Below are positions 1 through 64,000 of a stretch of 64,000 nt of DNA, in pieces; position 1 is the stretch's first letter, and every line of letters starts with the position of its first letter. Where the stretch lies: assembly GCA_003609755.1 (NCBI GenBank), contig AP017991.1, positions 3,266,001 through 3,330,000 on the forward strand. The letters run 5' to 3'. Both the position numbers and the translations under genes were made by a program. This DNA comes from Planktothrix agardhii NIES-204 (GTDB lineage: Bacteria > Cyanobacteriota > Cyanobacteriia > Cyanobacteriales > Microcoleaceae). The notes below the pieces were generated by a model. It worked only from the letters and a program-made list of their open reading frames with translations. It made no database searches and was not told where the DNA came from.

Positions 1-2630
1 TCTGGGATAGTTATTTGAGTAGGAATAGTACCAGTAAAGTCAGCCACACTAGCAGTACCCGTTAATGCTAAATCAAGGGTTTGAGCGCCGACAACATTAC
101 CTTCAGCAGTAGCGGTCAAGGTAATAGCAGTTGCCCCGGCTTCACTAGCAGTAGTTGGGCTGGCAGTCAGGTTAACTTTTGGTGCGGGAATGGTAATATT
201 AAAAGTAGCTATGTCGGAAAGATCGACACCACCATTGGCCGTACCGCCGTTATCTTGCAGTTGCACACTAACGGTAGCAGTACCGGGTTTACCACTGGGA
301 GTGTAGGTCAGCGTGCCATCAGTTGCTACACTGGGTTGAGCGGTAAATAAGGTATTGTCGGTGTTAGTAACGGTGTAGTTGCTAACAGTTTGAGTTGATT
401 CATTGGCGGGGCCGAAGATAACAGTATTTGCCCAATTACTAACGCTTTGAGCCGTACTTGTCCAAGCTGTTAGGATTTGGTTGCCAGCGTTACTAAAACT
501 GGGTTTGTCATTAACTGCGGTAACAGTGATGGCTGCGGTGTCGGTGAGGGCGCTGAAGACTGTGCTACCGCCGTTGGTGCTAGTGTCAGCAGTGCTGCCA
601 TTAGCACCCGCCATTTGATCCCAAGCGCGGAAGGTAATGCCGTTGGTGACAGTGCCGTTGTAGTTGGGAGTTGGTTGGAAATAAATGCGGGTATTGGCAT
701 TAGCTGCCAGTAGGCGAGCATTGGTATCGGATACTGCGCCCAAAGCAGTCCAAGTAGTACCGCCATCTATGGTGTAAAACCAACTGCCGTTAGTGGTGTC
801 GGCCCCGGTGATGGCTACCCCTGCGACTGCGCCAGTGTCGGAGTCGGTGATGTTTGTACCGATAGCTGCAATGGATGAGATGAGGTTGCCGACTGCGCCA
901 GTGGGAACATCTGCATCTTCTAGGATGGGAGTGAGGGTGACAACGGTATCGGCAAGAACGGGGGCGGTATTAAGAAGAATCGTGCCATAAACATCCTTAT
1001 TGTCTTGGTTAGATCCTTGACCGTTGGCGGGAGTGTTAGCAGCTGGAGTGTTAGCTTGGTTGCCAGCGTTATTGCCGGTAAAGGTGGCCCCTAATGAGGT
1101 GACAGTAGGGAGTGCGGTGGGCATTCCTTGGTCGTTGCCATTGGTGTTGGTGAGGGATGTCATGGCAAATATTGCCCCACCTTTGCCTTGGCCGGGGTTG
1201 GTTTCACTACTACTGGGACTGGTTCGGGCGCCATTACCGCCTGTGGCAGTGTTGTTACTAAAGGTTGCGTTGTTTAGAGTCAAAGATCCTTGGCGAATAA
1301 AGATGGCACCCCCAAGGCCAGCGCCACCGCCGCCGGATCGGCCGTTAGTGCCAATGCCGTTGCCACCAAACCTGCCACCGGTACCAGTGGTGTTTATGAC
1401 ACCACCACCACCGCCACCGTAGCCGCCGTTGCCACCCCCGCCGGGGCCCCAGCCCCCACCGCCGCCGAAGCCGCCGTTGCCACCACGTTGGCCGCGACCA
1501 GCACCGCCGCCGCCGCCGAACCCCCCTGCGCCCCCGACGGTCTGCGGATCGTTTCTGATGGTGCCACCTCCACCGAAAAGGCCAATGCCACCACCGTAGT
1601 TGCCGTTGCCGCCATAGCCGCCGCCAGTTCCACTGCCATTGGCAAACAGACCGCCGCCACTGCCACCAGATGTGGTACTACCGAACATCCCGCCGCCACC
1701 ATAGCCGCCACTATAGGCGCCAGCCCCAGTACCGCCGATCGCGGTATTGTTACTAAAGGTGACGTTATTCACCCCCACAGTGCCATTGTAGATGAATAAA
1801 CCGCCACCCATGCCAGCGCCACGACCGCCGTCGTAAGCAGCTCCTCCTTGTGCCTTACTGTTGGTGACTGTCATGTTGGAGAAATTCACGGTTCCCGACT
1901 TGACGAAGAAGGGACGAAAAGCATTATCGCCACTGACAGTATGGTTATTGCCAATAAAATCAATATTGCTGTTAACTAGGGTCTTCATTACCCCTTTAAC
2001 AGTAACGTTTGTTTGTAGGGTAATAGTGTCATCGCCTGCGGCCTTATTCGCGTCTAAAATGGCTTTGCTTAATGTACCTGCTAGAGTGCCAGTGCCATCA
2101 TCATTTGCTACCGTGACATCAAAGTTAGCCAGTGTATAGTCATAATCTGCCATCGCCTCTTGATTAAAGGGTACGGTGGCTTCTATTTTGCCCGTTACTA
2201 TTTCTAAATCCCAGTCGCCACCTAATGCTTGATTTCCGGTTAAGTCGTTAGAGGCAGCGACATCTGCCCCGGTAATTTCACTTAATCGTTCAACAAAATT
2301 CTTGCCAGTTTCTCCGGCGGCTACGTCGCATCCATACAATAGGATATCGCCATTTTCTGTGAGGGCATTTCCCCACTGTTTTAGCTGAGTATTAAAATTT
2401 TCTATATCATTCCCATTCAGTACATCAGTACCGAGTTTTAAACTGCCTTCGCTACCGTGAGAAAGTATCTGTACAGATTCAATATTTTTTTGATTAGCTA
2501 AGGCATTAGTAATTTGTTCAATCCCGCTAGATATGTTATCTAAAATTACAATTTGAGCGGTATCGGCGTTATCAATTAGGCTTTGATAATCTTGTACCGA
2601 GGAGTCTACGAAAATGACTTGCTTGTTCAT
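1..2630 (-). CDS. DUF4347 giant surface/secreted protein, N-terminal part (3' end outside window)
   Basis: The frame is open from an ATG at 2630 to the left edge, so about 876 N-terminal residues are visible and the C-terminus is missing. Residues 1-170 match DUF4347, a domain found at the N-terminus of very large cyanobacterial surface proteins: MNKQVIFVDSSVQDY, SHGSEGSLKLG, ILLYGCDVAAGETG, TGADVAASNDLTG and a GGDWDLE ending. A right-handed beta-helix or Pmp-like region follows with two FSNNTA motifs (near 1740 and 1250), separated by about 140 residues that are mostly glycine. Further on are Ig/cadherin-like segments (DTAAITVTAVNDKP) and a Calx-beta-like GTASVADFTGTIP. It is probably an exported adhesin or matrix protein; DUF4347 itself has no proven biochemical role. 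Confidence is high for the gene and family, low for function. Confidence 0.88.
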   Translation of the reverse strand, partial: MNKQVIFVDSSVQDYQSLIDNADTAQIVILDNISSGIEQITNALANQKNIESVQILSHGSEGSLKLGTDVLNGNDIENFNTQLKQWGNALTENGDILLYGCDVAAGETGKNFVERLSEITGADVAASNDLTGNQALGGDWDLEIVTGKIEATVPFNQEAMADYDYTLANFDVTVANDDGTGTLAGTLSKAILDANKAAGDDTITLQTNVTVKGVMKTLVNSNIDFIGNNHTVSGDNAFRPFFVKSGTVNFSNMTVTNSKAQGGAAYDGGRGAGMGGGLFIYNGTVGVNNVTFSNNTAIGGTGAGAYSGGYGGGGMFGSTTSGGSGGGLFANGSGTGGGYGGNGNYGGGIGLFGGGGTIRNDPQTVGGAGGFGGGGGAGRGQRGGNGGFGGGGGWGPGGGGNGGYGGGGGGVINTTGTGGRFGGNGIGTNGRSGGGGAGLGGAIFIRQGSLTLNNATFSNNTATGGNGARTSPSSSETNPGQGKGGAIFAMTSLTNTNGNDQGMPTALPTVTSLGATFTGNNAGNQANTPAANTPANGQGSNQDNKDVYGTILLNTAPVLADTVVTLTPILEDADVPTGAVGNLISSIAAIGTNITDSDTGAVAGVAITGADTTNGSWFYTIDGGTTWTALGAVSDTNARLLAANANTRIYFQPTPNYNGTVTNGITFRAWDQMAGANGSTADTSTNGGSTVFSALTDTAAITVTAVNDKPSFSNAGNQILTAWTSTAQSVSNWANTVIFGPANESTQTVSNYTVTNTDNTLFTAQPSVATDGTLTYTPSGKPGTATVSVQLQDNGGTANGGVDLSDIATFNITIPAPKVNLTASPTTASEAGATAITLTATAEGNVVGAQTLDLALTGTASVADFTGTIPTQITIP

Positions 2631-2866
2631 AGTTGGCAATTCCATAATTGCTGAAATCCTTAATATCTATTGTTTATGTTTAAGTTTGGTTGGAGTTTCA
2701 AACCCACCCTCAAAGATGAAGTTCTCTTAATCCGAAAACTTGTGATTAAGTAGGTGGTCATAATTAAAGTTAAAATCCTAAATGCTGTAAGCCCTTTAGA
2801 ATGAGGATTTTAGCTTTCGGTTTGTTGACGTTATTTATGCCCGCCTACTTACAGCCGAGGTTAGAT

Positions 2867-2956
2867 TCCCCTAAATCATCCTCCCCCCGTGTACGGGGGG
2901 GTAAAGGGGGACTTGGAGATCCTGTGTCCCCCTTTTTAAGCAGGGTTAGGGGGGAT
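2867..2956. repeat. Dispersed C/G-run palindromic repeat
   Basis: The stretch between the DUF4347 gene and the sulfotransferase holds a low-complexity element with a near-palindrome, CCCCCCGT-GT-ACGGGGGG at 2883-2900, and alternating runs of five or six C or G. The same core occurs at 21341-21358 and 34139-34156. Its right part reaches into the 3' end of the sulfotransferase gene. The rest of 2631-2945 shows no convincing gene; a short ORF there is mostly repeat sequence. Confidence 0.7.
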
Positions 2957-3791
2957 CATTTTTTACAGTTTCTTTCGCTTTCGCTACAATCGCACTAGCG
3001 CGGCTATTTGTAGTCTCTGTCCAAAAAGATAAACTATTAAATTGCTCAAATAAATCGGGCGGTAAAATAGTTGTTCTTGGTTTAAACTCGACTTGTGATC
3101 GCACTTGATGTAACCCTTTTGTTTGCAGTCTATTATCAAATTCTGGCTCCTGATATTCAACATTCTCGAAATCATGCTCAAAAGTATCTTCGCCCAGAAA
3201 TTGATAAATCAACGACATAGTTTTAGCCGGATTTTTGGTTAATAAATCGTAATCAACCAATAGGAGAGATGCACTCTGTTCGCTGTAGAATGCTTCCTTA
3301 AGAGCATTATAGGCATAACCCACTAAACGCGAACCTTGACTTAATGCCTCGGTGCGACTGTAGACTGTAGCCCGTTCTGCTGGATTATTAAATAACCGGG
3401 AAACATCAAAGGCGTTGCGCCGAATCAGTAGCTCAATGCTATCCATAATCCAAGCAATATTTCTGACACAGCAGATTACTTTTGCTTCGGGAAATAGTTC
3501 CAGAATTAATGGCAATTTGCTGCACCAAAGCCGATTGGTATCAAAGATGATTTCTTTTTCAACTTGCGGGTGGTAATAAGCAGAAAATATGCTCATAATC
3601 AGCGCCCGTTTTTGTTCCGGGGAAATGAATACCGAAAACTCATTGTTTTCACTCATGGCTTCCAACATTCGCTCCACTAAACCCCCCACAGGGCTAGTCA
3701 TAGCTGCATGAAACCGGGGATTTTGGCGTAGTATTGCTGCCAGTAAAGTAGAACCTGATCGTGGTAGTCCTGATATAAAGTGGGCTTTCAC
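2946..3791 (-). CDS. Sulfotransferase family protein
   Basis: This protein of 281 residues should transfer a sulfuryl group from PAPS to an unknown acceptor. It begins with the 5'-phosphosulfate-binding loop GLPRSGSTLL at residues 8-17, and the 3'-phosphate-binding region appears as EAKVICCVRNIAWIMDSIE around residues 100-118. The length is normal for a one-domain P-loop sulfotransferase. The last codons (N-D-P-P-stop) lie within a dispersed CCCCCC repeat, so the repeat has supplied the present C-terminus and the ancestral end may have been different. The gene runs in the same direction as the DUF4347 gene, with 315 bases between. The substrate (glycan, lipid or peptide tyrosine) cannot be told from sequence. 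Confidence 0.85.
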   Translation of the reverse strand: MKAHFISGLPRSGSTLLAAILRQNPRFHAAMTSPVGGLVERMLEAMSENNEFSVFISPEQKRALIMSIFSAYYHPQVEKEIIFDTNRLWCSKLPLILELFPEAKVICCVRNIAWIMDSIELLIRRNAFDVSRLFNNPAERATVYSRTEALSQGSRLVGYAYNALKEAFYSEQSASLLLVDYDLLTKNPAKTMSLIYQFLGEDTFEHDFENVEYQEPEFDNRLQTKGLHQVRSQVEFKPRTTILPPDLFEQFNSLSFWTETTNSRASAIVAKAKETVKNDPP

Positions 3792-4150
3792 TGGCTTCGG
3801 TGTTGCAATGCTTACAGGTAGAATGGTTTGTTGTTGAGTCAGTCTGGTTAGGTCACCTGAATTAATTTAAAAGGCTGTATTTATACCTTTATACAGATGA
3901 CACGCGACACTTTCAATATAAATAACCTAACAAGGTGCTTTTCGGTTGTCAATGGTTTAGCCGCTCAATGACAAATCTTTATATTTATTTGAGATATTTT
4001 ACAGAAATTATCAAAAAAGTCGCAGTGATAACGTGGCGCAGGGGCGGGTTTATGATATTATTGATTTTATGTGTTTGTGTTATAGTCAAAAAAAGTAAAT
4101 ATAAATAACCATCTGCGTTAATCTTTACTATATTATTTCCAGGTGATACT
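3792..4150. other. Gene-free spacer between divergent genes
   Basis: This AT-rich spacer lies between the minus-strand sulfotransferase and the plus-strand Rpn genes. Only a short implausible minus-strand ORF crosses it. Promoters for both directions presumably lie here. The sequence just before the first Rpn start (ctatattatttcc) resembles the short spacers before copies 2 and 3, so it is probably the ancestral leader of the duplicated unit. Confidence 0.5.
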
Positions 4151-5140
4151 ATGAAATTTATTAATCCCAAAACAGACTACGCCTTTAAAAAAATCTTTGG
4201 TTCGGATCAAAGTCAAGATATTTTAATTAGTTTTCTGAATGCAATTGTCTATCAAGGTGAGACTTTTATCACTTCTTTAGAAATTATTGATCCCTACGCC
4301 CCCGGCAGAATTTCTGGTTTAAAAACCACTTATTTTGATGTTAAGGCTCAACTGAATAACGGCGAAAATGTATTAATTGAAATGCAGGCGTTTAATGTCC
4401 CAGCTTTTGGCAAAAGGATTCTTTATAATACGGCAAAAATGTATGTTAATCAACTGAAGTTAGGGGAAGTTTATCCAGAATTAAGAGCAGCAATTGGTGT
4501 AGCGGTGACGGATTTTATTATGTTTAATGAACATAATAAAGTCATTTCACAATTTACGCTCAAGGAAGATGAGTTACAAGTAAATTATCAACATAGTCCG
4601 TTAAAATTAGTATTTGTGGAGTTACCCAAATTTAATAAAACTCTGGAAGAATTAACAACTATTACGGATAAATGGCTTTATTTTTTACGCAAAGCACCGG
4701 ATTTAGAAGTAGTGCCAGAATCTATGTTAATTGTACCGGAAATTGAGAAGGCTTTTGCGATCGCTGATCGGGTAAACTTAAGTTTAGAGGAAGTAGATGA
4801 TTTGGAGAAACGAGAACAGTTTGAACGGGAAAGAATAGGTGCTATTGAGTTGGGTAAGGCTCAAGGGTTGGCTGAAGGGTTGACTCAAGGGCGTGCTGAA
4901 GGGCGTGCTGAAGGTATTGAAATTGGTGAACAAATTGGTGAACAAATTGGTGAACAAAGGGGTAAAATAAATTTGATTAAACGCCAATTAAAACGGCAAT
5001 TAGGTGAACTAAATCAATCAATAGAAGATAGTTTATCACAGCTAACTTCAGAGCAATTATCAGCTTTGGCTGAAGCTATTTTCGACTTTTCTAATGTAGG
5101 TGATTTATCCAGTTGGCTAGAAACTAATTGCCCTAGTTGA
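4151..5140 (+). CDS. Rpn family PD-(D/E)XK nuclease / putative transposase, copy 1 of 3
   Basis: This is a PD-(D/E)XK nuclease-family 'transposase' (PDDEXK_2, related to E. coli Rpn recombination-promoting nucleases). The family signature MKFINPKTDYAFKKIFGS opens the protein, and the nuclease core follows as FDVKAQLNNGENVLIEMQ (about residues 78-95), with D and E-x-Q as the metal-binding residues. After about residue 215 a charged linker leads to a variable tract of G-x-A-E-G-R and G-E-Q tetrapeptides, then a conserved tail (KINLIKRQLKRQLGELN) that resembles a coiled coil. The ATG is preceded by AGGTGATACT. Related proteins cut DNA, promote recA-independent recombination, and have been linked to phage defence. 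The gene is the first of a head-to-tail triplication. An in-frame TTG at 4802 with GAGGAAG eight bases upstream could start a C-terminal fragment of about 112 residues. Confidence 0.9.
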   Translation: MKFINPKTDYAFKKIFGSDQSQDILISFLNAIVYQGETFITSLEIIDPYAPGRISGLKTTYFDVKAQLNNGENVLIEMQAFNVPAFGKRILYNTAKMYVNQLKLGEVYPELRAAIGVAVTDFIMFNEHNKVISQFTLKEDELQVNYQHSPLKLVFVELPKFNKTLEELTTITDKWLYFLRKAPDLEVVPESMLIVPEIEKAFAIADRVNLSLEEVDDLEKREQFERERIGAIELGKAQGLAEGLTQGRAEGRAEGIEIGEQIGEQIGEQRGKINLIKRQLKRQLGELNQSIEDSLSQLTSEQLSALAEAIFDFSNVGDLSSWLETNCPS

Positions 5141-5193
5141 ACATGACTGAGGTATTATCTAAGTCCCTACCTATATTATTTTCCACTAACACT

Positions 5194-6159
5194 ATGAAAT
5201 TCATTAATCCCAAAACAGACTACGCCTTTAAAAAAATCTTTGGTTCGGATCAAAGTCAAGATATTTTAATTAGTTTTCTGAATGCAATTGTCTATCAAGG
5301 TGAGACTTTCATCACTTCTTTAGAAATTATTGATCCCTACGCCCCCGGCAGAATTTCTGGTTTAAAAACCACTTATTTTGATGTTAAGGCTCAACTGAAT
5401 AACGGCGAAAATGTGTTAATTGAAATGCAGGCGTTTAATGTCCCAGCTTTTGGCAAAAGGATTCTTTATAATACGGCAAAAATGTATGTTAATCAACTAA
5501 AATTAGGGGAAGTTTATCCAGAATTAAGAGCAGCAATTGGTGTAGCGGTGACGGATTTTATTATGTTTAATGAACATAATAAAGTCATTTCACAATTTAC
5601 GCTCAAGGAAGATGAGTTACAAGTAAATTATCAACATAGTCCGTTAAAATTAGTATTTGTGGAGTTACCCAAATTTAATAAAACTCTGGAAGAATTAACA
5701 ACTATTACGGATAAATGGCTTTATTTTTTACGCAAAGCACCGGATTTAGAAGTAGTGCCAGAATCTATGTTAATTGTACCGGAAATTGAGAAGGCTTTTG
5801 CGATCGCTGATCGGGTAAACTTAAGTTTAGAGGAAGTAGATGATTTGGAGAAACGAGAACAGTTTGAACGGGAAAGAATAGGTGCTATTGAGTTGGGTAA
5901 GGCTCAAGGGTTGGCTGAAGGGATACAAATTGGTGAACAAATTGGTGAACAAAGAGGTGAACAAAGGGGTGAACAAAGGGGTAAAATAAATCTGATTAAA
6001 CGCCAATTAAAACGGCAATTAGGTGAACTAAATCAATCAATAGAAGATAGTTTATCACAGCTAACTTCAGAGCAATTATCAGCTTTGGCTGAAGCTATTT
6101 TTGATTTTTCTAGTGTAGGTGATTTATCCAGTTGGCTAGAAACTAATTGCCCTAGTTGA
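5194..6159 (+). CDS. Rpn family PD-(D/E)XK nuclease / putative transposase, copy 2 of 3
   Basis: This second tandem copy is almost identical to copy 1 over the nuclease domain, with a handful of mostly silent base changes. I chose the ATG at 5194 because it matches the start of copy 1; the frame stays open upstream to a TTG at 5137, but those 19 codons are spacer sequence. The variable tract is shorter here and dominated by G-E-Q-R/I units in place of G-R-A-E. All predicted catalytic residues are kept, so it is not visibly inactivated. The spacer from copy 1 is only 53 bases with no clear terminator, so co-transcription is likely. The in-frame internal TTG with its GAGGAAG site is conserved at 5845. 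Confidence 0.88.
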   Translation: MKFINPKTDYAFKKIFGSDQSQDILISFLNAIVYQGETFITSLEIIDPYAPGRISGLKTTYFDVKAQLNNGENVLIEMQAFNVPAFGKRILYNTAKMYVNQLKLGEVYPELRAAIGVAVTDFIMFNEHNKVISQFTLKEDELQVNYQHSPLKLVFVELPKFNKTLEELTTITDKWLYFLRKAPDLEVVPESMLIVPEIEKAFAIADRVNLSLEEVDDLEKREQFERERIGAIELGKAQGLAEGIQIGEQIGEQRGEQRGEQRGKINLIKRQLKRQLGELNQSIEDSLSQLTSEQLSALAEAIFDFSSVGDLSSWLETNCPS

Positions 6160-6212
6160 ACAGGACTGAGGTATTATCTAAGTCCCTACCTATATTATTT
6201 TCCACTAACACT

Positions 6213-7214
6213 ATGAAATTCATTAATCCCAAAACAGACTACGCCTTTAAAAAAATCTTTGGTTCGGATCAAAGTCAAGATATTTTAATTAGTTTTCTGA
6301 ATGCAATTGTCTATCAAGGTGAGACTTTCATCACTTCTTTAGAAATTATTGATCCCTACGCCCCCGGCAGAATTTCTGGTTTAAAAACCACTTATTTTGA
6401 TGTTAAGGCTCAACTGAATAACGGCGAAAATGTATTAATTGAAATGCAGGCGTTTAATGTCCCAGCTTTTGGCAAAAGGATTCTTTATAATACGGCAAAA
6501 ATGTATGTTAATCAACTAAAATTAGGGGAAGTTTATCCAGAATTAAGAGCAGCAATTGGTGTAGCGGTGACGGATTTTATTATGTTTAATGAACATAATA
6601 AAGTCATTTCACAATTTACGCTCAAGGAAGATGAGTTACAAGTAAATTATCAACATAGTCCGTTAAAATTAGTATTTGTGGAGTTACCCAAATTTAATAA
6701 AACTCTGGAAGAATTAACAACTATTACGGATAAATGGCTTTATTTTTTACGCAAAGCACCGGATTTAGAAGTAGTGCCAGAATCTATGTTAATTGTACCG
6801 GAAATTGAGAAGGCTTTTGCGATCGCTGATCGGGTAAACTTAAGTTTAGAGGAAGTAGATGATTTGGAGAAACGAGAACAGTTTGAACGGGAAAGAATAG
6901 GTGCTATTGAGTTGGGTAAGGCTCAAGGGCGAACTGAAGGGTTGACTCAAGGGCGTGCTGAAGGGCGTGCTGAAGGGCGTGCTGAAGGGCGTGCTGAAGG
7001 GCGTGCTGAAGGGCGTGCTGAAGGTATTGAAATTGGTCAGATAAATCTGATTAAACGCCAATTAAAACGGCAATTAGGTGAACTAAATCAATCAATAGAA
7101 GATAGTTTATCACAGCTATCATCAGAGCAGTTATCGGCTTTGGCTGAAGCTATTTTCGACTTTTCTAGTGTAGGTGATTTATCCAGTTGGTTAGAAACTA
7201 ATTGTCCTAGTTGA
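6213..7214 (+). CDS. Rpn family PD-(D/E)XK nuclease / putative transposase, copy 3 of 3
   Basis: The third tandem copy has the longest variable tract: seven consecutive or near-consecutive copies of a 12-base unit encoding G-R-A-E, at about 6948-7023, where copy 1 has two or three. The nuclease domain and the C-terminal helical tail are otherwise the same as in copies 1 and 2. The ATG at 6213 is chosen by alignment with copy 1; the frame is open upstream to 6156. The length differences are whole multiples of the repeat codons, which suggests slipped-strand change under selection to keep the frame. The putative internal TTG start lies at 6864. A hairpin follows the stop codon. Confidence 0.88.
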   Translation: MKFINPKTDYAFKKIFGSDQSQDILISFLNAIVYQGETFITSLEIIDPYAPGRISGLKTTYFDVKAQLNNGENVLIEMQAFNVPAFGKRILYNTAKMYVNQLKLGEVYPELRAAIGVAVTDFIMFNEHNKVISQFTLKEDELQVNYQHSPLKLVFVELPKFNKTLEELTTITDKWLYFLRKAPDLEVVPESMLIVPEIEKAFAIADRVNLSLEEVDDLEKREQFERERIGAIELGKAQGRTEGLTQGRAEGRAEGRAEGRAEGRAEGRAEGIEIGQINLIKRQLKRQLGELNQSIEDSLSQLSSEQLSALAEAIFDFSSVGDLSSWLETNCPS

Positions 7215-7232
7215 AATAGAATAAACTAAGAA

Positions 7233-7255
7233 TCCACTAGCCTTTAGGTAGTGGA
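7233..7255 (+). terminator. Hairpin between convergent Rpn copy 3 and YajQ genes
   Basis: Perfect 7-base arms TCCACTA and TAGTGGA enclose a 9-base loop that can add a further CC/GG pair. It lies 19 bases after the Rpn stop and before the end of the convergent yajQ-like gene, so it may terminate in either direction. There is no long T tract, so this is only moderately supported. Confidence 0.45.
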
Positions 7256-7283
7256 GTATCAATCAAAGATAACTGTGTATATT

Positions 7284-7775
7284 TTACCTATAGTTTGTAA
7301 ACTGTAATGCAGCCGGATAATCTTCTTCTTTCAGACGCTGAATTACTAATTGTAAATCATCTTTAGATTTAGCTGAAATCCTAACAGAATCCCCCTGAAT
7401 AGATGCTTGTAATTTTTTAAATTCATCTTTAATTAATTTAGTGATTTGTTTTGATACTTCTTGAGTTAAACCTTTTCTGAGTTTAATTTCCTGTCTGACT
7501 CGATTACCACTGGAAGATTCTACTTTCCCATAATCAAAAATCTTCAAAGAAAGATTCCGTTTAGCGGATTTAGTTTGCAAAATTGTATGAATTGCATCGA
7601 GGGTAAACTCGCTATCTGTATTAACTATAATCGCAGTTTCCCCTAATTCTAGGGTAGTCTTAGTATCTTTCAAATCATAACGGCTTTTAATTTCCCGTTC
7701 GGTTTGATCAACAGCATTAACTAATTCCTGGCGGTCAAAATCACTAACAATATCAAATGAATAAGTAGAAGCCAT
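7284..7775 (-). CDS. yajQ: YajQ family nucleotide-binding protein
   Basis: This protein of 163 residues matches the YajQ/UPF0234 family along its full length: [20 protein letters not shown] at the N-terminus, [11 protein letters not shown], the central KIFDYGKVE, and the C-terminal [17 protein letters not shown]. Family members fold as two ferredoxin-like domains; some bind cyclic di-GMP or GTP and act with transcription factors in proteobacteria, but the role in cyanobacteria is not established. The ATG at 7775 (M-A-S-T) is preferred over an upstream in-frame TTG at 7781. It stands alone, convergent with the Rpn genes. Confidence 0.92.
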
Positions 7776-7810
7776 AGTCAATTGTAATTATTTAATAAAA
7801 AAACTATCAG

Positions 7811-7841
7811 CGTAGAGACGTGCCAAGAGCGCGTCTGTACG
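7811..7841. repeat. Dispersed hairpin repeat (GTAGAGACG type)
   Basis: Arms GTAGAGACG and CGTCTGTAC flank a short loop, giving a strong hairpin with one mismatch. A sibling with the same arms and the loop TGCCATGG lies at 34234-34261. This type of motif is common between genes in cyanobacterial genomes. Here it sits between the yajQ-like gene and the DprA-like gene and could stabilise or terminate transcripts. Confidence 0.6.
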
Positions 7842-7870
7842 AGTGACTGATTCAACATTGGTATTAACTA

Positions 7871-8374
7871 CTAATCCAAATAGAATAGCGTCACAATTTT
7901 GCGCTGATTTTCAGCTTCCTCACAGGTACTTAGGAGGGTGACACTATCATGGTAGGCAAAACAGATTAACTGTTGACACCGAGAAATAATCTGTTGGTTG
8001 CAAAACCCACTAGCTTCAGCTAGGGATAAATCATCACCCTTAGCATTTTCCACCACATGAATCACCTGTTCTAACTGCTGGCGGGACTCCCTAGGCTGAC
8101 GTTTCATGCTTTGGGGCAAAATTACCGTCAACAAATTGGGGTTAGCCCGCATTGCGCCTCGAATCGCCGCCGCGTTCGTTCCCGTTGAACCCGATGTAAT
8201 CAAATGATTGCCTTCTAAAACCAAGGCATAACTCATCATCTCGATCAAGTTTTGATGGGTTAGGGGAATATGGCGGGAACCCAACAAAGCAACACGCTTG
8301 GAGCCAGTTTGTTGAATGGCTGCCAATTCTTCTAAAAAGTCATCTACTTTCGGCAGATTGATAGATTGGTTCAA
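7871..8374 (-). CDS. DprA/Smf-like Rossmann protein ('DNA recombination-mediator protein A')
   Basis: This short protein of 167 residues has a single Rossmann-like core typical of the DprA/LOG superfamily: VALLGSRHIPLT at residues 28-39, GNHLITSGSTGTNAAAIRGAM in the middle, and LLTVILPQS. The equivalent DprA motifs are GSR and SGxAxGID-AH. It lacks the extra domains of full-length DprA. Cyanobacterial homologues usually carry the name 'DNA recombination-mediator protein A', but evidence for a transformation role is thin. Binding of a nucleotide or single-stranded DNA is plausible. It is divergent from the carotenoid oxygenase, with about 110 bases between, and monocistronic. Confidence 0.75.
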   Translation of the reverse strand: MNQSINLPKVDDFLEELAAIQQTGSKRVALLGSRHIPLTHQNLIEMMSYALVLEGNHLITSGSTGTNAAAIRGAMRANPNLLTVILPQSMKRQPRESRQQLEQVIHVVENAKGDDLSLAEASGFCNQQIISRCQQLICFAYHDSVTLLSTCEEAENQRKIVTLFYLD

Positions 8375-8484
8375 GGATAATTACAAAATATAATCAGGAC
8401 AATCCTGTAGATTTTAGCAAATTCAGCGACAATTATTCTGAGTGCAACTAAAGTTTTTATCTAATTTCATTGACTGTGATTGTT

Positions 8485-9912
8485 ATGACAGCAACAACCG
8501 CCCAACCGACCTGGAATCAACAGTTTACCAGCCCCGCAACTGAGTTTCCGCCCACACCCTTACCCATTTTGTCGGGAAAAATACCCTCTGGGTTACGGGG
8601 TTCTTTATATCGTAATGGCCCAGGACGATTGGCACGGGGAGGACACCGAGTTGGACATTGGTTTGATGGAGATGGGGCAATTTTAGGGGTTCATTTCAGC
8701 GAAAAAGGGGCAACCGGGGTCTATCGTTATGTTCAAACCGCAGGCTATCAAGAGGAAGAACAAAAAAACCGTTTTATCTATGGTGGCTATGGAATGAAAC
8801 CTTCGGGAAACCTTTGGGAACGTTTTCGTAAACCCCTAAAAAATGCGGCGAATACTTCAGTTTTAGCTTTACCCGATAAATTATTGGCGTTGTGGGAAGG
8901 GGGACAACCCCATAGTTTAGATTTAGAAACCTTAGAAACCCAGGGACTGGACAACCTCCAGGGTTTAGCTGAAAATACCCCCTATTCTGCTCACCCTAAA
9001 ATTGATCCCGAAACCGGGGATATTTTTAATTTTGGGCAAATTTTGGGGCCGACTCCTGAGTTAATTTTATATCGGAGCGATCGCACGGGTAACATCAAAC
9101 AACAAAATAAAATTCCTCTGGATGGGATTTCTGCCCTGCATGATTTTGTCCTAGCGGGTGAATATTTAATTTTTGTAATTCCCCCACTGCGGTTAAAACT
9201 TTTACCCGTATTTCTTCAGTTGAAATCCTTTAGTGAAGCCCTATCCTGGCAACCCCAAACCCCCACCCAAATTTTAATAATTGATCGTCATAATTTAACC
9301 TTAGTTAATCGGATTGAAACTGAACCTTGGTTTCAGTGGCATTTTAGCAATGGTTATGTTGCAACAGATGGAACGGTTATTGTTGATTTTGTCCGATATC
9401 AAGATTTCCAAACCAATCAATATTTGAAAGAAGTTGCCACCGGAAACACTCAAACCTTAGCAAAATCGACCTTATGGCGGATGGTATTGCAACCTCAAAC
9501 GGGTAAATTACTACAATTGGAAGAACTCTGCGATCGCCATTGTGAATTTCCCTCGGTCAACCCCCAAGAAGTGGGAAAAAAAGCTCAATTTACCTATTTA
9601 TCCCTTCATAAATCCGGTATTAATCCGGCGGTCGAAATGTTTGGCACAATTGGACGTTTTAATCATCAAACCCAAACCTTAACTACCGCCAATTTAGGGG
9701 AAAATCGTTATCCGATGGAACCTTTATTTGTTCAAGATCTCGATCATCCTCAACAGGGTTGGGTTTTAACCATTGTTTATGATGCTCGGCAAAATTCCAG
9801 CGAAGTTTGGATATTTGATGCCCAATCTTTAAACACGGAACCTGTTTGTCGGTTAGGATTACCCCATGTAGTTCCGAATGGATTTCATGGAACTTGGAAA
9901 CCCGCGACTTAG
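8485..9912 (+). CDS. Carotenoid oxygenase family protein (apocarotenoid cleavage dioxygenase type)
   Basis: This is an iron(II)-dependent carotenoid/apocarotenoid cleavage oxygenase (RPE65/CCD/ACO family, about 475 residues). It has the N-terminal PSGLRGSLYRNGPGRL and HWFDGDGA signatures, and four metal-ligand histidines in the usual contexts: SAHPK, LHDF, WHFSNG and, at the C-terminus, GFHGTW. The cyanobacterial prototype is apocarotenoid-15,15'-oxygenase, which makes retinal from apocarotenals. The ATG at 8485 (M-T-A-T-T-A-Q) is preferred; the frame is open to GTG 8476 and TTG 8470. A paralogue lies at 44046. It is monocistronic and followed by leuS. The exact substrate is unknown. Confidence 0.92.
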   Translation: MTATTAQPTWNQQFTSPATEFPPTPLPILSGKIPSGLRGSLYRNGPGRLARGGHRVGHWFDGDGAILGVHFSEKGATGVYRYVQTAGYQEEEQKNRFIYGGYGMKPSGNLWERFRKPLKNAANTSVLALPDKLLALWEGGQPHSLDLETLETQGLDNLQGLAENTPYSAHPKIDPETGDIFNFGQILGPTPELILYRSDRTGNIKQQNKIPLDGISALHDFVLAGEYLIFVIPPLRLKLLPVFLQLKSFSEALSWQPQTPTQILIIDRHNLTLVNRIETEPWFQWHFSNGYVATDGTVIVDFVRYQDFQTNQYLKEVATGNTQTLAKSTLWRMVLQPQTGKLLQLEELCDRHCEFPSVNPQEVGKKAQFTYLSLHKSGINPAVEMFGTIGRFNHQTQTLTTANLGENRYPMEPLFVQDLDHPQQGWVLTIVYDARQNSSEVWIFDAQSLNTEPVCRLGLPHVVPNGFHGTWKPAT

Positions 9913-10001
9913 GTTTGATAATCAGGCGAAATCGGTGGGGGTATAACCTCACCAATATGTAAAAATAATAAACAAATAAGAAAACGTATCCGGCACAAAG
10001 T

Positions 10002-12575
10002 ATGGCTGTGGAGTCTCGATATCATCCTGCATCCCTCGAACAAAAGTGGCAACAAACCTGGGAAGAACAGGGGTTGTATAAAACCCCAACCGATAAAAAC
10101 AAGCCCAAATTTTACGCCCTATCCATGTTCCCCTATCCGTCGGGGAGTCTACACATGGGTCACGTTCGCAATTACACTATTACCGACGTGATCGCCCGAC
10201 TCAAACGGATGCAAGGCTATCGTGTCTTACATCCGATGGGGTGGGACGCCTTTGGACTCCCTGCCGAAAATGCCGCCATTGACCGAGGAATTCCTCCGGC
10301 GGAATGGACATATCAAAATATTGCCCAAATGCGGGAACAACTGCAAAAGTTAGGATTCTCCATTGATTGGGAAAAGGAAGTTACCACCTGTTCCCCGGAA
10401 TATTACCGTTGGACACAATGGCTGTTTTTACAATTCTATAAGTGCGGACTTGCCTATCAAAAAGAAGCCGCGGTGAATTGGGACCCAATTGATCAAACGG
10501 TGCTTGCTAATGAACAAGTCGATAATGAGGGAAGATCTTGGCGGTCTGGAGCTATTGTTGAACAAAAATTATTGCGTCAATGGTTCCTAAAAATTACCGA
10601 CTATGCTAACGAATTGCTCAACGATTTAGAGCATTTAAACGGCTGGCCAGAACGGGTTAAATTAATGCAGGCTAACTGGATCGGACAATCCATTGGGGCA
10701 CAGTTAGAATTTCCGATCATTGGGTTAGATGAAAAGATTGCTGTTTTTACCACCCGTCCCGATACGGTTTATGGGGTTTCCTATCTCGTATTAGCCCCAG
10801 AACATCCCTTAGTTGCTCAGGTGACAACCCCGGAACAAAAAGCCGCCGTAGAAGCATTTATTCAAGAGGTAAAAAACGAAAGTCAAACCGATCGCACCTC
10901 AGAAGATAAACCGAAACGCGGCGTTCCTACGGGGGGAAAAGCCCTTAATCCTTTTAATGAAGAAGAAATTCCGATTTGGATTGCGGATTATGTTTTATAT
11001 GGATATGGAACAGGCGCGGTCATGGGAGTTCCGGCCCATGATCTGCGTGATTTTCAATTTGCCACTCAATACGATTTACCCATCAAACAGGTGATTGTTC
11101 CCGATGATGCGGATAATGATAATGAGGAAAATGATCGGATCACAACGGCCTATACGGGGACGGGAATTTTAGTCGAATCCTGTAATTTTAGTGGGGAAAA
11201 TTCCGAACACGGAAAACAAGCAATTATTAACTATGCAGAAGATGAAGGATATGGCAAAGGAATTATTCAATATCGCCTCAGAGATTGGTTGATTTCCCGT
11301 CAACGCTATTGGGGAACTCCGATCCCAATTATTCACTGTCCGAATTGTGGGGCGGTGGCTGTTCCCGATCAAGATTTACCCGTAAAATTGCCGGAAAATG
11401 TAAAATTTAGTGGTCGAGGTTTATCTCCTTTAGCCCAATTAGAAGATTGGATTAATGTGCCTTGTCCGAGTTGTGGAACTCCTGCTAAACGGGAAACCGA
11501 TACCATGGATACTTTTATTGATTCTTCTTGGTATTATTTGCGTTATCCTGATGCCAAAAATGATCAACAAGTCTTCAATCCAGCTATTACTAATGATTGG
11601 ATGGGGGTAGATCAATATGTGGGCGGAATTGAACACGCCATTTTGCATTTATTATATTCTCGATTCTTCACAAAAGTTGTGCGCGATCGCGGATTATTAC
11701 ATTGTAAAGAGCCCTTTGAAAAGTTATTAACTCAAGGGATGGTACAGGGAATTACCTATAAAAACCGCACCACAGGTAAGTATTTTTCCGCTTCCCAAGT
11801 TAGTCCGAGTAATCCCCAAGATCCGACCACGGGAGAAAGGTTAGAAGTCTTCTATGAGAAGATGTCTAAATCTAAATATAATGGGGTTGATCCGTTAGAA
11901 GTGATGGGTAAATATGGGGCTGATACCGCCCGAATGTTTATTCTATTTAAAGCTCCTCCTGAGAAGGATTTAGAATGGGATGATGCCGATGTTGAGGGAC
12001 AATTTCGCTTCTTAAATCGGGTTTGGAGAATTGTTACTGAATTTGCTGAAATTACGACTTCTAAACCTAAGAATCGAGAATTAACTAAAGTCGAAAAAGA
12101 CTTAAAACGGGCGATTCATACGGCTATTAAAGAAGTCAGCGAGGATTTAAACGGAGACTATCAATTTAATACGGCGGTATCTGAATTGATGAAACTCAGT
12201 AATGCTTTATCAGAAGCGAATTGTCAGGAGTCTATTGTTTATTCTGAAGGCATTGAAACCCTGTTAAAATTATTAGCTCCCTTTGCCCCCCATATCGCGG
12301 AGGAATTATGGCAATTGATTGGAAAAACGGGTTCAATTCATACTCAAATATGGCCTGAGCATGAGCCAGAAGCCTTGGTAGTTGATGAAATTACCTTAGT
12401 GATTCAAATTAATGGAAAAACCCGCGGCACGCTGCAAGTCCCAGCAACCGCCAATCACCAAACTTTAGAAGAATATGCCCGAAATTCTGAAGTTAGTCAA
12501 CGTCATATTGGGGATAAAACCATTAAAAAAGTGATTGTTGTCCCAGGAAAATTAGTTAATTTTGTGGTCGTTTAA
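10002..12575 (+). CDS. leuS: Leucyl-tRNA synthetase
   Basis: The enzyme charges tRNA-Leu with leucine in the cytoplasm. At 857 residues it has normal bacterial LeuRS length. The class I signature HMGH is at residues 51-54, preceded by FPYPSGSL, and the second signature KMSKSKYNG is near residue 620. The editing domain ([20 protein letters not shown]) and zinc-type cysteine pairs (HCPNCG, PCPSCG) lie in between. The C-terminal [14 protein letters not shown] is also diagnostic. It is followed by a strong intrinsic terminator, so it is probably transcribed alone. Confidence 0.98.
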
Positions 12576-12603
12576 CCTAGAATGGTTAAAATACTTTAAG
12601 ATG

Positions 12604-12634
12604 CCTCCAAACTTTTCCGGTTTGGGGGTTTTTT
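12604..12634 (+). terminator. Intrinsic terminator after leuS
   Basis: A 9-base stem, CCTCCAAAC with GTTTGGGGG (one G-T pair), has a short loop and is followed at once by six T residues. This is a textbook rho-independent terminator 28 bases after the leuS stop codon. Confidence 0.9.
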
Positions 12635-12709
12635 ATAAAGGGAATCAACTATCTGTGAACCTGAATTTATCAACGAATAAAAACTTATCGGGTGCTTCAG
12701 TCTCTGGGT

Positions 12710-13510
12710 TTAAGTCAATAACATATTTAAACTAATGAATAATAAAAATAAAGCAAAAGCCATCCGTAATTTTTCCCCTGAAATTAAATGGGAAAGTGAT
12801 GTCCCTAAAAAAGCTCCTAAAATTGTAAATGGGGCGATTAATAATAATGCTGGCCAGTAAATATATCCAATAAATCCAGGTAGAAAAGAATCACCATGGG
12901 AAGATAATAGAAAAGCCAGAGTTCCTAAAATAGAAATTGGTAAACTAAAGGATGAAGATGTTCCCACGACTTCATACATAGGTAATCCACAATAAATTAA
13001 AAAAGGAACACTAATTGCGCCACCTCCAACTCCTAGGAGTCCTGACTTAAAACCGATTCCCAACCCAACGGCGTTGATTATAGCTAATCTTGGTAAGGAT
13101 TCTGATTGTACTTGAGGTTTAAAATCTAACAATAGTTTAACAGAAATCAATAATAAAAATAATCCGAAAATAATTTTAAGTAAAGCACTAGATAAAGTAT
13201 GATCTAATAAAGCACCTAATAAAACACCTAATAAAATCCCCGGAATAATTTTCCAAAAAACTCCCCATTGCACATCTCCTTTAGAATGGTGTGCCACAAT
13301 CGAAGCAGTCGCCGTAAAAGTCATTATACTCATCGAAGTGGCGATCGCACTGTGCATCACGAAATCGGGCGGAAAGTCCATTAAATTAAAAATATAAAAT
13401 AACCCAGGGACAACTAACATTCCCCCACCAATACCGAGTAATCCGGCCGTTGTTCCCGCGGCTAGTCCCAATATTGCTAATAATACCCAAGGTAGAATCC
13501 CCATGATCAT
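12710..13510 (-). CDS. Sulfite exporter TauE/SafE family membrane protein
   Basis: This integral membrane protein of about 267 residues has the duplicated TauE/SafE signature: AGTTAGLLGIGGGMLVVPGL near the N-terminus and GIGFKSGLLGVGGGAISVPFLI in the second half, each opening a set of helices. Family members export organosulfur or sulfite anions, though many cyanobacterial paralogues are unassigned. The frame is open far upstream (to 13747), but the upstream part is cysteine- and histidine-rich, lacks family similarity and overlaps the petH promoter region, so I start at the ATG at 13510 (13504 is also possible). It is divergent from petH and ends facing the leuS terminator. Confidence 0.85.
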   Translation of the reverse strand: MIMGILPWVLLAILGLAAGTTAGLLGIGGGMLVVPGLFYIFNLMDFPPDFVMHSAIATSMSIMTFTATASIVAHHSKGDVQWGVFWKIIPGILLGVLLGALLDHTLSSALLKIIFGLFLLLISVKLLLDFKPQVQSESLPRLAIINAVGLGIGFKSGLLGVGGGAISVPFLIYCGLPMYEVVGTSSSFSLPISILGTLAFLLSSHGDSFLPGFIGYIYWPALLLIAPFTILGAFLGTSLSHLISGEKLRMAFALFLLFISLNMLLT

Positions 13511-13735
13511 CAAAAAATATCCAGTTTCAAGCAATAGGCCGAATGTATTGTGGCACAAATTTTCAAAGCACGCTTCTCCCAAACTGTGATTAATTCCGAT
13601 TAGCCGATGAACACTAAGCTGTAAAATAGTGCAAAGTGCAAATTGACAACAGTGACGGCCCTCAAGCCAGTTTGAGAGGGAAAAGTAATATTTAACTGTT
13701 TCTGTCCATCGCACGTTAAAAAAACTGGCAAGTGA

Positions 13736-14995
<1,260 letters not shown>

Positions 14996-15297
14996 ATCAG
15001 TTATCAGTTATCAGTTACCAGTTATCAGTTACCAGTTATCAGTTGCCAGGTTAATAATTTATTTAAGTTGAAAATCACCGATTATAAACTGGTTCTTAAC
15101 TGTTTTAAGTTAACTACAATAAGCAGTTAACTTAAAAATAGTTATTCAATGACAACTGTTAACTGACAAATCAAAATCAATTATTTACTATAATAACTAA
15201 TAACTGATGACTGATGACTGATGACTGATGATTGATAACTGATAACTGATGACTGATAACTGATAACTGATGACTGATGACTGATGACTGATAACTG
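14996..15297. repeat. Short tandem repeats (ATCAGTT / AACTGAT heptamers)
   Basis: The spacer after petH begins with several CAGTTATCAGTTAC units and ends with about 14 units of the opposite orientation (ACTGATGACTGATA) abutting the next gene. The two blocks form an inverted pair around about 140 bases of AT-rich sequence. These are STRR-type repeats typical of filamentous cyanobacteria. A minus-strand ORF in the right block is purely repeat-encoded and is not annotated. Confidence 0.9.
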
Positions 15298-16266
15298 ATG
15301 AATGATTATTTTATGATTCCAAAAACTGGCATTGCAATGTACCAAAAGCGACTTTTTGCTCTGCATAAAAGTCAAATTTATACTAATTTAGATGATGAAA
15401 TTGATCAGCCAAATTATCAAGATTGGCTGGATATATTAAATCAAGAATCTGATTTAATCCAAGATAAAATTGCCAAAAAATCTGATTCATCTCGTCTGAA
15501 TATTTTATTAGGAGATTCCCTAAGTATGTGGTTTCCTAATAGTTTATTACCATCGGAAGCATTATGGTTGAATCAAGGGATTTCAGGGGATACGACAAGC
15601 GGAATTTTAAAACGTCTGGATATTTTTGCTAAGAATAATCCTAATAATATTTATATTTTAGCTGGAATTAATGATTTAAAAAGGCAAGTTCCCGTTGTAG
15701 AGATATTAGAAAACCATCAAAAAATCTTAGATTATTTACAAAAAAATTATCCTGAAACTCAAATTTTAGTTCAATCTATTTTTCCGACTCAATTACCAAC
15801 AGAAACTCTAAAATTTTCGATTCCAAATTCTTTAATTAAAGAACTAAATCAAAAGTTAGCCCAACAAGTTAACGACCAAGGAAGCATCTATTTAGACTTT
15901 CATCAACGATTTACTAATACCCAAGGAAATATTCGCTCTGAATTAACAACCGATGGTTTACACCTGAGTCCAGAAGGTTACAAAGTTTGGCAATTTGCCC
16001 TCAAACAAACCGAGTCTCGCCTATCCAAAAATCGAGATCATAACTATCAAAAATGGTTACAAAAATCATCAGAACTTCCCTTAAATGGACAGTCCTACCG
16101 TTGGGTTTCCTATAAAGTTAAACCTGGAGATACCCTAGAAAAAATCACCCTAAAAACATTAGGACAACAGGATTTCGATTATTGCGATTTAATCTCCATC
16201 CGCAATAACCTAATATCAGAGGTTCTCCCTCCAGATCAGTCAATCGAAATCCCCCAACTTATCTAA
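15298..16266 (+). CDS. SGNH/GDSL hydrolase with C-terminal LysM-like domain
   Basis: This protein of 322 residues (or fewer) is predicted to be a GDSL-type esterase or lipase. The four SGNH blocks are visible: LLGDSLSMW (nucleophile Ser), NQGISGDTTSG (Gly), LAGINDLKR (Asn) and TDGLHLSPEGY (Asp/His). The last 50 residues, YKVKPGDTLEKITLKTLG to the end, resemble a LysM peptidoglycan-binding repeat, which suggests action at the cell wall. The first ATG overlaps the end of a heptamer-repeat array, so the first residues may be repeat-derived; ATGs at 15313 and 15337 are alternatives. No clear signal peptide is visible. The substrate is unknown. Confidence 0.8.
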   Translation: MNDYFMIPKTGIAMYQKRLFALHKSQIYTNLDDEIDQPNYQDWLDILNQESDLIQDKIAKKSDSSRLNILLGDSLSMWFPNSLLPSEALWLNQGISGDTTSGILKRLDIFAKNNPNNIYILAGINDLKRQVPVVEILENHQKILDYLQKNYPETQILVQSIFPTQLPTETLKFSIPNSLIKELNQKLAQQVNDQGSIYLDFHQRFTNTQGNIRSELTTDGLHLSPEGYKVWQFALKQTESRLSKNRDHNYQKWLQKSSELPLNGQSYRWVSYKVKPGDTLEKITLKTLGQQDFDYCDLISIRNNLISEVLPPDQSIEIPQLI

Positions 16267-16286
16267 ACGCGGATATTCCAAACCGA

Positions 16287-16484
16287 CTAGAGAGTTTGGC
16301 GAGAAACAAATTTTTCCAAGTCCGCCTGAGTTTGTTGTAGCATTTGCTCACGAGAATCACGAGCTATCGTCAGGTTGGGAACTAAATTACGAGCTTGTAA
16401 CGTCATGTGCAGTTGTAAATCTGCCACATAGGCACTTACGCCTTGCTGATCAGAAACCGTTGAGTATCCCATCTCTAACTTCAC
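16287..16484 (-). CDS. Small hypothetical protein
   Basis: This protein of 65 residues starts at GTG with GGGAGA eight bases upstream (an ATG lies four codons further in). It is mixed and mildly acidic, with no membrane segment; the second half (IARDSREQMLQQTQADLEKFV) is predicted helical. I do not recognise the family. It is convergent with the SGNH hydrolase, 20 bases apart. The ribosome-binding site and sensible composition argue for a real gene, but the length leaves doubt. Confidence 0.5.
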   Translation of the reverse strand: MKLEMGYSTVSDQQGVSAYVADLQLHMTLQARNLVPNLTIARDSREQMLQQTQADLEKFVSRQTL

Positions 16485-16885
16485 AGGTTTTTCTCCCTTT
16501 GCGCTTAACTGTGTTTTTTGGTCACTTGGTAGAAGGTATCACGTCTTTTGCCAGACTGTACGATCCCGCAACGAAGTTTAACGGTTTTGGGGATAATCTT
16601 TACAGTTCGTTACAGATCGAGGAAGATGGGAGGCAACTAAACGACTAACCGCTAATCATTGCAATATTGAGATTTGTTAACAAAGATGGCACTTATGGGT
16701 AAGCTCTGTAGTGTTAACAAAATTTCTATTAGAGGGAAATATTTCAGCAGATGACTCACTAACCTAGGGACAGGATGCACCAGACTGGGGTTAATTCGTA
16801 TTCTGTACTTTATAATACAGAATAAATGATACTTAACCTAGTTAAAACCCAAAATCAATTACCCACTTAAATTAGATTTTTAGAT

Positions 16886-19800
16886 ATGGCACAACTTATT
16901 GGCACCGCGAGCGATGATTTCCTAGCTGGGACACCCGAACCCGATGAAATCTTAGGATTTGCTGGAAACGATACCCTGAATGGATTAGGCGAAAACGATA
17001 CTCTAAATGGAGGTCAGGATCAGGATTTACTGTCTGGGGGTAATGGGAATGATCTGATGTTTGGGGATCTGGGAAATGATACCCTCGAAGGAGAAGCAGG
17101 GAATGATATTGCCTATGGCAATAATGGGGATGATCAACTCAATGGCGGTGACGGTGACGACCTCCTTTATGGTGGACAGGGTAACGATACCCTATTTGAT
17201 AGTAGTGGAAATGATCAACTATTTGGAGATAGAGGAAACGACCTACTTTATAGCGGAAGCGGGAAAAATGAACTCACCGGAGGCGGAGGTTCCGATGTAT
17301 TTGTAATTGGTCGAGAACTGATAGATACTGAAGTTGATAGTATTACTGATTTTAGAGTTGGAGTCGATTTAATTGGATTAACTAAGGAATTAAAATTTGC
17401 TGATTTGCGGTTTGTTCAAGTGGGAAATGATACCGTAATTGAAGATAAGATCAGCAATCAAAAACTGATTATTATTCAGGAAACTCAAGCTACAACCATT
17501 AATAATCAAGCCAACTTTACCCAATCAATCGAAAGCCTTACACCCGTTATTGAGTTTACCAATAATAATTCCCTGGTAGTCAAAGAAGGCGAAACACCAG
17601 CCCTATTCGTCAACGTTCAACGAGCAGGTTCTCCCTTTAATACGGTAAGTGCCAAACTGGAACTACAACTCGATACCGCCACGGCTAGTGACGTTAGCGT
17701 AGAACCCATAGAAGTCATTTTCAAACCTTACGAAACTTTCAAAATTGTTCCCATTCCCATCACCGTTATTGATGATCGGGAAGCCGAACCGAATGAAATC
17801 TTTAAATTAACCCTAGCCAATCCCACGGGAGGAGCTACCCTAGGAGAATCTCAGGCAATTGTTATTACCCTACAAGACAATGATAGTAGTTCACCCGGAA
17901 CTGTCCCGCCCGTAGATTCAAAACCGCCGATCGTTTTTCCCATCGGGCCCTTTCCCTCCGCGATTAGTCTGTCGGTTGCTCCCTCTACTATTCTGGAAAA
18001 TAGCCAAGAAAACTTTGTTTATACCTTTACACGGGCGGGAGGTTCCCTCGACCTACCCATTAACGTTAACTTCACCGTTGGAGGAACAGCAAAACTAGGG
18101 GAAAACTATACCGTTATTGATAACGAAACCTTTACGAATACAGGGGGTAGCGTTTCCTTCCCAGCAAATAGTACCATCGCCACCCTCAAACTCGCCCCGA
18201 TCAACAACGATAAATTTGAAGAAGACCCCCTAACTATCGATATCACCTTAAGAGAATCCGGCTTTTTATACACCGCTAATCCTCAACAATCCACCGCCGT
18301 AGCCAGTATCCAGAGCGAAGATCTCCCGCCCAAACCCCCGGTTTATAACTTTAGTCAATCTAAATTTTCCATCTTTGAGGGTGATCCTGGCAATCCTGGG
18401 CAAGCTACTATTACGGTTAATCGTACTTTTGATACCAGTCAGCAATCAAGTGTCAAGATTCTCCTCACCCCCGCCGGACAGAATGGCGGAACACCTGGAG
18501 TTGATGTTGAACCCACGGAAATCGTCCTCCAATTTGCCCCCGGTCAGACCGAGAATACCTTCCAAATCCCGATCATTGGTGATGATGTTATTGAACCTTC
18601 AGAAATAATTATCCTCTCTTTTGCACCGGACGGTTTTCTACCCACCGGACAGGCTGGAACCCTTTATCCTACAACCAACTTAATTATTAATGACGACGAT
18701 GGCCCCACTACTTATGATTTCAAAGAACCCCTATTCAAAACCCTTGAAGGTAACTCAACTAATATTACCCAACTGGTAAAAATTGATCGTTCTGGGGATA
18801 TTAATGTCAACTCCTCCGTCTCAGTCAATGTCACTGGGGTGAATGCTATCCCCAATGTAGATTTTGTTCCCGGGCCGATCACCGTGAACTTCACCCCGGG
18901 ACAAATCACCCAAACCGTCCCGATCACTATTCTCGGCAACCTCACACCCAATCAAAACCGAACCCTGAATCTCTCCCTCAATCCCCCCCTAGGGGCTTTA
19001 GTGGGAAATATCCATCCCACCTCAGAGTTACTGGTGATTGATGATGATAATGTTCCGACCTACGACTTCACCACTAATACTTATCGGATTCGGGAAGGGA
19101 ATAATGATATTACCTACAGTGAAATTACTGTTGTTCGCTCAGGAAAGGTTGATATTGACTCATCGGTGACGGTGGACTTAAACCCCGCAGCCCAAAACGG
19201 AGCAACTTCAGGAGAAGACTTTACTCCATCTGAAATTCCCCTGGAATTTACATCCGGGGAAATTAGCAAAACGATACAAGTCACGATTATCGGAGATGAG
19301 GTATCCGAGTCCACTGAAACTGTCCTCCTCTCCTTTTCCAACTTTGACAATGATGGACAATCTGGAACCACAGTCCCGCAGGCGGCTCTAATCATTGAAG
19401 ATGATGATTCCCCACCAACCTATAACTTTACCCAGAATAACTACAGCTTAGATGAAGGAGACATCACGAACCTGTTTAATGAAGTTCAGGTGCTTCGCTC
19501 AGGAGATATTACTCAAACCTCTAGTGTGGATGTGGTATTTACCAGTGATACCGCGATCGCTAATACGGACTTTACACCAGGGCCACAAAGAATTCAATTT
19601 GCTATTAACCAAGACAAACAAATTGTCCCCCTTGGTATTATCGGGAACACCCTGGTGCAACCTGACCGCAGCTTTGGACTCTCCTTTGCCAATTTTGACA
19701 AAAATGGACTAGCTGGAGAAGACATCCCCACCAGTACCGTTACTATCAAGGACGACGATCAAGCCACTCTGAGTTTAACGACTGTAGAAGCAACTGCCAT

Positions 19801-21241
19801 CGAACCGCCAACCATAGCAGTCCCTAACGAACCGCCCCAAAACGGTGTTTATCGAATTAGTCGTGCCCCGGATACCTTCGGGGATCTAACGATTAACCTC
19901 ACCCTAGAACCCGATAAAATTAGCCCGGCAGATTATACCCTGAGCACCTCAACGGGTCAAACCGTAGCGGTCACAGGCAACTCCACCGCGACTCTGACCC
20001 TTCCCAACAATCAATCCAGTATTGATATTATCTTGACTCCGGTTAATGATGTCCAGGCTGAAGCCAATGAATCCTTAACGCTAGTCTTGGCGGATGGGAA
20101 CTATCAGATTGATCCCGAGGAAAATACGGCAAAAGTTACAATTCTGGCTAATGATACCGCCGTGACTCAACGGGGAGATACCACCAGCAACGCCCCAGAA
20201 GACTATGCAACCCTAGAAGGTTCCTTACGTCAGGCGATTCTCAACGCTGCAACTCTACCCGGGGAAGATACGATTACCTTTGCCCGGCAAGCAGCTTCTG
20301 GAGTGATTAATCTCGCCGGAGCCTTACCTGCTGTCAGTAGCGATGTGATTTTTGATGGGCCAGGAGCCGATAAGCTGACTATTCGTCGAGATACGGGGGG
20401 GGACTACAATGTTTTCACTGTTAATGGCGGGAATGTTACCTTTGAAGAATTGAAACTGAGCAATGGTTTCCCCGCCGGAACGATACCCAATACCAGTAGT
20501 ACCACCACAGGTAGTCGGGGCGGTGCGATTAATATTACGTCTTCTACCAGTAAGGTTAAGGTTCTCGATAGTTGGCTAGATGGAAACCAGGCGAATAATG
20601 GGGGGGCGATCGCCAACTCCGGCCAACTTACTGTTCAAAATAGTACCATCAGCAATAACATAGGTAGCAACGGTGGTGGAATTATTGTGATTGATGGTCA
20701 AGTCCAAATTATTAATAGCACAATTGCTAACAATACAGGTAATATCGGCGGCGGCGTGTTTAACTCCGTTGCGGACTTGACGATTACTAATAGTACAATT
20801 GCTTTCAATAATGCGAGCGGAAACAGTGGCGGAGTCAGAAATATTGGCGGGGTAGCCAATCTGAAAAACTCTATTATTGCTAGTAACACCTCCCCCCTTG
20901 ACCCCGATGTTGGAGCGTCCATTGAATTTGCCTTCAAGAGTGGCGGCAATAACCTAATTGGAAACGGAACTGGGGGAGAGGGTTTAGTCAATGGAGTGAA
21001 CAATGATGTTGTCGGCAGTGCGATCGCCCCAATCGATCCCTTACTCAGTCCCTTACAAAATAACGGCGGCACTACACCAACCTTGGCTCTAGCTAGTACC
21101 AGTCTTGCCATTAATAAGGGAAGTAATAGCTTTATTACCCCCTATACTGACCCTGGACAATTTGATCAACGGGGGGCAGGCTTTAACCGGATCATCAATA
21201 ACATTATTGATATCGGAGCCTTTGAGTCCCAAGTGTTTTAA
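16886..21241 (+). CDS. RTX / Calx-beta / choice-of-anchor surface protein
   Basis: The protein has 1451 residues. Residues 1-150 are hemolysin-type calcium-binding repeats (GNDTLNGLGENDTLNGG, GGDGDDLLYGGQGNDTL) ending in SDVFVIGRELID. Next come about six Calx-beta-type domains, several opening with YNF/YDF-x(6-8)-EG and ending in E-(I/L)-x-DDD. Residues 1080-1400 form a beta-helix (LRQAILNAATLPGEDTITF, then NSTISNN-type rungs). The C-terminus, NNGGTTPTLALA to IDIGAFESQVF, is a choice-of-anchor Q-type ending. Placing the RTX repeats at the N-terminus is the cyanobacterial arrangement. There is no Sec signal, so type I-like or other export is inferred. It is probably a calcium-dependent surface or matrix protein; its neighbours do not include a secretion system. 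Confidence 0.9.
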   Translation: MAQLIGTASDDFLAGTPEPDEILGFAGNDTLNGLGENDTLNGGQDQDLLSGGNGNDLMFGDLGNDTLEGEAGNDIAYGNNGDDQLNGGDGDDLLYGGQGNDTLFDSSGNDQLFGDRGNDLLYSGSGKNELTGGGGSDVFVIGRELIDTEVDSITDFRVGVDLIGLTKELKFADLRFVQVGNDTVIEDKISNQKLIIIQETQATTINNQANFTQSIESLTPVIEFTNNNSLVVKEGETPALFVNVQRAGSPFNTVSAKLELQLDTATASDVSVEPIEVIFKPYETFKIVPIPITVIDDREAEPNEIFKLTLANPTGGATLGESQAIVITLQDNDSSSPGTVPPVDSKPPIVFPIGPFPSAISLSVAPSTILENSQENFVYTFTRAGGSLDLPINVNFTVGGTAKLGENYTVIDNETFTNTGGSVSFPANSTIATLKLAPINNDKFEEDPLTIDITLRESGFLYTANPQQSTAVASIQSEDLPPKPPVYNFSQSKFSIFEGDPGNPGQATITVNRTFDTSQQSSVKILLTPAGQNGGTPGVDVEPTEIVLQFAPGQTENTFQIPIIGDDVIEPSEIIILSFAPDGFLPTGQAGTLYPTTNLIINDDDGPTTYDFKEPLFKTLEGNSTNITQLVKIDRSGDINVNSSVSVNVTGVNAIPNVDFVPGPITVNFTPGQITQTVPITILGNLTPNQNRTLNLSLNPPLGALVGNIHPTSELLVIDDDNVPTYDFTTNTYRIREGNNDITYSEITVVRSGKVDIDSSVTVDLNPAAQNGATSGEDFTPSEIPLEFTSGEISKTIQVTIIGDEVSESTETVLLSFSNFDNDGQSGTTVPQAALIIEDDDSPPTYNFTQNNYSLDEGDITNLFNEVQVLRSGDITQTSSVDVVFTSDTAIANTDFTPGPQRIQFAINQDKQIVPLGIIGNTLVQPDRSFGLSFANFDKNGLAGEDIPTSTVTIKDDDQATLSLTTVEATAIEPPTIAVPNEPPQNGVYRISRAPDTFGDLTINLTLEPDKISPADYTLSTSTGQTVAVTGNSTATLTLPNNQSSIDIILTPVNDVQAEANESLTLVLADGNYQIDPEENTAKVTILANDTAVTQRGDTTSNAPEDYATLEGSLRQAILNAATLPGEDTITFARQAASGVINLAGALPAVSSDVIFDGPGADKLTIRRDTGGDYNVFTVNGGNVTFEELKLSNGFPAGTIPNTSSTTTGSRGGAINITSSTSKVKVLDSWLDGNQANNGGAIANSGQLTVQNSTISNNIGSNGGGIIVIDGQVQIINSTIANNTGNIGGGVFNSVADLTITNSTIAFNNASGNSGGVRNIGGVANLKNSIIASNTSPLDPDVGASIEFAFKSGGNNLIGNGTGGEGLVNGVNNDVVGSAIAPIDPLLSPLQNNGGTTPTLALASTSLAINKGSNSFITPYTDPGQFDQRGAGFNRIINNIIDIGAFESQVF

Positions 21242-21253
21242 TCAGTTATTAGT

Positions 21254-21391
21254 TGTAGCAACCGCCAAGGCAGTTAGGACACCTGACGGATCTTAGAACC
21301 CAGACGGTGAAGTATTTCCCCCCTGTTCCCTGCCCCCAAGCCCCCCGTGCACGGGGGGTTTGGGGGGGCTGTTCCGGTGTTCCCTGCTATA
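21254..21391 (-). repeat. TATAGCA-ended repeat element, copy A
   Basis: A 138-base element lies just after the RTX gene. Its ends are TGTAGCA and TGCTATA (imperfect terminal inverted repeats), with an internal GACGGTGAAGTATTT block and the perfect palindrome CCCCCCGTGCACGGGGGG at 21341-21358. It matches copy B at 34084 in the opposite orientation over most of its length and a diverged copy C at 55341. There is no coding capacity, so it is MITE-like. Confidence 0.75.
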
Positions 21392-22309
21392 TCAGTTTGA
21401 AAACTCATTGACTTCTGCTTAGGAGGGATCTCGGCGTTGAATAAATTCAAAGCCACCCTCCTTATTTTTGGGCAAGTATTTTCCTGTTGCTAATAGTTTT
21501 ACTTTTCTGACTTGTGCTAAGTTTTGAGGCGAGAAGCAAGGTTCAAGGGTTTCTGTCCTTAAATGGTGGGGATCTTGAGGGTGGGTACGATTAATCACCA
21601 TATTTTTCTTGATTTTGGAAATATTGGTAAATCTTAGCATCATTTTTTTGACATTGAGAACAATTTAAAGATTCAATTTAGATTCTCTGGGGTTACTCAT
21701 TTTGAGGCAAGATTCTAGTTTAATAAATTTTGATTTAGGTCAATTGTCTAATCCGATCTTTTGCCAAAATGTTGCTCAACTCTGTTGTCCAAAATTTTTC
21801 CTACCCTATAATTTAGGACGGTCAATGTCGTTCACTTTTAACCTAGAAGCACCTATCTGATTACAAACGATTATTCCCAAAATCATCCCAAGTTCTCATT
21901 TTCACCCTAAGACTGTTCTCCCTGCTAGACTTAAAATTGGTCTAGGTAGGGTCTTCGCAGATCAAAAGCGGATTCGGTGTCAACTTGGTTTTCAGCAGTA
22001 GAGGGGGGGGAAACCCAAAATTGCAAAAAATAACTCATAAAACCGAGAATGTATGATAAAATCAAAAATTAGAGGTTTTTAGTTTCTTGGACTAATTGCT
22101 CAAGCTAGAACTGAGCGATTTTTGAAGGGGTGGAGCCGACTCTGATGTATAACTGAAAATTGTTATAGCTGGGTTGTACCTTCACCGAAGATCAGATGGG
22201 ATTGATCCTTGATTCTGAATAGAAATCAATAGAAATTAACACCTATTGACAGAATTAGAATTGAGCATCAATATTGAATTCACAGTTGATTTATTAGGTT
22301 AAATTTGAT
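21392..22309. other. Long non-coding or weakly coding spacer upstream of the STAND gene
   Basis: About 900 bases hold no gene I can support. A minus-strand frame of 74 codons at 21419-21643 (MMLRFTNISKIKKNM...) has no ribosome site and no recognisable family. The rest is AT-rich with a G-run at about 22003 and a TTGACA at 22246-22251 followed 17 bases later by CAATAT, a possible but weak promoter for the STAND gene. The space is unusually large for this region and could hold an untranslated leader or a small RNA. Confidence 0.4.
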
Positions 22310-24232
22310 ATGGTACCGAGAGAATTTTTAAAGACTGTAGCTACGAGAGTTGGAATTTCCGACAATGAACTCGAAGTGATGGCGCGGGCAATCCAAGGAG
22401 AACCGATGACTGCGATTTCTAAGCAATTAGGGGTTCGCAAGGATGCCTTGCAGAAACGCTTGGGTGAGGTTTATAGGAAACTAAATATTAGCGGTGCAGG
22501 GCCGGGAAAATTAGCAAAATTGCAGCAAAAGTTACTGTCAGAATATCAAACCGATGGTACTAATCAAGGGAGCCAAATCAATGGTCAATCCGGTCGCAAA
22601 AAGCGGTCGATGAGTGGCCTTGACCCCCAAGGTTTCAGTAGTAATGTTCAAATCGATTGGGGGAATGCACCCAAATTGGCAGCCTTTTATGGCCGTTTGG
22701 AAGCTATGGCTACCTTAAAACAAGGATTAGTCACCGAACGTGCTCACCTGATGATGTTGGAGGGCATGGGCGGTATTGGGAAAACGGCTTTGGCGGTTAA
22801 ATTAGTTCAGGAAATTGCCCCGGACTTTGACAAAGTGATTTGGCGCTCACTCCGAGATAAACCTTCTCCGAGTGAGTTTATCGCCTCAACTTTTCCTGAA
22901 CAATCTCAAGCCCCTTTAGGTTGGGATGATTCGGAACAAATCGCCCAATTGTTGAAAACCTTATCGGATTCTCGGTATTTGTTAGTAATTGATGAGATAG
23001 AATATATCTCACAACTCGGGAGTAAAGATGCGGCTTTCAAAAGTTATGAATCTTTATTTCAACAGATTAGTGAGTCTTCCCATCGTAGCAGTGTTTTATT
23101 AATCGGTTGGGAATTTCCGCTTTCGTGGCAACAGTTCGCGTCTAAAACCTCAGTACAGTTAACTGGGTTATCGGAACAAGACTCTCAACAAATGGTTTTA
23201 TCCGGTCAAGAATCCCTCTATTTAGATGAAAAATTCCTATCAGAATTGATTCATTTATGTGGTGGCAACCCCTTAATTTTAAAATTATGGGCGGCTAAGA
23301 TTCCTGATTTTACAATTAGAAATCTGACGAAATTAATCAAGCAAAATACCTTGGTTATTGAAGAATTGGTACGTCAATCCCTGCGAGCAGAACAGGAATT
23401 GTCCGACCTAGAAATTCGTTTAGTCTGTTGGTTGGCAGTAAATCAAAAAGCGGCAACCTTGAGTGAGTTAGCAACGGATTTAATTCTCTCGGAAACTGAA
23501 GCCGAAGTCCAGACTTCCTTAGAATTTTTAGTTGAGCGATCGCTGTTAGAAACAACTAATTTTAGCGCTCCTATGGCTTACACGGTTAATAGTAACTTCA
23601 GAAAAGCCGTCTGGTATCAGTTAATGGGTAAATCCTTTAATGAACTGGGTTATAAACACTACTTAGAAGGGGAGTTTCAATCGGCTAAAATCAATTTATT
23701 GCAAGCAATTCGCTATCATTCGGCTTTAAGTGCAGGTCATTATAATTTAGGTTCGACCTATGAAAAGCTCGATCAGTTTGAAGAAGCCAGAAAACATTAT
23801 CAAATTCTAGTCGATGTGGATAATAACCGCGCAACACAGGCGGCGGTAAATAATTTAGCACGATTGGAAATTTTAGATGGCAAAACCGAGGAAGCTATTG
23901 ATAAATTAGAAAAAACCTTGGTACAAGTTAAGGATAAAGGAATCCGAGCCGCCTTATATAAGAATTTAGGCTGGGCTTATTTCCTAGAAAATAATCCAAA
24001 ACAGGCTGAAGTTGAGTTACGTCAATCCTTAGAATTAAAAGAATCTAATGTGGTAGCTTACTATCTTTTAGCTCAGGTTTTAGAAGCCCAAAACCGTCAT
24101 AAACAAGCCTTAACGTTTTGGAAAACGGCCTTAGAACAGGACGAATTAGATCAAAAATCTAATGGTGTTACCTGGCGTTTACCTGAATTGCTGGCTTGGC
24201 GGATGACTGCTCGCCAACGCTTACTGAAATAA
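22310..24232 (+). CDS. STAND NTPase (NB-ARC-like) with N-terminal HTH and C-terminal TPRs
   Basis: This signal-transduction ATPase of 640 residues has three parts. Residues 10-62 (VGISDNELEVMARAIQGEP...KLNI) look like a LuxR-type helix-turn-helix. The NTPase has the Walker A motif GMGGIGKT at 152-159, Walker B LLVIDE at 224-229, and a later CGGNPLILKLWAAKI resembling the GLPL motif of NB-ARC proteins. From about residue 445 there are at least five TPR units (HYNLGSTYEKLDQFEEARKHY, ALYKNLGWAYFLENNPKQAE). Such proteins act as ligand-triggered switches in regulation or immunity; no effector domain such as TIR or CHAT is fused here. The convergent neighbour carries a CHAT protease, which may or may not be related in function. 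Confidence 0.85.
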   Translation: MVPREFLKTVATRVGISDNELEVMARAIQGEPMTAISKQLGVRKDALQKRLGEVYRKLNISGAGPGKLAKLQQKLLSEYQTDGTNQGSQINGQSGRKKRSMSGLDPQGFSSNVQIDWGNAPKLAAFYGRLEAMATLKQGLVTERAHLMMLEGMGGIGKTALAVKLVQEIAPDFDKVIWRSLRDKPSPSEFIASTFPEQSQAPLGWDDSEQIAQLLKTLSDSRYLLVIDEIEYISQLGSKDAAFKSYESLFQQISESSHRSSVLLIGWEFPLSWQQFASKTSVQLTGLSEQDSQQMVLSGQESLYLDEKFLSELIHLCGGNPLILKLWAAKIPDFTIRNLTKLIKQNTLVIEELVRQSLRAEQELSDLEIRLVCWLAVNQKAATLSELATDLILSETEAEVQTSLEFLVERSLLETTNFSAPMAYTVNSNFRKAVWYQLMGKSFNELGYKHYLEGEFQSAKINLLQAIRYHSALSAGHYNLGSTYEKLDQFEEARKHYQILVDVDNNRATQAAVNNLARLEILDGKTEEAIDKLEKTLVQVKDKGIRAALYKNLGWAYFLENNPKQAEVELRQSLELKESNVVAYYLLAQVLEAQNRHKQALTFWKTALEQDELDQKSNGVTWRLPELLAWRMTARQRLLK

Positions 24233-24236
24233 TCGC

Positions 24237-24365
24237 TTAAGTAGGTAGGCGGGATTAAACTTTTTCATTTAACAATATGTAAAGGAGGCTTAGATCAGCT
24301 ATTAGAAAGCGTTAGAACGATTTACAATCGTTTACATGGAGACTTTATAGAGCCTACCTACTTAA
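24237..24365. repeat. Inverted-repeat element with 14-base arms
   Basis: TTAAGTAGGTAGGC at 24237-24250 is perfectly inverted at 24352-24365. A second pair (AAAGGAGGCTT at 24281, AAGCCTCCTTT at 24365) crosses it, and there is a small central hairpin (AACGATTTACAATCGTT). It starts four bases after the STAND gene stop codon, so its transcript would fold strongly at the 3' end. It may be a MITE-like relic or a complex terminator. Confidence 0.6.
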
Positions 24366-24390
24366 AGCCTCCTTTCCCTATTTCCCTGAC

Positions 24391-24455
24391 TTGGGGATTG
24401 ACATCCACCCCGCCGTAAACGGACGGGGATTCCTCACCACGCTACCTTTTTAGGA
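24391..24455. mobile_element. Relic of an IS200/IS605-type element end
   Basis: GGGGATTGACATCCACCCCG followed by an imperfect hairpin (CCCCGCCG, loop TAAA, CGG-A-CGGGG at 24408-24428) and ATTCCTC resembles the subterminal hairpin at the ends of IS200/IS605 (TnpA/TnpB) elements in cyanobacteria. No transposase or tnpB frame is present nearby, so this is a solo end or a PATE-like remnant. Nothing further is seen up to 24630. Confidence 0.5.
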
Positions 24456-24630
24456 TGGTCGCTGAATGGGGATAACTGTCCTTTCGGATCAACAAAGAAT
24501 TTCGTTGAAAAAAATCTACTAGATCATAGTTTAAAACATCTTTTGAAAAAATAAATTGACTTATACAACAAGGTAGAAATTTTAGCAATTGCAACCTTAA
24601 AGGTTATTTTTAAAAAACCGCTCCCTAAGT

Positions 24631-27600
24631 TTACCAAGGGCTTCCAATCATTGTAAATCCTGACCAGTAATAGGGATGGGATAGGCTGGTAATATTAAAT
24701 TCTGTCAGATTCTCAGGGAGAGGAATAGCGCCAAAGGTGGTTATCAATTGATCATTTTCGATCCGAGTTTTTCCTTGAATCATGTCAATTTGTGCCTCTT
24801 GTAAAGCGATCGCTTTAATCGGAGCTTGCTTTAAAGATTCATAAAATTCACTCATTAATCCCAAGGTTCCTTGATCACTAACATACCATAAACTCGCTAA
24901 AGCGGATTTAACTCCCGCCTGCACCGCTAACCCAGCAAATCCTAATTCTGACCGTCGATCTCCTAATGCTGTTCGACAAGCACTTAAAGTTAATAATTCC
25001 ACTATGGGATTATCCCAACCCAAATTAGGAAGTTCTGTTAAGGGTAATTTTTCATTCCATAATTGAATAAAAGAATTACTCGGAGATCCGGTTTTAAAAT
25101 CAGCGTGGGTGGCTAAATGAATCACTTGAAAATCAGATATACGCCGTTGGGATTTCAGATTTTCCAGGGTAAATCGTTCGTTTAAGAATTTTTCCCCAGG
25201 CCAAATTTCAGTAATATTTTGGAGTTCAATTGGAACCGCCGGAAGTGGATTTTGTTGTTGAAATTGACTGGCTCCCATGGCTAGGACTTGCGCTTGACCA
25301 ATGGGTTGATATCGAAAGTCAATTAAGCTGGTACTCGGAATTAAACTAATCCCATATTTTTCGGTTAAAAATTGTTGACCATCCCATAAAACTGCCATCG
25401 GTAAACTCCGTAAACCTGCATCCAGGGAGAATAGAATTGTAGAAATTCCTAATCTTTTCAAATTATCTTCTATCGGTTGAATCATCCATTGATAAAGTTG
25501 TTTCGCCGGAGCTTGATAACTGACTTTATCCCGTTTTCGGGGGTTGGTAATTTCACTTTGTAATTGTCGAACAACGGGGAATAATTTTTCTTTAGTGGCT
25601 TCAGGAACGCTATGTCTTATGGGTTCACCGAAGGAAGGAACCACAATGATTTCTAATTGCTCTTCCCTGGAAACAATATAAACAATCGCATAAACCTGTT
25701 TAGTTTTTATCTCTAATTCTTTTAACAATTGTTGAACTTCTGAACGATTTAATTGGGTTCCTTGGACTCCTAAATGTTGTTTAAATTCTTGATTTCTTGA
25801 CTGTTCTAATGCTAAAAATGTCGAATCTAAGTTATCAAAACCAAAAGCAATATCTACCGTTGATAAAATTTTCTTGGGCAGAAAATTATTGTTATCATTA
25901 ATAATAATTTCAGGAGAAGTTTCTTCTATTTTTTGTTCTTGGTCAGGAGGAATTAAGGCATCTTGTTGTAGGATAACTCCGGTATCAATTAAGGGTTGAT
26001 TTACATTGGGGGGAATATTAGGCGCGTCATCGGTGGAAATAACAATATTTCCTGATGTGAATGAACCTTCAAAACTTTGGGGTGGCAGAATATTAAAGTC
26101 TCCTGTAGTATTGTTATCATTAATAATAATTTCAGGAGAAGTTTCTTCTATTTTTTGTTCTTGGTCAGGACGAATTAATACATCTTCTTGTAGGATAACT
26201 TCGGTATCAATTAAGGGTTGATTTACATTGGGGGGAATATTAGGCGCGTCATCGGTGGAAATAACAATATTTCCTGATGTGAATGAACCTTCAAAACTTT
26301 GGAGTGGCAGAATATTAAAGTCTCCTGTAGTAATGACGGAGGCTGTTCCATTCATTGCTAAGTTACCTCCGATTTCAAAGGGAGCAACAGGGGGATTCAG
26401 TGGCCCTCCGGCCTGACGAATCGTAATCGAACCCCCGCCCAGACGTCCTGCGGTGGAGATACTGGCGGTTCCCGTGGGGGAAAATTGGGTGGGGAAGGAG
26501 TTGGTAGCACGGAAGTAGCCTTGAGTTGATTCCGCAAAAACGTTACCCCCGAGACCATTGGGGGATTCAGCGTTAATAAATTCGACCTGAACATCATTAA
26601 TCGGGTCGAGGAAGACGTTACCGCCCTGGGTTTGACCTTGGGTATCAATTTGTCCGGTGGTAATGCTGGTTTGGGCTTTAACCGTAACATTACCGCCTGT
26701 CGAACCGGATGTCAGTATATTTCCGGTTGTAACATTTCCGGTATTCGCTTCTAGGGAGATATTTCCGCCCGCATTACCTGGGGATGAGCTATTCAGGGTG
26801 TTAGTAGTAATATTTCCCTGGGGGGTACTTAGGGAAATACCCCCACCGTTAGCATTAGGGGATGAACTATTCAGGGAGTTAACCGTAATATTCCCGTTAC
26901 GGCTATTGAGGGTAATACCAGGGGATGCGGTAATATCACGGGTGGTAATATCATTATTGGCGGTGACTGCAACCGTACCATTACTGAGAATATTAGCATT
27001 GAGGTTAACAATATTACTGGCATTAATATTCAGTCCCCCTGACCCTAGGGTAATAGGGGCGTTAGCTTGGACGGTTCCGGCGGTAATCCCTAAACCGTTT
27101 AGGGTAGATTCTGTGGTAAAAGTATCTAAATTTACATCATTATTCCCCGCGTTAAGAGTTAACTTTCCTTGTCCACCAAGGGTTGAACCAATAAAGTCAA
27201 TTGCTCCATTTCCAATACTGGTGTCTAATGTAACTGAATTTCCAGAAACATTAACGGTATTTACGGAGGAAAAGTTAAGTCCGGCGCTGGTGTAGATATC
27301 TCCAAACAGGTTAAGGGCGCTCGCTTGTTGAAAAATTAATCCGTTTATGGGGTTATTATTATTACCAACGGTATTCAGGGAAATTGTTCCATTTCCGGCG
27401 TTGAGTGTTAGGGTTTGGGAACCTGTTATCGGACTATTATTAAATAGGATATTACCATTATTTCCGGTGGTATTAATAATAATAGGATTTTCGAGTTGAG
27501 TTCCCCCAGAAGCATTACTAAAATCAATATTATTATTTGTAGTTAAATTGCCTTTTAGGGTCGTGAGTCCGGTGGTATTAACTTGCAAACTAGACAGGGG

Positions 27601-30600
27601 GTTACTATCACCCACAGTAGAAAAAGTAATATTACCGCTACCCGCATTCAGGGTTAAGTTACTATTTCCATTGATAGAATTATTGAAAATAATATCACCA
27701 CTATTATTAGTTCCCGATGAAGTTAGGGTAATATTAGGGGATGCGAGTTGTAGGGGACTATTATATTGTTGTTGACTTCCGACCCCATTATTGCTAGAGG
27801 TATTAATATCACCATTTAAAATAATTGGATTATTTCCAGTGTTTAAAGTAACATTTCCCGCTTGGTTGTTTTGGGTGCTGGTATTGATTTCCCCCAGGGT
27901 AATATTAGCAGGAGTTGTCATCGTAATATCACCGCCATTGCTATTAGGAGAACTGCTATTAATAATTCCGCCACTACTATCAATATTTCCCGTATTGCTA
28001 TTTAATATAATAGCTTGACCTTGGGTAGTTAGGTTGGCGGTAGTGATATTATTTTCGGCATTAATATTAATAGTGGCGGTATTCGTGGCGGTGATGGGTT
28101 GGGTTAAATTAACCGTACCACTGCTATTGATATTAATTCCTTCTCCCTCAAGATTAATTCCCCCATTACTATTGACATCTCCACTGGTTAGATTTAAAGT
28201 ATTTAAGGGATTTGTTGCTCCTATTGCTTGATTAATATTAACCGTTCCCGTCCCCGCTTCCAGGGTTAAATTAGCAGTCCCTGGAGTATTACTATCAACG
28301 GTATTATTAAAGGTAACATTTCCACTTCTGGCGGTTCCCGATGTGTTTAAAGTAACGATATCTGCATCTAAAATCACCGGAGAATTAAAGATAATATTAT
28401 TCCCTGAACCAATAGTAGCAGAAGTATCAATATTATTAGTTAAATTAATTGTATTTCCAGAGAGAGTTAGGGTTCCGGCTTGACTGGTTCCTAAATTAGA
28501 TTCTGTGCGGGTAATTACTGCGCCTATAGTTAAATTTTCAGCCGCATTTAGGTTGATTTCTCCTCCGTTTTCGGTGGTTGAACTACTATTAAGAATACCC
28601 GATGCGGTATTAATATTTCCGGTATTACTGGTGAGAGAAATTCTTGACCCATTACTAATAATATCCGCCGTTGTAATATCTCCAGTAGCACTAACATCAA
28701 TAGGACTATTATTAGCTGTTATGGTATCACCTAAATTAATATTTTGAGTTGCATTAACATTAATTCCCCCATTCTCTACCGTTACCGCAGACTGAGTAAC
28801 CACATTTCCGCTATTAATGATTAAGTTTTGTAGCGGCAGACTATCCCCTATTGCTTGACTAAAAGTTGCATCTCCCGTTCCAGTTTCTAGGGTTAAACTA
28901 TTACGTCCTCCCATTAGCAAGGGGAGGGTAGGGGTGGGGTTAATACCCCCGTTAATTGTTCCATTAAAGGTAACATTCCCCCCGCTATTATTTCCCGTTG
29001 TATTGATAGTAATATTGGGTTTAGGTAGAATAACATTAGCATTAAAATTAACATCACTTCCCTGACCTTTGGTGGCTGAGGTATTAATATCTCCAGTTAA
29101 ATTAATAGTATTATTTCCTGAAGAAATATCTAGGGTTCCTGCCTGACTATTGGTAGAATTAGAGGCGGTACTGGTATTAATTCCTCCTAAAGTAATCGTT
29201 CCCGAAGCGTTGAGGGTTTGGTTGCCGCCATCATTATCAGAAGAACTACTATCTAAAATGCCAGCTTGGGTATTAATTTCCCCATTGGTAGCAGAAACCG
29301 TAATTGTATTACCCTGACCTGTGGTGGCGGAAGTATTAATATTATCAGTTACCGTAATAATATTATTAGCAGAAGTTAAACTAACACTTCCTCCTTGGGT
29401 GTTTCCACGGGCATTAATTCCGGCAACCCTAATATTACCCGCCGCATTAATCGCAATATTTCCCCCACTTCCCTGAATAGAACTACTATCAATAATTCCA
29501 AAACTACTATTGATATTTCCTTCACTACTTTGGAGATTAATTTCACCCCCGGTATTAGTCACGGAATTAATTAATAAATCTCGATTTCCTGATATGGTGA
29601 TACTTCCTGAACCTGTGGTAGTAATGGGGGTATTTTCTCCAATAATTACACTATTTGTATTCTCGCCATTCTCACCATTATTCACACCATCGATTAAAAT
29701 TGACCCCGTATTACTTTGAATTTTACTCTCTCCAAATATTCCCACCGCCTGACTATTAGCAACTGCCGCACTACGACCTTGAATATTAATATTCCCACTC
29801 GCTAAACTATTAATTTCTGCGGTATTAATTAAAATAATCCCATTACTCTCACTCCCCGTACTATTGCCAGTTCCAGTTAAATTAATGCTCCCTGTTCCTG
29901 ACGATTGAATTAGACTATTTCCCAATAAAATACCCTGTCCACCTAAAGAAGATGAACTCACTCCAGTTAAATTCAGATTTCCATTAATAACCCCAATAAT
30001 AGGGTTATCTAAAATCAAAATCCCATGACTATCGGGAGTTTGACTACTACTTCCCACTAAATTAATATTTCCCGTTGCTGTCGCGGTAATATTTGCACCT
30101 CCAAATAGGGCAATTCCATGACTACTATTCCCCGTAGCAATACTAAGTCCATCTAAATTAATATTCCCAATTCCAGTAGAAACAATTTCACCTCCATCCC
30201 CAATAAAAATTCCTATACTTGAGGTTAAACCCTGTCCCAAACCGTTAATTTTAATATCACTATTTAGGGTTTGTATTTTTCCATTCGCGATAAAAATTCC
30301 CTCGCTAATATTACCCTGACCACTAACCCCCGATAAGGTAATATTTCCGGTTCCTGTGGAAGAAATTAGGGAGTTATTTAATATAGAAATTCCGTCATTA
30401 TTATTTCCTGTGGCGTTATTATTTCCGTTTAAATCAATATTTCCAGTTCCGGTTGAAGCAATATTACTATCACTAATATAAACTGCCACGCTATTATTGA
30501 TTCCGGCGGGAGTTCCTGTGATTTTAATTGTACCATCAACGGTTGAAATATTACTTTGGTTCAAATTCACACCAAAACTATTTAATCCATTCTCACTACT

Positions 30601-30900
30601 TCCAGTTAAGGTAATATTCCCTGTTCTGCTTTGTAAGGTAGAATTATTATTGAGTAAAACACCAATATTATTGGTTTGACTGCCTTTACTATTGCCAACA
30701 ATACTAATATTTCCTGCCTCTGAATTAATAGTAGATTGTTCTAACCAAACTCCTATATTAGTCTCGGTTTGTAGACCACTGGTTCCAGTTAAATTAACAT
30801 TTCCATTGCCAGAATTTAAGCTACTATTCGTTAATAGAATCCCATGATTAAAGGGTTGGTTATTAACCGCAATGCCATCTAGGGTGATGTTTCCCCCCAA
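24631..30900 (-). CDS. Haemagglutinin-repeat protein with C-terminal CHAT protease, 3' part of a frameshifted gene
   Basis: This frame codes for about 2,090 residues. The first 1,600 are beta-helix repeats rich in G-N-I-N/T-L, N-I-N-T-S and S-S-x-N-G-G, as in two-partner-secreted exoproteins. A 74-residue segment is then duplicated in tandem. The C-terminal 380 residues are a CHAT (caspase-like) domain with the presumed dyad His 1932 (IHLATHAD) and Cys 1975 (LSACRTALGD), followed by FAGLAVQAGVKSALASLW. The nominal first codon is an internal TTG; the frame stays open without a stop back to at least 31143, where it overlaps the upstream haemagglutinin fragment in another frame. The two pieces are therefore one broken gene, and this part has no start of its own. 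If expressed intact it would be an exported or surface protease. Confidence is high for the domains. Confidence 0.85.
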   Translation of the reverse strand: MGGNITLDGIAVNNQPFNHGILLTNSSLNSGNGNVNLTGTSGLQTETNIGVWLEQSTINSEAGNISIVGNSKGSQTNNIGVLLNNNSTLQSRTGNITLTGSSENGLNSFGVNLNQSNISTVDGTIKITGTPAGINNSVAVYISDSNIASTGTGNIDLNGNNNATGNNNDGISILNNSLISSTGTGNITLSGVSGQGNISEGIFIANGKIQTLNSDIKINGLGQGLTSSIGIFIGDGGEIVSTGIGNINLDGLSIATGNSSHGIALFGGANITATATGNINLVGSSSQTPDSHGILILDNPIIGVINGNLNLTGVSSSSLGGQGILLGNSLIQSSGTGSINLTGTGNSTGSESNGIILINTAEINSLASGNINIQGRSAAVANSQAVGIFGESKIQSNTGSILIDGVNNGENGENTNSVIIGENTPITTTGSGSITISGNRDLLINSVTNTGGEINLQSSEGNINSSFGIIDSSSIQGSGGNIAINAAGNIRVAGINARGNTQGGSVSLTSANNIITVTDNINTSATTGQGNTITVSATNGEINTQAGILDSSSSDNDGGNQTLNASGTITLGGINTSTASNSTNSQAGTLDISSGNNTINLTGDINTSATKGQGSDVNFNANVILPKPNITINTTGNNSGGNVTFNGTINGGINPTPTLPLLMGGRNSLTLETGTGDATFSQAIGDSLPLQNLIINSGNVVTQSAVTVENGGINVNATQNINLGDTITANNSPIDVSATGDITTADIISNGSRISLTSNTGNINTASGILNSSSTTENGGEINLNAAENLTIGAVITRTESNLGTSQAGTLTLSGNTINLTNNIDTSATIGSGNNIIFNSPVILDADIVTLNTSGTARSGNVTFNNTVDSNTPGTANLTLEAGTGTVNINQAIGATNPLNTLNLTSGDVNSNGGINLEGEGININSSGTVNLTQPITATNTATININAENNITTANLTTQGQAIILNSNTGNIDSSGGIINSSSPNSNGGDITMTTPANITLGEINTSTQNNQAGNVTLNTGNNPIILNGDINTSSNNGVGSQQQYNSPLQLASPNITLTSSGTNNSGDIIFNNSINGNSNLTLNAGSGNITFSTVGDSNPLSSLQVNTTGLTTLKGNLTTNNNIDFSNASGGTQLENPIIINTTGNNGNILFNNSPITGSQTLTLNAGNGTISLNTVGNNNNPINGLIFQQASALNLFGDIYTSAGLNFSSVNTVNVSGNSVTLDTSIGNGAIDFIGSTLGGQGKLTLNAGNNDVNLDTFTTESTLNGLGITAGTVQANAPITLGSGGLNINASNIVNLNANILSNGTVAVTANNDITTRDITASPGITLNSRNGNITVNSLNSSSPNANGGGISLSTPQGNITTNTLNSSSPGNAGGNISLEANTGNVTTGNILTSGSTGGNVTVKAQTSITTGQIDTQGQTQGGNVFLDPINDVQVEFINAESPNGLGGNVFAESTQGYFRATNSFPTQFSPTGTASISTAGRLGGGSITIRQAGGPLNPPVAPFEIGGNLAMNGTASVITTGDFNILPLQSFEGSFTSGNIVISTDDAPNIPPNVNQPLIDTEVILQEDVLIRPDQEQKIEETSPEIIINDNNTTGDFNILPPQSFEGSFTSGNIVISTDDAPNIPPNVNQPLIDTGVILQQDALIPPDQEQKIEETSPEIIINDNNNFLPKKILSTVDIAFGFDNLDSTFLALEQSRNQEFKQHLGVQGTQLNRSEVQQLLKELEIKTKQVYAIVYIVSREEQLEIIVVPSFGEPIRHSVPEATKEKLFPVVRQLQSEITNPRKRDKVSYQAPAKQLYQWMIQPIEDNLKRLGISTILFSLDAGLRSLPMAVLWDGQQFLTEKYGISLIPSTSLIDFRYQPIGQAQVLAMGASQFQQQNPLPAVPIELQNITEIWPGEKFLNERFTLENLKSQRRISDFQVIHLATHADFKTGSPSNSFIQLWNEKLPLTELPNLGWDNPIVELLTLSACRTALGDRRSELGFAGLAVQAGVKSALASLWYVSDQGTLGLMSEFYESLKQAPIKAIALQEAQIDMIQGKTRIENDQLITTFGAIPLPENLTEFNITSLSHPYYWSGFTMIGSPW
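25891..26334 (-). repeat. 222-base tandem duplication inside the CHAT protein gene
   Basis: Two head-to-tail units of exactly 222 bases (74 codons) differ at only a few positions. Each encodes a linker with SFEGSFTSGNIVIST and DQEQKIEETSPEIIIND between the beta-helix and the CHAT domain. The exact codon multiple keeps the frame. This is a recent duplication. Confidence 0.9.
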
Positions 30901-31136
30901 GGTATTAATTTGACTATTATCAATCCAAACTCCAGAATGGAATAGGACATTTCCTCGACCCGTTGCGGTAAAATCTCCTCCCTTTGTATCGAGGGTAGCG
31001 TTTTTAATATAAATAGCACCATTATTATTATTCTCAAAATCTGCATTAAAATTCAGGTTTAATTTATCACTATCATTCGGGATACTATCCCTAATAGTTT
31101 GTCCATTCAGAATAATATTCCCCGCCGCATTTAAGG

Positions 31137-32726
31137 TTAAACTTCTTTCCCCCCAATTCCATCAAAATCAAAGGAAGTTTGAAAGGTAATATTCCCATCT
31201 TGGGAATTGGTTCCCACATCCCCGGTTTCTACAACAACATTACCTTCACTTAGCGCCGACTTCAATACAAAAACACTTAATCTTCCATTATCATCGCTGG
31301 TATTAAATAGTAATTCACCCGTGGGTAAAGGATTTTGATTCAGGTTTGTATTTCCCCTCGTATCATCAACAATATCAATATTATTTGGGTCAAGTAACCA
31401 GGTTCCTCCTAACCCGACAGGGGCTGAAATATCGGGGGCGGTGTTAATATCTAAAATACCGCGACTACTGGTTTCAACAAATCCGCCATTGCCATTTTGG
31501 ATTCCTCCCCGCACCTGAATATTACCATAAACTTGAGTTAAATCTTCAGACCAAATAATAACTCGACCGCCATTTCCCGTGTCTAAAGCATTAGCATTAA
31601 TAAAAGAATCTGGACTAATAAAGGTTTTTTGGGCATGGGGAAAATCCCCTAATCCTTTATAGTCTCCCCCGATTAAAATTGTTCCTCCTCCGGTTAATCC
31701 CGATGCGTTTAAGGTACTATTAATTAAGCCAATCCTATCCCCTGTTAACTGAAGATTTCCCCCGCTTTGATTGGGTGAACTGACATCAATAGTTCCTGAT
31801 AAAATCGTAGTTCCAGGTGTGGTGGGAACTGTAATTCCCGAAGCAGTTAAAATAACCTGACCCTGTTCATTAACCTTAACTTGACTCGCACTAACTGAAT
31901 TTCCTCCAGTGAGTAATTCCGGTAAAGATAAGGCGGTAAAGGTAGAATTATTTTGAGGAATATCTGAAGTTAATTCTAAATTTAATAAATGTCCGTCCTG
32001 GGAAAGTCGAACTAAATTTTCCCCAGTCACCGACGCAATAGTAATATTTCCGGCGGGTGCGGATATTGTTCCGGTATTTAAAACCGTTCCTGCTAATAAT
32101 GTTATATTCTCTCCAGGGGAAACCGTGAGATTTCCGAAATTAACTAAACTCCCAGGATTTTCGGAATTAAACACAAAATCCCTAGGAGTTCCGACTAAGG
32201 TTTGCCATTGATTTTCCCCGATAGCTTGTAACCAATTTTGATTCCCAAATCCAATCGAACTTGCTGTCGTAGCGGTAAAAGAGGCAGGAATATTTAAACT
32301 GGCATTTTCTCCAAAAACAATTCCCGCCGGGTTGATTAAAAATAGGTTAGAATTTCCGCCCGTAACTTGAATTAATCCATTAACAAAAGAGGCTTCTCCC
32401 CCGGTAACTCGTCCTAATATATTCTGAATTTTAGGATTAGAAATAAAGTTAATAATTTGACCCTGAGATAGTCCTAACTTTTCAAAACTATGGAATAAAT
32501 TTGCTCCATTTCCCGATAAACTGCCGCCATTAATATTAAACTGATTTCCCTGATGAATGACTTGGGTTCCGGTTCCATCCTGTGCCGGAATAATCGTTTG
32601 TGCCACAATTGAAGTGGGAAATAGGCAAACTAACAGTACCGATGGAAGGACTACCCGGGGAGTGAATAGAACCGGAATTTGTGCAAAAGGTTGCAATTTG
32701 AGGAGGCGCGTTTGTTTCCGATTCAT
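31137..32726 (-). CDS. Filamentous haemagglutinin N-terminal (TPS) domain protein, 5' part of a frameshifted gene
   Basis: The protein has 529 residues. A signal-peptide-like N-terminus (VLPSVLLVCLFPTSIVAQ) leads into a classic two-partner-secretion domain: TQVIHQGNQFNINGGSLSG, NLFHSFEKLGLSQGQ, ILGRVTGG, LFLINPAGIVFGENASL. Such domains are recognised by TpsB/FhaC outer-membrane transporters for export. The frame ends at 31137 immediately after a run of six C (plus strand); one extra base there would join it to the 24631-30900 frame (…GIGG then SLTLNAAGN). It is divergent from pyrE, 152 bases apart. No TpsB partner gene lies in the window. Confidence 0.88.
   Translation of the reverse strand: MNRKQTRLLKLQPFAQIPVLFTPRVVLPSVLLVCLFPTSIVAQTIIPAQDGTGTQVIHQGNQFNINGGSLSGNGANLFHSFEKLGLSQGQIINFISNPKIQNILGRVTGGEASFVNGLIQVTGGNSNLFLINPAGIVFGENASLNIPASFTATTASSIGFGNQNWLQAIGENQWQTLVGTPRDFVFNSENPGSLVNFGNLTVSPGENITLLAGTVLNTGTISAPAGNITIASVTGENLVRLSQDGHLLNLELTSDIPQNNSTFTALSLPELLTGGNSVSASQVKVNEQGQVILTASGITVPTTPGTTILSGTIDVSSPNQSGGNLQLTGDRIGLINSTLNASGLTGGGTILIGGDYKGLGDFPHAQKTFISPDSFINANALDTGNGGRVIIWSEDLTQVYGNIQVRGGIQNGNGGFVETSSRGILDINTAPDISAPVGLGGTWLLDPNNIDIVDDTRGNTNLNQNPLPTGELLFNTSDDNGRLSVFVLKSALSEGNVVVETGDVGTNSQDGNITFQTSFDFDGIGGKEV
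31149..31154. other. Frameshift site in a homopolymer run
   Basis: Six consecutive C (G on the coding strand) mark where the haemagglutinin N-terminal frame leaves the long CHAT frame. Adding one base restores a single reading frame of about 2,700 codons, 24631-32726. Both frames are open across the run, which rules out a larger deletion. It may be a genuine mutation, a phase-variable tract or a sequencing error. Confidence 0.85.
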
Positions 32727-32878
32727 ATTTCTAACCTATCCAGAGAAACCTGTCTCTATCCTAGGCCAGTTTTTCCTAAATAGCAACTCTTAATTTTGAT
32801 AATAAATTATAAATCTTTATAAATTCATCAATTTCTATAGTAAACTAAGAAAATGCACTCAATCCCGTCTAATCATCA

Positions 32879-33505
32879 ATGGATCAACATCAACATCCGG
32901 TAATTCTGAATGAGTCTGTCGCCACAACGGACTTAGCAACCCTGCGCCATTGGCTACTGGATTTATTTTGTCAACTCGCCTATAAAGAAGGAGATTTTGT
33001 ACTTTCTTCCGGTCAACAGAGTTCCTACTATATTAATGGTAAACAAGTCACTTTGCATCCCCATGGAGCTTTGGCTATTGGCCGTTTATTATTAGCAATG
33101 TTACCCGAAGATACCCAAGCGGTGGCCGGATTAACCCTCGGTGCTGACCCGATGGTTTCGGCGGTGAGTGTGGTTTCTGCCTATCAAAATCGGCCAGTTT
33201 TTGCCTTAATTGTTCGCAAGGAAGCCAAAGGACATGGAACCCAGGCCTATATTGAGGGGCCAACTTTACCCCCTGACGCCCAGGTGGTAGTCCTTGAGGA
33301 TGTGGTGACTACGGGACAATCGGCAATGAAAGCGGTCAAACGCCTACAGGATGCGGGATATCAGGCCCATCATATTATCGCTTTAGTAGACAGACAACAG
33401 GGGGGCGGGGAACTCTATCAGCAGGAAGGCTTAGAATTTCAGAGTCTATTTACGATAGATGATTTAAAAGCCCATAATGCCAGTAACAATTGTGCCAAAG
33501 TATGA
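32879..33505 (+). CDS. pyrE: Orotate phosphoribosyltransferase
   Basis: The enzyme joins orotate and PRPP to make OMP in pyrimidine synthesis. At 208 residues it has normal length. The PRPP-binding motif VVVLEDVVTTGQSAMKAV is at about residues 136-153, and the N-terminal FVLSSGQQSSYYINGKQV and catalytic loop RKEAKGHGTQAYIEGP are typical. It is divergent from the haemagglutinin gene and is followed by a small secreted protein gene about 57 bases on, so a two-gene transcript is possible. Confidence 0.95.
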   Translation: MDQHQHPVILNESVATTDLATLRHWLLDLFCQLAYKEGDFVLSSGQQSSYYINGKQVTLHPHGALAIGRLLLAMLPEDTQAVAGLTLGADPMVSAVSVVSAYQNRPVFALIVRKEAKGHGTQAYIEGPTLPPDAQVVVLEDVVTTGQSAMKAVKRLQDAGYQAHHIIALVDRQQGGGELYQQEGLEFQSLFTIDDLKAHNASNNCAKV

Positions 33506-33561
33506 TATCCTCCTGAGTATTTTCAATTTTGCGACATACCATCCCTTCCCAAAAATTATCG

Positions 33562-34077
33562 ATGAACAGCAAACATTTTATCTTGCCTGGATTTGCGCTT
33601 TTGTTGGGTACAGTGTTCCTGGGGACTGCGGTTGCTAGGGAACTCACCGCAGATGAGAAAACAGTCGTTTGTAAACTCAAAGAAGTAGTTAAGGATGCGG
33701 GGAGAGACGGTTTTGAATTGGCATTTTGGCCGATTGTCCGTAAGGGGCCGGCGAAGGCGAATGCTCCTCTAACCATTAGACTTGATCCTGCGATAGAATA
33801 TTTATTTGTTGGCTATTGTGACGAAAATTGTACCGATGTAAATTTAAGTATTAAAACCCTGGATGGGAAGGTTTTACAATCAGAAAAAGATACTTTATCT
33901 GTGATGCCATTTAAACCTCCGGCTGCTAATATTTATGAACTTAATCTTAATATGACCAGTTGTAGCCGCAAAGATGGATGTGTTTATGGAATTGGTATTT
34001 TAGCACCCAAAGGGGTCAAAGTTCCCTATGCTCCATCCTTACCCAAAGACCTTGCTAAATTTGAGTTTTGCCAATAA
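33562..34077 (+). CDS. Hypothetical secreted protein
   Basis: The protein has 171 residues from the ATG at 33562 (the open frame upstream begins at a TTG and lacks support). A signal peptide is clear: KHFILPGFALLLGTVFLGTAVAR with cleavage after A-V-A. The mature part contains six or seven cysteines (including CDENC and SCSRKDGC) and is likely a disulfide-bonded periplasmic domain of mainly beta structure. I do not recognise a named family. It lies between pyrE and a repeat element. Confidence 0.7.
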   Translation: MNSKHFILPGFALLLGTVFLGTAVARELTADEKTVVCKLKEVVKDAGRDGFELAFWPIVRKGPAKANAPLTIRLDPAIEYLFVGYCDENCTDVNLSIKTLDGKVLQSEKDTLSVMPFKPPAANIYELNLNMTSCSRKDGCVYGIGILAPKGVKVPYAPSLPKDLAKFEFCQ

Positions 34078-34083
34078 TTCAGT

Positions 34084-34230
34084 TATAGCAGGGAACGCCG
34101 GATCTGGGAACGCCGGATCTGGGAACAGCCCCCCCAAACCCCCCGTGTACGGGGGGCTTAGGGGGAAAATACTTCACCGTCTGGGTTCTAAAATCCGTCT
34201 GGTATCCTAACTGCCTTGACGGTTGCTATA
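34084..34230 (+). repeat. TATAGCA-ended repeat element, copy B
   Basis: A 147-base element begins TATAGCAGGGAAC and ends GGTTGCTATA. It includes a direct repeat (GGGAACGCCGGATCT twice), the palindrome CCCCCCGT-GT-ACGGGGGG at 34139-34156, and ACTTCACCGTCTGGGTTCTA. It is copy A (21254-21391) in the other orientation. It starts seven bases after the stop codon of the secreted protein gene. Confidence 0.75.
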
Positions 34231-34233
34231 TAA

Positions 34234-34262
34234 GTAGAGACGTGCCATGGCGCGTCTTTACT
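34234..34262. repeat. Dispersed hairpin repeat (GTAGAGACG type), second copy
   Basis: GTAGAGACG and CGTCTTTAC enclose TGCCATGG plus a few bases; this is the sibling of 7811-7841. Its last base is also the last base of the M20 gene stop codon on the other strand, so it may serve as that gene's terminator. Confidence 0.6.
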
Positions 34263-35496
34263 AGCTGTTAACTGTTAAATGATTACCAACGCAGAATTTT
34301 TCCACACAGCGCACAAACATTTCTACGCCCATAGCTAAGACCGTTTCATCAAAATTAAAACGGGGATGATGATGGGGAAAATCTAAATTTTTATCCGCAT
34401 TTGCCGAACCCAAAAAGAAATAACAACCCGGAACAGCTTGGAGAAAATAGGCAATATCTTCCGCCGCCATAGTTTGGCATTCTGGCACAAGTCCGGCGGG
34501 AGTTTCAACTAAAGTTTCCGCCACACTTTGTACCAACTCCGTAATCCGTTTATCATTAATCACCGGAGGATATAAAGAGGCATAATTAAGTTCATAACTC
34601 GCCCCATGACTTTGGCAAACCCCGGCAATAATTTGTTCAACTCGACTCCCAAAAAACCCTTTATAGCTAGGATTAAAATACCGCACTGTTCCCAACATTT
34701 TAGCACTATCCGCAATCACATTATCGGTATTTCCAGCATGAAGGGAACCCACACTAACAACGGCTGCATCTAAGGGATTAACATTCCGAGAAACAATGGT
34801 TTGTAGGGCTAAAACAATATGGGAGGCAACCACAATGGAATCAATAGTTTGATGGGGAATTGCCCCATGTCCGCCCTTTCCATAAATTGTACATTGAAAT
34901 TTTTCTACGGCCGCCATTAACGCCCCGCTACGGACTCCAATAGTTCCTAAAGGTAAATTATTCCATAGGTGTAATCCAATTAAACCATCCACATTAGGGT
35001 TCTTTAAAACCCCCGCTTCAATCATCGGTTTAGCACCCCCTGGCCCTTCTTCGGCGGGTTGAAAAATAATTTTAACTAACCCTTGAAAACTATGGCGATG
35101 ATGGGCTAAATAATAGGCAGTTCCTAAAGCAATCGCCGTATGACCATCATGGCCGCAGGCGTGCATAATTCCCTGATGTTGAGATTTATAAGAAACATCA
35201 TTTTCTTCTTGAATTGGTAAGGCGTCTAAATCGGCACGAATCGCTAAAACTGGCCCGGGTTTTCCACTATCAATAATAGCCACAATTCCGGTTTTAGCAA
35301 TTCCGGTTTCATGCTCAATTCCCCATTTTTTCAGTTTTTCGGCAACAAATTCCGCCGTTAAGGTTTCCTTAAATCCCAATTCAGGATACTGATGTAAGTG
35401 GCGACGCCATTCGATTAACTGCGGCTGTAAGTTACGGATATCTAGTCGCAGTTGTGAGTTATTGACTGAATTTAAGCTGGGAATTGTAGAAACCAT
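34261..35496 (-). CDS. M20 family metallopeptidase / amidohydrolase
   Basis: The protein has 411 residues of the M20D type (hippurate or IAA-amino acid amidohydrolase-like), hydrolysing N-acyl amino acids or similar amides with a two-metal site. Visible motifs are LRHLHQYPELGF-like WRRHLHQYPELGFKE at the start, IRADLDALPIQE, the metal-binding HACGHDGHTA, FQPAEEGPGGAKPMI (catalytic Glu), and a late MAAEDIAYFLQAVPG plus HHPRFNFDE. The last residues (HLTVNS) come from TAACAGT-like repeat sequence next to the stop. Soluble and cytoplasmic. Substrate not determined. Confidence 0.9.
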   Translation of the reverse strand: MVSTIPSLNSVNNSQLRLDIRNLQPQLIEWRRHLHQYPELGFKETLTAEFVAEKLKKWGIEHETGIAKTGIVAIIDSGKPGPVLAIRADLDALPIQEENDVSYKSQHQGIMHACGHDGHTAIALGTAYYLAHHRHSFQGLVKIIFQPAEEGPGGAKPMIEAGVLKNPNVDGLIGLHLWNNLPLGTIGVRSGALMAAVEKFQCTIYGKGGHGAIPHQTIDSIVVASHIVLALQTIVSRNVNPLDAAVVSVGSLHAGNTDNVIADSAKMLGTVRYFNPSYKGFFGSRVEQIIAGVCQSHGASYELNYASLYPPVINDKRITELVQSVAETLVETPAGLVPECQTMAAEDIAYFLQAVPGCYFFLGSANADKNLDFPHHHPRFNFDETVLAMGVEMFVRCVEKFCVGNHLTVNS

Positions 35497-35563
35497 CGGT
35501 ATACAGAAAATCTGAAAAATCTATTTAAGGATCTAAAATTAATTGTAACATTATTTTAATGTT

Positions 35564-35734
35564 TGTAGGGGCGGGTTCCGAATTAATCTTTATAACTTTA
35601 CGAATAACCTACCTCAACTCTCCCCAACTATTACCCAATAAAATTCCAGATTAACTGAAAATCAATGCTGAGTCTGGGCGGGTTTTTCAGATTATTTGTG
35701 CTGAACATAAATTATTACAGAACCCGCCCCTACA
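35564..35734. repeat. MITE-like element with 15-base terminal inverted repeats
   Basis: TGTAGGGGCGGGTTC at the left end and GAACCCGCCCCTACA at the right are perfect inverted repeats 171 bases apart outside to outside. The interior is AT-rich and non-coding. It fills the spacer between the M20 gene and bioD. A fragment of the same motif (CAGGGGCGGGTTT) is seen near 4040. Confidence 0.75.
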
Positions 35735-35743
35735 TCTTTGTGA

Positions 35744-36424
35744 TTAATTAAAAATAGTTTCTATGTCTAAATTTGCAGCAATTTGAGTCAGTTTTTCTCG
35801 ATCCGTTGGTGTATCAAGATGGGGTAAAATTCCTAAAATTGGAATTTGGGTTAAAGATTCTATCAGATTGGTAGGAGTCCAATTTTCAATATCCTGCTCT
35901 GAAATAGGTTCGACACAATTTAAGACTAAACCTTTCAGAAATACCCCCGTTTGTCGAGCTAAAGCCACATTAGCCACCCCCTGAGCGATCGCACCTAAAC
36001 GAACCGGAACCACTAAAATAGTCGGTAAATGCCAATCCCGTGCCAAATCAGCAACTATTAATTCATTCGTCACCGGAGAACCCAACCCCCCCAACCCTTC
36101 TATTAATACAAAATCCAGACGCTCTTGCAACTGACAGAAATGCGACCAAACTAACTTTAAATCGACTATTTTTCCTTCCATTTCGGCTGCAATTGGAGGA
36201 GCAAGAGGGGCTTTAAAATGCAAAGGATTAATGTCTTCAATCGACTGACCTAAATCAAAAAGTTGAGTATACAATTCCCGATCGCCCTCTCCCGTTTGAA
36301 TCGGTTTAAATACCCCTAAAGTTCGAGACAAATAATAGGTTTGCCAATAGGAAATTAACGCCGTTGTTAACACTGTTTTCCCCACATTTGTATCCGTTCC
36401 AGCAATCAATAAAGTCCTGTTCAT
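35744..36424 (-). CDS. bioD: Dethiobiotin synthetase
   Basis: The enzyme closes the ureido ring of dethiobiotin from 7,8-diaminopelargonate, CO2 and ATP. It has the P-loop TLLIAGTDTNVGKTVLTTAL at residues 4-23, the FKPIQTG substrate-contact segment, and IEGLGGLGSPV. The length of 226 residues is normal. I start at ATG 36424 (M-N-R-T) rather than the GTG at 36433. No other biotin genes are adjacent. Confidence 0.92.
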   Translation of the reverse strand: MNRTLLIAGTDTNVGKTVLTTALISYWQTYYLSRTLGVFKPIQTGEGDRELYTQLFDLGQSIEDINPLHFKAPLAPPIAAEMEGKIVDLKLVWSHFCQLQERLDFVLIEGLGGLGSPVTNELIVADLARDWHLPTILVVPVRLGAIAQGVANVALARQTGVFLKGLVLNCVEPISEQDIENWTPTNLIESLTQIPILGILPHLDTPTDREKLTQIAANLDIETIFN

Positions 36425-36563
36425 AACTCTCACCAGTAACCAGTCAATAAATAAAATATTACACAGTTATAATTTTACCATAACAATCTTATGTGGCTGT
36501 AATAATACGAGCAAGACCTATGCCACTTATGCGTTATTTGGCTTTTTGTCTATTTGGCAACGG

Positions 36564-36779
36564 ATGTTTTCGATTGAAATCAGTGATGACAAGATTGATC
36601 AACTCCTCGCTGATGGGGTCATTCATCTTGATATACAAGAATATGTTAAACAGTCTGAGCAGATTATTATTAAAGCTTGTCAAGAATATACTCAACAATT
36701 ACCTAAGATTTTTGCAACATCAACTGAACGTTTTAAAAAAACCGAGTTTCAAGTAGAAGATGAAAGCGGGTCAACTTAA
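36564..36779 (+). CDS. Small hypothetical protein
   Basis: A frame of about 71 codons from the ATG at 36564 (open upstream to a TTG at 36546) encodes an acidic, helical protein: MFSIEISDDKIDQLL, then IQEYVKQSEQIIIKACQEYTQQ. An overlapping frame (36493-36756) has less natural composition. I do not recognise a family. Upstream sequence in the other frame may be a degraded N-terminus, so this could be a truncated remnant. Confidence 0.45.
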   Translation: MFSIEISDDKIDQLLADGVIHLDIQEYVKQSEQIIIKACQEYTQQLPKIFATSTERFKKTEFQVEDESGST

Positions 36780-36930
36780 ATTCAATCACTTGATCTAAAA
36801 ATAAGAGAATGAAATACTCCTCAAAAATCTTCAATAGTTTTGATTCTTAATTAAATCTCTAATTTTTAAATTATGTTTTAATGAATCAAGACAGAATATA
36901 ATCAATACAGCACAGTTACAGGTTGACTAG

Positions 36931-39900
36931 ATGGCAATTTTACATGGAAGTTGGTGCATGACGTCGAAGGGGTGTTTTTTCCTTTGGGCAGAAACCTGGC
37001 GGCGAGTCCCGTCGGAGTCCTTTTATTCAGAAGCAATTTTTCCCTATCCTTTTGCTTTAAATGATACAGAATTATTGACTCAACCCTTATTAAAAAATAT
37101 TGGGTTATCAAATATTCTATCCCAACAAATTATAGCGTTACCAACAGATATTTCTGAATCTGGAGACCTGACTCCGATTTATTCTGCTACAACTAATATT
37201 CCTAAATCCTATCTTTATCCTTGGCAAATTACGGGAATTTCTCTTAATCCTAAACAAGCGTTTCAATTTTTACAATCCCTACCCTTGAATACCGTTATAA
37301 CATCTGATTCCGACCTGGGGGAAGATCTACGTTTTTGGTCACATATTGCTCGTTGGAGTTTGGATTTATTAGCTAGATCTAAATTTTTACCTGGATTAAT
37401 TCAACAATCTGATCAAACTATTATATCTCAATGGCAACCGCTTCTTGATAGTGCTATTGATCAAGCTCGATTATTGCGTTTTGCCCAACAAATGCCAAGG
37501 GTTTGTCAAGTGTATCAGGAGTTAATAGCAGGTGATAGTTTAGCGATTAATTTGCCCCTATCTGCTCAGGATATTATTATTAATTTTTTATCGGTAATGA
37601 TTGATCAACAGGTGAGAAATGTAGCCAAGGAAGTTAATAAAAAAGCGATTGTATCACTTCCAATTTGGCAGAAATGGTTACAAAGTTTAGGAGAACAGGA
37701 AAATACTATTAATGCCGAATTAACAGAAATAGAATCCCTAGAAACCGCTTTAAAAAATTGGACTGCTCCCCTACAATATTCTTTATCTGAACCCAATCTA
37801 TTTGCGACGGCTTTTCATTTACATCCTCCCACAGAATATAATCCTAATTGGCAATTAGAATATTGTCTACAAGCTATTGATCAACCTGAATTTATTGTTA
37901 ATTCTAATATTGTTTGGAATCATCCCGTTGACTCGTTTAATTATCGAGGGAGAACGATTAAACATCCCCAGGAAACCCTGTTAAAAGGCTTAGGATTGGC
38001 TTCAAAATTATATCCGGTAATTGAAACCAGTTTACAGCAAGCACGCCCCCAAAGCTGTAGTTTAAATCCTTTACAAGCTTATCAATTCTTGAAAAGCTAT
38101 GCTTGGCGTTTTACTGATAGTGGTTTAGGGGTAATATTACCTCCCAGTTTAGCAAATCGAGAGGGGTGGGCGAGTCGATTAGGATTAAGTATTAAAGCAG
38201 AAACGCCTAAATTAAAAACCAATGAAAGATTAGGATTAAAAAGTTTATTTAACTTTAAATGGCAATTATCAATTGGTGGTCAAACCATGACTAAAGCGGA
38301 ATTTGATCGCTTAGTTGCTAAGGAAAGTCCGTTAGTAGAAATTAATGGGGAATGGGTGGAGTTACGGGAATCGGATATTAGATCGGCAAAGATATTTTTT
38401 AGTCAAAGAAAAGATGAAATGACTCTTTCTTTAGAAGATGCGTTAAGGTTATCAACGGGAGATACTCAAATGATTGAAAAATTACCCGTTGTTAACTTTG
38501 AAGCGGGAGGAAAATTACAGGAATTATTGAATACTTTAACCAATAATCGTAACTTAGAACCGATTCCAAATCCTAAAGATTTTCAAGGGGAATTACGACC
38601 CTATCAAGCTAGAGGTGCAGGTTGGTTGTCTTTCCTAGAAAAATGGGGTTTAGGAGCTTGTTTAGCTGATGATATGGGCTTGGGAAAAACCATAGAATTT
38701 ATTGCTTTTTTACTGCATTTAAAAGAACAAAATAGTTTAGAAAATCCGGTTTTATTGGTTTGTCCAACATCGGTTTTAGGGAATTGGGAACGGGAGGTTA
38801 AAAAGTTTAGTCCGACCTTAAAAGTTATGGTTCATCATGGCGATAAACGCGCCAAAGGTAAAAATTTTGCTAAAATAATTCAAGATAAAAATTTAGTGAT
38901 TACCAGTTATCCCTTAACCTTCCGAGACGAGAAAGAATTGCAAGGGGTAACTTGGCAAGGATTGGTATTAGATGAAGCTCAAAATATTAAAAATCCCGAT
39001 GCTAAACAATCCAAAACTGTTAGAAATATTAACGCATCTTTCAAAATAGCATTAACAGGAACTCCGGTAGAAAATCGCCTCTCGGAATTGTGGTCAATTA
39101 TGGATTTTTTAAATCCAGGGTATTTAGGACAACGGCTATTTTTTCAACGACGGTTTGCTATTCCCATTGAAAAATATGGGGATACGGACTCTTTAAAGAT
39201 TTTGCGATCGCTTGTTCAACCTTTTATTTTACGTCGGTTAAAAACCGATAAGGATATTATTCAAGATTTACCCGAAAAACAGGAAAATATAGTATTTTGT
39301 CTATTAACAACTGAACAAGCAACCCTATATCAAAAGATTGTCGATGACTCCTTAGCAAAAATTGATGATGCGGAAGGAATTCAACGTCGAGGGATGATTT
39401 TAGCTCTATTAGTAAAACTTAAACAACTCTGCAACCATCCAGTTTTAATCGAAGCTAAAGTTAAAAATAGTAAAAAATCAGATATAATTAAGACCCAATA
39501 TTCGGGAAAATTACAACGTTTGACGGAAATGTTAGATGAGGTTTTAGCCGAAGGAGATCGGGCTTTAATTTTTACTCAATTTGCTGAATGGGGAAAAGTA
39601 TTACAACCCTATTTAGAAGATTATTTCAACCGAGAAATATTATTTTTATATGGAAGTACCTCAAAAAATAAACGGGAAGAAATGATTGATCGGTTTCAAA
39701 ATGATCCCCAAGCTCCACCGATTATGATATTATCGTTAAAAGCTGGAGGAGTAGGTTTAAATTTAACCCGGGCGAATCATGTTTTCCACTTTGACCGATG
39801 GTGGAATCCAGCAGTGGAAAATCAAGCGACAGATCGAGTTTTTAGAATTGGTCAAACCCGAAATGTACAAGTACATAAGTTTGTTTGTACAGGAACTTTA

Positions 39901-40047
39901 GAAGAAAAAATCCATGATTTAATTGAAAGTAAAAAAGCGTTAGCGGAACAGGTTGTCAGTGCGGGAGAAGATTGGTTAACAGCTTTAGATACCGATCAAC
40001 TCAGAAATCTATTAATATTAGATCGGGACTCAATTATTGACGAATAA
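36931..40047 (+). CDS. SNF2-family DEAD/DEAH-box helicase
   Basis: The protein has 1038 residues. The first 500 form the bacterial SNF2-associated region (MAILHGSW start, WQLSIGGQTMTKAEFDRL). The ATPase follows: ACLADDMGLGKTIEFIAFL (motif I), LVLDEAQNIKN (II), IALTGTPVENRLSELWSIMDFL (III), and the helicase C part ALIFTQFAEWGKVL, VGLNLTRANHVFHFDRWWNPAVENQATDRVFRIGQ (V-VI; quoted here by its key words). It translocates on DNA with a probable role in repair or transcription. The SWIM-domain gene begins 113 bases downstream in the same direction, a pairing conserved in many bacteria. Confidence 0.95.
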   Translation: MAILHGSWCMTSKGCFFLWAETWRRVPSESFYSEAIFPYPFALNDTELLTQPLLKNIGLSNILSQQIIALPTDISESGDLTPIYSATTNIPKSYLYPWQITGISLNPKQAFQFLQSLPLNTVITSDSDLGEDLRFWSHIARWSLDLLARSKFLPGLIQQSDQTIISQWQPLLDSAIDQARLLRFAQQMPRVCQVYQELIAGDSLAINLPLSAQDIIINFLSVMIDQQVRNVAKEVNKKAIVSLPIWQKWLQSLGEQENTINAELTEIESLETALKNWTAPLQYSLSEPNLFATAFHLHPPTEYNPNWQLEYCLQAIDQPEFIVNSNIVWNHPVDSFNYRGRTIKHPQETLLKGLGLASKLYPVIETSLQQARPQSCSLNPLQAYQFLKSYAWRFTDSGLGVILPPSLANREGWASRLGLSIKAETPKLKTNERLGLKSLFNFKWQLSIGGQTMTKAEFDRLVAKESPLVEINGEWVELRESDIRSAKIFFSQRKDEMTLSLEDALRLSTGDTQMIEKLPVVNFEAGGKLQELLNTLTNNRNLEPIPNPKDFQGELRPYQARGAGWLSFLEKWGLGACLADDMGLGKTIEFIAFLLHLKEQNSLENPVLLVCPTSVLGNWEREVKKFSPTLKVMVHHGDKRAKGKNFAKIIQDKNLVITSYPLTFRDEKELQGVTWQGLVLDEAQNIKNPDAKQSKTVRNINASFKIALTGTPVENRLSELWSIMDFLNPGYLGQRLFFQRRFAIPIEKYGDTDSLKILRSLVQPFILRRLKTDKDIIQDLPEKQENIVFCLLTTEQATLYQKIVDDSLAKIDDAEGIQRRGMILALLVKLKQLCNHPVLIEAKVKNSKKSDIIKTQYSGKLQRLTEMLDEVLAEGDRALIFTQFAEWGKVLQPYLEDYFNREILFLYGSTSKNKREEMIDRFQNDPQAPPIMILSLKAGGVGLNLTRANHVFHFDRWWNPAVENQATDRVFRIGQTRNVQVHKFVCTGTLEEKIHDLIESKKALAEQVVSAGEDWLTALDTDQLRNLLILDRDSIIDE

Positions 40048-40067
40048 ATTCCGTTGTAGCACCGTTG

Positions 40068-40146
40068 TTGCGCTGAAGCGCATCTTATCTTATAACAATT
40101 ATTTGCGCTAAAGCGCAACAACTATCTGCGCTAAAGCGCAACAACT
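40068..40146. repeat. Tandem GCGCTAAAGCGC palindromes
   Basis: Three copies of TTGCGCT(A/G)AAGCGCA, two followed by ACAACTA, lie in the spacer between the SNF2 and SWIM genes just before the SWIM ribosome site. Each copy is a small hairpin. This is a REP-like cluster and may tune expression within the operon. Confidence 0.8.
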
Positions 40147-40160
40147 AGAAGGAGGACAAA

Positions 40161-40985
40161 ATGAGTCAGGAATGGTGGTCACAACAATGGTTAGATTTAT
40201 TGGACAAATATCGGTTCAAAAAACGCTTGGAACGAGCCAGAAATTACGCTAGAGAAGGTAATGTTTTAAAGATTGAATTTAAAGATCAAAAAGTTTTAGC
40301 ACAGGTTCAGGGGACTCAAATCGAACCTTATACCGTTTCCTTGTGGTTGGATATATTTAGTGATGAAGAATGGAATTATATTATTACAACTCTATCACAA
40401 CGGGCAATTTTTAGTGCTAAATTATTAGCGGGAGAAATGCCACAGGATATTGAGGATGTATTTGCCGCCAATGGGTTAAGATTATTTCCTTTTTCCCTAG
40501 AGAATGTTCATTCTGAATGTAGTTGTCCAGATCAAGCTAATCCCTGTAAACATATTGCCGCAGTTTATTATATGTTAGGCGATCGCTTTAGTGAAGATCC
40601 TTTTGTTTTGTTTCAACTTAGGGGAAAAAGTGCCGAACAAATTATTAATTCTTTACGACAGTTGCGAGGTCAAAGTCAAGATGAAATTAACGTTGCTACC
40701 TCGGAAGAAATCACTATAAAATCTAATCCTAATTCCTTGAAATTAGATCAATTTTGGAATTACTCTCAACAGCTAGATTCCGCTTTAGTTGTGATTACAC
40801 CTCCTCCGAGTAGTGAAACGGTACTTGATATTTTAGGGGCAATAAATTTAGCTACAATAGGAATTAAATCTACAAATCGTTCTACGTTATCTGACATAGA
40901 TATTGTGATGCAATATTTAGAAACAGTTTACAAAAATGTCAGCCAGCAAGCGGTTTTAGTAGCACTTAATCGGGAAAAAAATTAA
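40161..40985 (+). CDS. SWIM zinc-finger family protein
   Basis: The protein has 274 residues. The SWIM motif CxCx(n)CxH is visible as SECSCPDQANPCKHIAAVYYML (about residues 115-136). It starts with a short conserved WWSQQWLDLLDKYRFKKRLERARNYAREG and has no other domain I can name. SWIM proteins bind DNA or protein partners and often accompany SNF2 helicases. The start has an excellent ribosome site (GAAGGAGGACAAA-ATG). Confidence 0.92.
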   Translation: MSQEWWSQQWLDLLDKYRFKKRLERARNYAREGNVLKIEFKDQKVLAQVQGTQIEPYTVSLWLDIFSDEEWNYIITTLSQRAIFSAKLLAGEMPQDIEDVFAANGLRLFPFSLENVHSECSCPDQANPCKHIAAVYYMLGDRFSEDPFVLFQLRGKSAEQIINSLRQLRGQSQDEINVATSEEITIKSNPNSLKLDQFWNYSQQLDSALVVITPPPSSETVLDILGAINLATIGIKSTNRSTLSDIDIVMQYLETVYKNVSQQAVLVALNREKN

Positions 40986-41125
40986 TTAATTAATCAACAA
41001 AATAGGGTAATTTAGTATCTGGTCTGTTAAAAAGAAGATCAATTAGGTGATCATATTCATCAAGATTGTCAACCTCTAATGTAAAAATGAGAAGTGTAGC
41101 CTTGCGTTAGGGATGGTTTAGAATC

Positions 41126-42442
41126 GTGGTTTTTAAAATTGGTTTATTAGGACTGGGAACAGTTGGAACCGGAGTGGTTGAAATTCTGTCCAACCCGGAG
41201 GGTCGTCATCCCTTGTTATCGGAATTAAGTTTGCATCGGGTGGGGGTGCGATCGCTTTCTAAACCCCGGAGTGTCAATATACCAGAAGATATACTGACAA
41301 CGGATTTAGAAACAATTGTGATTGATCCAGCCATTGATATTGTGGTGGAATTAATCGGGGGTTTGGAACCAGCGCGATCGCTAATTCTCCAAGCGATTGA
41401 AAATGGCAAGCATATTGTCACCGCCAATAAAGCCGTGATTTCCCGTTATGGGAGTGAAATTTTTGATGCGGCGAATAAAAAAGGGGTTTATGTGATGTTA
41501 GAAGCCGCCGTTGGGGGTGGGATTCCGGTGATTCAACCGTTAAAACAATCCTTGGGTGCGAATCGAATTCAAACAGTCACCGGAATTATTAATGGCACAA
41601 CTAACTATATTTTGACCCGGATGAAAAATGAAGGGGCAGATTTCTCCGAAGTCTTAGCGGATGCTCAACGGTTAGGATATGCAGAAGCTGACCCCACCGC
41701 CGATATTGATGGCTTAGATGCGGGGGATAAAATTGCGATTCTGGCATCCCTAGCTTTTGGAGGCAGAATTAAGTTAGAACAGGTTTACTGTGAAGGAATT
41801 AGAAAGGTAACGGCGACGGATATCACCTATGCGGAAAAATTGGGATTTGTGATTAAGTTATTAGCGATCGCATCCCGCAGTCCCCAGGCGACTCCCGATC
41901 AGGATTTATTATCGGTTCGAGTTCATCCGACTTTAGTGACCTTATCCCATCCTTTAGCCAGTATTAATGATGTTTATAATGCCATTTTAGTTGAAGGGGA
42001 ACCGATTGGACAGGTGATGTTTTTTGGCAGAGGAGCCGGATCGGGGCCTACGGCGAGTGCGGTAGTTTCTGATATTTTAAATATTGTTGCTGTTTTACAA
42101 ATGCAAGAAGCAGAAGTTGTTAATCCGATTATTCCCCATGAAATGATGAATTGTACCCATCAACATTACTGTAAAATTGCGCCGATGGAGGATTTAGTCA
42201 CCCGTTTTTATACTCGGTTTCTAACCAAGGATTCTCCTGGGGTAATTGGAAAATTAGGAACTTGTTTTGGTCAGCATCATGTCAGTATAGAATCAATTGT
42301 ACAAACGGGATTTCATGAAAATTTAGCAGAAATTGTTGTAGTTACCCATGATGTTTTGGAGGGTAATTTTAATCAAGCTTTAAGTGAAATTAAAGGTTTT
42401 GATGAAATTGACAGTATTCCTAGTATTTTAAGGGTACTGTAA
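41126..42442 (+). CDS. hom: Homoserine dehydrogenase
   Basis: The enzyme reduces aspartate semialdehyde to homoserine, the branch point to threonine and methionine. At 438 residues it has the NAD(P) motif GLLGLGTVGTGVVEIL at the N-terminus, NKAVISRYG, and the catalytic TGIINGTTNYILTRM and GYAEADPTADIDGLDAGDKI. A C-terminal ACT domain (TKDSPGVIGKLGTCFGQH) indicates feedback control by threonine. The start codon is GTG at 41126. It appears monocistronic. Confidence 0.96.
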   Translation: MVFKIGLLGLGTVGTGVVEILSNPEGRHPLLSELSLHRVGVRSLSKPRSVNIPEDILTTDLETIVIDPAIDIVVELIGGLEPARSLILQAIENGKHIVTANKAVISRYGSEIFDAANKKGVYVMLEAAVGGGIPVIQPLKQSLGANRIQTVTGIINGTTNYILTRMKNEGADFSEVLADAQRLGYAEADPTADIDGLDAGDKIAILASLAFGGRIKLEQVYCEGIRKVTATDITYAEKLGFVIKLLAIASRSPQATPDQDLLSVRVHPTLVTLSHPLASINDVYNAILVEGEPIGQVMFFGRGAGSGPTASAVVSDILNIVAVLQMQEAEVVNPIIPHEMMNCTHQHYCKIAPMEDLVTRFYTRFLTKDSPGVIGKLGTCFGQHHVSIESIVQTGFHENLAEIVVVTHDVLEGNFNQALSEIKGFDEIDSIPSILRVL

Positions 42443-42443
42443 A

Positions 42444-42605
42444 TCAGTTATCAGTAAACAGCTATCAGTTATCAGTGCAGAAGTTATCAGTTATCACCGT
42501 AAAATTTATCGGTTGTCAGTTAACAGTAAAGAGATGACTGATGACTGATGACTGTTAACTGATGACTGATGACTGATGACTGATGACTGATGACTGTTAA
42601 CTGAT
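42444..42605. repeat. Short tandem repeats (ATCAGTT / GATGACT heptamers)
   Basis: The spacer after hom starts with CAGTTATCAGTAAACAGC-type units and ends with about ten GATGACT or GTTAACT units in the complementary sense, like the array after petH. There is no gene in it. Confidence 0.88.
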
Positions 42606-42673
42606 TAGGAGTGTAGATCCGTAGGTTATGATAAATATATTCATATTTCTTAATTTTTGTTTACAAAATCCTG

Positions 42674-44035
42674 ATGACTGCAACAAGCATCGCCAAAACC
42701 AAGCAATTCTTTAAGAAAACCATATTTTTTGACAACGAGCCAACCCCAGAACTGATAGCCATTTTACTGGTGTACTTTGTCCAGGGAATTTTAGGACTGG
42801 CCCGTTTAGGGGTGAGTTTTTTCCTCAAGGATGAACTGGGAATGAGTCCGGCGGAAGTGTCAATATTACTGGGAATTGTGGCGATTCCCTGGATTATTAA
42901 ACCCCTATTTGGCTTTATTTCCGACGGTCTGCCGATTTTCGGTTATCGCCGTCGTCCCTATTTAATCCTATCAGGAATATTGGGGGCCTTATCCTGGGTG
43001 GCTATGGCCACAATTGTTCATACTCCTTTAGCCGCTACGGGGGCGATTGCCTTGAGTTCCCTTTCCGTGGCCATTGGCGATGTAATTGTCGATTCCTTAG
43101 TTGTTGAAAGAGCCCGTCACGAATCAATTAATAATATTGGTTCGCTGCAATCCGCTTCCTGGGGAGCGTCGGCTATTGGCGGATTAATTACCGCCTATTT
43201 AGGGGGGTTTTTATTAGAGCAATTTCCCCCGCAAACCATATTTTTAATTACAGCAACTTTTCCCTTAATTACTTCCATGGTGGCGGGATTAATTGCAGAA
43301 GAATTTCAGGGTCAACCCTCCAATTGGCAAACGGTTAAATCTCAAATTAAAAATCTGCGTCAAGCCATCACCCAAAAATCAATTTGGTTGCCTACAGCCT
43401 TTATTTTTCTTTGGCAAGCCACACCCACGGCTGATTCTGCATTTTTCTTTTTTACCACTAATGAATTAGGATTTCAACCCGAATTTTTAGGGCGAGTTCG
43501 TTTAGTTACAAGTATTGCCTCCTTACTCGGAATTTGGCTATTTCAAAGATTTTTTAAGTCCGTTCCTTTTCGGACAATCTTTTTTTGGTCAACAATTATT
43601 TCCACCTTATTAGGGATGACCATGTTACTATTAGTCACCCACACCAACCGAACCTTAGGAATTGATGATCATTGGTTTAGTTTGGGGGATAGTTTAATCC
43701 TAACCGTGATGGGACAAATTGCCTATATGCCTGTTTTGATATTAGCTGCTCGCCTCTGTCCTCCCGGGGTAGAAGCCACATTATTTGCCCTATTAATGTC
43801 GGTTTCTAATTTAGCAGGTTTAATTTCTTATCAATTAGGTGGTATCCTTACCTATTATTTAGGAATTACGGAAACCAATTTTGACCAATTATGGTTACTG
43901 GTAATGATTACTAACCTAAGTACCCTATTACCTATTCCCCTAATTCATTGGTTGCCCAATAGTAATGCAGAAATCGAACCTCCAATGGTCAGTATTCAAC
44001 CCTCAGAACTTGATCAATTAACCGTAAATCCTTAA
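42674..44035 (+). CDS. BT1-family folate/biopterin transporter (MFS)
   Basis: This polytopic membrane protein of 453 residues has about 12 predicted helices. It matches the folate-biopterin transporter family: YFVQGILGLARLGVSFFLKDELGMSPAEVS near the N-terminus, WIIKPLFGFISDGLPIFGYRRRPYL, and SVAIGDVIVDSLVVERAR. The Synechocystis and plant relatives move folates or pterins. The carotenoid oxygenase gene begins only 10 bases downstream, so the two are very likely co-transcribed. Whether this transporter carries folates or something else is open. Confidence 0.9.
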   Translation: MTATSIAKTKQFFKKTIFFDNEPTPELIAILLVYFVQGILGLARLGVSFFLKDELGMSPAEVSILLGIVAIPWIIKPLFGFISDGLPIFGYRRRPYLILSGILGALSWVAMATIVHTPLAATGAIALSSLSVAIGDVIVDSLVVERARHESINNIGSLQSASWGASAIGGLITAYLGGFLLEQFPPQTIFLITATFPLITSMVAGLIAEEFQGQPSNWQTVKSQIKNLRQAITQKSIWLPTAFIFLWQATPTADSAFFFFTTNELGFQPEFLGRVRLVTSIASLLGIWLFQRFFKSVPFRTIFFWSTIISTLLGMTMLLLVTHTNRTLGIDDHWFSLGDSLILTVMGQIAYMPVLILAARLCPPGVEATLFALLMSVSNLAGLISYQLGGILTYYLGITETNFDQLWLLVMITNLSTLLPIPLIHWLPNSNAEIEPPMVSIQPSELDQLTVNP

Positions 44036-44045
44036 TTAAGAGACA

Positions 44046-45524
44046 ATGAAAAATATAATTTCTCAGCCAGAAAATTCCACAAAAACCTTATCCTATAGTA
44101 CCCAAGATTGGGCAAAAGGATATCTTTCTCAACCCCATGAATACGACTATTGGATTGAAGATATTGAAGGAGAAATTCCGACTGAACTAGAAGGAACCCT
44201 CTATCGAAATGGCCCAGGCTTATTAGATATAAATGGACAAAATTTTCGTCATCCCTTTGATGGCGATGGCATGATTTCTGCGATTCGCTTTACCAAAGGT
44301 ACGGCCCACTATTGTAATAAATTTGTCAAAACTCAAGGTTATTTAGAAGAACAAAAAGCCGGAAAAATTCTCTATCGTGGTGTATTTGGAACCCAAAAAG
44401 CTGGGGGATGGTTAGCAAATTTTATGGATTTAAAAATCAAAAATATTGCTAATACAAGTGTTATTTATTGGGCGGGAAAACTATTAGCATTATGGGAAGC
44501 TGCCCAACCCTATCATCTGGATGCAAATACCTTAGAAACCATTGGAATTGATAATTTAGAGGGAATTTTAGAACCCGGAGATGCCTTTTCAGCCCATCCT
44601 CGAATTGATCCTAATTGTGAATGGAATGGCGGTGAACCCTGTTTAGTCAATTTTTCGATTAAACCGATGTTATCAACCACCATTACAATTTATGAAATCT
44701 CTACTCAAGGAAAGTTACTCAGAAAACAGGTTCATTCTGTACCTGGATTTGCTTTTATTCACGATTTTGCTATTACTCCTAATTATTGTATTTTCTTCCA
44801 AAATCCAGTCCAGTTTAATCCCATTCCCTATTTATTGGGATTATCGGGTGCGGGAGAATGTATTAACTTTCAAACCAAAAAACCGACTAAAATTATTGTA
44901 ATTCCCAGGGGTAAAAATGGCAAAATTCAATATTTTGAAATGCCCTTGGGATTTGTGTTTCATCATGCCAATGCTTATGAACAAGATGATACTATTTTTG
45001 TGGATTCTATTTGTTATAAATCCCTATCCCAAATTAGCCCAAATCAAGATTATCGAGAAACGGATTTTAGTCTATTAGATCCGGGACAATTATGGCGTTT
45101 TTCTTTAAATTTAACTACAAAAAAAGTAGAACGTCAACTGATTGAATCTCGCTGTTGTGAATTTCCGACTTTACATCCGAATTATGTCGGTAGACCCTAT
45201 CGTTATTTATATTTAGCAGCCGCCCACGATGCCGAAATAAATGCCCCCTTACAGGCGATTTTGAAAGTAGATTTAAACACCAATCAGCGTCAATTATGGA
45301 GTGCAGCACCCGCAGGATTTGTCAGTGAACCTATATTTGTACCGCGTAAAAATGCGATCGCCGAAGATGATGGATGGGTGTTAACAGTAGTGTATGATTC
45401 CCAAAATCATCGTTCCGAGATTGTGATTTTGGATAGTCGTGATTTGAGCAAAGGTGCGATCGCTCGATTACACTTAAAACATCATATTCCCTACGGTTTG
45501 CATGGAAACTTTGTGAGCTTTTAA
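44046..45524 (+). CDS. Carotenoid oxygenase family protein, second paralogue
   Basis: This protein of 492 residues has PTELEGTLYRNGPGLLDI and HPFDGDGMISAIRF at the N-terminus, and the four iron-ligand histidines in FSAHPRID, FIHDFAI, FHHANAYE and GLHGNF. It shares the family fold with the 8485 gene but is clearly diverged from it and longer in loops (for example WNGGEPCLVNFS). It is probably an apocarotenoid or lignostilbene-type dioxygenase. It forms an operon with the BT1 transporter upstream. Substrate unknown. Confidence 0.93.
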   Translation: MKNIISQPENSTKTLSYSTQDWAKGYLSQPHEYDYWIEDIEGEIPTELEGTLYRNGPGLLDINGQNFRHPFDGDGMISAIRFTKGTAHYCNKFVKTQGYLEEQKAGKILYRGVFGTQKAGGWLANFMDLKIKNIANTSVIYWAGKLLALWEAAQPYHLDANTLETIGIDNLEGILEPGDAFSAHPRIDPNCEWNGGEPCLVNFSIKPMLSTTITIYEISTQGKLLRKQVHSVPGFAFIHDFAITPNYCIFFQNPVQFNPIPYLLGLSGAGECINFQTKKPTKIIVIPRGKNGKIQYFEMPLGFVFHHANAYEQDDTIFVDSICYKSLSQISPNQDYRETDFSLLDPGQLWRFSLNLTTKKVERQLIESRCCEFPTLHPNYVGRPYRYLYLAAAHDAEINAPLQAILKVDLNTNQRQLWSAAPAGFVSEPIFVPRKNAIAEDDGWVLTVVYDSQNHRSEIVILDSRDLSKGAIARLHLKHHIPYGLHGNFVSF

Positions 45525-45625
45525 TATTCAGCCTCCGACGATCCTAAAAACAACAATATAGGAGATCCCTAAATATGTTAGGCTAATAATAACAGAATTA
45601 GCAGACCATTAAGCGAGGCAGTCCG

Positions 45626-46654
45626 ATGAAGTTTAGCATCGTGATTACAACCTATAACCGCATTGCTTTACTGAAACGGGCAATTGATTCCGCATTGAAA
45701 CAAACAATTCCTTGTGAAGTTGTTGTTGCTGATGATGCTTCCTCTGATCAAACAGAAGACTATGTTCGTAGTTTATCTTCCTCCTTAATTCAACAGGGAG
45801 ATCACCGTTTAGTTTATCATCGTAACCCCAGTAATCTCGGTCATTCTGCCACAATGAATGCTGGAGTTAGAGCCGCTTCTGGAGACTGGATTAAACCAGT
45901 AGATGATGATGATTATTTGGCTGTTAATTGCATTGAAGAAATGAGCAAAGCAATTAAAACTTATCAAAACAAAGTCAATCAAAATTCATCCTCCCAGGCG
46001 GTAATTTGTTCGGTGTCAGCAAGTCAAGTAGACCCGAATGGTAAAGAATTAGGTCGGACTCGTTTAACCGGCCCTGGCAAAGTTTATTATATTCCCCAGG
46101 AAGATATTCACTATGGAATGTTATTGGAACAAGTGCCATTTGGAACCCCGATTCAAGTTGCCTATTCCAAAGAAGCATTTATCAAATCCGGCGGCTGGGA
46201 TTCGAGTTTAGATACTAATTGTGATGATATTGATTCTTGGATTAAAATTTCTCAATTTGGAGATGCAATTTTTATTAATCAGTGTTTAGCCTATCGTACA
46301 ATTTGGCCAGGAGCTTTTAATCAAAAAATATCCCTAAAAAAGCGATTAGATACTAATATTTTAATTAAGGAAAAAATCTATAAATTGGTTAATCAAAAAT
46401 ATCAGATCCAACTCCCTAGACTTGAACATATTAGGGATTATCTGAAACTGCATTGGAGTCTGGTGGCATTAAAAAGAGCTAAAGTTAAAAACGCTATTTG
46501 TTTTTCCTCAAAATCTTTGTTTTCTGCTCAAGGCTGGAAATTATTAATATCCTCTCTTTTAAATAGAAGACAACAATGGTCAAAATTAAAACAAATGTTA
46601 AAAATAGATAAAACTTCAGAACTTTTCGTCAAAAAAATAATTTTAATTGAATAA
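45626..46654 (+). CDS. Family 2 glycosyltransferase
   Basis: The protein has 342 residues. The GT-A nucleotide-sugar domain occupies the first 220: FSIVITTYNRIALLKRAIDSAL, VVVADDASSDQT, NLGHSATMNAGVRAASGDWIKPVDDDD (metal-binding DxD), and later NCDDIDSWIKISQFGD. The C-terminal 100 residues are basic. It could act in exopolysaccharide or glycan synthesis. The next gene (ABC-2 permease) starts four bases after its stop, suggesting coupled export. Confidence 0.9.
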   Translation: MKFSIVITTYNRIALLKRAIDSALKQTIPCEVVVADDASSDQTEDYVRSLSSSLIQQGDHRLVYHRNPSNLGHSATMNAGVRAASGDWIKPVDDDDYLAVNCIEEMSKAIKTYQNKVNQNSSSQAVICSVSASQVDPNGKELGRTRLTGPGKVYYIPQEDIHYGMLLEQVPFGTPIQVAYSKEAFIKSGGWDSSLDTNCDDIDSWIKISQFGDAIFINQCLAYRTIWPGAFNQKISLKKRLDTNILIKEKIYKLVNQKYQIQLPRLEHIRDYLKLHWSLVALKRAKVKNAICFSSKSLFSAQGWKLLISSLLNRRQQWSKLKQMLKIDKTSELFVKKIILIE

Positions 46655-46658
46655 TATT

Positions 46659-47447
46659 ATGAAACATATTTTAAAAATAGCTCGAACTTTCCTATCAACC
46701 TACTATGCTTATATGGTTGAATATCGAGCCGAATTATTTTTCTGGGTATTGTCTGGCTCCTTACCTTTTATTTTAATGGGAATTTGGATAAAAGCCTCCG
46801 AAACAGGTAATATTGGACTCACTTCTATTGAATTTGCTCGATATTTTTTGGCTGCTTTTATTGTCCGACAAAGTAATGTAGTTTGGGTAATTTGGGAGTT
46901 TGAAAAAGAAGTAATTCAAGGAAAACTTTCCCCTCGATTATTACAACCCATTGATCCAGTTTGGCATCATTTTCTTAGCCATATTGCCGAACGATTTGCC
47001 CGTTTTCCCTTTATTGTTGGGCTAATTCTTTTATTTTTTGCCCTCTATCCTGAATCTTTTTGGATACCCAGTTTAGGACAAACCTTATTATTTTTATTAG
47101 TATTAATTTTAGCTTTTATGCTACGGTTTATTATTCAATATACCTTTGCTTTATTGTCATTTTGGATAGAAAGAGCCAGTGCTATTGAAAAAATTTGGTA
47201 TTTACCCTATATATTTTTATCAGGAATAATTGCCCCTTTAACAGTCTTTCCTCCCTTAATTCGGGAAATAACATTATGGACTCCCTTTCCCTACCTAATT
47301 TATTTTCCCGCTTCTATTATTGTGGGATTTCCCGTTGATTTATTTCGAGGTTTATTGATCATGTTCTTTTGGGGAATTTTGTTTTTAATTATCAACCGTT
47401 GGCTATGGAAACGGGGATTAAAACAATATTCAGGAATGGGCGCCTAG
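46659..47447 (+). CDS. ABC-2 type transporter permease
   Basis: The protein has 262 residues from the ATG at 46659 (an upstream in-frame TTG overlaps the previous gene). Six hydrophobic segments fit the ABC-2/DUF990 permease family: WVLSGSLPFILMGIWIKA near the start, FLAAFIVRQSNVVWVIWEFEKEVIQGKLSPRLLQPIDP, and FIIQYTFALLSFWIERASAIEKIWYLP. No ATP-binding subunit or second permease lies next to it, so the partners must be elsewhere. Part of an operon with the glycosyltransferase. Confidence 0.88.
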   Translation: MKHILKIARTFLSTYYAYMVEYRAELFFWVLSGSLPFILMGIWIKASETGNIGLTSIEFARYFLAAFIVRQSNVVWVIWEFEKEVIQGKLSPRLLQPIDPVWHHFLSHIAERFARFPFIVGLILLFFALYPESFWIPSLGQTLLFLLVLILAFMLRFIIQYTFALLSFWIERASAIEKIWYLPYIFLSGIIAPLTVFPPLIREITLWTPFPYLIYFPASIIVGFPVDLFRGLLIMFFWGILFLIINRWLWKRGLKQYSGMGA

Positions 47448-47502
47448 TAGTGAGTCCTTTAGGACTCTCTTTCTATGAGAAAGCCCTAAAGGGCTTACTA
47501 CG
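47445..47502. repeat. Palindromic dispersed repeat after the ABC permease
   Basis: TAGTAGTGAGTCC … GGGCTTACTACG with two internal palindromes, GAGTCCTTTAGGACTC and AGCCCTAAAGGGCT. It overlaps the permease stop codon and could fold into one long cruciform-like stem. It is a likely terminator or REP-type repeat. Confidence 0.65.
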
Positions 47503-47549
47503 ATTTAATGGGTTATATTAATATAAATACATCACCAAAAAAAACAACA

Positions 47550-47984
47550 ATGAGACTACTTCACACAATGTTACGGGTGGGAAACCTAGACCATTCCTTA
47601 AAATTTTACTGTGATATTTTAGGAATGAAACTACTGCGCCAGAAAGACTATCCAGGGGGTGAATTTACCTTAGCCTTTGTCGGTTATGGTGATGAATCCG
47701 ATCATAGCGTGATTGAGTTAACCTATAACTGGGGCGTCGAACAATATGAAATTGGTACAGGTTATGGTCATATAGCCCTCGGTGTTGATGATATTTACGC
47801 CACTTGTGAACAAATTAGAGCAGCAGGCGGTAAAATTACCCGTGAACCCGGCCCAATGAAACATGGAAACACTGTAATTGCCTTTGTGGAAGATCCCGAT
47901 GGTTATAAAATCGAGTTAATTCAGTTAGGAACTCAGGGATCAAATTCCGAAAAAGAAACTACTGTTTCTGCTTCTAAAACATAA
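47550..47984 (+). CDS. gloA: Lactoylglutathione lyase (glyoxalase I)
   Basis: The enzyme isomerises the methylglyoxal-glutathione adduct to S-lactoylglutathione. From the ATG at 47550 the protein has 144 residues: [44 protein letters not shown], then VIELTYNWG (metal Glu), [11 protein letters not shown] (metal His) and [11 protein letters not shown] (final metal Glu). The open frame upstream of 47550 is repeat and spacer sequence. The last 15 residues are a non-conserved Ser/Thr-rich tail. Confidence 0.95.
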
Positions 47985-48111
47985 TAAAACCCTACCCTAA
48001 CCCTCCTCTTGGTAAGGGGAGGGGACAGGATTTTTAGTTAAGTTTTTGTTAAATTGCGATCGCGCATCTTTTATAGCTACAAATCATCACAAAAAGTAAG
48101 CTTTTAAAGTT

Positions 48112-48228
48112 ATGCAATATCCTTTATTACTGATTTTCGTCAAAGTCACGATTTTTGCTCTGATGTTAGCCATCGGACTCAATCTTTCTTTTGAGAAAAT
48201 GCTCTCCTTATTACCCCAGGAAAACTAA
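48112..48228 (+). CDS. Short membrane peptide, possible truncated BASS-family transporter
   Basis: A frame of 38 codons encodes MQYPLLLIFVKVTIFALMLA, then IGLNLSFEKMLSLLPQ. The segment TIFALMLAIGLNLSFE resembles the first helix of bile acid:sodium symporter-family proteins, which normally continue for about 300 residues. It stops immediately and the DUF202 gene begins six bases later. It may be a remnant left by deletion or a genuine one-helix small protein. The family link is a judgement by eye. Confidence 0.4.
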   Translation: MQYPLLLIFVKVTIFALMLAIGLNLSFEKMLSLLPQEN

Positions 48229-48234
48229 ACAATT

Positions 48235-48444
48235 ATGAATCAGCCACCCGTTAATTCAGAACCCCCTAAACATCTTTCTAATGATGAATTAGCCACAGAT
48301 CGTACCGAAATGGCTAAATACCGCAGTCGAGCCGCCGCTGATCGCACCTTAATGGCTTGGATACGCACCTGTCTCTCGTTAATTGCTTTTGGTTTTGGTA
48401 TTCCCACTATTGTTAGAACATCAGAATATCCGATAATATCTTAA
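48235..48444 (+). CDS. DUF202 (YidH-type) membrane protein, probably truncated
   Basis: The protein has 69 residues. ELATDRTEMAKYRSRAAADRTLMAWIRTCLSLIAFGFGIPTI is the conserved N-terminal half of DUF202 proteins, which usually have three helices and more than 100 residues. Here only the first helix is present before a stop. It sits next to the 38-residue peptide, and both look like the left-over 5' ends of longer genes. Confidence 0.65.
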   Translation: MNQPPVNSEPPKHLSNDELATDRTEMAKYRSRAAADRTLMAWIRTCLSLIAFGFGIPTIVRTSEYPIIS

Positions 48445-48482
48445 AACTGCTATAAAATGTAAAATAATACCTTAGATTTGCC

Positions 48483-49067
48483 ATGACTACCACCCAACTT
48501 AAATCCTTAAGTCTAGAATCTTTTCTTCAACAATATTATATTGATGAATCTCCTGCTTGGGAATATATTGATGGTAAAATCAGACAAAAACCAATGCCTC
48601 AAGGACAACATAGTAAACTACAATATAAATTCTGTGAAACGATCAACCAAATAGCAGAACCTTCTAAAATTGCTTATGCTTTGCCGGAACTCCGTTGTAC
48701 TTTTGGCGGGCGTTCTGTTGTACCTGATATTGCTGTCTTTTTATGGAATAGAATACCCCTAACCCCAGAAGAAGAAATTGCTAATCAATTTGATTCTTTC
48801 CCTGACTGGACTATTGAGATTTTATCACCCAATCAAAAATTAACAAAAGTCATCGATAATATTCTGCATTGTTTAGAATATGGTTGTAAATTGGGATGGT
48901 TAATTGATCCAGATGAACGATCAATTTTTGTATTTCAACCCAATCAAATTTTGAAGAATTATAAGATTGATTCAGCAGAAAAGTTACCCATTTTAGAATC
49001 AATTGATATTAATTTAACGGTTTCTCAAATTTTTGGTTGGTTAAAACAGAAGCCGTTGATAGACTAA
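48483..49067 (+). CDS. Uma2 family endonuclease (DUF820)
   Basis: The protein has 194 residues of the restriction-endonuclease-like Uma2 family, hugely expanded in cyanobacteria. It shows SLESFLQQYYIDESPAWEYIDGKI, GQHSKLQYKF, the nuclease core RSVVPDIAVF (PD motif), WTIEILSPNQ (E-x-x) and NILHCLEYGCKLGWLIDPDE. The family is predicted to cut DNA but its biology is unknown; many copies are thought to be mobile. It stands alone. Confidence 0.92.
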   Translation: MTTTQLKSLSLESFLQQYYIDESPAWEYIDGKIRQKPMPQGQHSKLQYKFCETINQIAEPSKIAYALPELRCTFGGRSVVPDIAVFLWNRIPLTPEEEIANQFDSFPDWTIEILSPNQKLTKVIDNILHCLEYGCKLGWLIDPDERSIFVFQPNQILKNYKIDSAEKLPILESIDINLTVSQIFGWLKQKPLID

Positions 49068-49177
49068 TTCAGGGCAATTTGTTAGCCTTTTACTCATTAG
49101 ATATCAATATTCTGGTCAGTATTGTTGTTATACACATTTTAGTAATTATGTCAATATATTAAGATTGCAAATTTCCT

Positions 49178-49303
49178 ATGACATTACCTCTAAAATACCA
49201 GGATAATGTAGAAGTATTTCAGAATGGTGTTCAATTTATGGTGACAGGTTCAACCAATATCATTGTTGTTCAAATTGTGCCTGAAATTTTGAAACTCCGA
49301 TAA
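49178..49303 (+). CDS. Very small hypothetical ORF
   Basis: A frame of 41 codons in the spacer before the sulfatase gene: MTLPLKYQDNVEVFQNGVQF, then MVTGSTNIIVVQIVPEILKLR. Composition is protein-like and beta-rich, but there is no ribosome site and no family. The remainder of 49068-49357 is AT-rich without other features, apart from an AAGGAG ribosome site for the sulfatase. Confidence 0.25.
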   Translation: MTLPLKYQDNVEVFQNGVQFMVTGSTNIIVVQIVPEILKLR

Positions 49304-49357
49304 AATTAAAGGCGATTACCATATCAATACAATTCTAGATCCAAGGAGCAACTAAAA

Positions 49358-50860
49358 ATGACCGATAAAAAACCAAACATTGTCATCATTTGGGGTGATG
49401 ATATTGGTCAATCCAACATCAGTTGTTATACTCACGGTTTGATGGGCTATAAAACCCCTAATATTGATCGGATTGCCAAAGAGGGGATGCTATTTACCGA
49501 CTCCTACGCCGAGCAGAGTTGTACAGCCGGGCGCTCGGCATTTATCACAGGCCAATGTGTTTTTCGCACGGGCTTAAGTAAAGTCGGGATGCCTGGAGCT
49601 AATCTAGGAATGCGTGCTGAAGATCCGACTATTGCCGAACTCCTGAAGCCCTTGGGTTACGCCACCGGACAATTTGGCAAAAACCACCTGGGCGATAAAG
49701 ACGAAATGCTGCCCACCAACCACGGCTTCGACGAATTTTTTGGTAATCTCTATCACCTCAACGCAGAAGAAGAACCGGAATTACGAGACTATCCCCCGGC
49801 CGCAGATTTTCCTAATTACAAGAAAATGTTTGGCCCGCGCGGTGTCCTCGACTGTAAAGCCAACCCAGACGGGACTCAAACCATTGTCGATACGGGTGCG
49901 CTGACCAAGAAGCGGATGGAAACCATTGATGATGAAGTGCTGGCCAAAGCCAAGGATTTTATCGATCGTCAGGTAAAGGCAGGTATTCCCTTCCTTCTCT
50001 GGTTTAATACGACCCACATGCACTTCCGTACCCATCCCAAGCCTGAGAGTGTAGGGCAGTCGGGACGCTGGCAGTCAGAATACCACGACGTTATGATTGA
50101 CCATGACAAGTGCGTTGGGGAATTGCTCAATTATCTCGATGCCCTCGGTATCACTGATAATACGTTTGTCATGTATAGCACCGATAACGGCCCCCATATC
50201 AACTCCTGGCCTGATGCCGGGATGACCCCTTTTCGGAGTGAAAAAAATACTAATTGGGAAGGCGCATTCCGTGTACCCAAATTGGTGCGCTGGCCCGGTG
50301 TAATTGAGCCGGGTAGTGTCTCGAATGAAATTGTGAGTCATCTGGACTGGTTGCCAACTTTTGTGGCGATGGCAGGTGATCCAGATATTAAGGAAAAATT
50401 ACTCACAGGCTATCAGGCGGGTAATAAAACCTTCAAGGTACATCTGGATGGCTATAACCTTGTGCCTTACCTCAAAGGCGAGGTGGACAAAAGCCCACGA
50501 GTCGAATACTTTTACTTTAGTGATGATGGCGACCTGATGGCATTGCGTTATGACCACTGGAAGACGGTTTTCATGGAGCAACGGGTAAAAGGCACTTGCC
50601 AAATCTGGGCCGAACCTTTGGTCACGTTGCGAGTTCCAAAACTGTTTAATCTCCGTACCGATCCCTATGAGCGTGCAGATATTACCTCAAATACCTATTG
50701 GGATTGGATGTTTGATCACATTCCTTTAGTATTGGCGGCCCAGCCTATCGTTGCCAAATTTATCGCCACTTTCCAAGAGTTTCCCCCACGTCAAAAAGCT
50801 GCCAGTTTTACGGTTGATCAGGTGATGGAGAAAATTACCTCTGGTATTGCAAGTCGTTAA
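49358..50860 (+). CDS. Arylsulfatase (sulfatase family)
   Basis: The protein has 500 residues and should hydrolyse sulfate esters using a formylglycine. The modified residue is Cys55 in CTAGRSAF (a C-x-A-x-R type site, which also fits the usual C-x-P/A-x-R rule). Metal ligands appear in IVIIWGDDIG (D14-D15) and YSTDNGPH; a lysine in FGKNHLGD and the His in THMHFRTHP fit the active site. There is no signal peptide, so it is probably cytoplasmic. Codon use is richer in GC-ending codons than the neighbours (CTG, GGC, ACC). A start with AAGGAG seven bases ahead is clear. No sulfatase-modifying enzyme gene is nearby. Confidence 0.92.
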   Translation: MTDKKPNIVIIWGDDIGQSNISCYTHGLMGYKTPNIDRIAKEGMLFTDSYAEQSCTAGRSAFITGQCVFRTGLSKVGMPGANLGMRAEDPTIAELLKPLGYATGQFGKNHLGDKDEMLPTNHGFDEFFGNLYHLNAEEEPELRDYPPAADFPNYKKMFGPRGVLDCKANPDGTQTIVDTGALTKKRMETIDDEVLAKAKDFIDRQVKAGIPFLLWFNTTHMHFRTHPKPESVGQSGRWQSEYHDVMIDHDKCVGELLNYLDALGITDNTFVMYSTDNGPHINSWPDAGMTPFRSEKNTNWEGAFRVPKLVRWPGVIEPGSVSNEIVSHLDWLPTFVAMAGDPDIKEKLLTGYQAGNKTFKVHLDGYNLVPYLKGEVDKSPRVEYFYFSDDGDLMALRYDHWKTVFMEQRVKGTCQIWAEPLVTLRVPKLFNLRTDPYERADITSNTYWDWMFDHIPLVLAAQPIVAKFIATFQEFPPRQKAASFTVDQVMEKITSGIASR

Positions 50861-50875
50861 TCAGCAAGAAAAATC

Positions 50876-51274
50876 ATGATCAAAAAGCTGCTCGGTCTAG
50901 CATCTGCTCTCGAAATACTCACGGGTTTAGCCCTAATCATCGCTCCTTCGGATGTCGCTATGTTGTTGCTAGGGGATGGGGTTTCTGGTATCGGGACTGT
51001 GGTAAGTCGGGTAGCTAGCTTTGGTTTGTTTGCTTTGGGATTGGCTTGTTATCCGCGATCGCACGATATTGACAGTTCCGATCAAGTAGTTCTGGGGATG
51101 CTCACCTACAATATCTTGATAGCAATCTACCTTATTTATTTGGGAATCAGAGGTGAATGGGTTGGGAGATTGTTGTGGTTGGCTGCGACACTTCACACAG
51201 TCTTTACTATCCTTCTCACCTACGCTTGGTTTAAGGGAAAATTCCTGACCGACTTACAACCAAAAGATCAGTAA
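50876..51274 (+). CDS. Small four-helix membrane protein, hypothetical
   Basis: The protein has 132 residues with four hydrophobic segments: LLGLASALEILTGLALII, VVSRVASFGLFALGLAC, YNILIAIYLIYLGI and LLWLAATLHTVFTILLTYAW. I cannot name a family. It begins 15 bases after the sulfatase stop, in the same direction, and may be co-transcribed and co-transferred with it. Confidence 0.7.
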   Translation: MIKKLLGLASALEILTGLALIIAPSDVAMLLLGDGVSGIGTVVSRVASFGLFALGLACYPRSHDIDSSDQVVLGMLTYNILIAIYLIYLGIRGEWVGRLLWLAATLHTVFTILLTYAWFKGKFLTDLQPKDQ

Positions 51275-51624
51275 GTAGGCGGTGTAAGTTAAACAAAAAT
51301 CAATTCCAAAATCTGATACCCACTCCCCTCAAAAGTGGTGTTGATTTCCCTATCTGTCAGTGAGTCTCAAAAAATCTAGTGCTTCATGGCAAAGAATCGA
51401 GTTAAATTAGATACAACAGGTGCATTAATCAAACTGACTCAGAACATCCGCTAGGAGAATTAATCCCCTATAATTTGAATCTACTGAAGAAAGGAGCAAG
51501 AGGCAAAAGGTATACCCCTGTTCCGATGTTCCCTATTCCGGTGTTCCCTACTATTTGTCAGTCCTAGGTTGAGAAATTTGACCCCAGTTTTAAACCCTGT
51601 CGATTAAAAAGGAGTATGCAGCTA
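51275..51624. other. Spacer with degraded repeat sequence
   Basis: No gene is supported. The right part (about 51510-51555) has CCCTGTTCCGATGTTCCC and CCGGTGTTCCCTACTAT, a fragment resembling the GTTCCCTGCTATA end of the TATAGCA-ended elements. The leader of the following V4R gene presumably starts near here. Confidence 0.4.
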
Positions 51625-52326
51625 ATGGCTTCAAGCACCGCCCCTCAACATCCTGTTGAGCATCAATCCAAACTCAAAATAAGTAATCCTAAAGCCCATA
51701 ATCATTATCGATTTCAAGATTTTTTCAGCTTTGATCCTTCTATGGGTACGGTCACAGACTGGAATCAAATGCGAAATATCTTTACCAGTGAAGATTTTAT
51801 CATCGGTTTGGTCGAAGGATTAGAGGAAGAAGTCGGTAGCGCCTCCTCGGTAATCATGTATACCATTGGCAAAGAATGGGGCGTTAAGGATGCTATCTTT
51901 TTCCAGCAGTGGTATGAGGCCGAATATGGCCAAAGTATTCGACAGTCTAACCTGATGTTTCTCCTAGAAACTTGGTGGTGGCCTTTTACTGCCCAAGGTT
52001 GGGGACGCTGGGAAGTGGACATGAGCGATCGCAAACATGGCTGTATCTTTATTAACCTATTTGACTCAGCCGTTGCCCGGACTTTAGGCGATGTGGGCAA
52101 ACCCGTTTGTCATATCTATGCTGGATTATTTGCTGGATTTTTTAGTAATCTGGTTAAAAAAAGCCTAAGTTGTATCGAACTGCAATGTTATTCCATGGGA
52201 GAAACCTATTGTAAGTTTCTTTTGGGAAACCCAGACCGGATTGATGCTGCGGGTTTTTGGCTGAATGAAGGAGCCACCGCCAGGGATATTCAGCGAAAAT
52301 TACAGGATGGAGCGGTCTTGCGATGA
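51625..52326 (+). CDS. V4R (4-vinyl reductase) domain protein, first of two
   Basis: The protein has 233 residues from the ATG at 51625, favoured because AAAGGAG is ten bases upstream (the ATG at 51616 is only one base from that site). A V4R-like domain fills the second half: VGSASSVIMYTIGKEWG, then CHIYAGLFAGFFSNLVKKSLSCIELQCYSMGETYCKFLLG with the family's Cys/His pattern. V4R domains bind hydrophobic ligands or tetrapyrroles. The 88-residue gene overlaps the stop by four bases. In Synechocystis a similar protein (slr0144) begins an operon for photosystem II assembly; the present order fits that. Confidence 0.85.
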   Translation: MASSTAPQHPVEHQSKLKISNPKAHNHYRFQDFFSFDPSMGTVTDWNQMRNIFTSEDFIIGLVEGLEEEVGSASSVIMYTIGKEWGVKDAIFFQQWYEAEYGQSIRQSNLMFLLETWWWPFTAQGWGRWEVDMSDRKHGCIFINLFDSAVARTLGDVGKPVCHIYAGLFAGFFSNLVKKSLSCIELQCYSMGETYCKFLLGNPDRIDAAGFWLNEGATARDIQRKLQDGAVLR

Positions 52327-52589
52327 ATAATCCCCCGGGTTGGCTCAGTGAATCTGTTCAAGACTTTTTCAGTAATCTTAACTGGTTAGGTACACCCGCG
52401 AGGGTAGAAAAGAGTCATCCGACTACTTCATCACAGTCCAATTTAACCCTATCCGTCGCTGATTTTTTTCAACGGATTGATTGGGAAGGAGTTCCCCAGG
52501 TCGGAGTTATGCCGATTATACCTGCTGCTGCTTCTAATACCCCGGATCAACTTGATGTTACCATCGACGATTTAATGGGTTTATTTTAA
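52323..52589 (+). CDS. Small protein with duplicated S-V-x-D-F-F … W-x-G-x-P motif
   Basis: The protein has 88 residues and its ATG overlaps the stop of the V4R gene (ATGA), so the two are translationally coupled. A 15-residue motif, S-V-x-D-F-F-x-x-(L/I)-x-W-x-G-x-P, occurs at 11-25 and again at 44-58, with a Ser/Thr linker between. The C-terminus is LDVTIDDLMGLF. There is no membrane segment and no cysteine. I cannot name a family; by position it corresponds to slr0145 of the Synechocystis cluster. The repeated motif looks like a binding peptide. Confidence 0.75.
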   Translation: MNNPPGWLSESVQDFFSNLNWLGTPARVEKSHPTTSSQSNLTLSVADFFQRIDWEGVPQVGVMPIIPAAASNTPDQLDVTIDDLMGLF

Positions 52590-52744
52590 CAGGTAATGGG
52601 TAATGGGTAAAGAAACAGGCAATGGGTAGTAGGTAATCGGCAATAGGTAAACAATCAATTCTTAAACCCATTACCCATTACTCATTACCCATTACTCAAT
52701 TCTTACACTGATTACTGATTACTGATTACTGATTACTGATTACT
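52590..52744. repeat. Short tandem repeats within the V4R cluster
   Basis: AGGTAATGGGTAATGGGT at the left and CCCATTACCCATTACTC in the middle are complementary blocks, followed by four or five units of TGATTAC running up to the next start codon. No gene. Confidence 0.88.
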
Positions 52745-53206
52745 ATGCAAGCTGAATTAAATCAATTATTAGTCAAAGCGGAAAATCGCTATCTTCAAAC
52801 CGAAGAATTGCTGGGTTTTAAGAGCTATTCAGAAACTTTAGCCCAACGATTAAAAATTTATGAATTTCTTCGTGATCGAGAAGTGGTGATTTTTCAGCCT
52901 GTTGCCGATCAAATTTCAGTTATATTTCCCCAGGAAAAACAAGAACGCTTAGAACAGGTTTTACAACAATGGATTCTGATTTTGCGCCATAGTGCAATGG
53001 CGATGTTATTAAATGATTCAGAATACCTTCAGCGACGGGTGATTGATTGGTTATCAGGTATAGTTCAAGCCCATAATACCCAAGCAATTGATACTCAAGT
53101 CTACCAATTGCTTAATACCCGTTTAAATGAATTGCTCTCGGCAAAGGCAATGGTTTTTATCCAACCATTCCTAGAACAAGTTAAAAGTTACTTGCTAAAA
53201 CCTTGA
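52745..53206 (+). CDS. Phycobilisome-protein-like (globin-fold) protein without bilin-binding cysteine
   Basis: This protein of 153 residues is helical throughout. The pattern KAENRYLQTEELLGFKSY, LKIYEFLRDREVVIFQPVADQ, LILRHSAMAMLLND and WLSGIVQAHN follows phycobiliprotein subunits (A-D-GRYLS, helix A-E, YLR … D). It has no cysteine at all, so it cannot attach a bilin covalently. A role as scaffold, chaperone or assembly factor is more likely; by position it matches slr0146. The start follows a tandem-repeat array directly, with no obvious ribosome site. Confidence 0.7.
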   Translation: MQAELNQLLVKAENRYLQTEELLGFKSYSETLAQRLKIYEFLRDREVVIFQPVADQISVIFPQEKQERLEQVLQQWILILRHSAMAMLLNDSEYLQRRVIDWLSGIVQAHNTQAIDTQVYQLLNTRLNELLSAKAMVFIQPFLEQVKSYLLKP

Positions 53207-53325
53207 ATAAAAAAGAGTTAATTGATTCTGATTAGCACTTTTATGGAAACCCTGGTAAAAAAATATCTGTTCATCACAACCGCGATTCGGTTAACTATCA
53301 ACCGTCAATATCACCTGTTTAAATC

Positions 53326-53979
53326 ATGATTGAAATCAACAATTTACTAATTAAACCTCAACTTCCGGGCAACTATTTTGCTTATGATGCTTATGTGAAA
53401 GGGGATCTGGAATTGGGCTTACTAGAAAATCGCCTCGGAGGTCGTTTACTAGGTCTTCCCTCAACCTTCCTTGAAGCAATTTATACCGGATTAGAACAAG
53501 AAACAGGTCAAGCCACCCGCTTAGTCTTATTCAATTGTGGTCGCTGGTGGGGAAAAAATTTTTATGTCCGTTTTTGTGAAGAAATCAGCGAATATTATGA
53601 CAAAACTGTGGCGCAAATGGAAATGATCGAATTCATTCAATGTTTACAACAATGTTGGAAAACCCATGGTTGGGGAACATTTGATTTGGATGCCCAATAT
53701 ACTAACACCGGATTTTTGATCTTGATTACCAAAAATTCCCCCTTTGCTAGTGTTGCTAAGGACTGGAACCGACCTGTTTGTTTTTTGGAAGCTGGAATTT
53801 TTAGCTCCTTTTTTAGTCGATTAACCGGACGAGACCTCCATTGTGTTCAAACAACCTGTGAGTCCATGGGTGCAGATTCTAACCAATTTATTCTCGGTTT
53901 GAGTAATCGTTTACAATCAGTCGAAGCCTTAGTAGATCAGGGGAAAGATCATGACACTATTCTGAAATCACTGGCATGA
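53326..53979 (+). CDS. V4R domain protein, second of two
   Basis: The protein has 217 residues. It shares the layout of the first V4R gene: GLEQETGQATRLVLFNCGRWWGKNFY, HGWGTFDLDAQYTNTGFLILITKNSPF, and CFLEAGIFSSFFSRLTGRDLHCVQTTCESMGADSNQFILG, but is otherwise diverged. Corresponds by position and type to slr0147. It probably binds a hydrophobic ligand such as a chlorophyll precursor; direct evidence is lacking. Confidence 0.85.
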   Translation: MIEINNLLIKPQLPGNYFAYDAYVKGDLELGLLENRLGGRLLGLPSTFLEAIYTGLEQETGQATRLVLFNCGRWWGKNFYVRFCEEISEYYDKTVAQMEMIEFIQCLQQCWKTHGWGTFDLDAQYTNTGFLILITKNSPFASVAKDWNRPVCFLEAGIFSSFFSRLTGRDLHCVQTTCESMGADSNQFILGLSNRLQSVEALVDQGKDHDTILKSLA

Positions 53980-54060
53980 AATATTAATTAATTAAGAATT
54001 AAAAATTAAGAGTTACAAATTACGAGAATATTAATTCGTAATTCATAATTCGTATTAGGT
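53980..54060. repeat. Short AATTACGA / AATTCGTA repeats
   Basis: AAATTACGAG and ATTCGTAATTCATAATTCG blocks of opposite sense fill the spacer between the V4R and pentapeptide genes. The same family of repeat is inserted in frame in the gene at 58449. Confidence 0.7.
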
Positions 54061-54067
54061 TTAACCC

Positions 54068-55231
54068 ATGGATGCGATTGAACTGCTGAGTCGATATGGA
54101 GATGGAGAACGGGATTTTAAGGGCGTAAGTCTGCGAGGTATGATTCTAAGTACCAATTCTTATCGACCCAATACCATACCAACTATGGGTTTGGCTAATA
54201 TTCGAGAACCCCAAAATCGACCGCATTTAATTGGTGTCGATTTAAGTAATGCTGACTTAAGCGAAGCCCATCTCAGTCTAGTTAATCTCAGTAAGGCTAA
54301 TTTGACTGGAGCCAATTTAACCGGGGCTAATCTCAGTGGAGCCAGTCTCAGTGGCACGATTCTAACCGGAGCGAACCTGAGTCGGGTTAACCTCGAAGGC
54401 TCTCACCTGAATTGGGCAAATTTGCAAGAGGCGGATCTGAATCATTGCAATCTCAAAGGCGCTGATTTTAGTTCTGCAATTCTCATACAAGCGATTTTGA
54501 CTCAAGCCTGTTTAGTTAAAGCCTATTTAATTAAGGCGAATCTCCATCAAGCGATCTTGAAAAACACGGATTTAACCCAGGCTAATTTGAAAGATGTAGA
54601 TTTATCCGGTGCAGATTTGACTCAAGCTATTATTGTCCGAGCTAATTTAAGTGGAGCTAATTGCACCGGGGCTGATTTAACCAAGGCCCAAATGTTAAAA
54701 ACTAATTTAAGACACGCTGATTTAACCGATGCTTTTCTTAATTCTGCAACTTTATTAGAAGCCGATCTCAATGAAGCTAACTTAACTCGTGCTAATCTGA
54801 GTAAAGCCAATTTGAGCAAAACTTATCTGAGGAATGTCTGTTTAAATGGTGCTCATTTAAGTGGAATTAATTTGAGTGGGGCGGATTTGGGCGGAATTGA
54901 TTTAAGACAAAAATTATTAACGGGAATCAATTTAGCGGGGGCATATTTAAGTGAAGCCAACTTGGAAGGTGCTTTATTAATGGATGCTAACTTAAATGCC
55001 AGTAATTTAAGTTCTGCTAATTTGAGTAAATCTTGTCTAATTAATGCCGATTTAAGAAATAGTCATCTGGGTAATGCTAACTTAGCCGATGCGAATTTAA
55101 TGGGAGCTAATTTGAGCGGGGCTGATTTAAGAGGGGCAATTTTAAAGGGGGCAATTCTAGCCAATGCCGAAATTAAGGGTGCAAAGTTACATGGAGCTAC
55201 ATTACCGAATGGAAAAGTTTATAACTCTTAA
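54068..55231 (+). CDS. Pentapeptide-repeat protein
   Basis: The protein has 387 residues. After a non-repetitive start of about 55 residues, more than 60 pentapeptides of the A-(D/N)-L-x-x type run nearly without a break (LSNADLSEAHLSLVNLSKAN and so on), which fold as a right-handed quadrilateral beta-helix. A small interruption, GGIDLRQKLLTGINLAGAY, marks a loop at about residue 280. There is no signal peptide. Such proteins act as scaffolds; the position in this cluster suggests a link with photosystem assembly. An ATG with TTTAACCC is a plain start. Confidence 0.93.
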   Translation: MDAIELLSRYGDGERDFKGVSLRGMILSTNSYRPNTIPTMGLANIREPQNRPHLIGVDLSNADLSEAHLSLVNLSKANLTGANLTGANLSGASLSGTILTGANLSRVNLEGSHLNWANLQEADLNHCNLKGADFSSAILIQAILTQACLVKAYLIKANLHQAILKNTDLTQANLKDVDLSGADLTQAIIVRANLSGANCTGADLTKAQMLKTNLRHADLTDAFLNSATLLEADLNEANLTRANLSKANLSKTYLRNVCLNGAHLSGINLSGADLGGIDLRQKLLTGINLAGAYLSEANLEGALLMDANLNASNLSSANLSKSCLINADLRNSHLGNANLADANLMGANLSGADLRGAILKGAILANAEIKGAKLHGATLPNGKVYNS

Positions 55232-55340
55232 AAGTAAAGGAATTTTATGAAGGTCTTTTTTTGCATAAAGTATTGTAATTCATTTCAATTATAGGTAAAA
55301 ATAGATTATTTTCTACTGATAACTGTTGACTGATAACTGA

Positions 55341-55471
55341 TATAGCAGTCGCCAGACCTATTAGGACAAAGAGTGATGCAGCAAAGCTAGACGGTGAAGT
55401 CTTTTCCTCCGAGATCCGGCGTTCCCTGTTCTCGTTCGACAAGCTCACGACGCAGCCTGTTCCCTGCTATA
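55341..55471 (+). repeat. TATAGCA-ended repeat element, copy C (diverged)
   Basis: TATAGCAG at the left and GTTCCCTGCTATA at the right, with the AGACGGTGAAGTCTTTT block between, match the other copies; the central GC palindrome is replaced by other sequence. It is flanked on the left by AACTGATAACTG repeats and lies between the convergent pentapeptide and ferredoxin genes. The rest of 55232-55480 shows only repeats. Confidence 0.7.
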
Positions 55472-55479
55472 ACTGTTTA

Positions 55480-55971
55480 TTACTCATCTTTCGCATTCCG
55501 AGTTCGAGCTAAATATTCGCCCACTTGTAAACGAGTTTCTTTCAATTGATTCAGAATTGATCGAGTGATTAGTTTTCCAGTTTCCACAACCACTTCCCCA
55601 GTAATAGGATGTAGAAGTTCCTGTTCTGCTCGTCGCCCGACTAAAGATTCTATATCTTCGATGGCATCAATATACATCCCAGAGGGTAACTCAACAACAA
55701 TACCCTCCCCAAGAACATGAGCTTGACAGGCTAAACGGGAATTAGGTTTAGCCGTTGTAATCACTTCTAAGGTTCTTTGTTCACGGCGGCTGACTTTAGA
55801 TAAACCATCCATGCCATCCTTAATAAAAACATGACAGGTGGCACACATTCCCCGCCCCCCGCATTCTTTCAGAACATGAAGTTCCTTGGTCATCAATGCC
55901 GAAAGCAAATTAGAATTAGTCTGAACTGCCATTTCTTCCGCAATCGGTTCCAGTCGAAGTATTTTAGCCAT
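55480..55971 (-). CDS. [2Fe-2S] ferredoxin with C-terminal extension
   Basis: The protein has 163 residues. The plant-type cluster ligands are visible: CGGRGMCATC (C-x5-C-x2-C, near residues 37-46) and a fourth Cys in RLACQAHV near 82. About 60 residues beyond a normal ferredoxin follow (SLVGRRAEQELLHPITGEVV to the end), a helical tail. It resembles slr0148-type ferredoxins. It is an electron carrier in the cytoplasm or stroma side; its partner is unknown. It is on the minus strand, opposite to the rest of the cluster, which points to rearrangement. Confidence 0.9.
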   Translation of the reverse strand: MAKILRLEPIAEEMAVQTNSNLLSALMTKELHVLKECGGRGMCATCHVFIKDGMDGLSKVSRREQRTLEVITTAKPNSRLACQAHVLGEGIVVELPSGMYIDAIEDIESLVGRRAEQELLHPITGEVVVETGKLITRSILNQLKETRLQVGEYLARTRNAKDE

Positions 55972-56133
55972 TTGTTTAGATTAGAGAATCAAATGTAGAT
56001 TGCACAAGTTAGCAGTTAGATTCAAAATTTCAGGGACATTAACGTCCCATTATTCTGGCACATTAACAGTTTCAGTATCCTTATACAGGCTCGTTTTTCA
56101 TCTCCCCTGTTATTTTCATAACAAATTCAAGCC

Positions 56134-56439
56134 TTAAGAGCGATGAAGTTGAGCATTAGGCTCTTGCACCCAAATTGCATAACCTTTTGGAGTTTTAGTG
56201 ATGACAGTGCTGTCTCCGACCTTTCCCAGTTTAGCAACGATTTCTAAAGTTTTCTCAGCATTCTCTACCGCCTTAAAAAAACTGTAGTATTCCTGATCAA
56301 CACAAACCGCGGGAACAGGTTGCTCCAAATCCGGCACCTTGATCCGACAAGTGCGATACTGATTTTGAGATTGAATGATTTTAGTTGGGGCTGGCCCTGT
56401 AACTGGTGTTGTAGAGTCTGATTCAACGGTCGAAAACAT
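56134..56439 (-). CDS. Small conserved-looking hypothetical protein
   Basis: This protein of 101 residues starts at the ATG at 56439 with AGGGGT about seven bases upstream (the GTG at 56445 is an alternative). The body is RTCRIKVPDLEQPVPAVCVDQEYYSFFKAVENAEKTLEIVAKLG then GDSTVITKTPKGYAIWVQEP, a small alpha/beta fold. It corresponds by position and size to slr0149 of Synechocystis, an assignment made from memory of that cluster. Upstream of the ferredoxin gene in the same direction, 163 bases apart; probably co-transcribed. A hairpin GGGAC-ATTAAC-GTCCC lies between them. Confidence 0.65.
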   Translation of the reverse strand: MFSTVESDSTTPVTGPAPTKIIQSQNQYRTCRIKVPDLEQPVPAVCVDQEYYSFFKAVENAEKTLEIVAKLGKVGDSTVITKTPKGYAIWVQEPNAQLHRS

Positions 56440-56529
56440 AAACACCCCTGGTTACTGGATAAGGTTAATTTGTCAGTAATACCCATATACTATAGGATAG
56501 GGAATTAACGAGGCGGTCTAAAACACACC

Positions 56530-58452
56530 ATGCAGGCTTCTCGATACCGAATTTTAGGGTTAGTAGGACAAGGCCAGTTTGGTAAGGTTTACTGTGCCAG
56601 CGATCGCCGTACTGGAAAACTCGTAGCTCTGAAGGAACTGAGTCATCAAAGCGCCCCTACTCACCAATTTTTACAAGAACTATGGTTTATTATCAGTCTA
56701 CAACATCCTAATATTGCCGCTTGTCTAGGTCTTGAACACATCCAGACCGGACGCTATTTAGTCATGGAATATTGTGAAGGAGGAACACTTCGTCATCTTG
56801 TCGAACAACAGAATTCTCTACGTCTACAAGAAGCATTAAACTTGATCATCGGCGTTTTAGAGGGTTTAGACTACGCCCATCAACGGGGTATTATTCACTG
56901 TGATATTAAACCTGAAAATATCCTACTCACCCTCAAATCCCAAGGGTGGCATCCAAAATTATCAGACTTTGGCATTGCTCGCCGTCTTCCCATAGCTGGA
57001 AAACTGTCCTCTTCAGAAAAGCCCTCCACTTTTACTGGAGGATCTCCTGCTTACATGGCTCCAGAAAGATTTTATGGTATTTATTCTCCTCGATCAGATA
57101 TTTATGCGGTGGGGGTTGTCTTATTTGAACTATTGGTGGGCGATCGCCCCTTTCATGGGTTACCCGGTGAGTTGATGTCAGCCCACTTAAATCAGCGGTT
57201 AGAGATGTCTACAGAGATTCCTGAAGCCCTACAAACAATCATTCAAAAAGCCTTAGAAAAACTCCCAGCCCGTCGCTATAAAACCGCAGCAGAGATGGCA
57301 GAAGCATTGCAAACAGCCATAGTTAATCCTCAAATTCAAAGTCTAGCTAACTCTATTATTTTGGGGAAATTTCCTGATTCCCCCGAAGACGAACAATTCT
57401 CCAAAGCTCAGATTTCTAATCTAACTTTATCAGTTGATCATTCTATTCCATTATATTCCGTTGGAAATTCCAAATTCCCCCTAAATTGTATTACTAATTT
57501 TCCCTATCTTTATACAGCGTTTGGTCAAACATTAAAAATTTGGTCTTCTCCCCCTCCTGAAGAAACTCAGGTTATTGCTCAAAATCCAATTCATTTCCCA
57601 GAACCGATTTTAGCCATGCAAATGATGAGAAATGGGTGTTGTGTGATGACCAAAAATAAAATTTATTATGCGACTAATTTTCAAGACAATCCTAAATCCT
57701 TATTGAATTTAAGTGCGATTCAATCTCATACATCTTATGATCAAGAATCACAAGACTCTAATCAAGTTAAAGCAGAAAAAAACCATCCTTTAAATCCTTT
57801 AAATATAGCTTCACATAAAGATTTATTATATAGAGTTGCCATTGAACCAAAGAGTCATTATATGGCTTTAGCTTTTTCGGGACAATTACGATTTTATTCC
57901 CTTACGGATAAACAGGGTTCTCCCGCTTTAAAACTTATTAAAAAATTATCTCTTTCTGTTCCTCAAATTCCAGAACTTATATTTTTAGACCGTAGATATT
58001 TACTCGGAGTTTGGCTAAACTTCAAACAAAAAAACTGCACGTTGCTCAGGGTTTATACCCGCCGAGGAACCCCCATTGGCAACCTTAAATTATTCATTCC
58101 TTTAAAACAAATCATTCCCACTCCTCAACCCTATACTGTATTGGGTATTGGATGCGATGATCAACCTCAGCTTATTCTTTTACACCTAAAGCCCTTAAGT
58201 ATTATTCGCATCTCCTTAAACTCTCCGCCCACCATCGCTTGCGCTACCTCCTGGGGATATGTTATAGTAGATAAAGAGGGAAAATATACCTTCTTTAATT
58301 TAGAAGGAAAATTGTTAGGAGATTATCTTGGCCCTGTTCATCCTCAAGCCATAACCTCTTGGGGAAAAACAGGTTTAGCAATTCTCACCGCTTCCGAACC
58401 CCAGGGTGACTTACACTTTGTAAAATCTATTAATCTTGAGCAAGACCTATGA
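56530..58452 (+). CDS. Serine/threonine protein kinase with C-terminal sensor domain (SpkG-like)
   Basis: The protein has 640 residues. The Hanks-type kinase occupies about 1-270: glycine loop GQGQFGKVY (13-21), Lys35, the catalytic loop HCDIKPEN (123-130, Asp125), DFG at 146-148, and GGSPAYMAPERF. All catalytic residues are kept. The remaining 370 residues, with blocks such as LLYRVAIEPKSHYMALAFSG and WGKTGLAILTA, look like a degenerate beta-propeller. There is no membrane segment. The next gene overlaps by four bases (ATGA). In Synechocystis the kinase SpkG (slr0152) ends the PAP cluster, supporting that assignment. Divergent from the small gene at 56439. Confidence 0.9.
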   Translation: MQASRYRILGLVGQGQFGKVYCASDRRTGKLVALKELSHQSAPTHQFLQELWFIISLQHPNIAACLGLEHIQTGRYLVMEYCEGGTLRHLVEQQNSLRLQEALNLIIGVLEGLDYAHQRGIIHCDIKPENILLTLKSQGWHPKLSDFGIARRLPIAGKLSSSEKPSTFTGGSPAYMAPERFYGIYSPRSDIYAVGVVLFELLVGDRPFHGLPGELMSAHLNQRLEMSTEIPEALQTIIQKALEKLPARRYKTAAEMAEALQTAIVNPQIQSLANSIILGKFPDSPEDEQFSKAQISNLTLSVDHSIPLYSVGNSKFPLNCITNFPYLYTAFGQTLKIWSSPPPEETQVIAQNPIHFPEPILAMQMMRNGCCVMTKNKIYYATNFQDNPKSLLNLSAIQSHTSYDQESQDSNQVKAEKNHPLNPLNIASHKDLLYRVAIEPKSHYMALAFSGQLRFYSLTDKQGSPALKLIKKLSLSVPQIPELIFLDRRYLLGVWLNFKQKNCTLLRVYTRRGTPIGNLKLFIPLKQIIPTPQPYTVLGIGCDDQPQLILLHLKPLSIIRISLNSPPTIACATSWGYVIVDKEGKYTFFNLEGKLLGDYLGPVHPQAITSWGKTGLAILTASEPQGDLHFVKSINLEQDL

Positions 58453-60167
58453 ATAACAATCCATTAATAGAATCAATTGATTCCGTAGAAATCACAATAA
58501 ATACTATTGAAAAATCATCAACAACCCAACCTCAAAACCTAGATGATTTTCTCGATCAAACCCTAATTAAATTTATTGATTTAGTTTCCTTTAATTCTAT
58601 CTCTAACTCTCCTGAAATTCCCGCTAATTTAGTCCAAGCCATGCAAGAATTGATTCAAATTCTTGCTCATTTGCGATCTCCTAATGGAGCCTGGCCAAGC
58701 AATTTACCCCAAACCCCTGAAAACCTCATTCCTTATGTTATAGAAGAAGTTTCTGAAGTATTAACAGCTTATAGGGGAATTACGAATTGCGAATTACGAA
58801 TTACGAATGGGGAATATTTTACTTCCCCTGCTCCCCTGCTCCAGCCCCCAGTTATTTTATTTCTTAATACATTAGTTCCTCAATTATTATGGAATTTATC
58901 CCAGACTTCCTATCAATTTATGCGACTTTTAACCGGAATTAATGCTGAAATTTTATTACCTAATCAAGATTGGACACCTGGAAAATTAAGATTAGTTGCC
59001 AGTTTAATTATTAAAACAGAAAATCTAGAGAGTTCAATCGATCTGGCAACCAGTTTTTTTCCTCCTCCCTTGATTCCGACTGAAGCCTATGTTCAATCTA
59101 ATGACTGTTCCCTATGTCAACATCCTTTAGAAGTTCAATCTTTATTAACACAAATTACCCATAACCTTCAAGATAGTTTTAATCAAATTAATTTTTTTAA
59201 TGATCCCATCAACACTGAAATTATTTATCCAAAAAGTCAATGGGAATCAAGTCAAATCCACATAAAAATGGGATTTCAATTTATTGCTGACCCTGAAACA
59301 TCAGAAGTCAGTCCCTTTTATTATTCGCTAGAAAATGACCAAAAAGACGAAGAACTTTTTATCCATACACCCATTCAAAATGTTGAATATTCGATCCTAG
59401 CTTCCGTTTCTCAGGCGTCTTTATTCAAAACACAAATTCGACTAACTGACCCAGGAATCATTGAACCTTATATTCAAAACCAAATCCAAAATCATGGTTT
59501 ACACTGGCTTAAACAACAAAAACAATCCTATAATCTGAACCTTTCTGCCGAACCCATTTCAAATCTTGATCTTCAAGCCGAACATTCCTCTTTAATCGAC
59601 TTAATTGAAATTGCAGATGAATTAGTTGATATTATTTACAGTCCCCAATCTCCTTCCAGTTTGATGCGTCTTCAACCTGAAATACCACTAACAGAATTAT
59701 CCCTAAGATTGCTATGGCAGATGGTTAAAAGCAGTTATAATATTATGCAACTTATTAGTGGAATTAAAGCCAAAGTCCTGCAACCTGGATTGGTTTGGCA
59801 AACCGGACACTTGAGATTATTAGCAGTTTTAAATGCCGAATTTCTAAACGATTCTTGGGAAGTAGATATTGCCAGCAGCCAACCTCTGAAATTTGACATA
59901 AATCTCCTTATCTCTAACTCGATTATCCAGTCAGATGACCATGAATGGTGTCGATTTCCTCAATCACTAGAATTTTTAAAAATGCAAATCATTAATTTAT
60001 TAGAAACCACTCCTGAACTTAAAAGTTGGATCAAAGGAGTCAAAATAGATTGGGGTAATTCCCATGAAAATTTAACACTATCTATTCCTTGGAAATCTGG
60101 ATTTGCCCAACTCAGCTTTGATTTTGAATGGATTCCCAATCAGTCATCAGTAAAAAATCAGTTTTAA
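58449..60167 (+). CDS. Kinase-coupled protein with MazG-like motif, otherwise unknown
   Basis: The protein has 572 residues and is translationally coupled to the kinase. Near residues 65-115, LIQILAHLRSPNGAW then TPENLIPYVIEEVSEVLTAY follows the pattern of MazG pyrophosphohydrolases (L-x-x-LR-x-x-NG, then E-E-x-x-E), but the later MazG metal residues are not obvious. The two halves share WNLSQTSYQFMRLLTGINAEIL and WQMVKSSYNIMQLISGIKAKVL, followed by W-(T/Q)-(P/T)-G-(K/H)-L-R-L, so it is an internal duplication. A run near 58779-58815 (GITNCELRITNGEYF) is an in-frame insertion of AATTACGA repeats. Function unknown; its coupling to the kinase suggests substrate or regulator. Confidence 0.75.
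   Translation: MNNNPLIESIDSVEITINTIEKSSTTQPQNLDDFLDQTLIKFIDLVSFNSISNSPEIPANLVQAMQELIQILAHLRSPNGAWPSNLPQTPENLIPYVIEEVSEVLTAYRGITNCELRITNGEYFTSPAPLLQPPVILFLNTLVPQLLWNLSQTSYQFMRLLTGINAEILLPNQDWTPGKLRLVASLIIKTENLESSIDLATSFFPPPLIPTEAYVQSNDCSLCQHPLEVQSLLTQITHNLQDSFNQINFFNDPINTEIIYPKSQWESSQIHIKMGFQFIADPETSEVSPFYYSLENDQKDEELFIHTPIQNVEYSILASVSQASLFKTQIRLTDPGIIEPYIQNQIQNHGLHWLKQQKQSYNLNLSAEPISNLDLQAEHSSLIDLIEIADELVDIIYSPQSPSSLMRLQPEIPLTELSLRLLWQMVKSSYNIMQLISGIKAKVLQPGLVWQTGHLRLLAVLNAEFLNDSWEVDIASSQPLKFDINLLISNSIIQSDDHEWCRFPQSLEFLKMQIINLLETTPELKSWIKGVKIDWGNSHENLTLSIPWKSGFAQLSFDFEWIPNQSSVKNQF
58779..58850. repeat. In-frame repeat insertion in the kinase-partner gene
   Basis: GAATTACGAATTGCGAATTA and a further ATTACGAAT unit, then GGGGAATATTTTACTTCCCC and CTGCTCCCCTGCTCC. 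This is STRR plus a C-rich repeat seen between genes elsewhere; here it adds about 24 codons without a stop. Confidence 0.75.
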
Positions 60168-60200
60168 GTCATTTCTAATCATCAAGGATTCTTAAACATC

Positions 60201-60299
60201 GGACTTACGCACAAACCGGGTTTATGAACGAGAACTCACCGATTTCATCCGCAAAATCAGGGTCAGAAACCCGGTTTCTTTGGTCTTGTGCGTAAGTCC
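60201..60299. repeat. MITE-like element with 14-base terminal inverted repeats
   Basis: GGACTTACGCACAA and TTGTGCGTAAGTCC are perfect inverted ends of a 99-base non-coding element; a second internal pair (AAACCGGGTTT and AAACCCGGTTT) strengthens the fold. It lies in the spacer between the cluster and the gas-vesicle gene. Confidence 0.8.
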
Positions 60300-60372
60300 T
60301 GAAACAGTTAAGACTTAATTTATAGTCATTAGCTTTCAAATGAAACTTTTACACTCATAACTGGTGACTCAA

Positions 60373-61059
60373 ATGTACACTTATGCTTTTTTCAAAACAC
60401 CCATATCACCCCTTAAACTTTCTTCTGGGATCAGAGGTTGTTTAGAAATTATCAATTTTCAAGGATTATCCGCCTTGGTAGAAACTGATTTAAAAGCTCA
60501 AGACCTCCCAGATACCGATGAACAATTAATACAAGCTATTTTAATTCATGATCAAATTATCCGTTCCGTTTTCGAACAAACCACCCTCTTACCGCTACGC
60601 TTTGGCATTTGTTTTCCTTCTGACATAGCACTTTCCGAGCATTTAGCCCTACATCAACAGGACTACTTGCAAAAACTAGAGCAATTCCAACATAAGACCG
60701 AGTATTGTTTACAGGGAATTCCTCTCGAACCCACCCCAGTTCTTACTCAACCCAACTCCATAAACTCGTCCCCCCAGAGAGGGCGAGACTACTTCTTAAG
60801 CAAAAAACAATTCCATCAGCGTCAACTGGAATATCAACAGCAACAAGCCCAAGAATGGCAAGAGCTAGTTGGCACCATTAGCCAAACCTATCCAGAAAAC
60901 CGTTTCGCCGACAGCCAACCCAACCGAGAACGCATCTATATATTGATTGACCAAACCCAAACCCTCCAACTGCAAGACCAATTCAACCAATGGCAAAGCC
61001 AGTCCCACCATTGGCAGTTAAGCCTTGGGGATGCTCTACCCCCCTACCATTTCTTATAA
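60373..61059 (+). CDS. GvpL/GvpF family gas vesicle protein
   Basis: The protein has 228 residues (a GTG start at 60364 would add three). It begins MYTYAFFKTP and shows the family core IHDQIIRSVFEQTTLLPLRFGICFPSD (about residues 60-86), where GvpF/L proteins have hDxVhxxhxxxxxxLPxRFG. A glutamine-rich segment (QRQLEYQQQQAQEWQ) and the IYILIDQTQT strand follow. These proteins are minor shell or nucleation factors of gas vesicles. No other gvp gene is within the window, so this copy is isolated. Confidence 0.88.
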   Translation: MYTYAFFKTPISPLKLSSGIRGCLEIINFQGLSALVETDLKAQDLPDTDEQLIQAILIHDQIIRSVFEQTTLLPLRFGICFPSDIALSEHLALHQQDYLQKLEQFQHKTEYCLQGIPLEPTPVLTQPNSINSSPQRGRDYFLSKKQFHQRQLEYQQQQAQEWQELVGTISQTYPENRFADSQPNRERIYILIDQTQTLQLQDQFNQWQSQSHHWQLSLGDALPPYHFL

Positions 61060-61400
61060 AAGTCAACTGCCAAAACCAGTCTCAAAAAAATTTCCATCCT
61101 TTCCATATAAATATTGAAAGAAGCAATCGTCTGAAAGTCTGATGGTACAAGGATTTCAAAAAAAAACAAAAAAACCTCAAAAAAAAGCTTGACAAACCAG
61201 AGCAGATTAGATAAATTAGTAAATGCGCTTGAGAAACGAAAGCGACGAGAGCGCGCCGAACCTAGAAAAAAGAATACGTTTGAAAGTCGAATTTACAAAC
61301 TCCTAGTCAAAAAATTAAACGAGGAGTCAACTGTAAAGTTGATGACTCAAAAATAACATGACTAATTAAATTAGTCAACAGAAGAGCTAACAGATTCTTC
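61060..61400 (+). other. Upstream region and leader of the rRNA operon
   Basis: There is no gene between the GvpF/L stop and the 16S start. It holds the rRNA promoter (listed separately), an A-rich upstream tract like an UP element at about 61158-61186, and a leader with ACTCCT/AGGAGT and GTCAACT/AGTTGATGAC hairpins at about 61300-61350, probably an RNase III-type processing stem or antitermination region. Confidence 0.7.
61189..61217 (+). promoter_or_regulatory. rRNA operon promoter
   Basis: A consensus -35 box TTGACA (61189-61194) and -10-like TAAATT (61212-61217) are separated by 17 bases, preceded by an A-rich tract. It lies about 180 bases upstream of the 16S start. TAGATA at 61208 is an alternative -10 at shorter spacing. 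Confidence 0.75.
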
Positions 61401-62893
<1,493 letters not shown>

Positions 62894-62899
62894 TAGGGA

Positions 62900-62963
62900 G
62901 ACCTACTTTTGATGAGAGTGCCAAATCCAACAAAAATAGCACCATCAAAAGTCATCCCAGGTC
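62900..62963 (+). other. 16S-23S spacer D1-D1' helix
   Basis: GACCTACTTTTGATG pairs with CATCAAAAGTCATCCCAGGT to form the long basal stem used in cyanobacterial taxonomy, starting seven bases after the 16S end. Confidence 0.75.
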
Positions 62964-63011
62964 GTGCTAGGAAAGAAAGAGACTTTCAAACGTATCTAAA
63001 GTTCGGAAAAA

Positions 63012-63085
<74 letters not shown>

Positions 63086-63097
63086 CCTAAAAAATGT

Positions 63098-63170
63098 GGG
63101 GGTATAGCTCAGTTGGTAGAGCGCTGCCTTTGCAAGGCAGATGTCAGCGGTTCGAGTCCGCTTACCTCCA
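63098..63170 (+). tRNA. tRNA-Ala (TGC)
   Basis: The 73-base cloverleaf has acceptor GGGGGTA pairing with TACCTCC (one G-T), D-loop GCTCAGTTGGTAGAGC, anticodon loop CTTTGCAA (anticodon TGC) and T-arm GGTTCGAGTCC. It lies 12 bases after tRNA-Ile. Confidence 0.97.
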
Positions 63171-63247
63171 CTAAAAATATTCCTAGAACAAATCAGCACT
63201 ACGGCTTTCTGTGAAGAAAGAGTAAATGCTGGAAAAAGTTCCAGCCA

Positions 63248-63267
63248 GAACCTTGAAAACTGCATAG
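63248..63267 (+). promoter_or_regulatory. boxA-type antitermination site in the rRNA spacer
   Basis: GAACCTTGAAAACTGCATAG matches the cyanobacterial spacer box A, bound by the Nus antitermination complex. A box B-like stem (AGCACTACGGCTTTC … GAAAGAGTAAATGCT) precedes it. Confidence 0.75.
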
Positions 63268-63378
63268 AAGAATCAAAAGGGATCAACAATGAAACCAGAA
63301 CCGGGAATCAGAAACCCGGAAAAGTTCTGGTGTTCAGGAGTTCGGAAACGAACAGAAAATCTCTAAAAAAGAGAAAGT

Positions 63379-64000
<622 letters not shown>

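What the first reader, a model, noticed from the sequence alone, without database searches (positions are those of the whole stretch)
4151..7214. Head-to-tail triplication of an Rpn nuclease gene with a hypervariable 12-base repeat tract
Three copies are almost identical in the nuclease domain but differ in the tract that follows: G-R-A-E or G-E-Q units present two to seven times. All length differences are in-frame. Such a pattern suggests recent amplification and slippage kept under selection, as expected for a defence or conflict gene.
Basis: seen in the sequence. Interest (0 to 1): 0.72.

Follow-up and report, generated by a model that had tools for sequence, protein, structure and literature searches.

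The report
Tandem Rpn nuclease genes, stuttering tails
A cyanobacterium of the genus Planktothrix carries three head-to-tail copies of one nuclease gene whose nuclease parts are identical in protein but whose tails hold different numbers of a four-residue repeat; the copies likely act as bacterial toxin-antitoxin units, probably against phages, and the repeat number would decide which tail can silence which nuclease.

Summary
Three head-to-tail Rpn genes (PDDEXK_2 nuclease, GX3 repeat tract, DUF4351 tail) lie at 4151-7214 of a Planktothrix chromosome. Their nuclease domains are protein-identical (1-5 synonymous differences in 717 nt); the tracts hold 8, 6 and 9 four-residue units, and a fourth copy elsewhere holds 4. 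Planktothrix rubescens PCC 7821 has a three-copy array at the same site; its third copy has two units fewer and one other substitution in 846 nt compared. So array and tract variation are not assembly artefacts.

The class is known: Rpn toxin-antitoxin systems with hypervariable four-residue repeats and tandem arrays (Zhong et al. 2023). What I add: within the genome the tail differs 3- to 33-fold more per base than the nuclease domain, although between genomes it is not faster, so the copies look like recombinational mosaics. The 58 distinct tracts examined differ only by whole 12-nt units. The same tract-DUF4351 tail sits behind two other N-domains, also in arrays (up to 13 units), some with tail-only units starting at the internal ATG.

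That repeat number insulates co-resident pairs is plausible but unproved: pooled permutation P 0.012, but 0.11 when tract-less arrays are counted, and no signal in the window's own family.

The parts
4151..5140 (+). Rpn copy A1: PDDEXK_2 nuclease domain (residues 6-232), tract, DUF4351 tail (residues 265-323)
5194..6159 (+). Rpn copy A2 from its ATG (the open frame extends upstream to a TTG at 5137)
6213..7214 (+). Rpn copy A3 from its ATG (the open frame extends upstream to a TTG at 6156)
4868..4966 (+). repeat tract of A1, 8 four-residue units
5911..5985 (+). repeat tract of A2, 6 units
6930..7040 (+). repeat tract of A3, 9 units, six of them identical RAEG units in DNA
4967..5137 (+). DUF4351 tail of A1 (would-be antitoxin part)
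   Evidence: function inferred from PMC10327210
5986..6156 (+). DUF4351 tail of A2
7041..7211 (+). DUF4351 tail of A3
4802..4804 (+). candidate internal start TTG (codon 218) of A1, GAGG at 4787-4790; same codon at 5845-5847 (A2) and 6864-6866 (A3)
   Evidence: predicted only
4141..4147 (+). Shine-Dalgarno-like AGGTGAT before A1; absent before the ATGs of A2 and A3
   Evidence: read from sequence
5141..5193 (+). 53-bp spacer A1-A2; its end resembles the leader of A1
6160..6212 (+). 53-bp spacer A2-A3, one base different from the A1-A2 spacer in the printed stretch

Best explanation
The window holds three head-to-tail copies of one Rpn gene (PDDEXK_2 nuclease domain, variable tract of four-residue units, DUF4351 tail) that likely work as toxin-antitoxin units: the tail, predicted to be made also on its own from an internal start, would pair with the full-length nuclease through the tract helix and hold it inactive, and the number of units would set which tail fits which nuclease. 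Shown here: domain order, identical nuclease-domain protein, tract change only by whole 12-nt units in the tracts examined, tract change between strains at the same site, and tails more diverged than nuclease domains within the genome. Inferred: tandem duplication of a unit of about 1 kb, then exchange between copies that kept the nuclease part alike while slippage and older tail variants kept the tails different. From published E. coli work: the tail inhibits the nuclease, one extra repeat breaks the pairing, and one Rpn restricts some T-even phages. Untested: expression, internal start, toxicity, pairing and phage defence of these copies.
For: Family: PF12784 E about 1e-50, PF14261 E about 1e-17, TIGR01784 142-145 bits against a cut-off of 52. 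Residues that correspond to RpnA D11, D63, E82, Q84 and R94 are D9, D63 (invariant in the 52-row alignment) and E77, Q79, R89 (90% or more) (correspondence by eye). Tract lies in one predicted helix that is 12 residues (3 units) longer in A3 than in A2. Copies and strains differ by whole units. Between-strain +2 units with 1 other substitution in 846 nt. Tail versus nuclease-domain divergence. Codon 218 is TTG in 21 of 21 copies and the only one of 22 invariant leucine codons fixed as TTG. Stand-alone DUF4351 ORF of 85 aa in the same genome and tail-only units that start at the internal ATG in a sister family. Published mechanism: PMC10327210.
Against: No experiment on these genes. The internal start is a TTG with only GAGG 11 nt upstream, lies 22 residues before the first variable unit (published range 8-20), and among 4 more distant homologues only 1 has TTG there. 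No PADLOC family beyond one weak match; downstream ORFs are not defence genes. Model confidence is moderate (pLDDT 79 and 81.5, pTM 0.64) and no solved structure matched by sequence. Mosaic pattern has 5 of 21 counter-examples in this family and is absent in DUF2887 arrays.
Confidence: 0.6

Rival explanations
1. Neutral array: tandem duplication plus replication slippage in a 12-nt repeat, with the tract a mere helical linker; tract differences have no function and only the open frame is selected.
For: Perfect 12-nt RAEG units in A3; two copies of PCC 7821 have identical tracts; in the window's own family equal tract lengths are as common within genomes as shuffling predicts (2 observed, 2.6 expected, P 0.53); counting tract-less arrays lifts the pooled P to 0.11.
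Against: In E. coli one added repeat abolishes cross-inhibition (PMC10327210). All 58 tracts step by 12 nt, never by 3, 6 or 9, although slippage by whole units alone could explain that. Tail divergence exceeds nuclease-domain divergence within genomes.
Confidence: 0.27
2. A DNA-mobilising element ('putative transposase') that spreads its own copies.
For: Annotation of relatives; variable copy number and site; RpnA raises RecA-independent recombination (PMC5350276, abstract and passages).
Against: Copies are head to tail with 53-bp spacers; the inverted repeats found lie inside the coding sequences or pair one copy with another, none brackets a unit; the fourth copy moved as part of a segmental duplication with 4.8 kb of flank. 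PMC10327210 argues against transposition.
Confidence: 0.06
3. Assembly artefact: copy number or tract lengths are wrong.
For: Copies are about 95% alike and repetitive; the Tychonema copies with identical nuclease domains come from a scaffolded draft.
Against: Copies differ by substitutions as well as tracts; an independent five-contig genome has three copies at the same site and its third copy is nearly identical to A3 outside the tract.
Confidence: 0.02

Closest known systems
Rpn toxin-antitoxin systems RpnL/RpnS (Zhong et al. 2023, PMC10327210; TIGR01784 / COG5464)
   Same: Nuclease domain, C-terminal tail with four-residue repeats whose number varies between strains, DUF4351 tail named there as RpnS in some species, gene arrays from tandem duplication.
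   Different: Near-identical nuclease copies with different unit numbers side by side in one genome; a cyanobacterium; candidate internal start is TTG; no internal start or activity shown here.
RpnA (YhgA) of E. coli, Transposase_31 (Kingston et al. 2017, PMC5350276)
   Same: Corresponding catalytic residues of the PD-(D/E)XK core.
   Different: Different Pfam nuclease family (PDDEXK_2 instead of Transposase_31); activity not tested here.
EcoR124I / EcoR124II TAEL repeat (as told in PMC10327210)
   Same: Number of a four-residue repeat in a helix switches specificity.
   Different: There the spacing in the DNA target changes; here the change would be in protein pairing.
FliH and Yae1 GX3 repeats (Trost and Moore 2009, PMC2674601, abstract only)
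   Same: Runs of GxxxG repeats of variable number, probably helical.
   Different: Matches are below the curated cut-offs and cover the tract and its surroundings only: shared repeat chemistry, not membership.

Membership tests
Rpn toxin-antitoxin | Rpn nuclease domain above curated cut-off | tested here: met
   PF12784 172 bits (cut-off 27.4); TIGR01784 142-145 bits (cut-off 52.1)
Rpn toxin-antitoxin | Catalytic PD-(D/E)XK residues kept | tested here: met
   D9, D63, E77, Q79, R89 against the RpnA residues in PMC5350276, matched by eye
Rpn toxin-antitoxin | C-terminal tail with four-residue repeats that vary between strains | tested here: met
Rpn toxin-antitoxin | Repeats lie in a long first helix of a small helical tail | tested here: inconclusive
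   Predicted: helix 212-276 (A2) or 212-288 (A3), then three short helices; not compared with 7TH0 directly
Rpn toxin-antitoxin | Tail translated separately from an internal start | tested here: inconclusive
   TTG218 conserved in 21 of 21 close copies but in 1 of 4 more distant ones; sister family has tail-only units
Rpn toxin-antitoxin | Tail inhibits the toxic full-length protein | not testable with these tools
   needs expression
Rpn toxin-antitoxin | Phage defence | not testable with these tools
   PADLOC: one weak match of two proteins scanned
Autonomous transposon | Terminal inverted repeats that bracket the unit | tested here: not met
   9 inverted pairs of 14 nt or more in 3840-7400, all made of two palindromic stretches inside the genes
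Autonomous transposon | Target-site duplication | not tested
   no clean single-unit insertion against an empty site was aligned
FliH / Yae1 | Family score above curated cut-off | tested here: not met
   FliH at most 43.3 bits (cut-off 180); Yae1_N at most 20.8 (cut-off 27.5)

The most novel reading that the evidence does not exclude
Repeat number is a barcode. These arrays are repertoires of toxin-antitoxin pairs that share one nuclease but are insulated from each other by unit count: slippage mints a new private pair in one step, because toxin and antitoxin are read from the same DNA. Exchange between copies keeps the nuclease alike while tails stay distinct. Tail-only units, whose lengths match no full-length copy beside them (0 of 24 tail-nuclease pairs in two genomes), would be antitoxins kept against incoming or past nucleases.
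Probability: 0.2. Interest if true: 0.75.

Novelty: new member of a known kind. Interest (0 to 1): 0.45.

Why it matters
Rpn repeats were known to vary between strains and to change pairing when altered in the laboratory. This genome gives a natural series: identical nuclease domains with 4, 6, 8 and 9 units in one cell. That makes it directly testable whether repeat slippage creates private toxin-antitoxin pairs in one mutation. The relatives also suggest that the tract-DUF4351 tail is a portable module found behind at least three N-domain families.

Tried and rejected
Internal start at TTG234, next to the tract: rejected, not conserved (TTA in B1 and B2, TTT in Y1).

Tree incongruence of nuclease domain against tail: weak. 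Of 5 tests, one could not run, one rejected ({B1,B2,By1} as a clade in the nuclease data, p-AU 0.017) and three did not (0.193, 0.45, 0.623). The groups were named after seeing the data.

'Nuclease homogenised, tail divergent' as a general rule: rejected. It holds in 16 of 21 within-genome pairs of the window's family, in 5 of 6 and 4 of 6 pairs of the Transposase_31-like arrays, and not in the DUF2887 arrays (tail higher in 29 of 78 and 12 of 28 pairs).

'Co-resident copies must differ in tract': rejected as a strict rule (B1 = B2). As a tendency: pooled P 0.012; by family 0.53, 0.076, 0.044. A first, smaller set gave 0.031. When the tract-less arrays L312, L315 and L318 are counted as zero units, P is 0.11; this check led me to lower the novel reading from 0.25 to 0.2. 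Pairs are not independent, between-genome orthology can inflate the null, unit counts of G205, G171 and G210 were read by eye, and arrays were picked by adjacency from match lists that are cut off.

Rows dropped: of the Rpn pieces only full-length copies were kept (21 in 10 genomes); fragments in L012, L056, L061, L062 and L064 were left out, as were L059 and L060, which lie at contig ends. In one search, 68 of 120 listed proteins did not fit the split pattern (3874 were found, 120 listed). In one search one 5'-truncated G010 unit was left out. Of the 20 loci, L310, L313 and L314 entered; 6 had no DUF4351 unit by my profile (L316, L317, L319, L321, L328, L329), 2 had one (L311, L320), L312, L315 and L318 had no or almost no tract, and L322-L327 I judged by eye too divergent.
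Full report
WHAT IS THERE. The window is G000:C1:3266001-3330000 of a 5.08-Mb, five-contig genome. A genome labelled same species (G045; contig of 5,464,396 bases) has the contig length of Planktothrix rubescens PCC 7821 chromosome LR882958.1, so I read the host as the P. agardhii/rubescens group (inference). Three ORFs lie head to tail at 4151-5140, 5194-6159 and 6213-7214. Each has PDDEXK_2 (PF12784), a tract of GX3 units and DUF4351 (PF14261); A1 and A3, the two scanned, belong to the Rpn family by NCBIfam.

HOW THE COPIES DIFFER. I call them A1, A2, A3 and Ax (the copy at C1:1427041). Codons 1-239 are identical in protein; pairs differ at 1-5 of 717 nt, at 6 sites in all, each synonymous (about 8e-5 by chance for 6 of 6). 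The tract has 8, 6, 9 and 4 units. The tail (174 nt) differs at 4-12 sites per pair, 3 to 33 times more per base. Fisher p per pair: A1-A2 0.079, A1-A3 4e-4, A1-Ax 2e-6, A2-A3 1e-5, A2-Ax 2e-4, A3-Ax 3e-6.

IS THE TAIL SIMPLY FASTER? No. I compared 21 full-length copies from 10 genomes. Over 189 between-genome pairs mean synonymous divergence is 0.316 (nuclease) and 0.232 (tail). Over 21 within-genome pairs it is 0.069 and 0.167, with the tail higher in 16 of 21. In Tychonema bourrellyi three copies have no synonymous difference in the nuclease domain and 0.17-0.39 in the tail; identity breaks down from nt 707-728 on, at the tract. That genome is a scaffolded draft, so this case needs long reads. 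The simplest reading is recombination between copies that evens out the nuclease domain while older tail variants persist. Counter-examples: B1-B2 of PCC 7821 have identical tract and tail but 6 synonymous nuclease-domain differences, and B1-By1, B2-By1, B3-By2 and U1-U2 also run the other way. Tree tests are weak.

BETWEEN STRAINS. PCC 7821 has three copies at the same site (window 3859-14000 aligns at 97.7%) and two at a second site. Its third copy equals A3 in the compared 156 nt of tail, differs by one synonymous site in 690 nt of nuclease domain, and has four RAEG units instead of six. So in this pair the tract changed by more than everything around it. Of 10 genomes of the genus, 9 have a strong match to the downstream flank: two carry three copies there, G047 one, and six show no Rpn gene within about 1.5 kb (in G046 180 nt of the upstream region match at 75%). 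The array is therefore accessory, with variable copy number. Ax shares 4.8 kb of flank at 99.5% with the window's locus and a further 1.3 kb, which runs into the gene, at 98%; the next unit there is cut off after 47 codons.

TRACT RULES. From the 21 copies and 52 of 120 listed proteins I obtained 58 distinct tract strings of 11 lengths, all 2 mod 4: among these only whole 12-nt units change. The predicted structures put the tract inside one helix, 65 residues in A2 and 77 in A3; the difference of 12 residues equals three units (mean pLDDT 79.2 and 81.5). Each unit would lengthen a helix rather than a loop.

INTERNAL START. [quoted passage not shown] Here codon 218 is TTG in 21 of 21 copies and is the only one of 22 invariant leucine codons fixed as TTG among 12 distinct copies, with GAGG 11 nt upstream (AGGAGGTG at 8 in K1). 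It lies 22 residues before the first variable unit and 17 before the first glycine of the GX3 register. In 15 contexts drawn from the fetched loci it is TTG 12 times, but 11 of these are the close family; of the 4 more distant ones 1 has TTG, 2 ATC, 1 TTA. I call it predicted, not shown. A sister family is clearer: in G009 and G010 (single-contig genomes) arrays contain 8 full-length genes with a weak Transposase_31 match and 6 tail-only units. All 14 share an internal ATG with GAGG 9 nt upstream; the tail-only ORFs have it as their first ATG, and their likeness to the full-length genes stops at nearly the same point, 83-85 codons upstream, in all six.

THE SAME TAIL BEHIND OTHER DOMAINS. DUF2887-tract-DUF4351 genes form arrays of 13 (G009), 8 plus one truncated (G010) and 5 (G205) units (Pfam scan of one member each of G009 and G205). 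Unit counts along the G009 array are 4,4,2,1,9,5,9,7,0,5,2,8,0. In the G009 and G010 arrays the N-domain is not more uniform than the tail (0.045 vs 0.033; 0.037 vs 0.020), so the mosaic pattern is not general. What recurs is tract variation from copy to copy.

DO COPIES AVOID EQUAL TRACTS? Pooling three N-domain families, 10 of 182 within-genome pairs share a length against 66 of 554 between genomes; shuffling lengths among genomes within families gives 17.2, P 0.012 one-sided. By family: 0.53 (the window's), 0.076, 0.044. Counting arrays without a tract as zero units gives 14 of 187 and P 0.11. Shared descent should make array members more alike, so the deficit is interesting, but it is not robust. 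The 6 tail-only units match none of the full-length copies beside them (0 of 16 and 0 of 8 pairs).

MECHANISM. Zhong et al. (PMC10327210; I read parts 1-3 of 4 of the preprint text, not its supplement and not the journal version) report for E. coli that the tail inhibits the nuclease, that the RpnA tail dimerises through the helix that carries the repeats, that one added repeat abolishes inhibition and matching restores it, and that RpnP2 restricts some T-even phages. They also report tandem rpn arrays and DUF4351 as the name of RpnS in some species. The window's genes meet the sequence criteria. I infer that each copy is such a unit and that tract differences would change pairing among copies; this is untested.

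LITERATURE. The listings showed no paper on Rpn arrays in Planktothrix (several listings are capped); the preprint text holds no 'cyanobacter', 'paralog' or 'gene conversion'. Only open-licence PMC papers are searched. PMC5350276 was seen as abstract and passages, PMC2674601 as abstract and section list, PMC12707154 as passages.

VERDICT. Real, well supported, not an artefact, and of a known kind. The added value is a natural within-genome series for a specific, testable idea.

Noticed in passing
L244 (G009:C1:5785001-5805000), L246 (G010), L310 (G205): Head-to-tail arrays of DUF2887-tract-DUF4351 genes, 13, 8 plus one truncated, and 5 units, with unit counts from 0 to 9.
   Followed up: partly
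L245 (G009:C1:2446001-2460000), L247 (G010:C1:1214001-1228000): Arrays that mix full-length Transposase_31-like genes with tail-only units; the tail-only ORFs begin at the internal ATG that the full-length genes also have.
   Followed up: partly
L015:4261-4518: Stand-alone 85-aa DUF4351 ORF with GX3 units in the window's own genome, away from any Rpn gene in the stretch read: a candidate orphan antitoxin.
   Followed up: partly
window 1-2633 and left of it; L012, L050, L051: At four loci (A, Ax, B, By) the Rpn genes lie beside the 5' end of a giant gene with a DUF4347 start and long internal repeats; the window's locus and Ax share 4.8 kb at 99.5%.
   Followed up: partly
window 2946-3791: Sulfotransferase-family ORF (Sulfotransfer_3) between the giant gene and the array; not found at Ax, where 208 bp stand in place of about 1 kb.
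   Followed up: partly
window 14996-15306, 42443-42605, 52655-52744: Heptamer tandem repeats (ATCAGTT and variants), of a kind common between cyanobacterial genes (recalled).
   Followed up: no
window 25887-26332: Two-copy 222-bp tandem repeat, 97% alike.
   Followed up: no
L061:6316-7243: Broken array remnant (C-terminal part followed by an N-terminal part) about 6 kb from a single intact copy in G047.
   Followed up: partly
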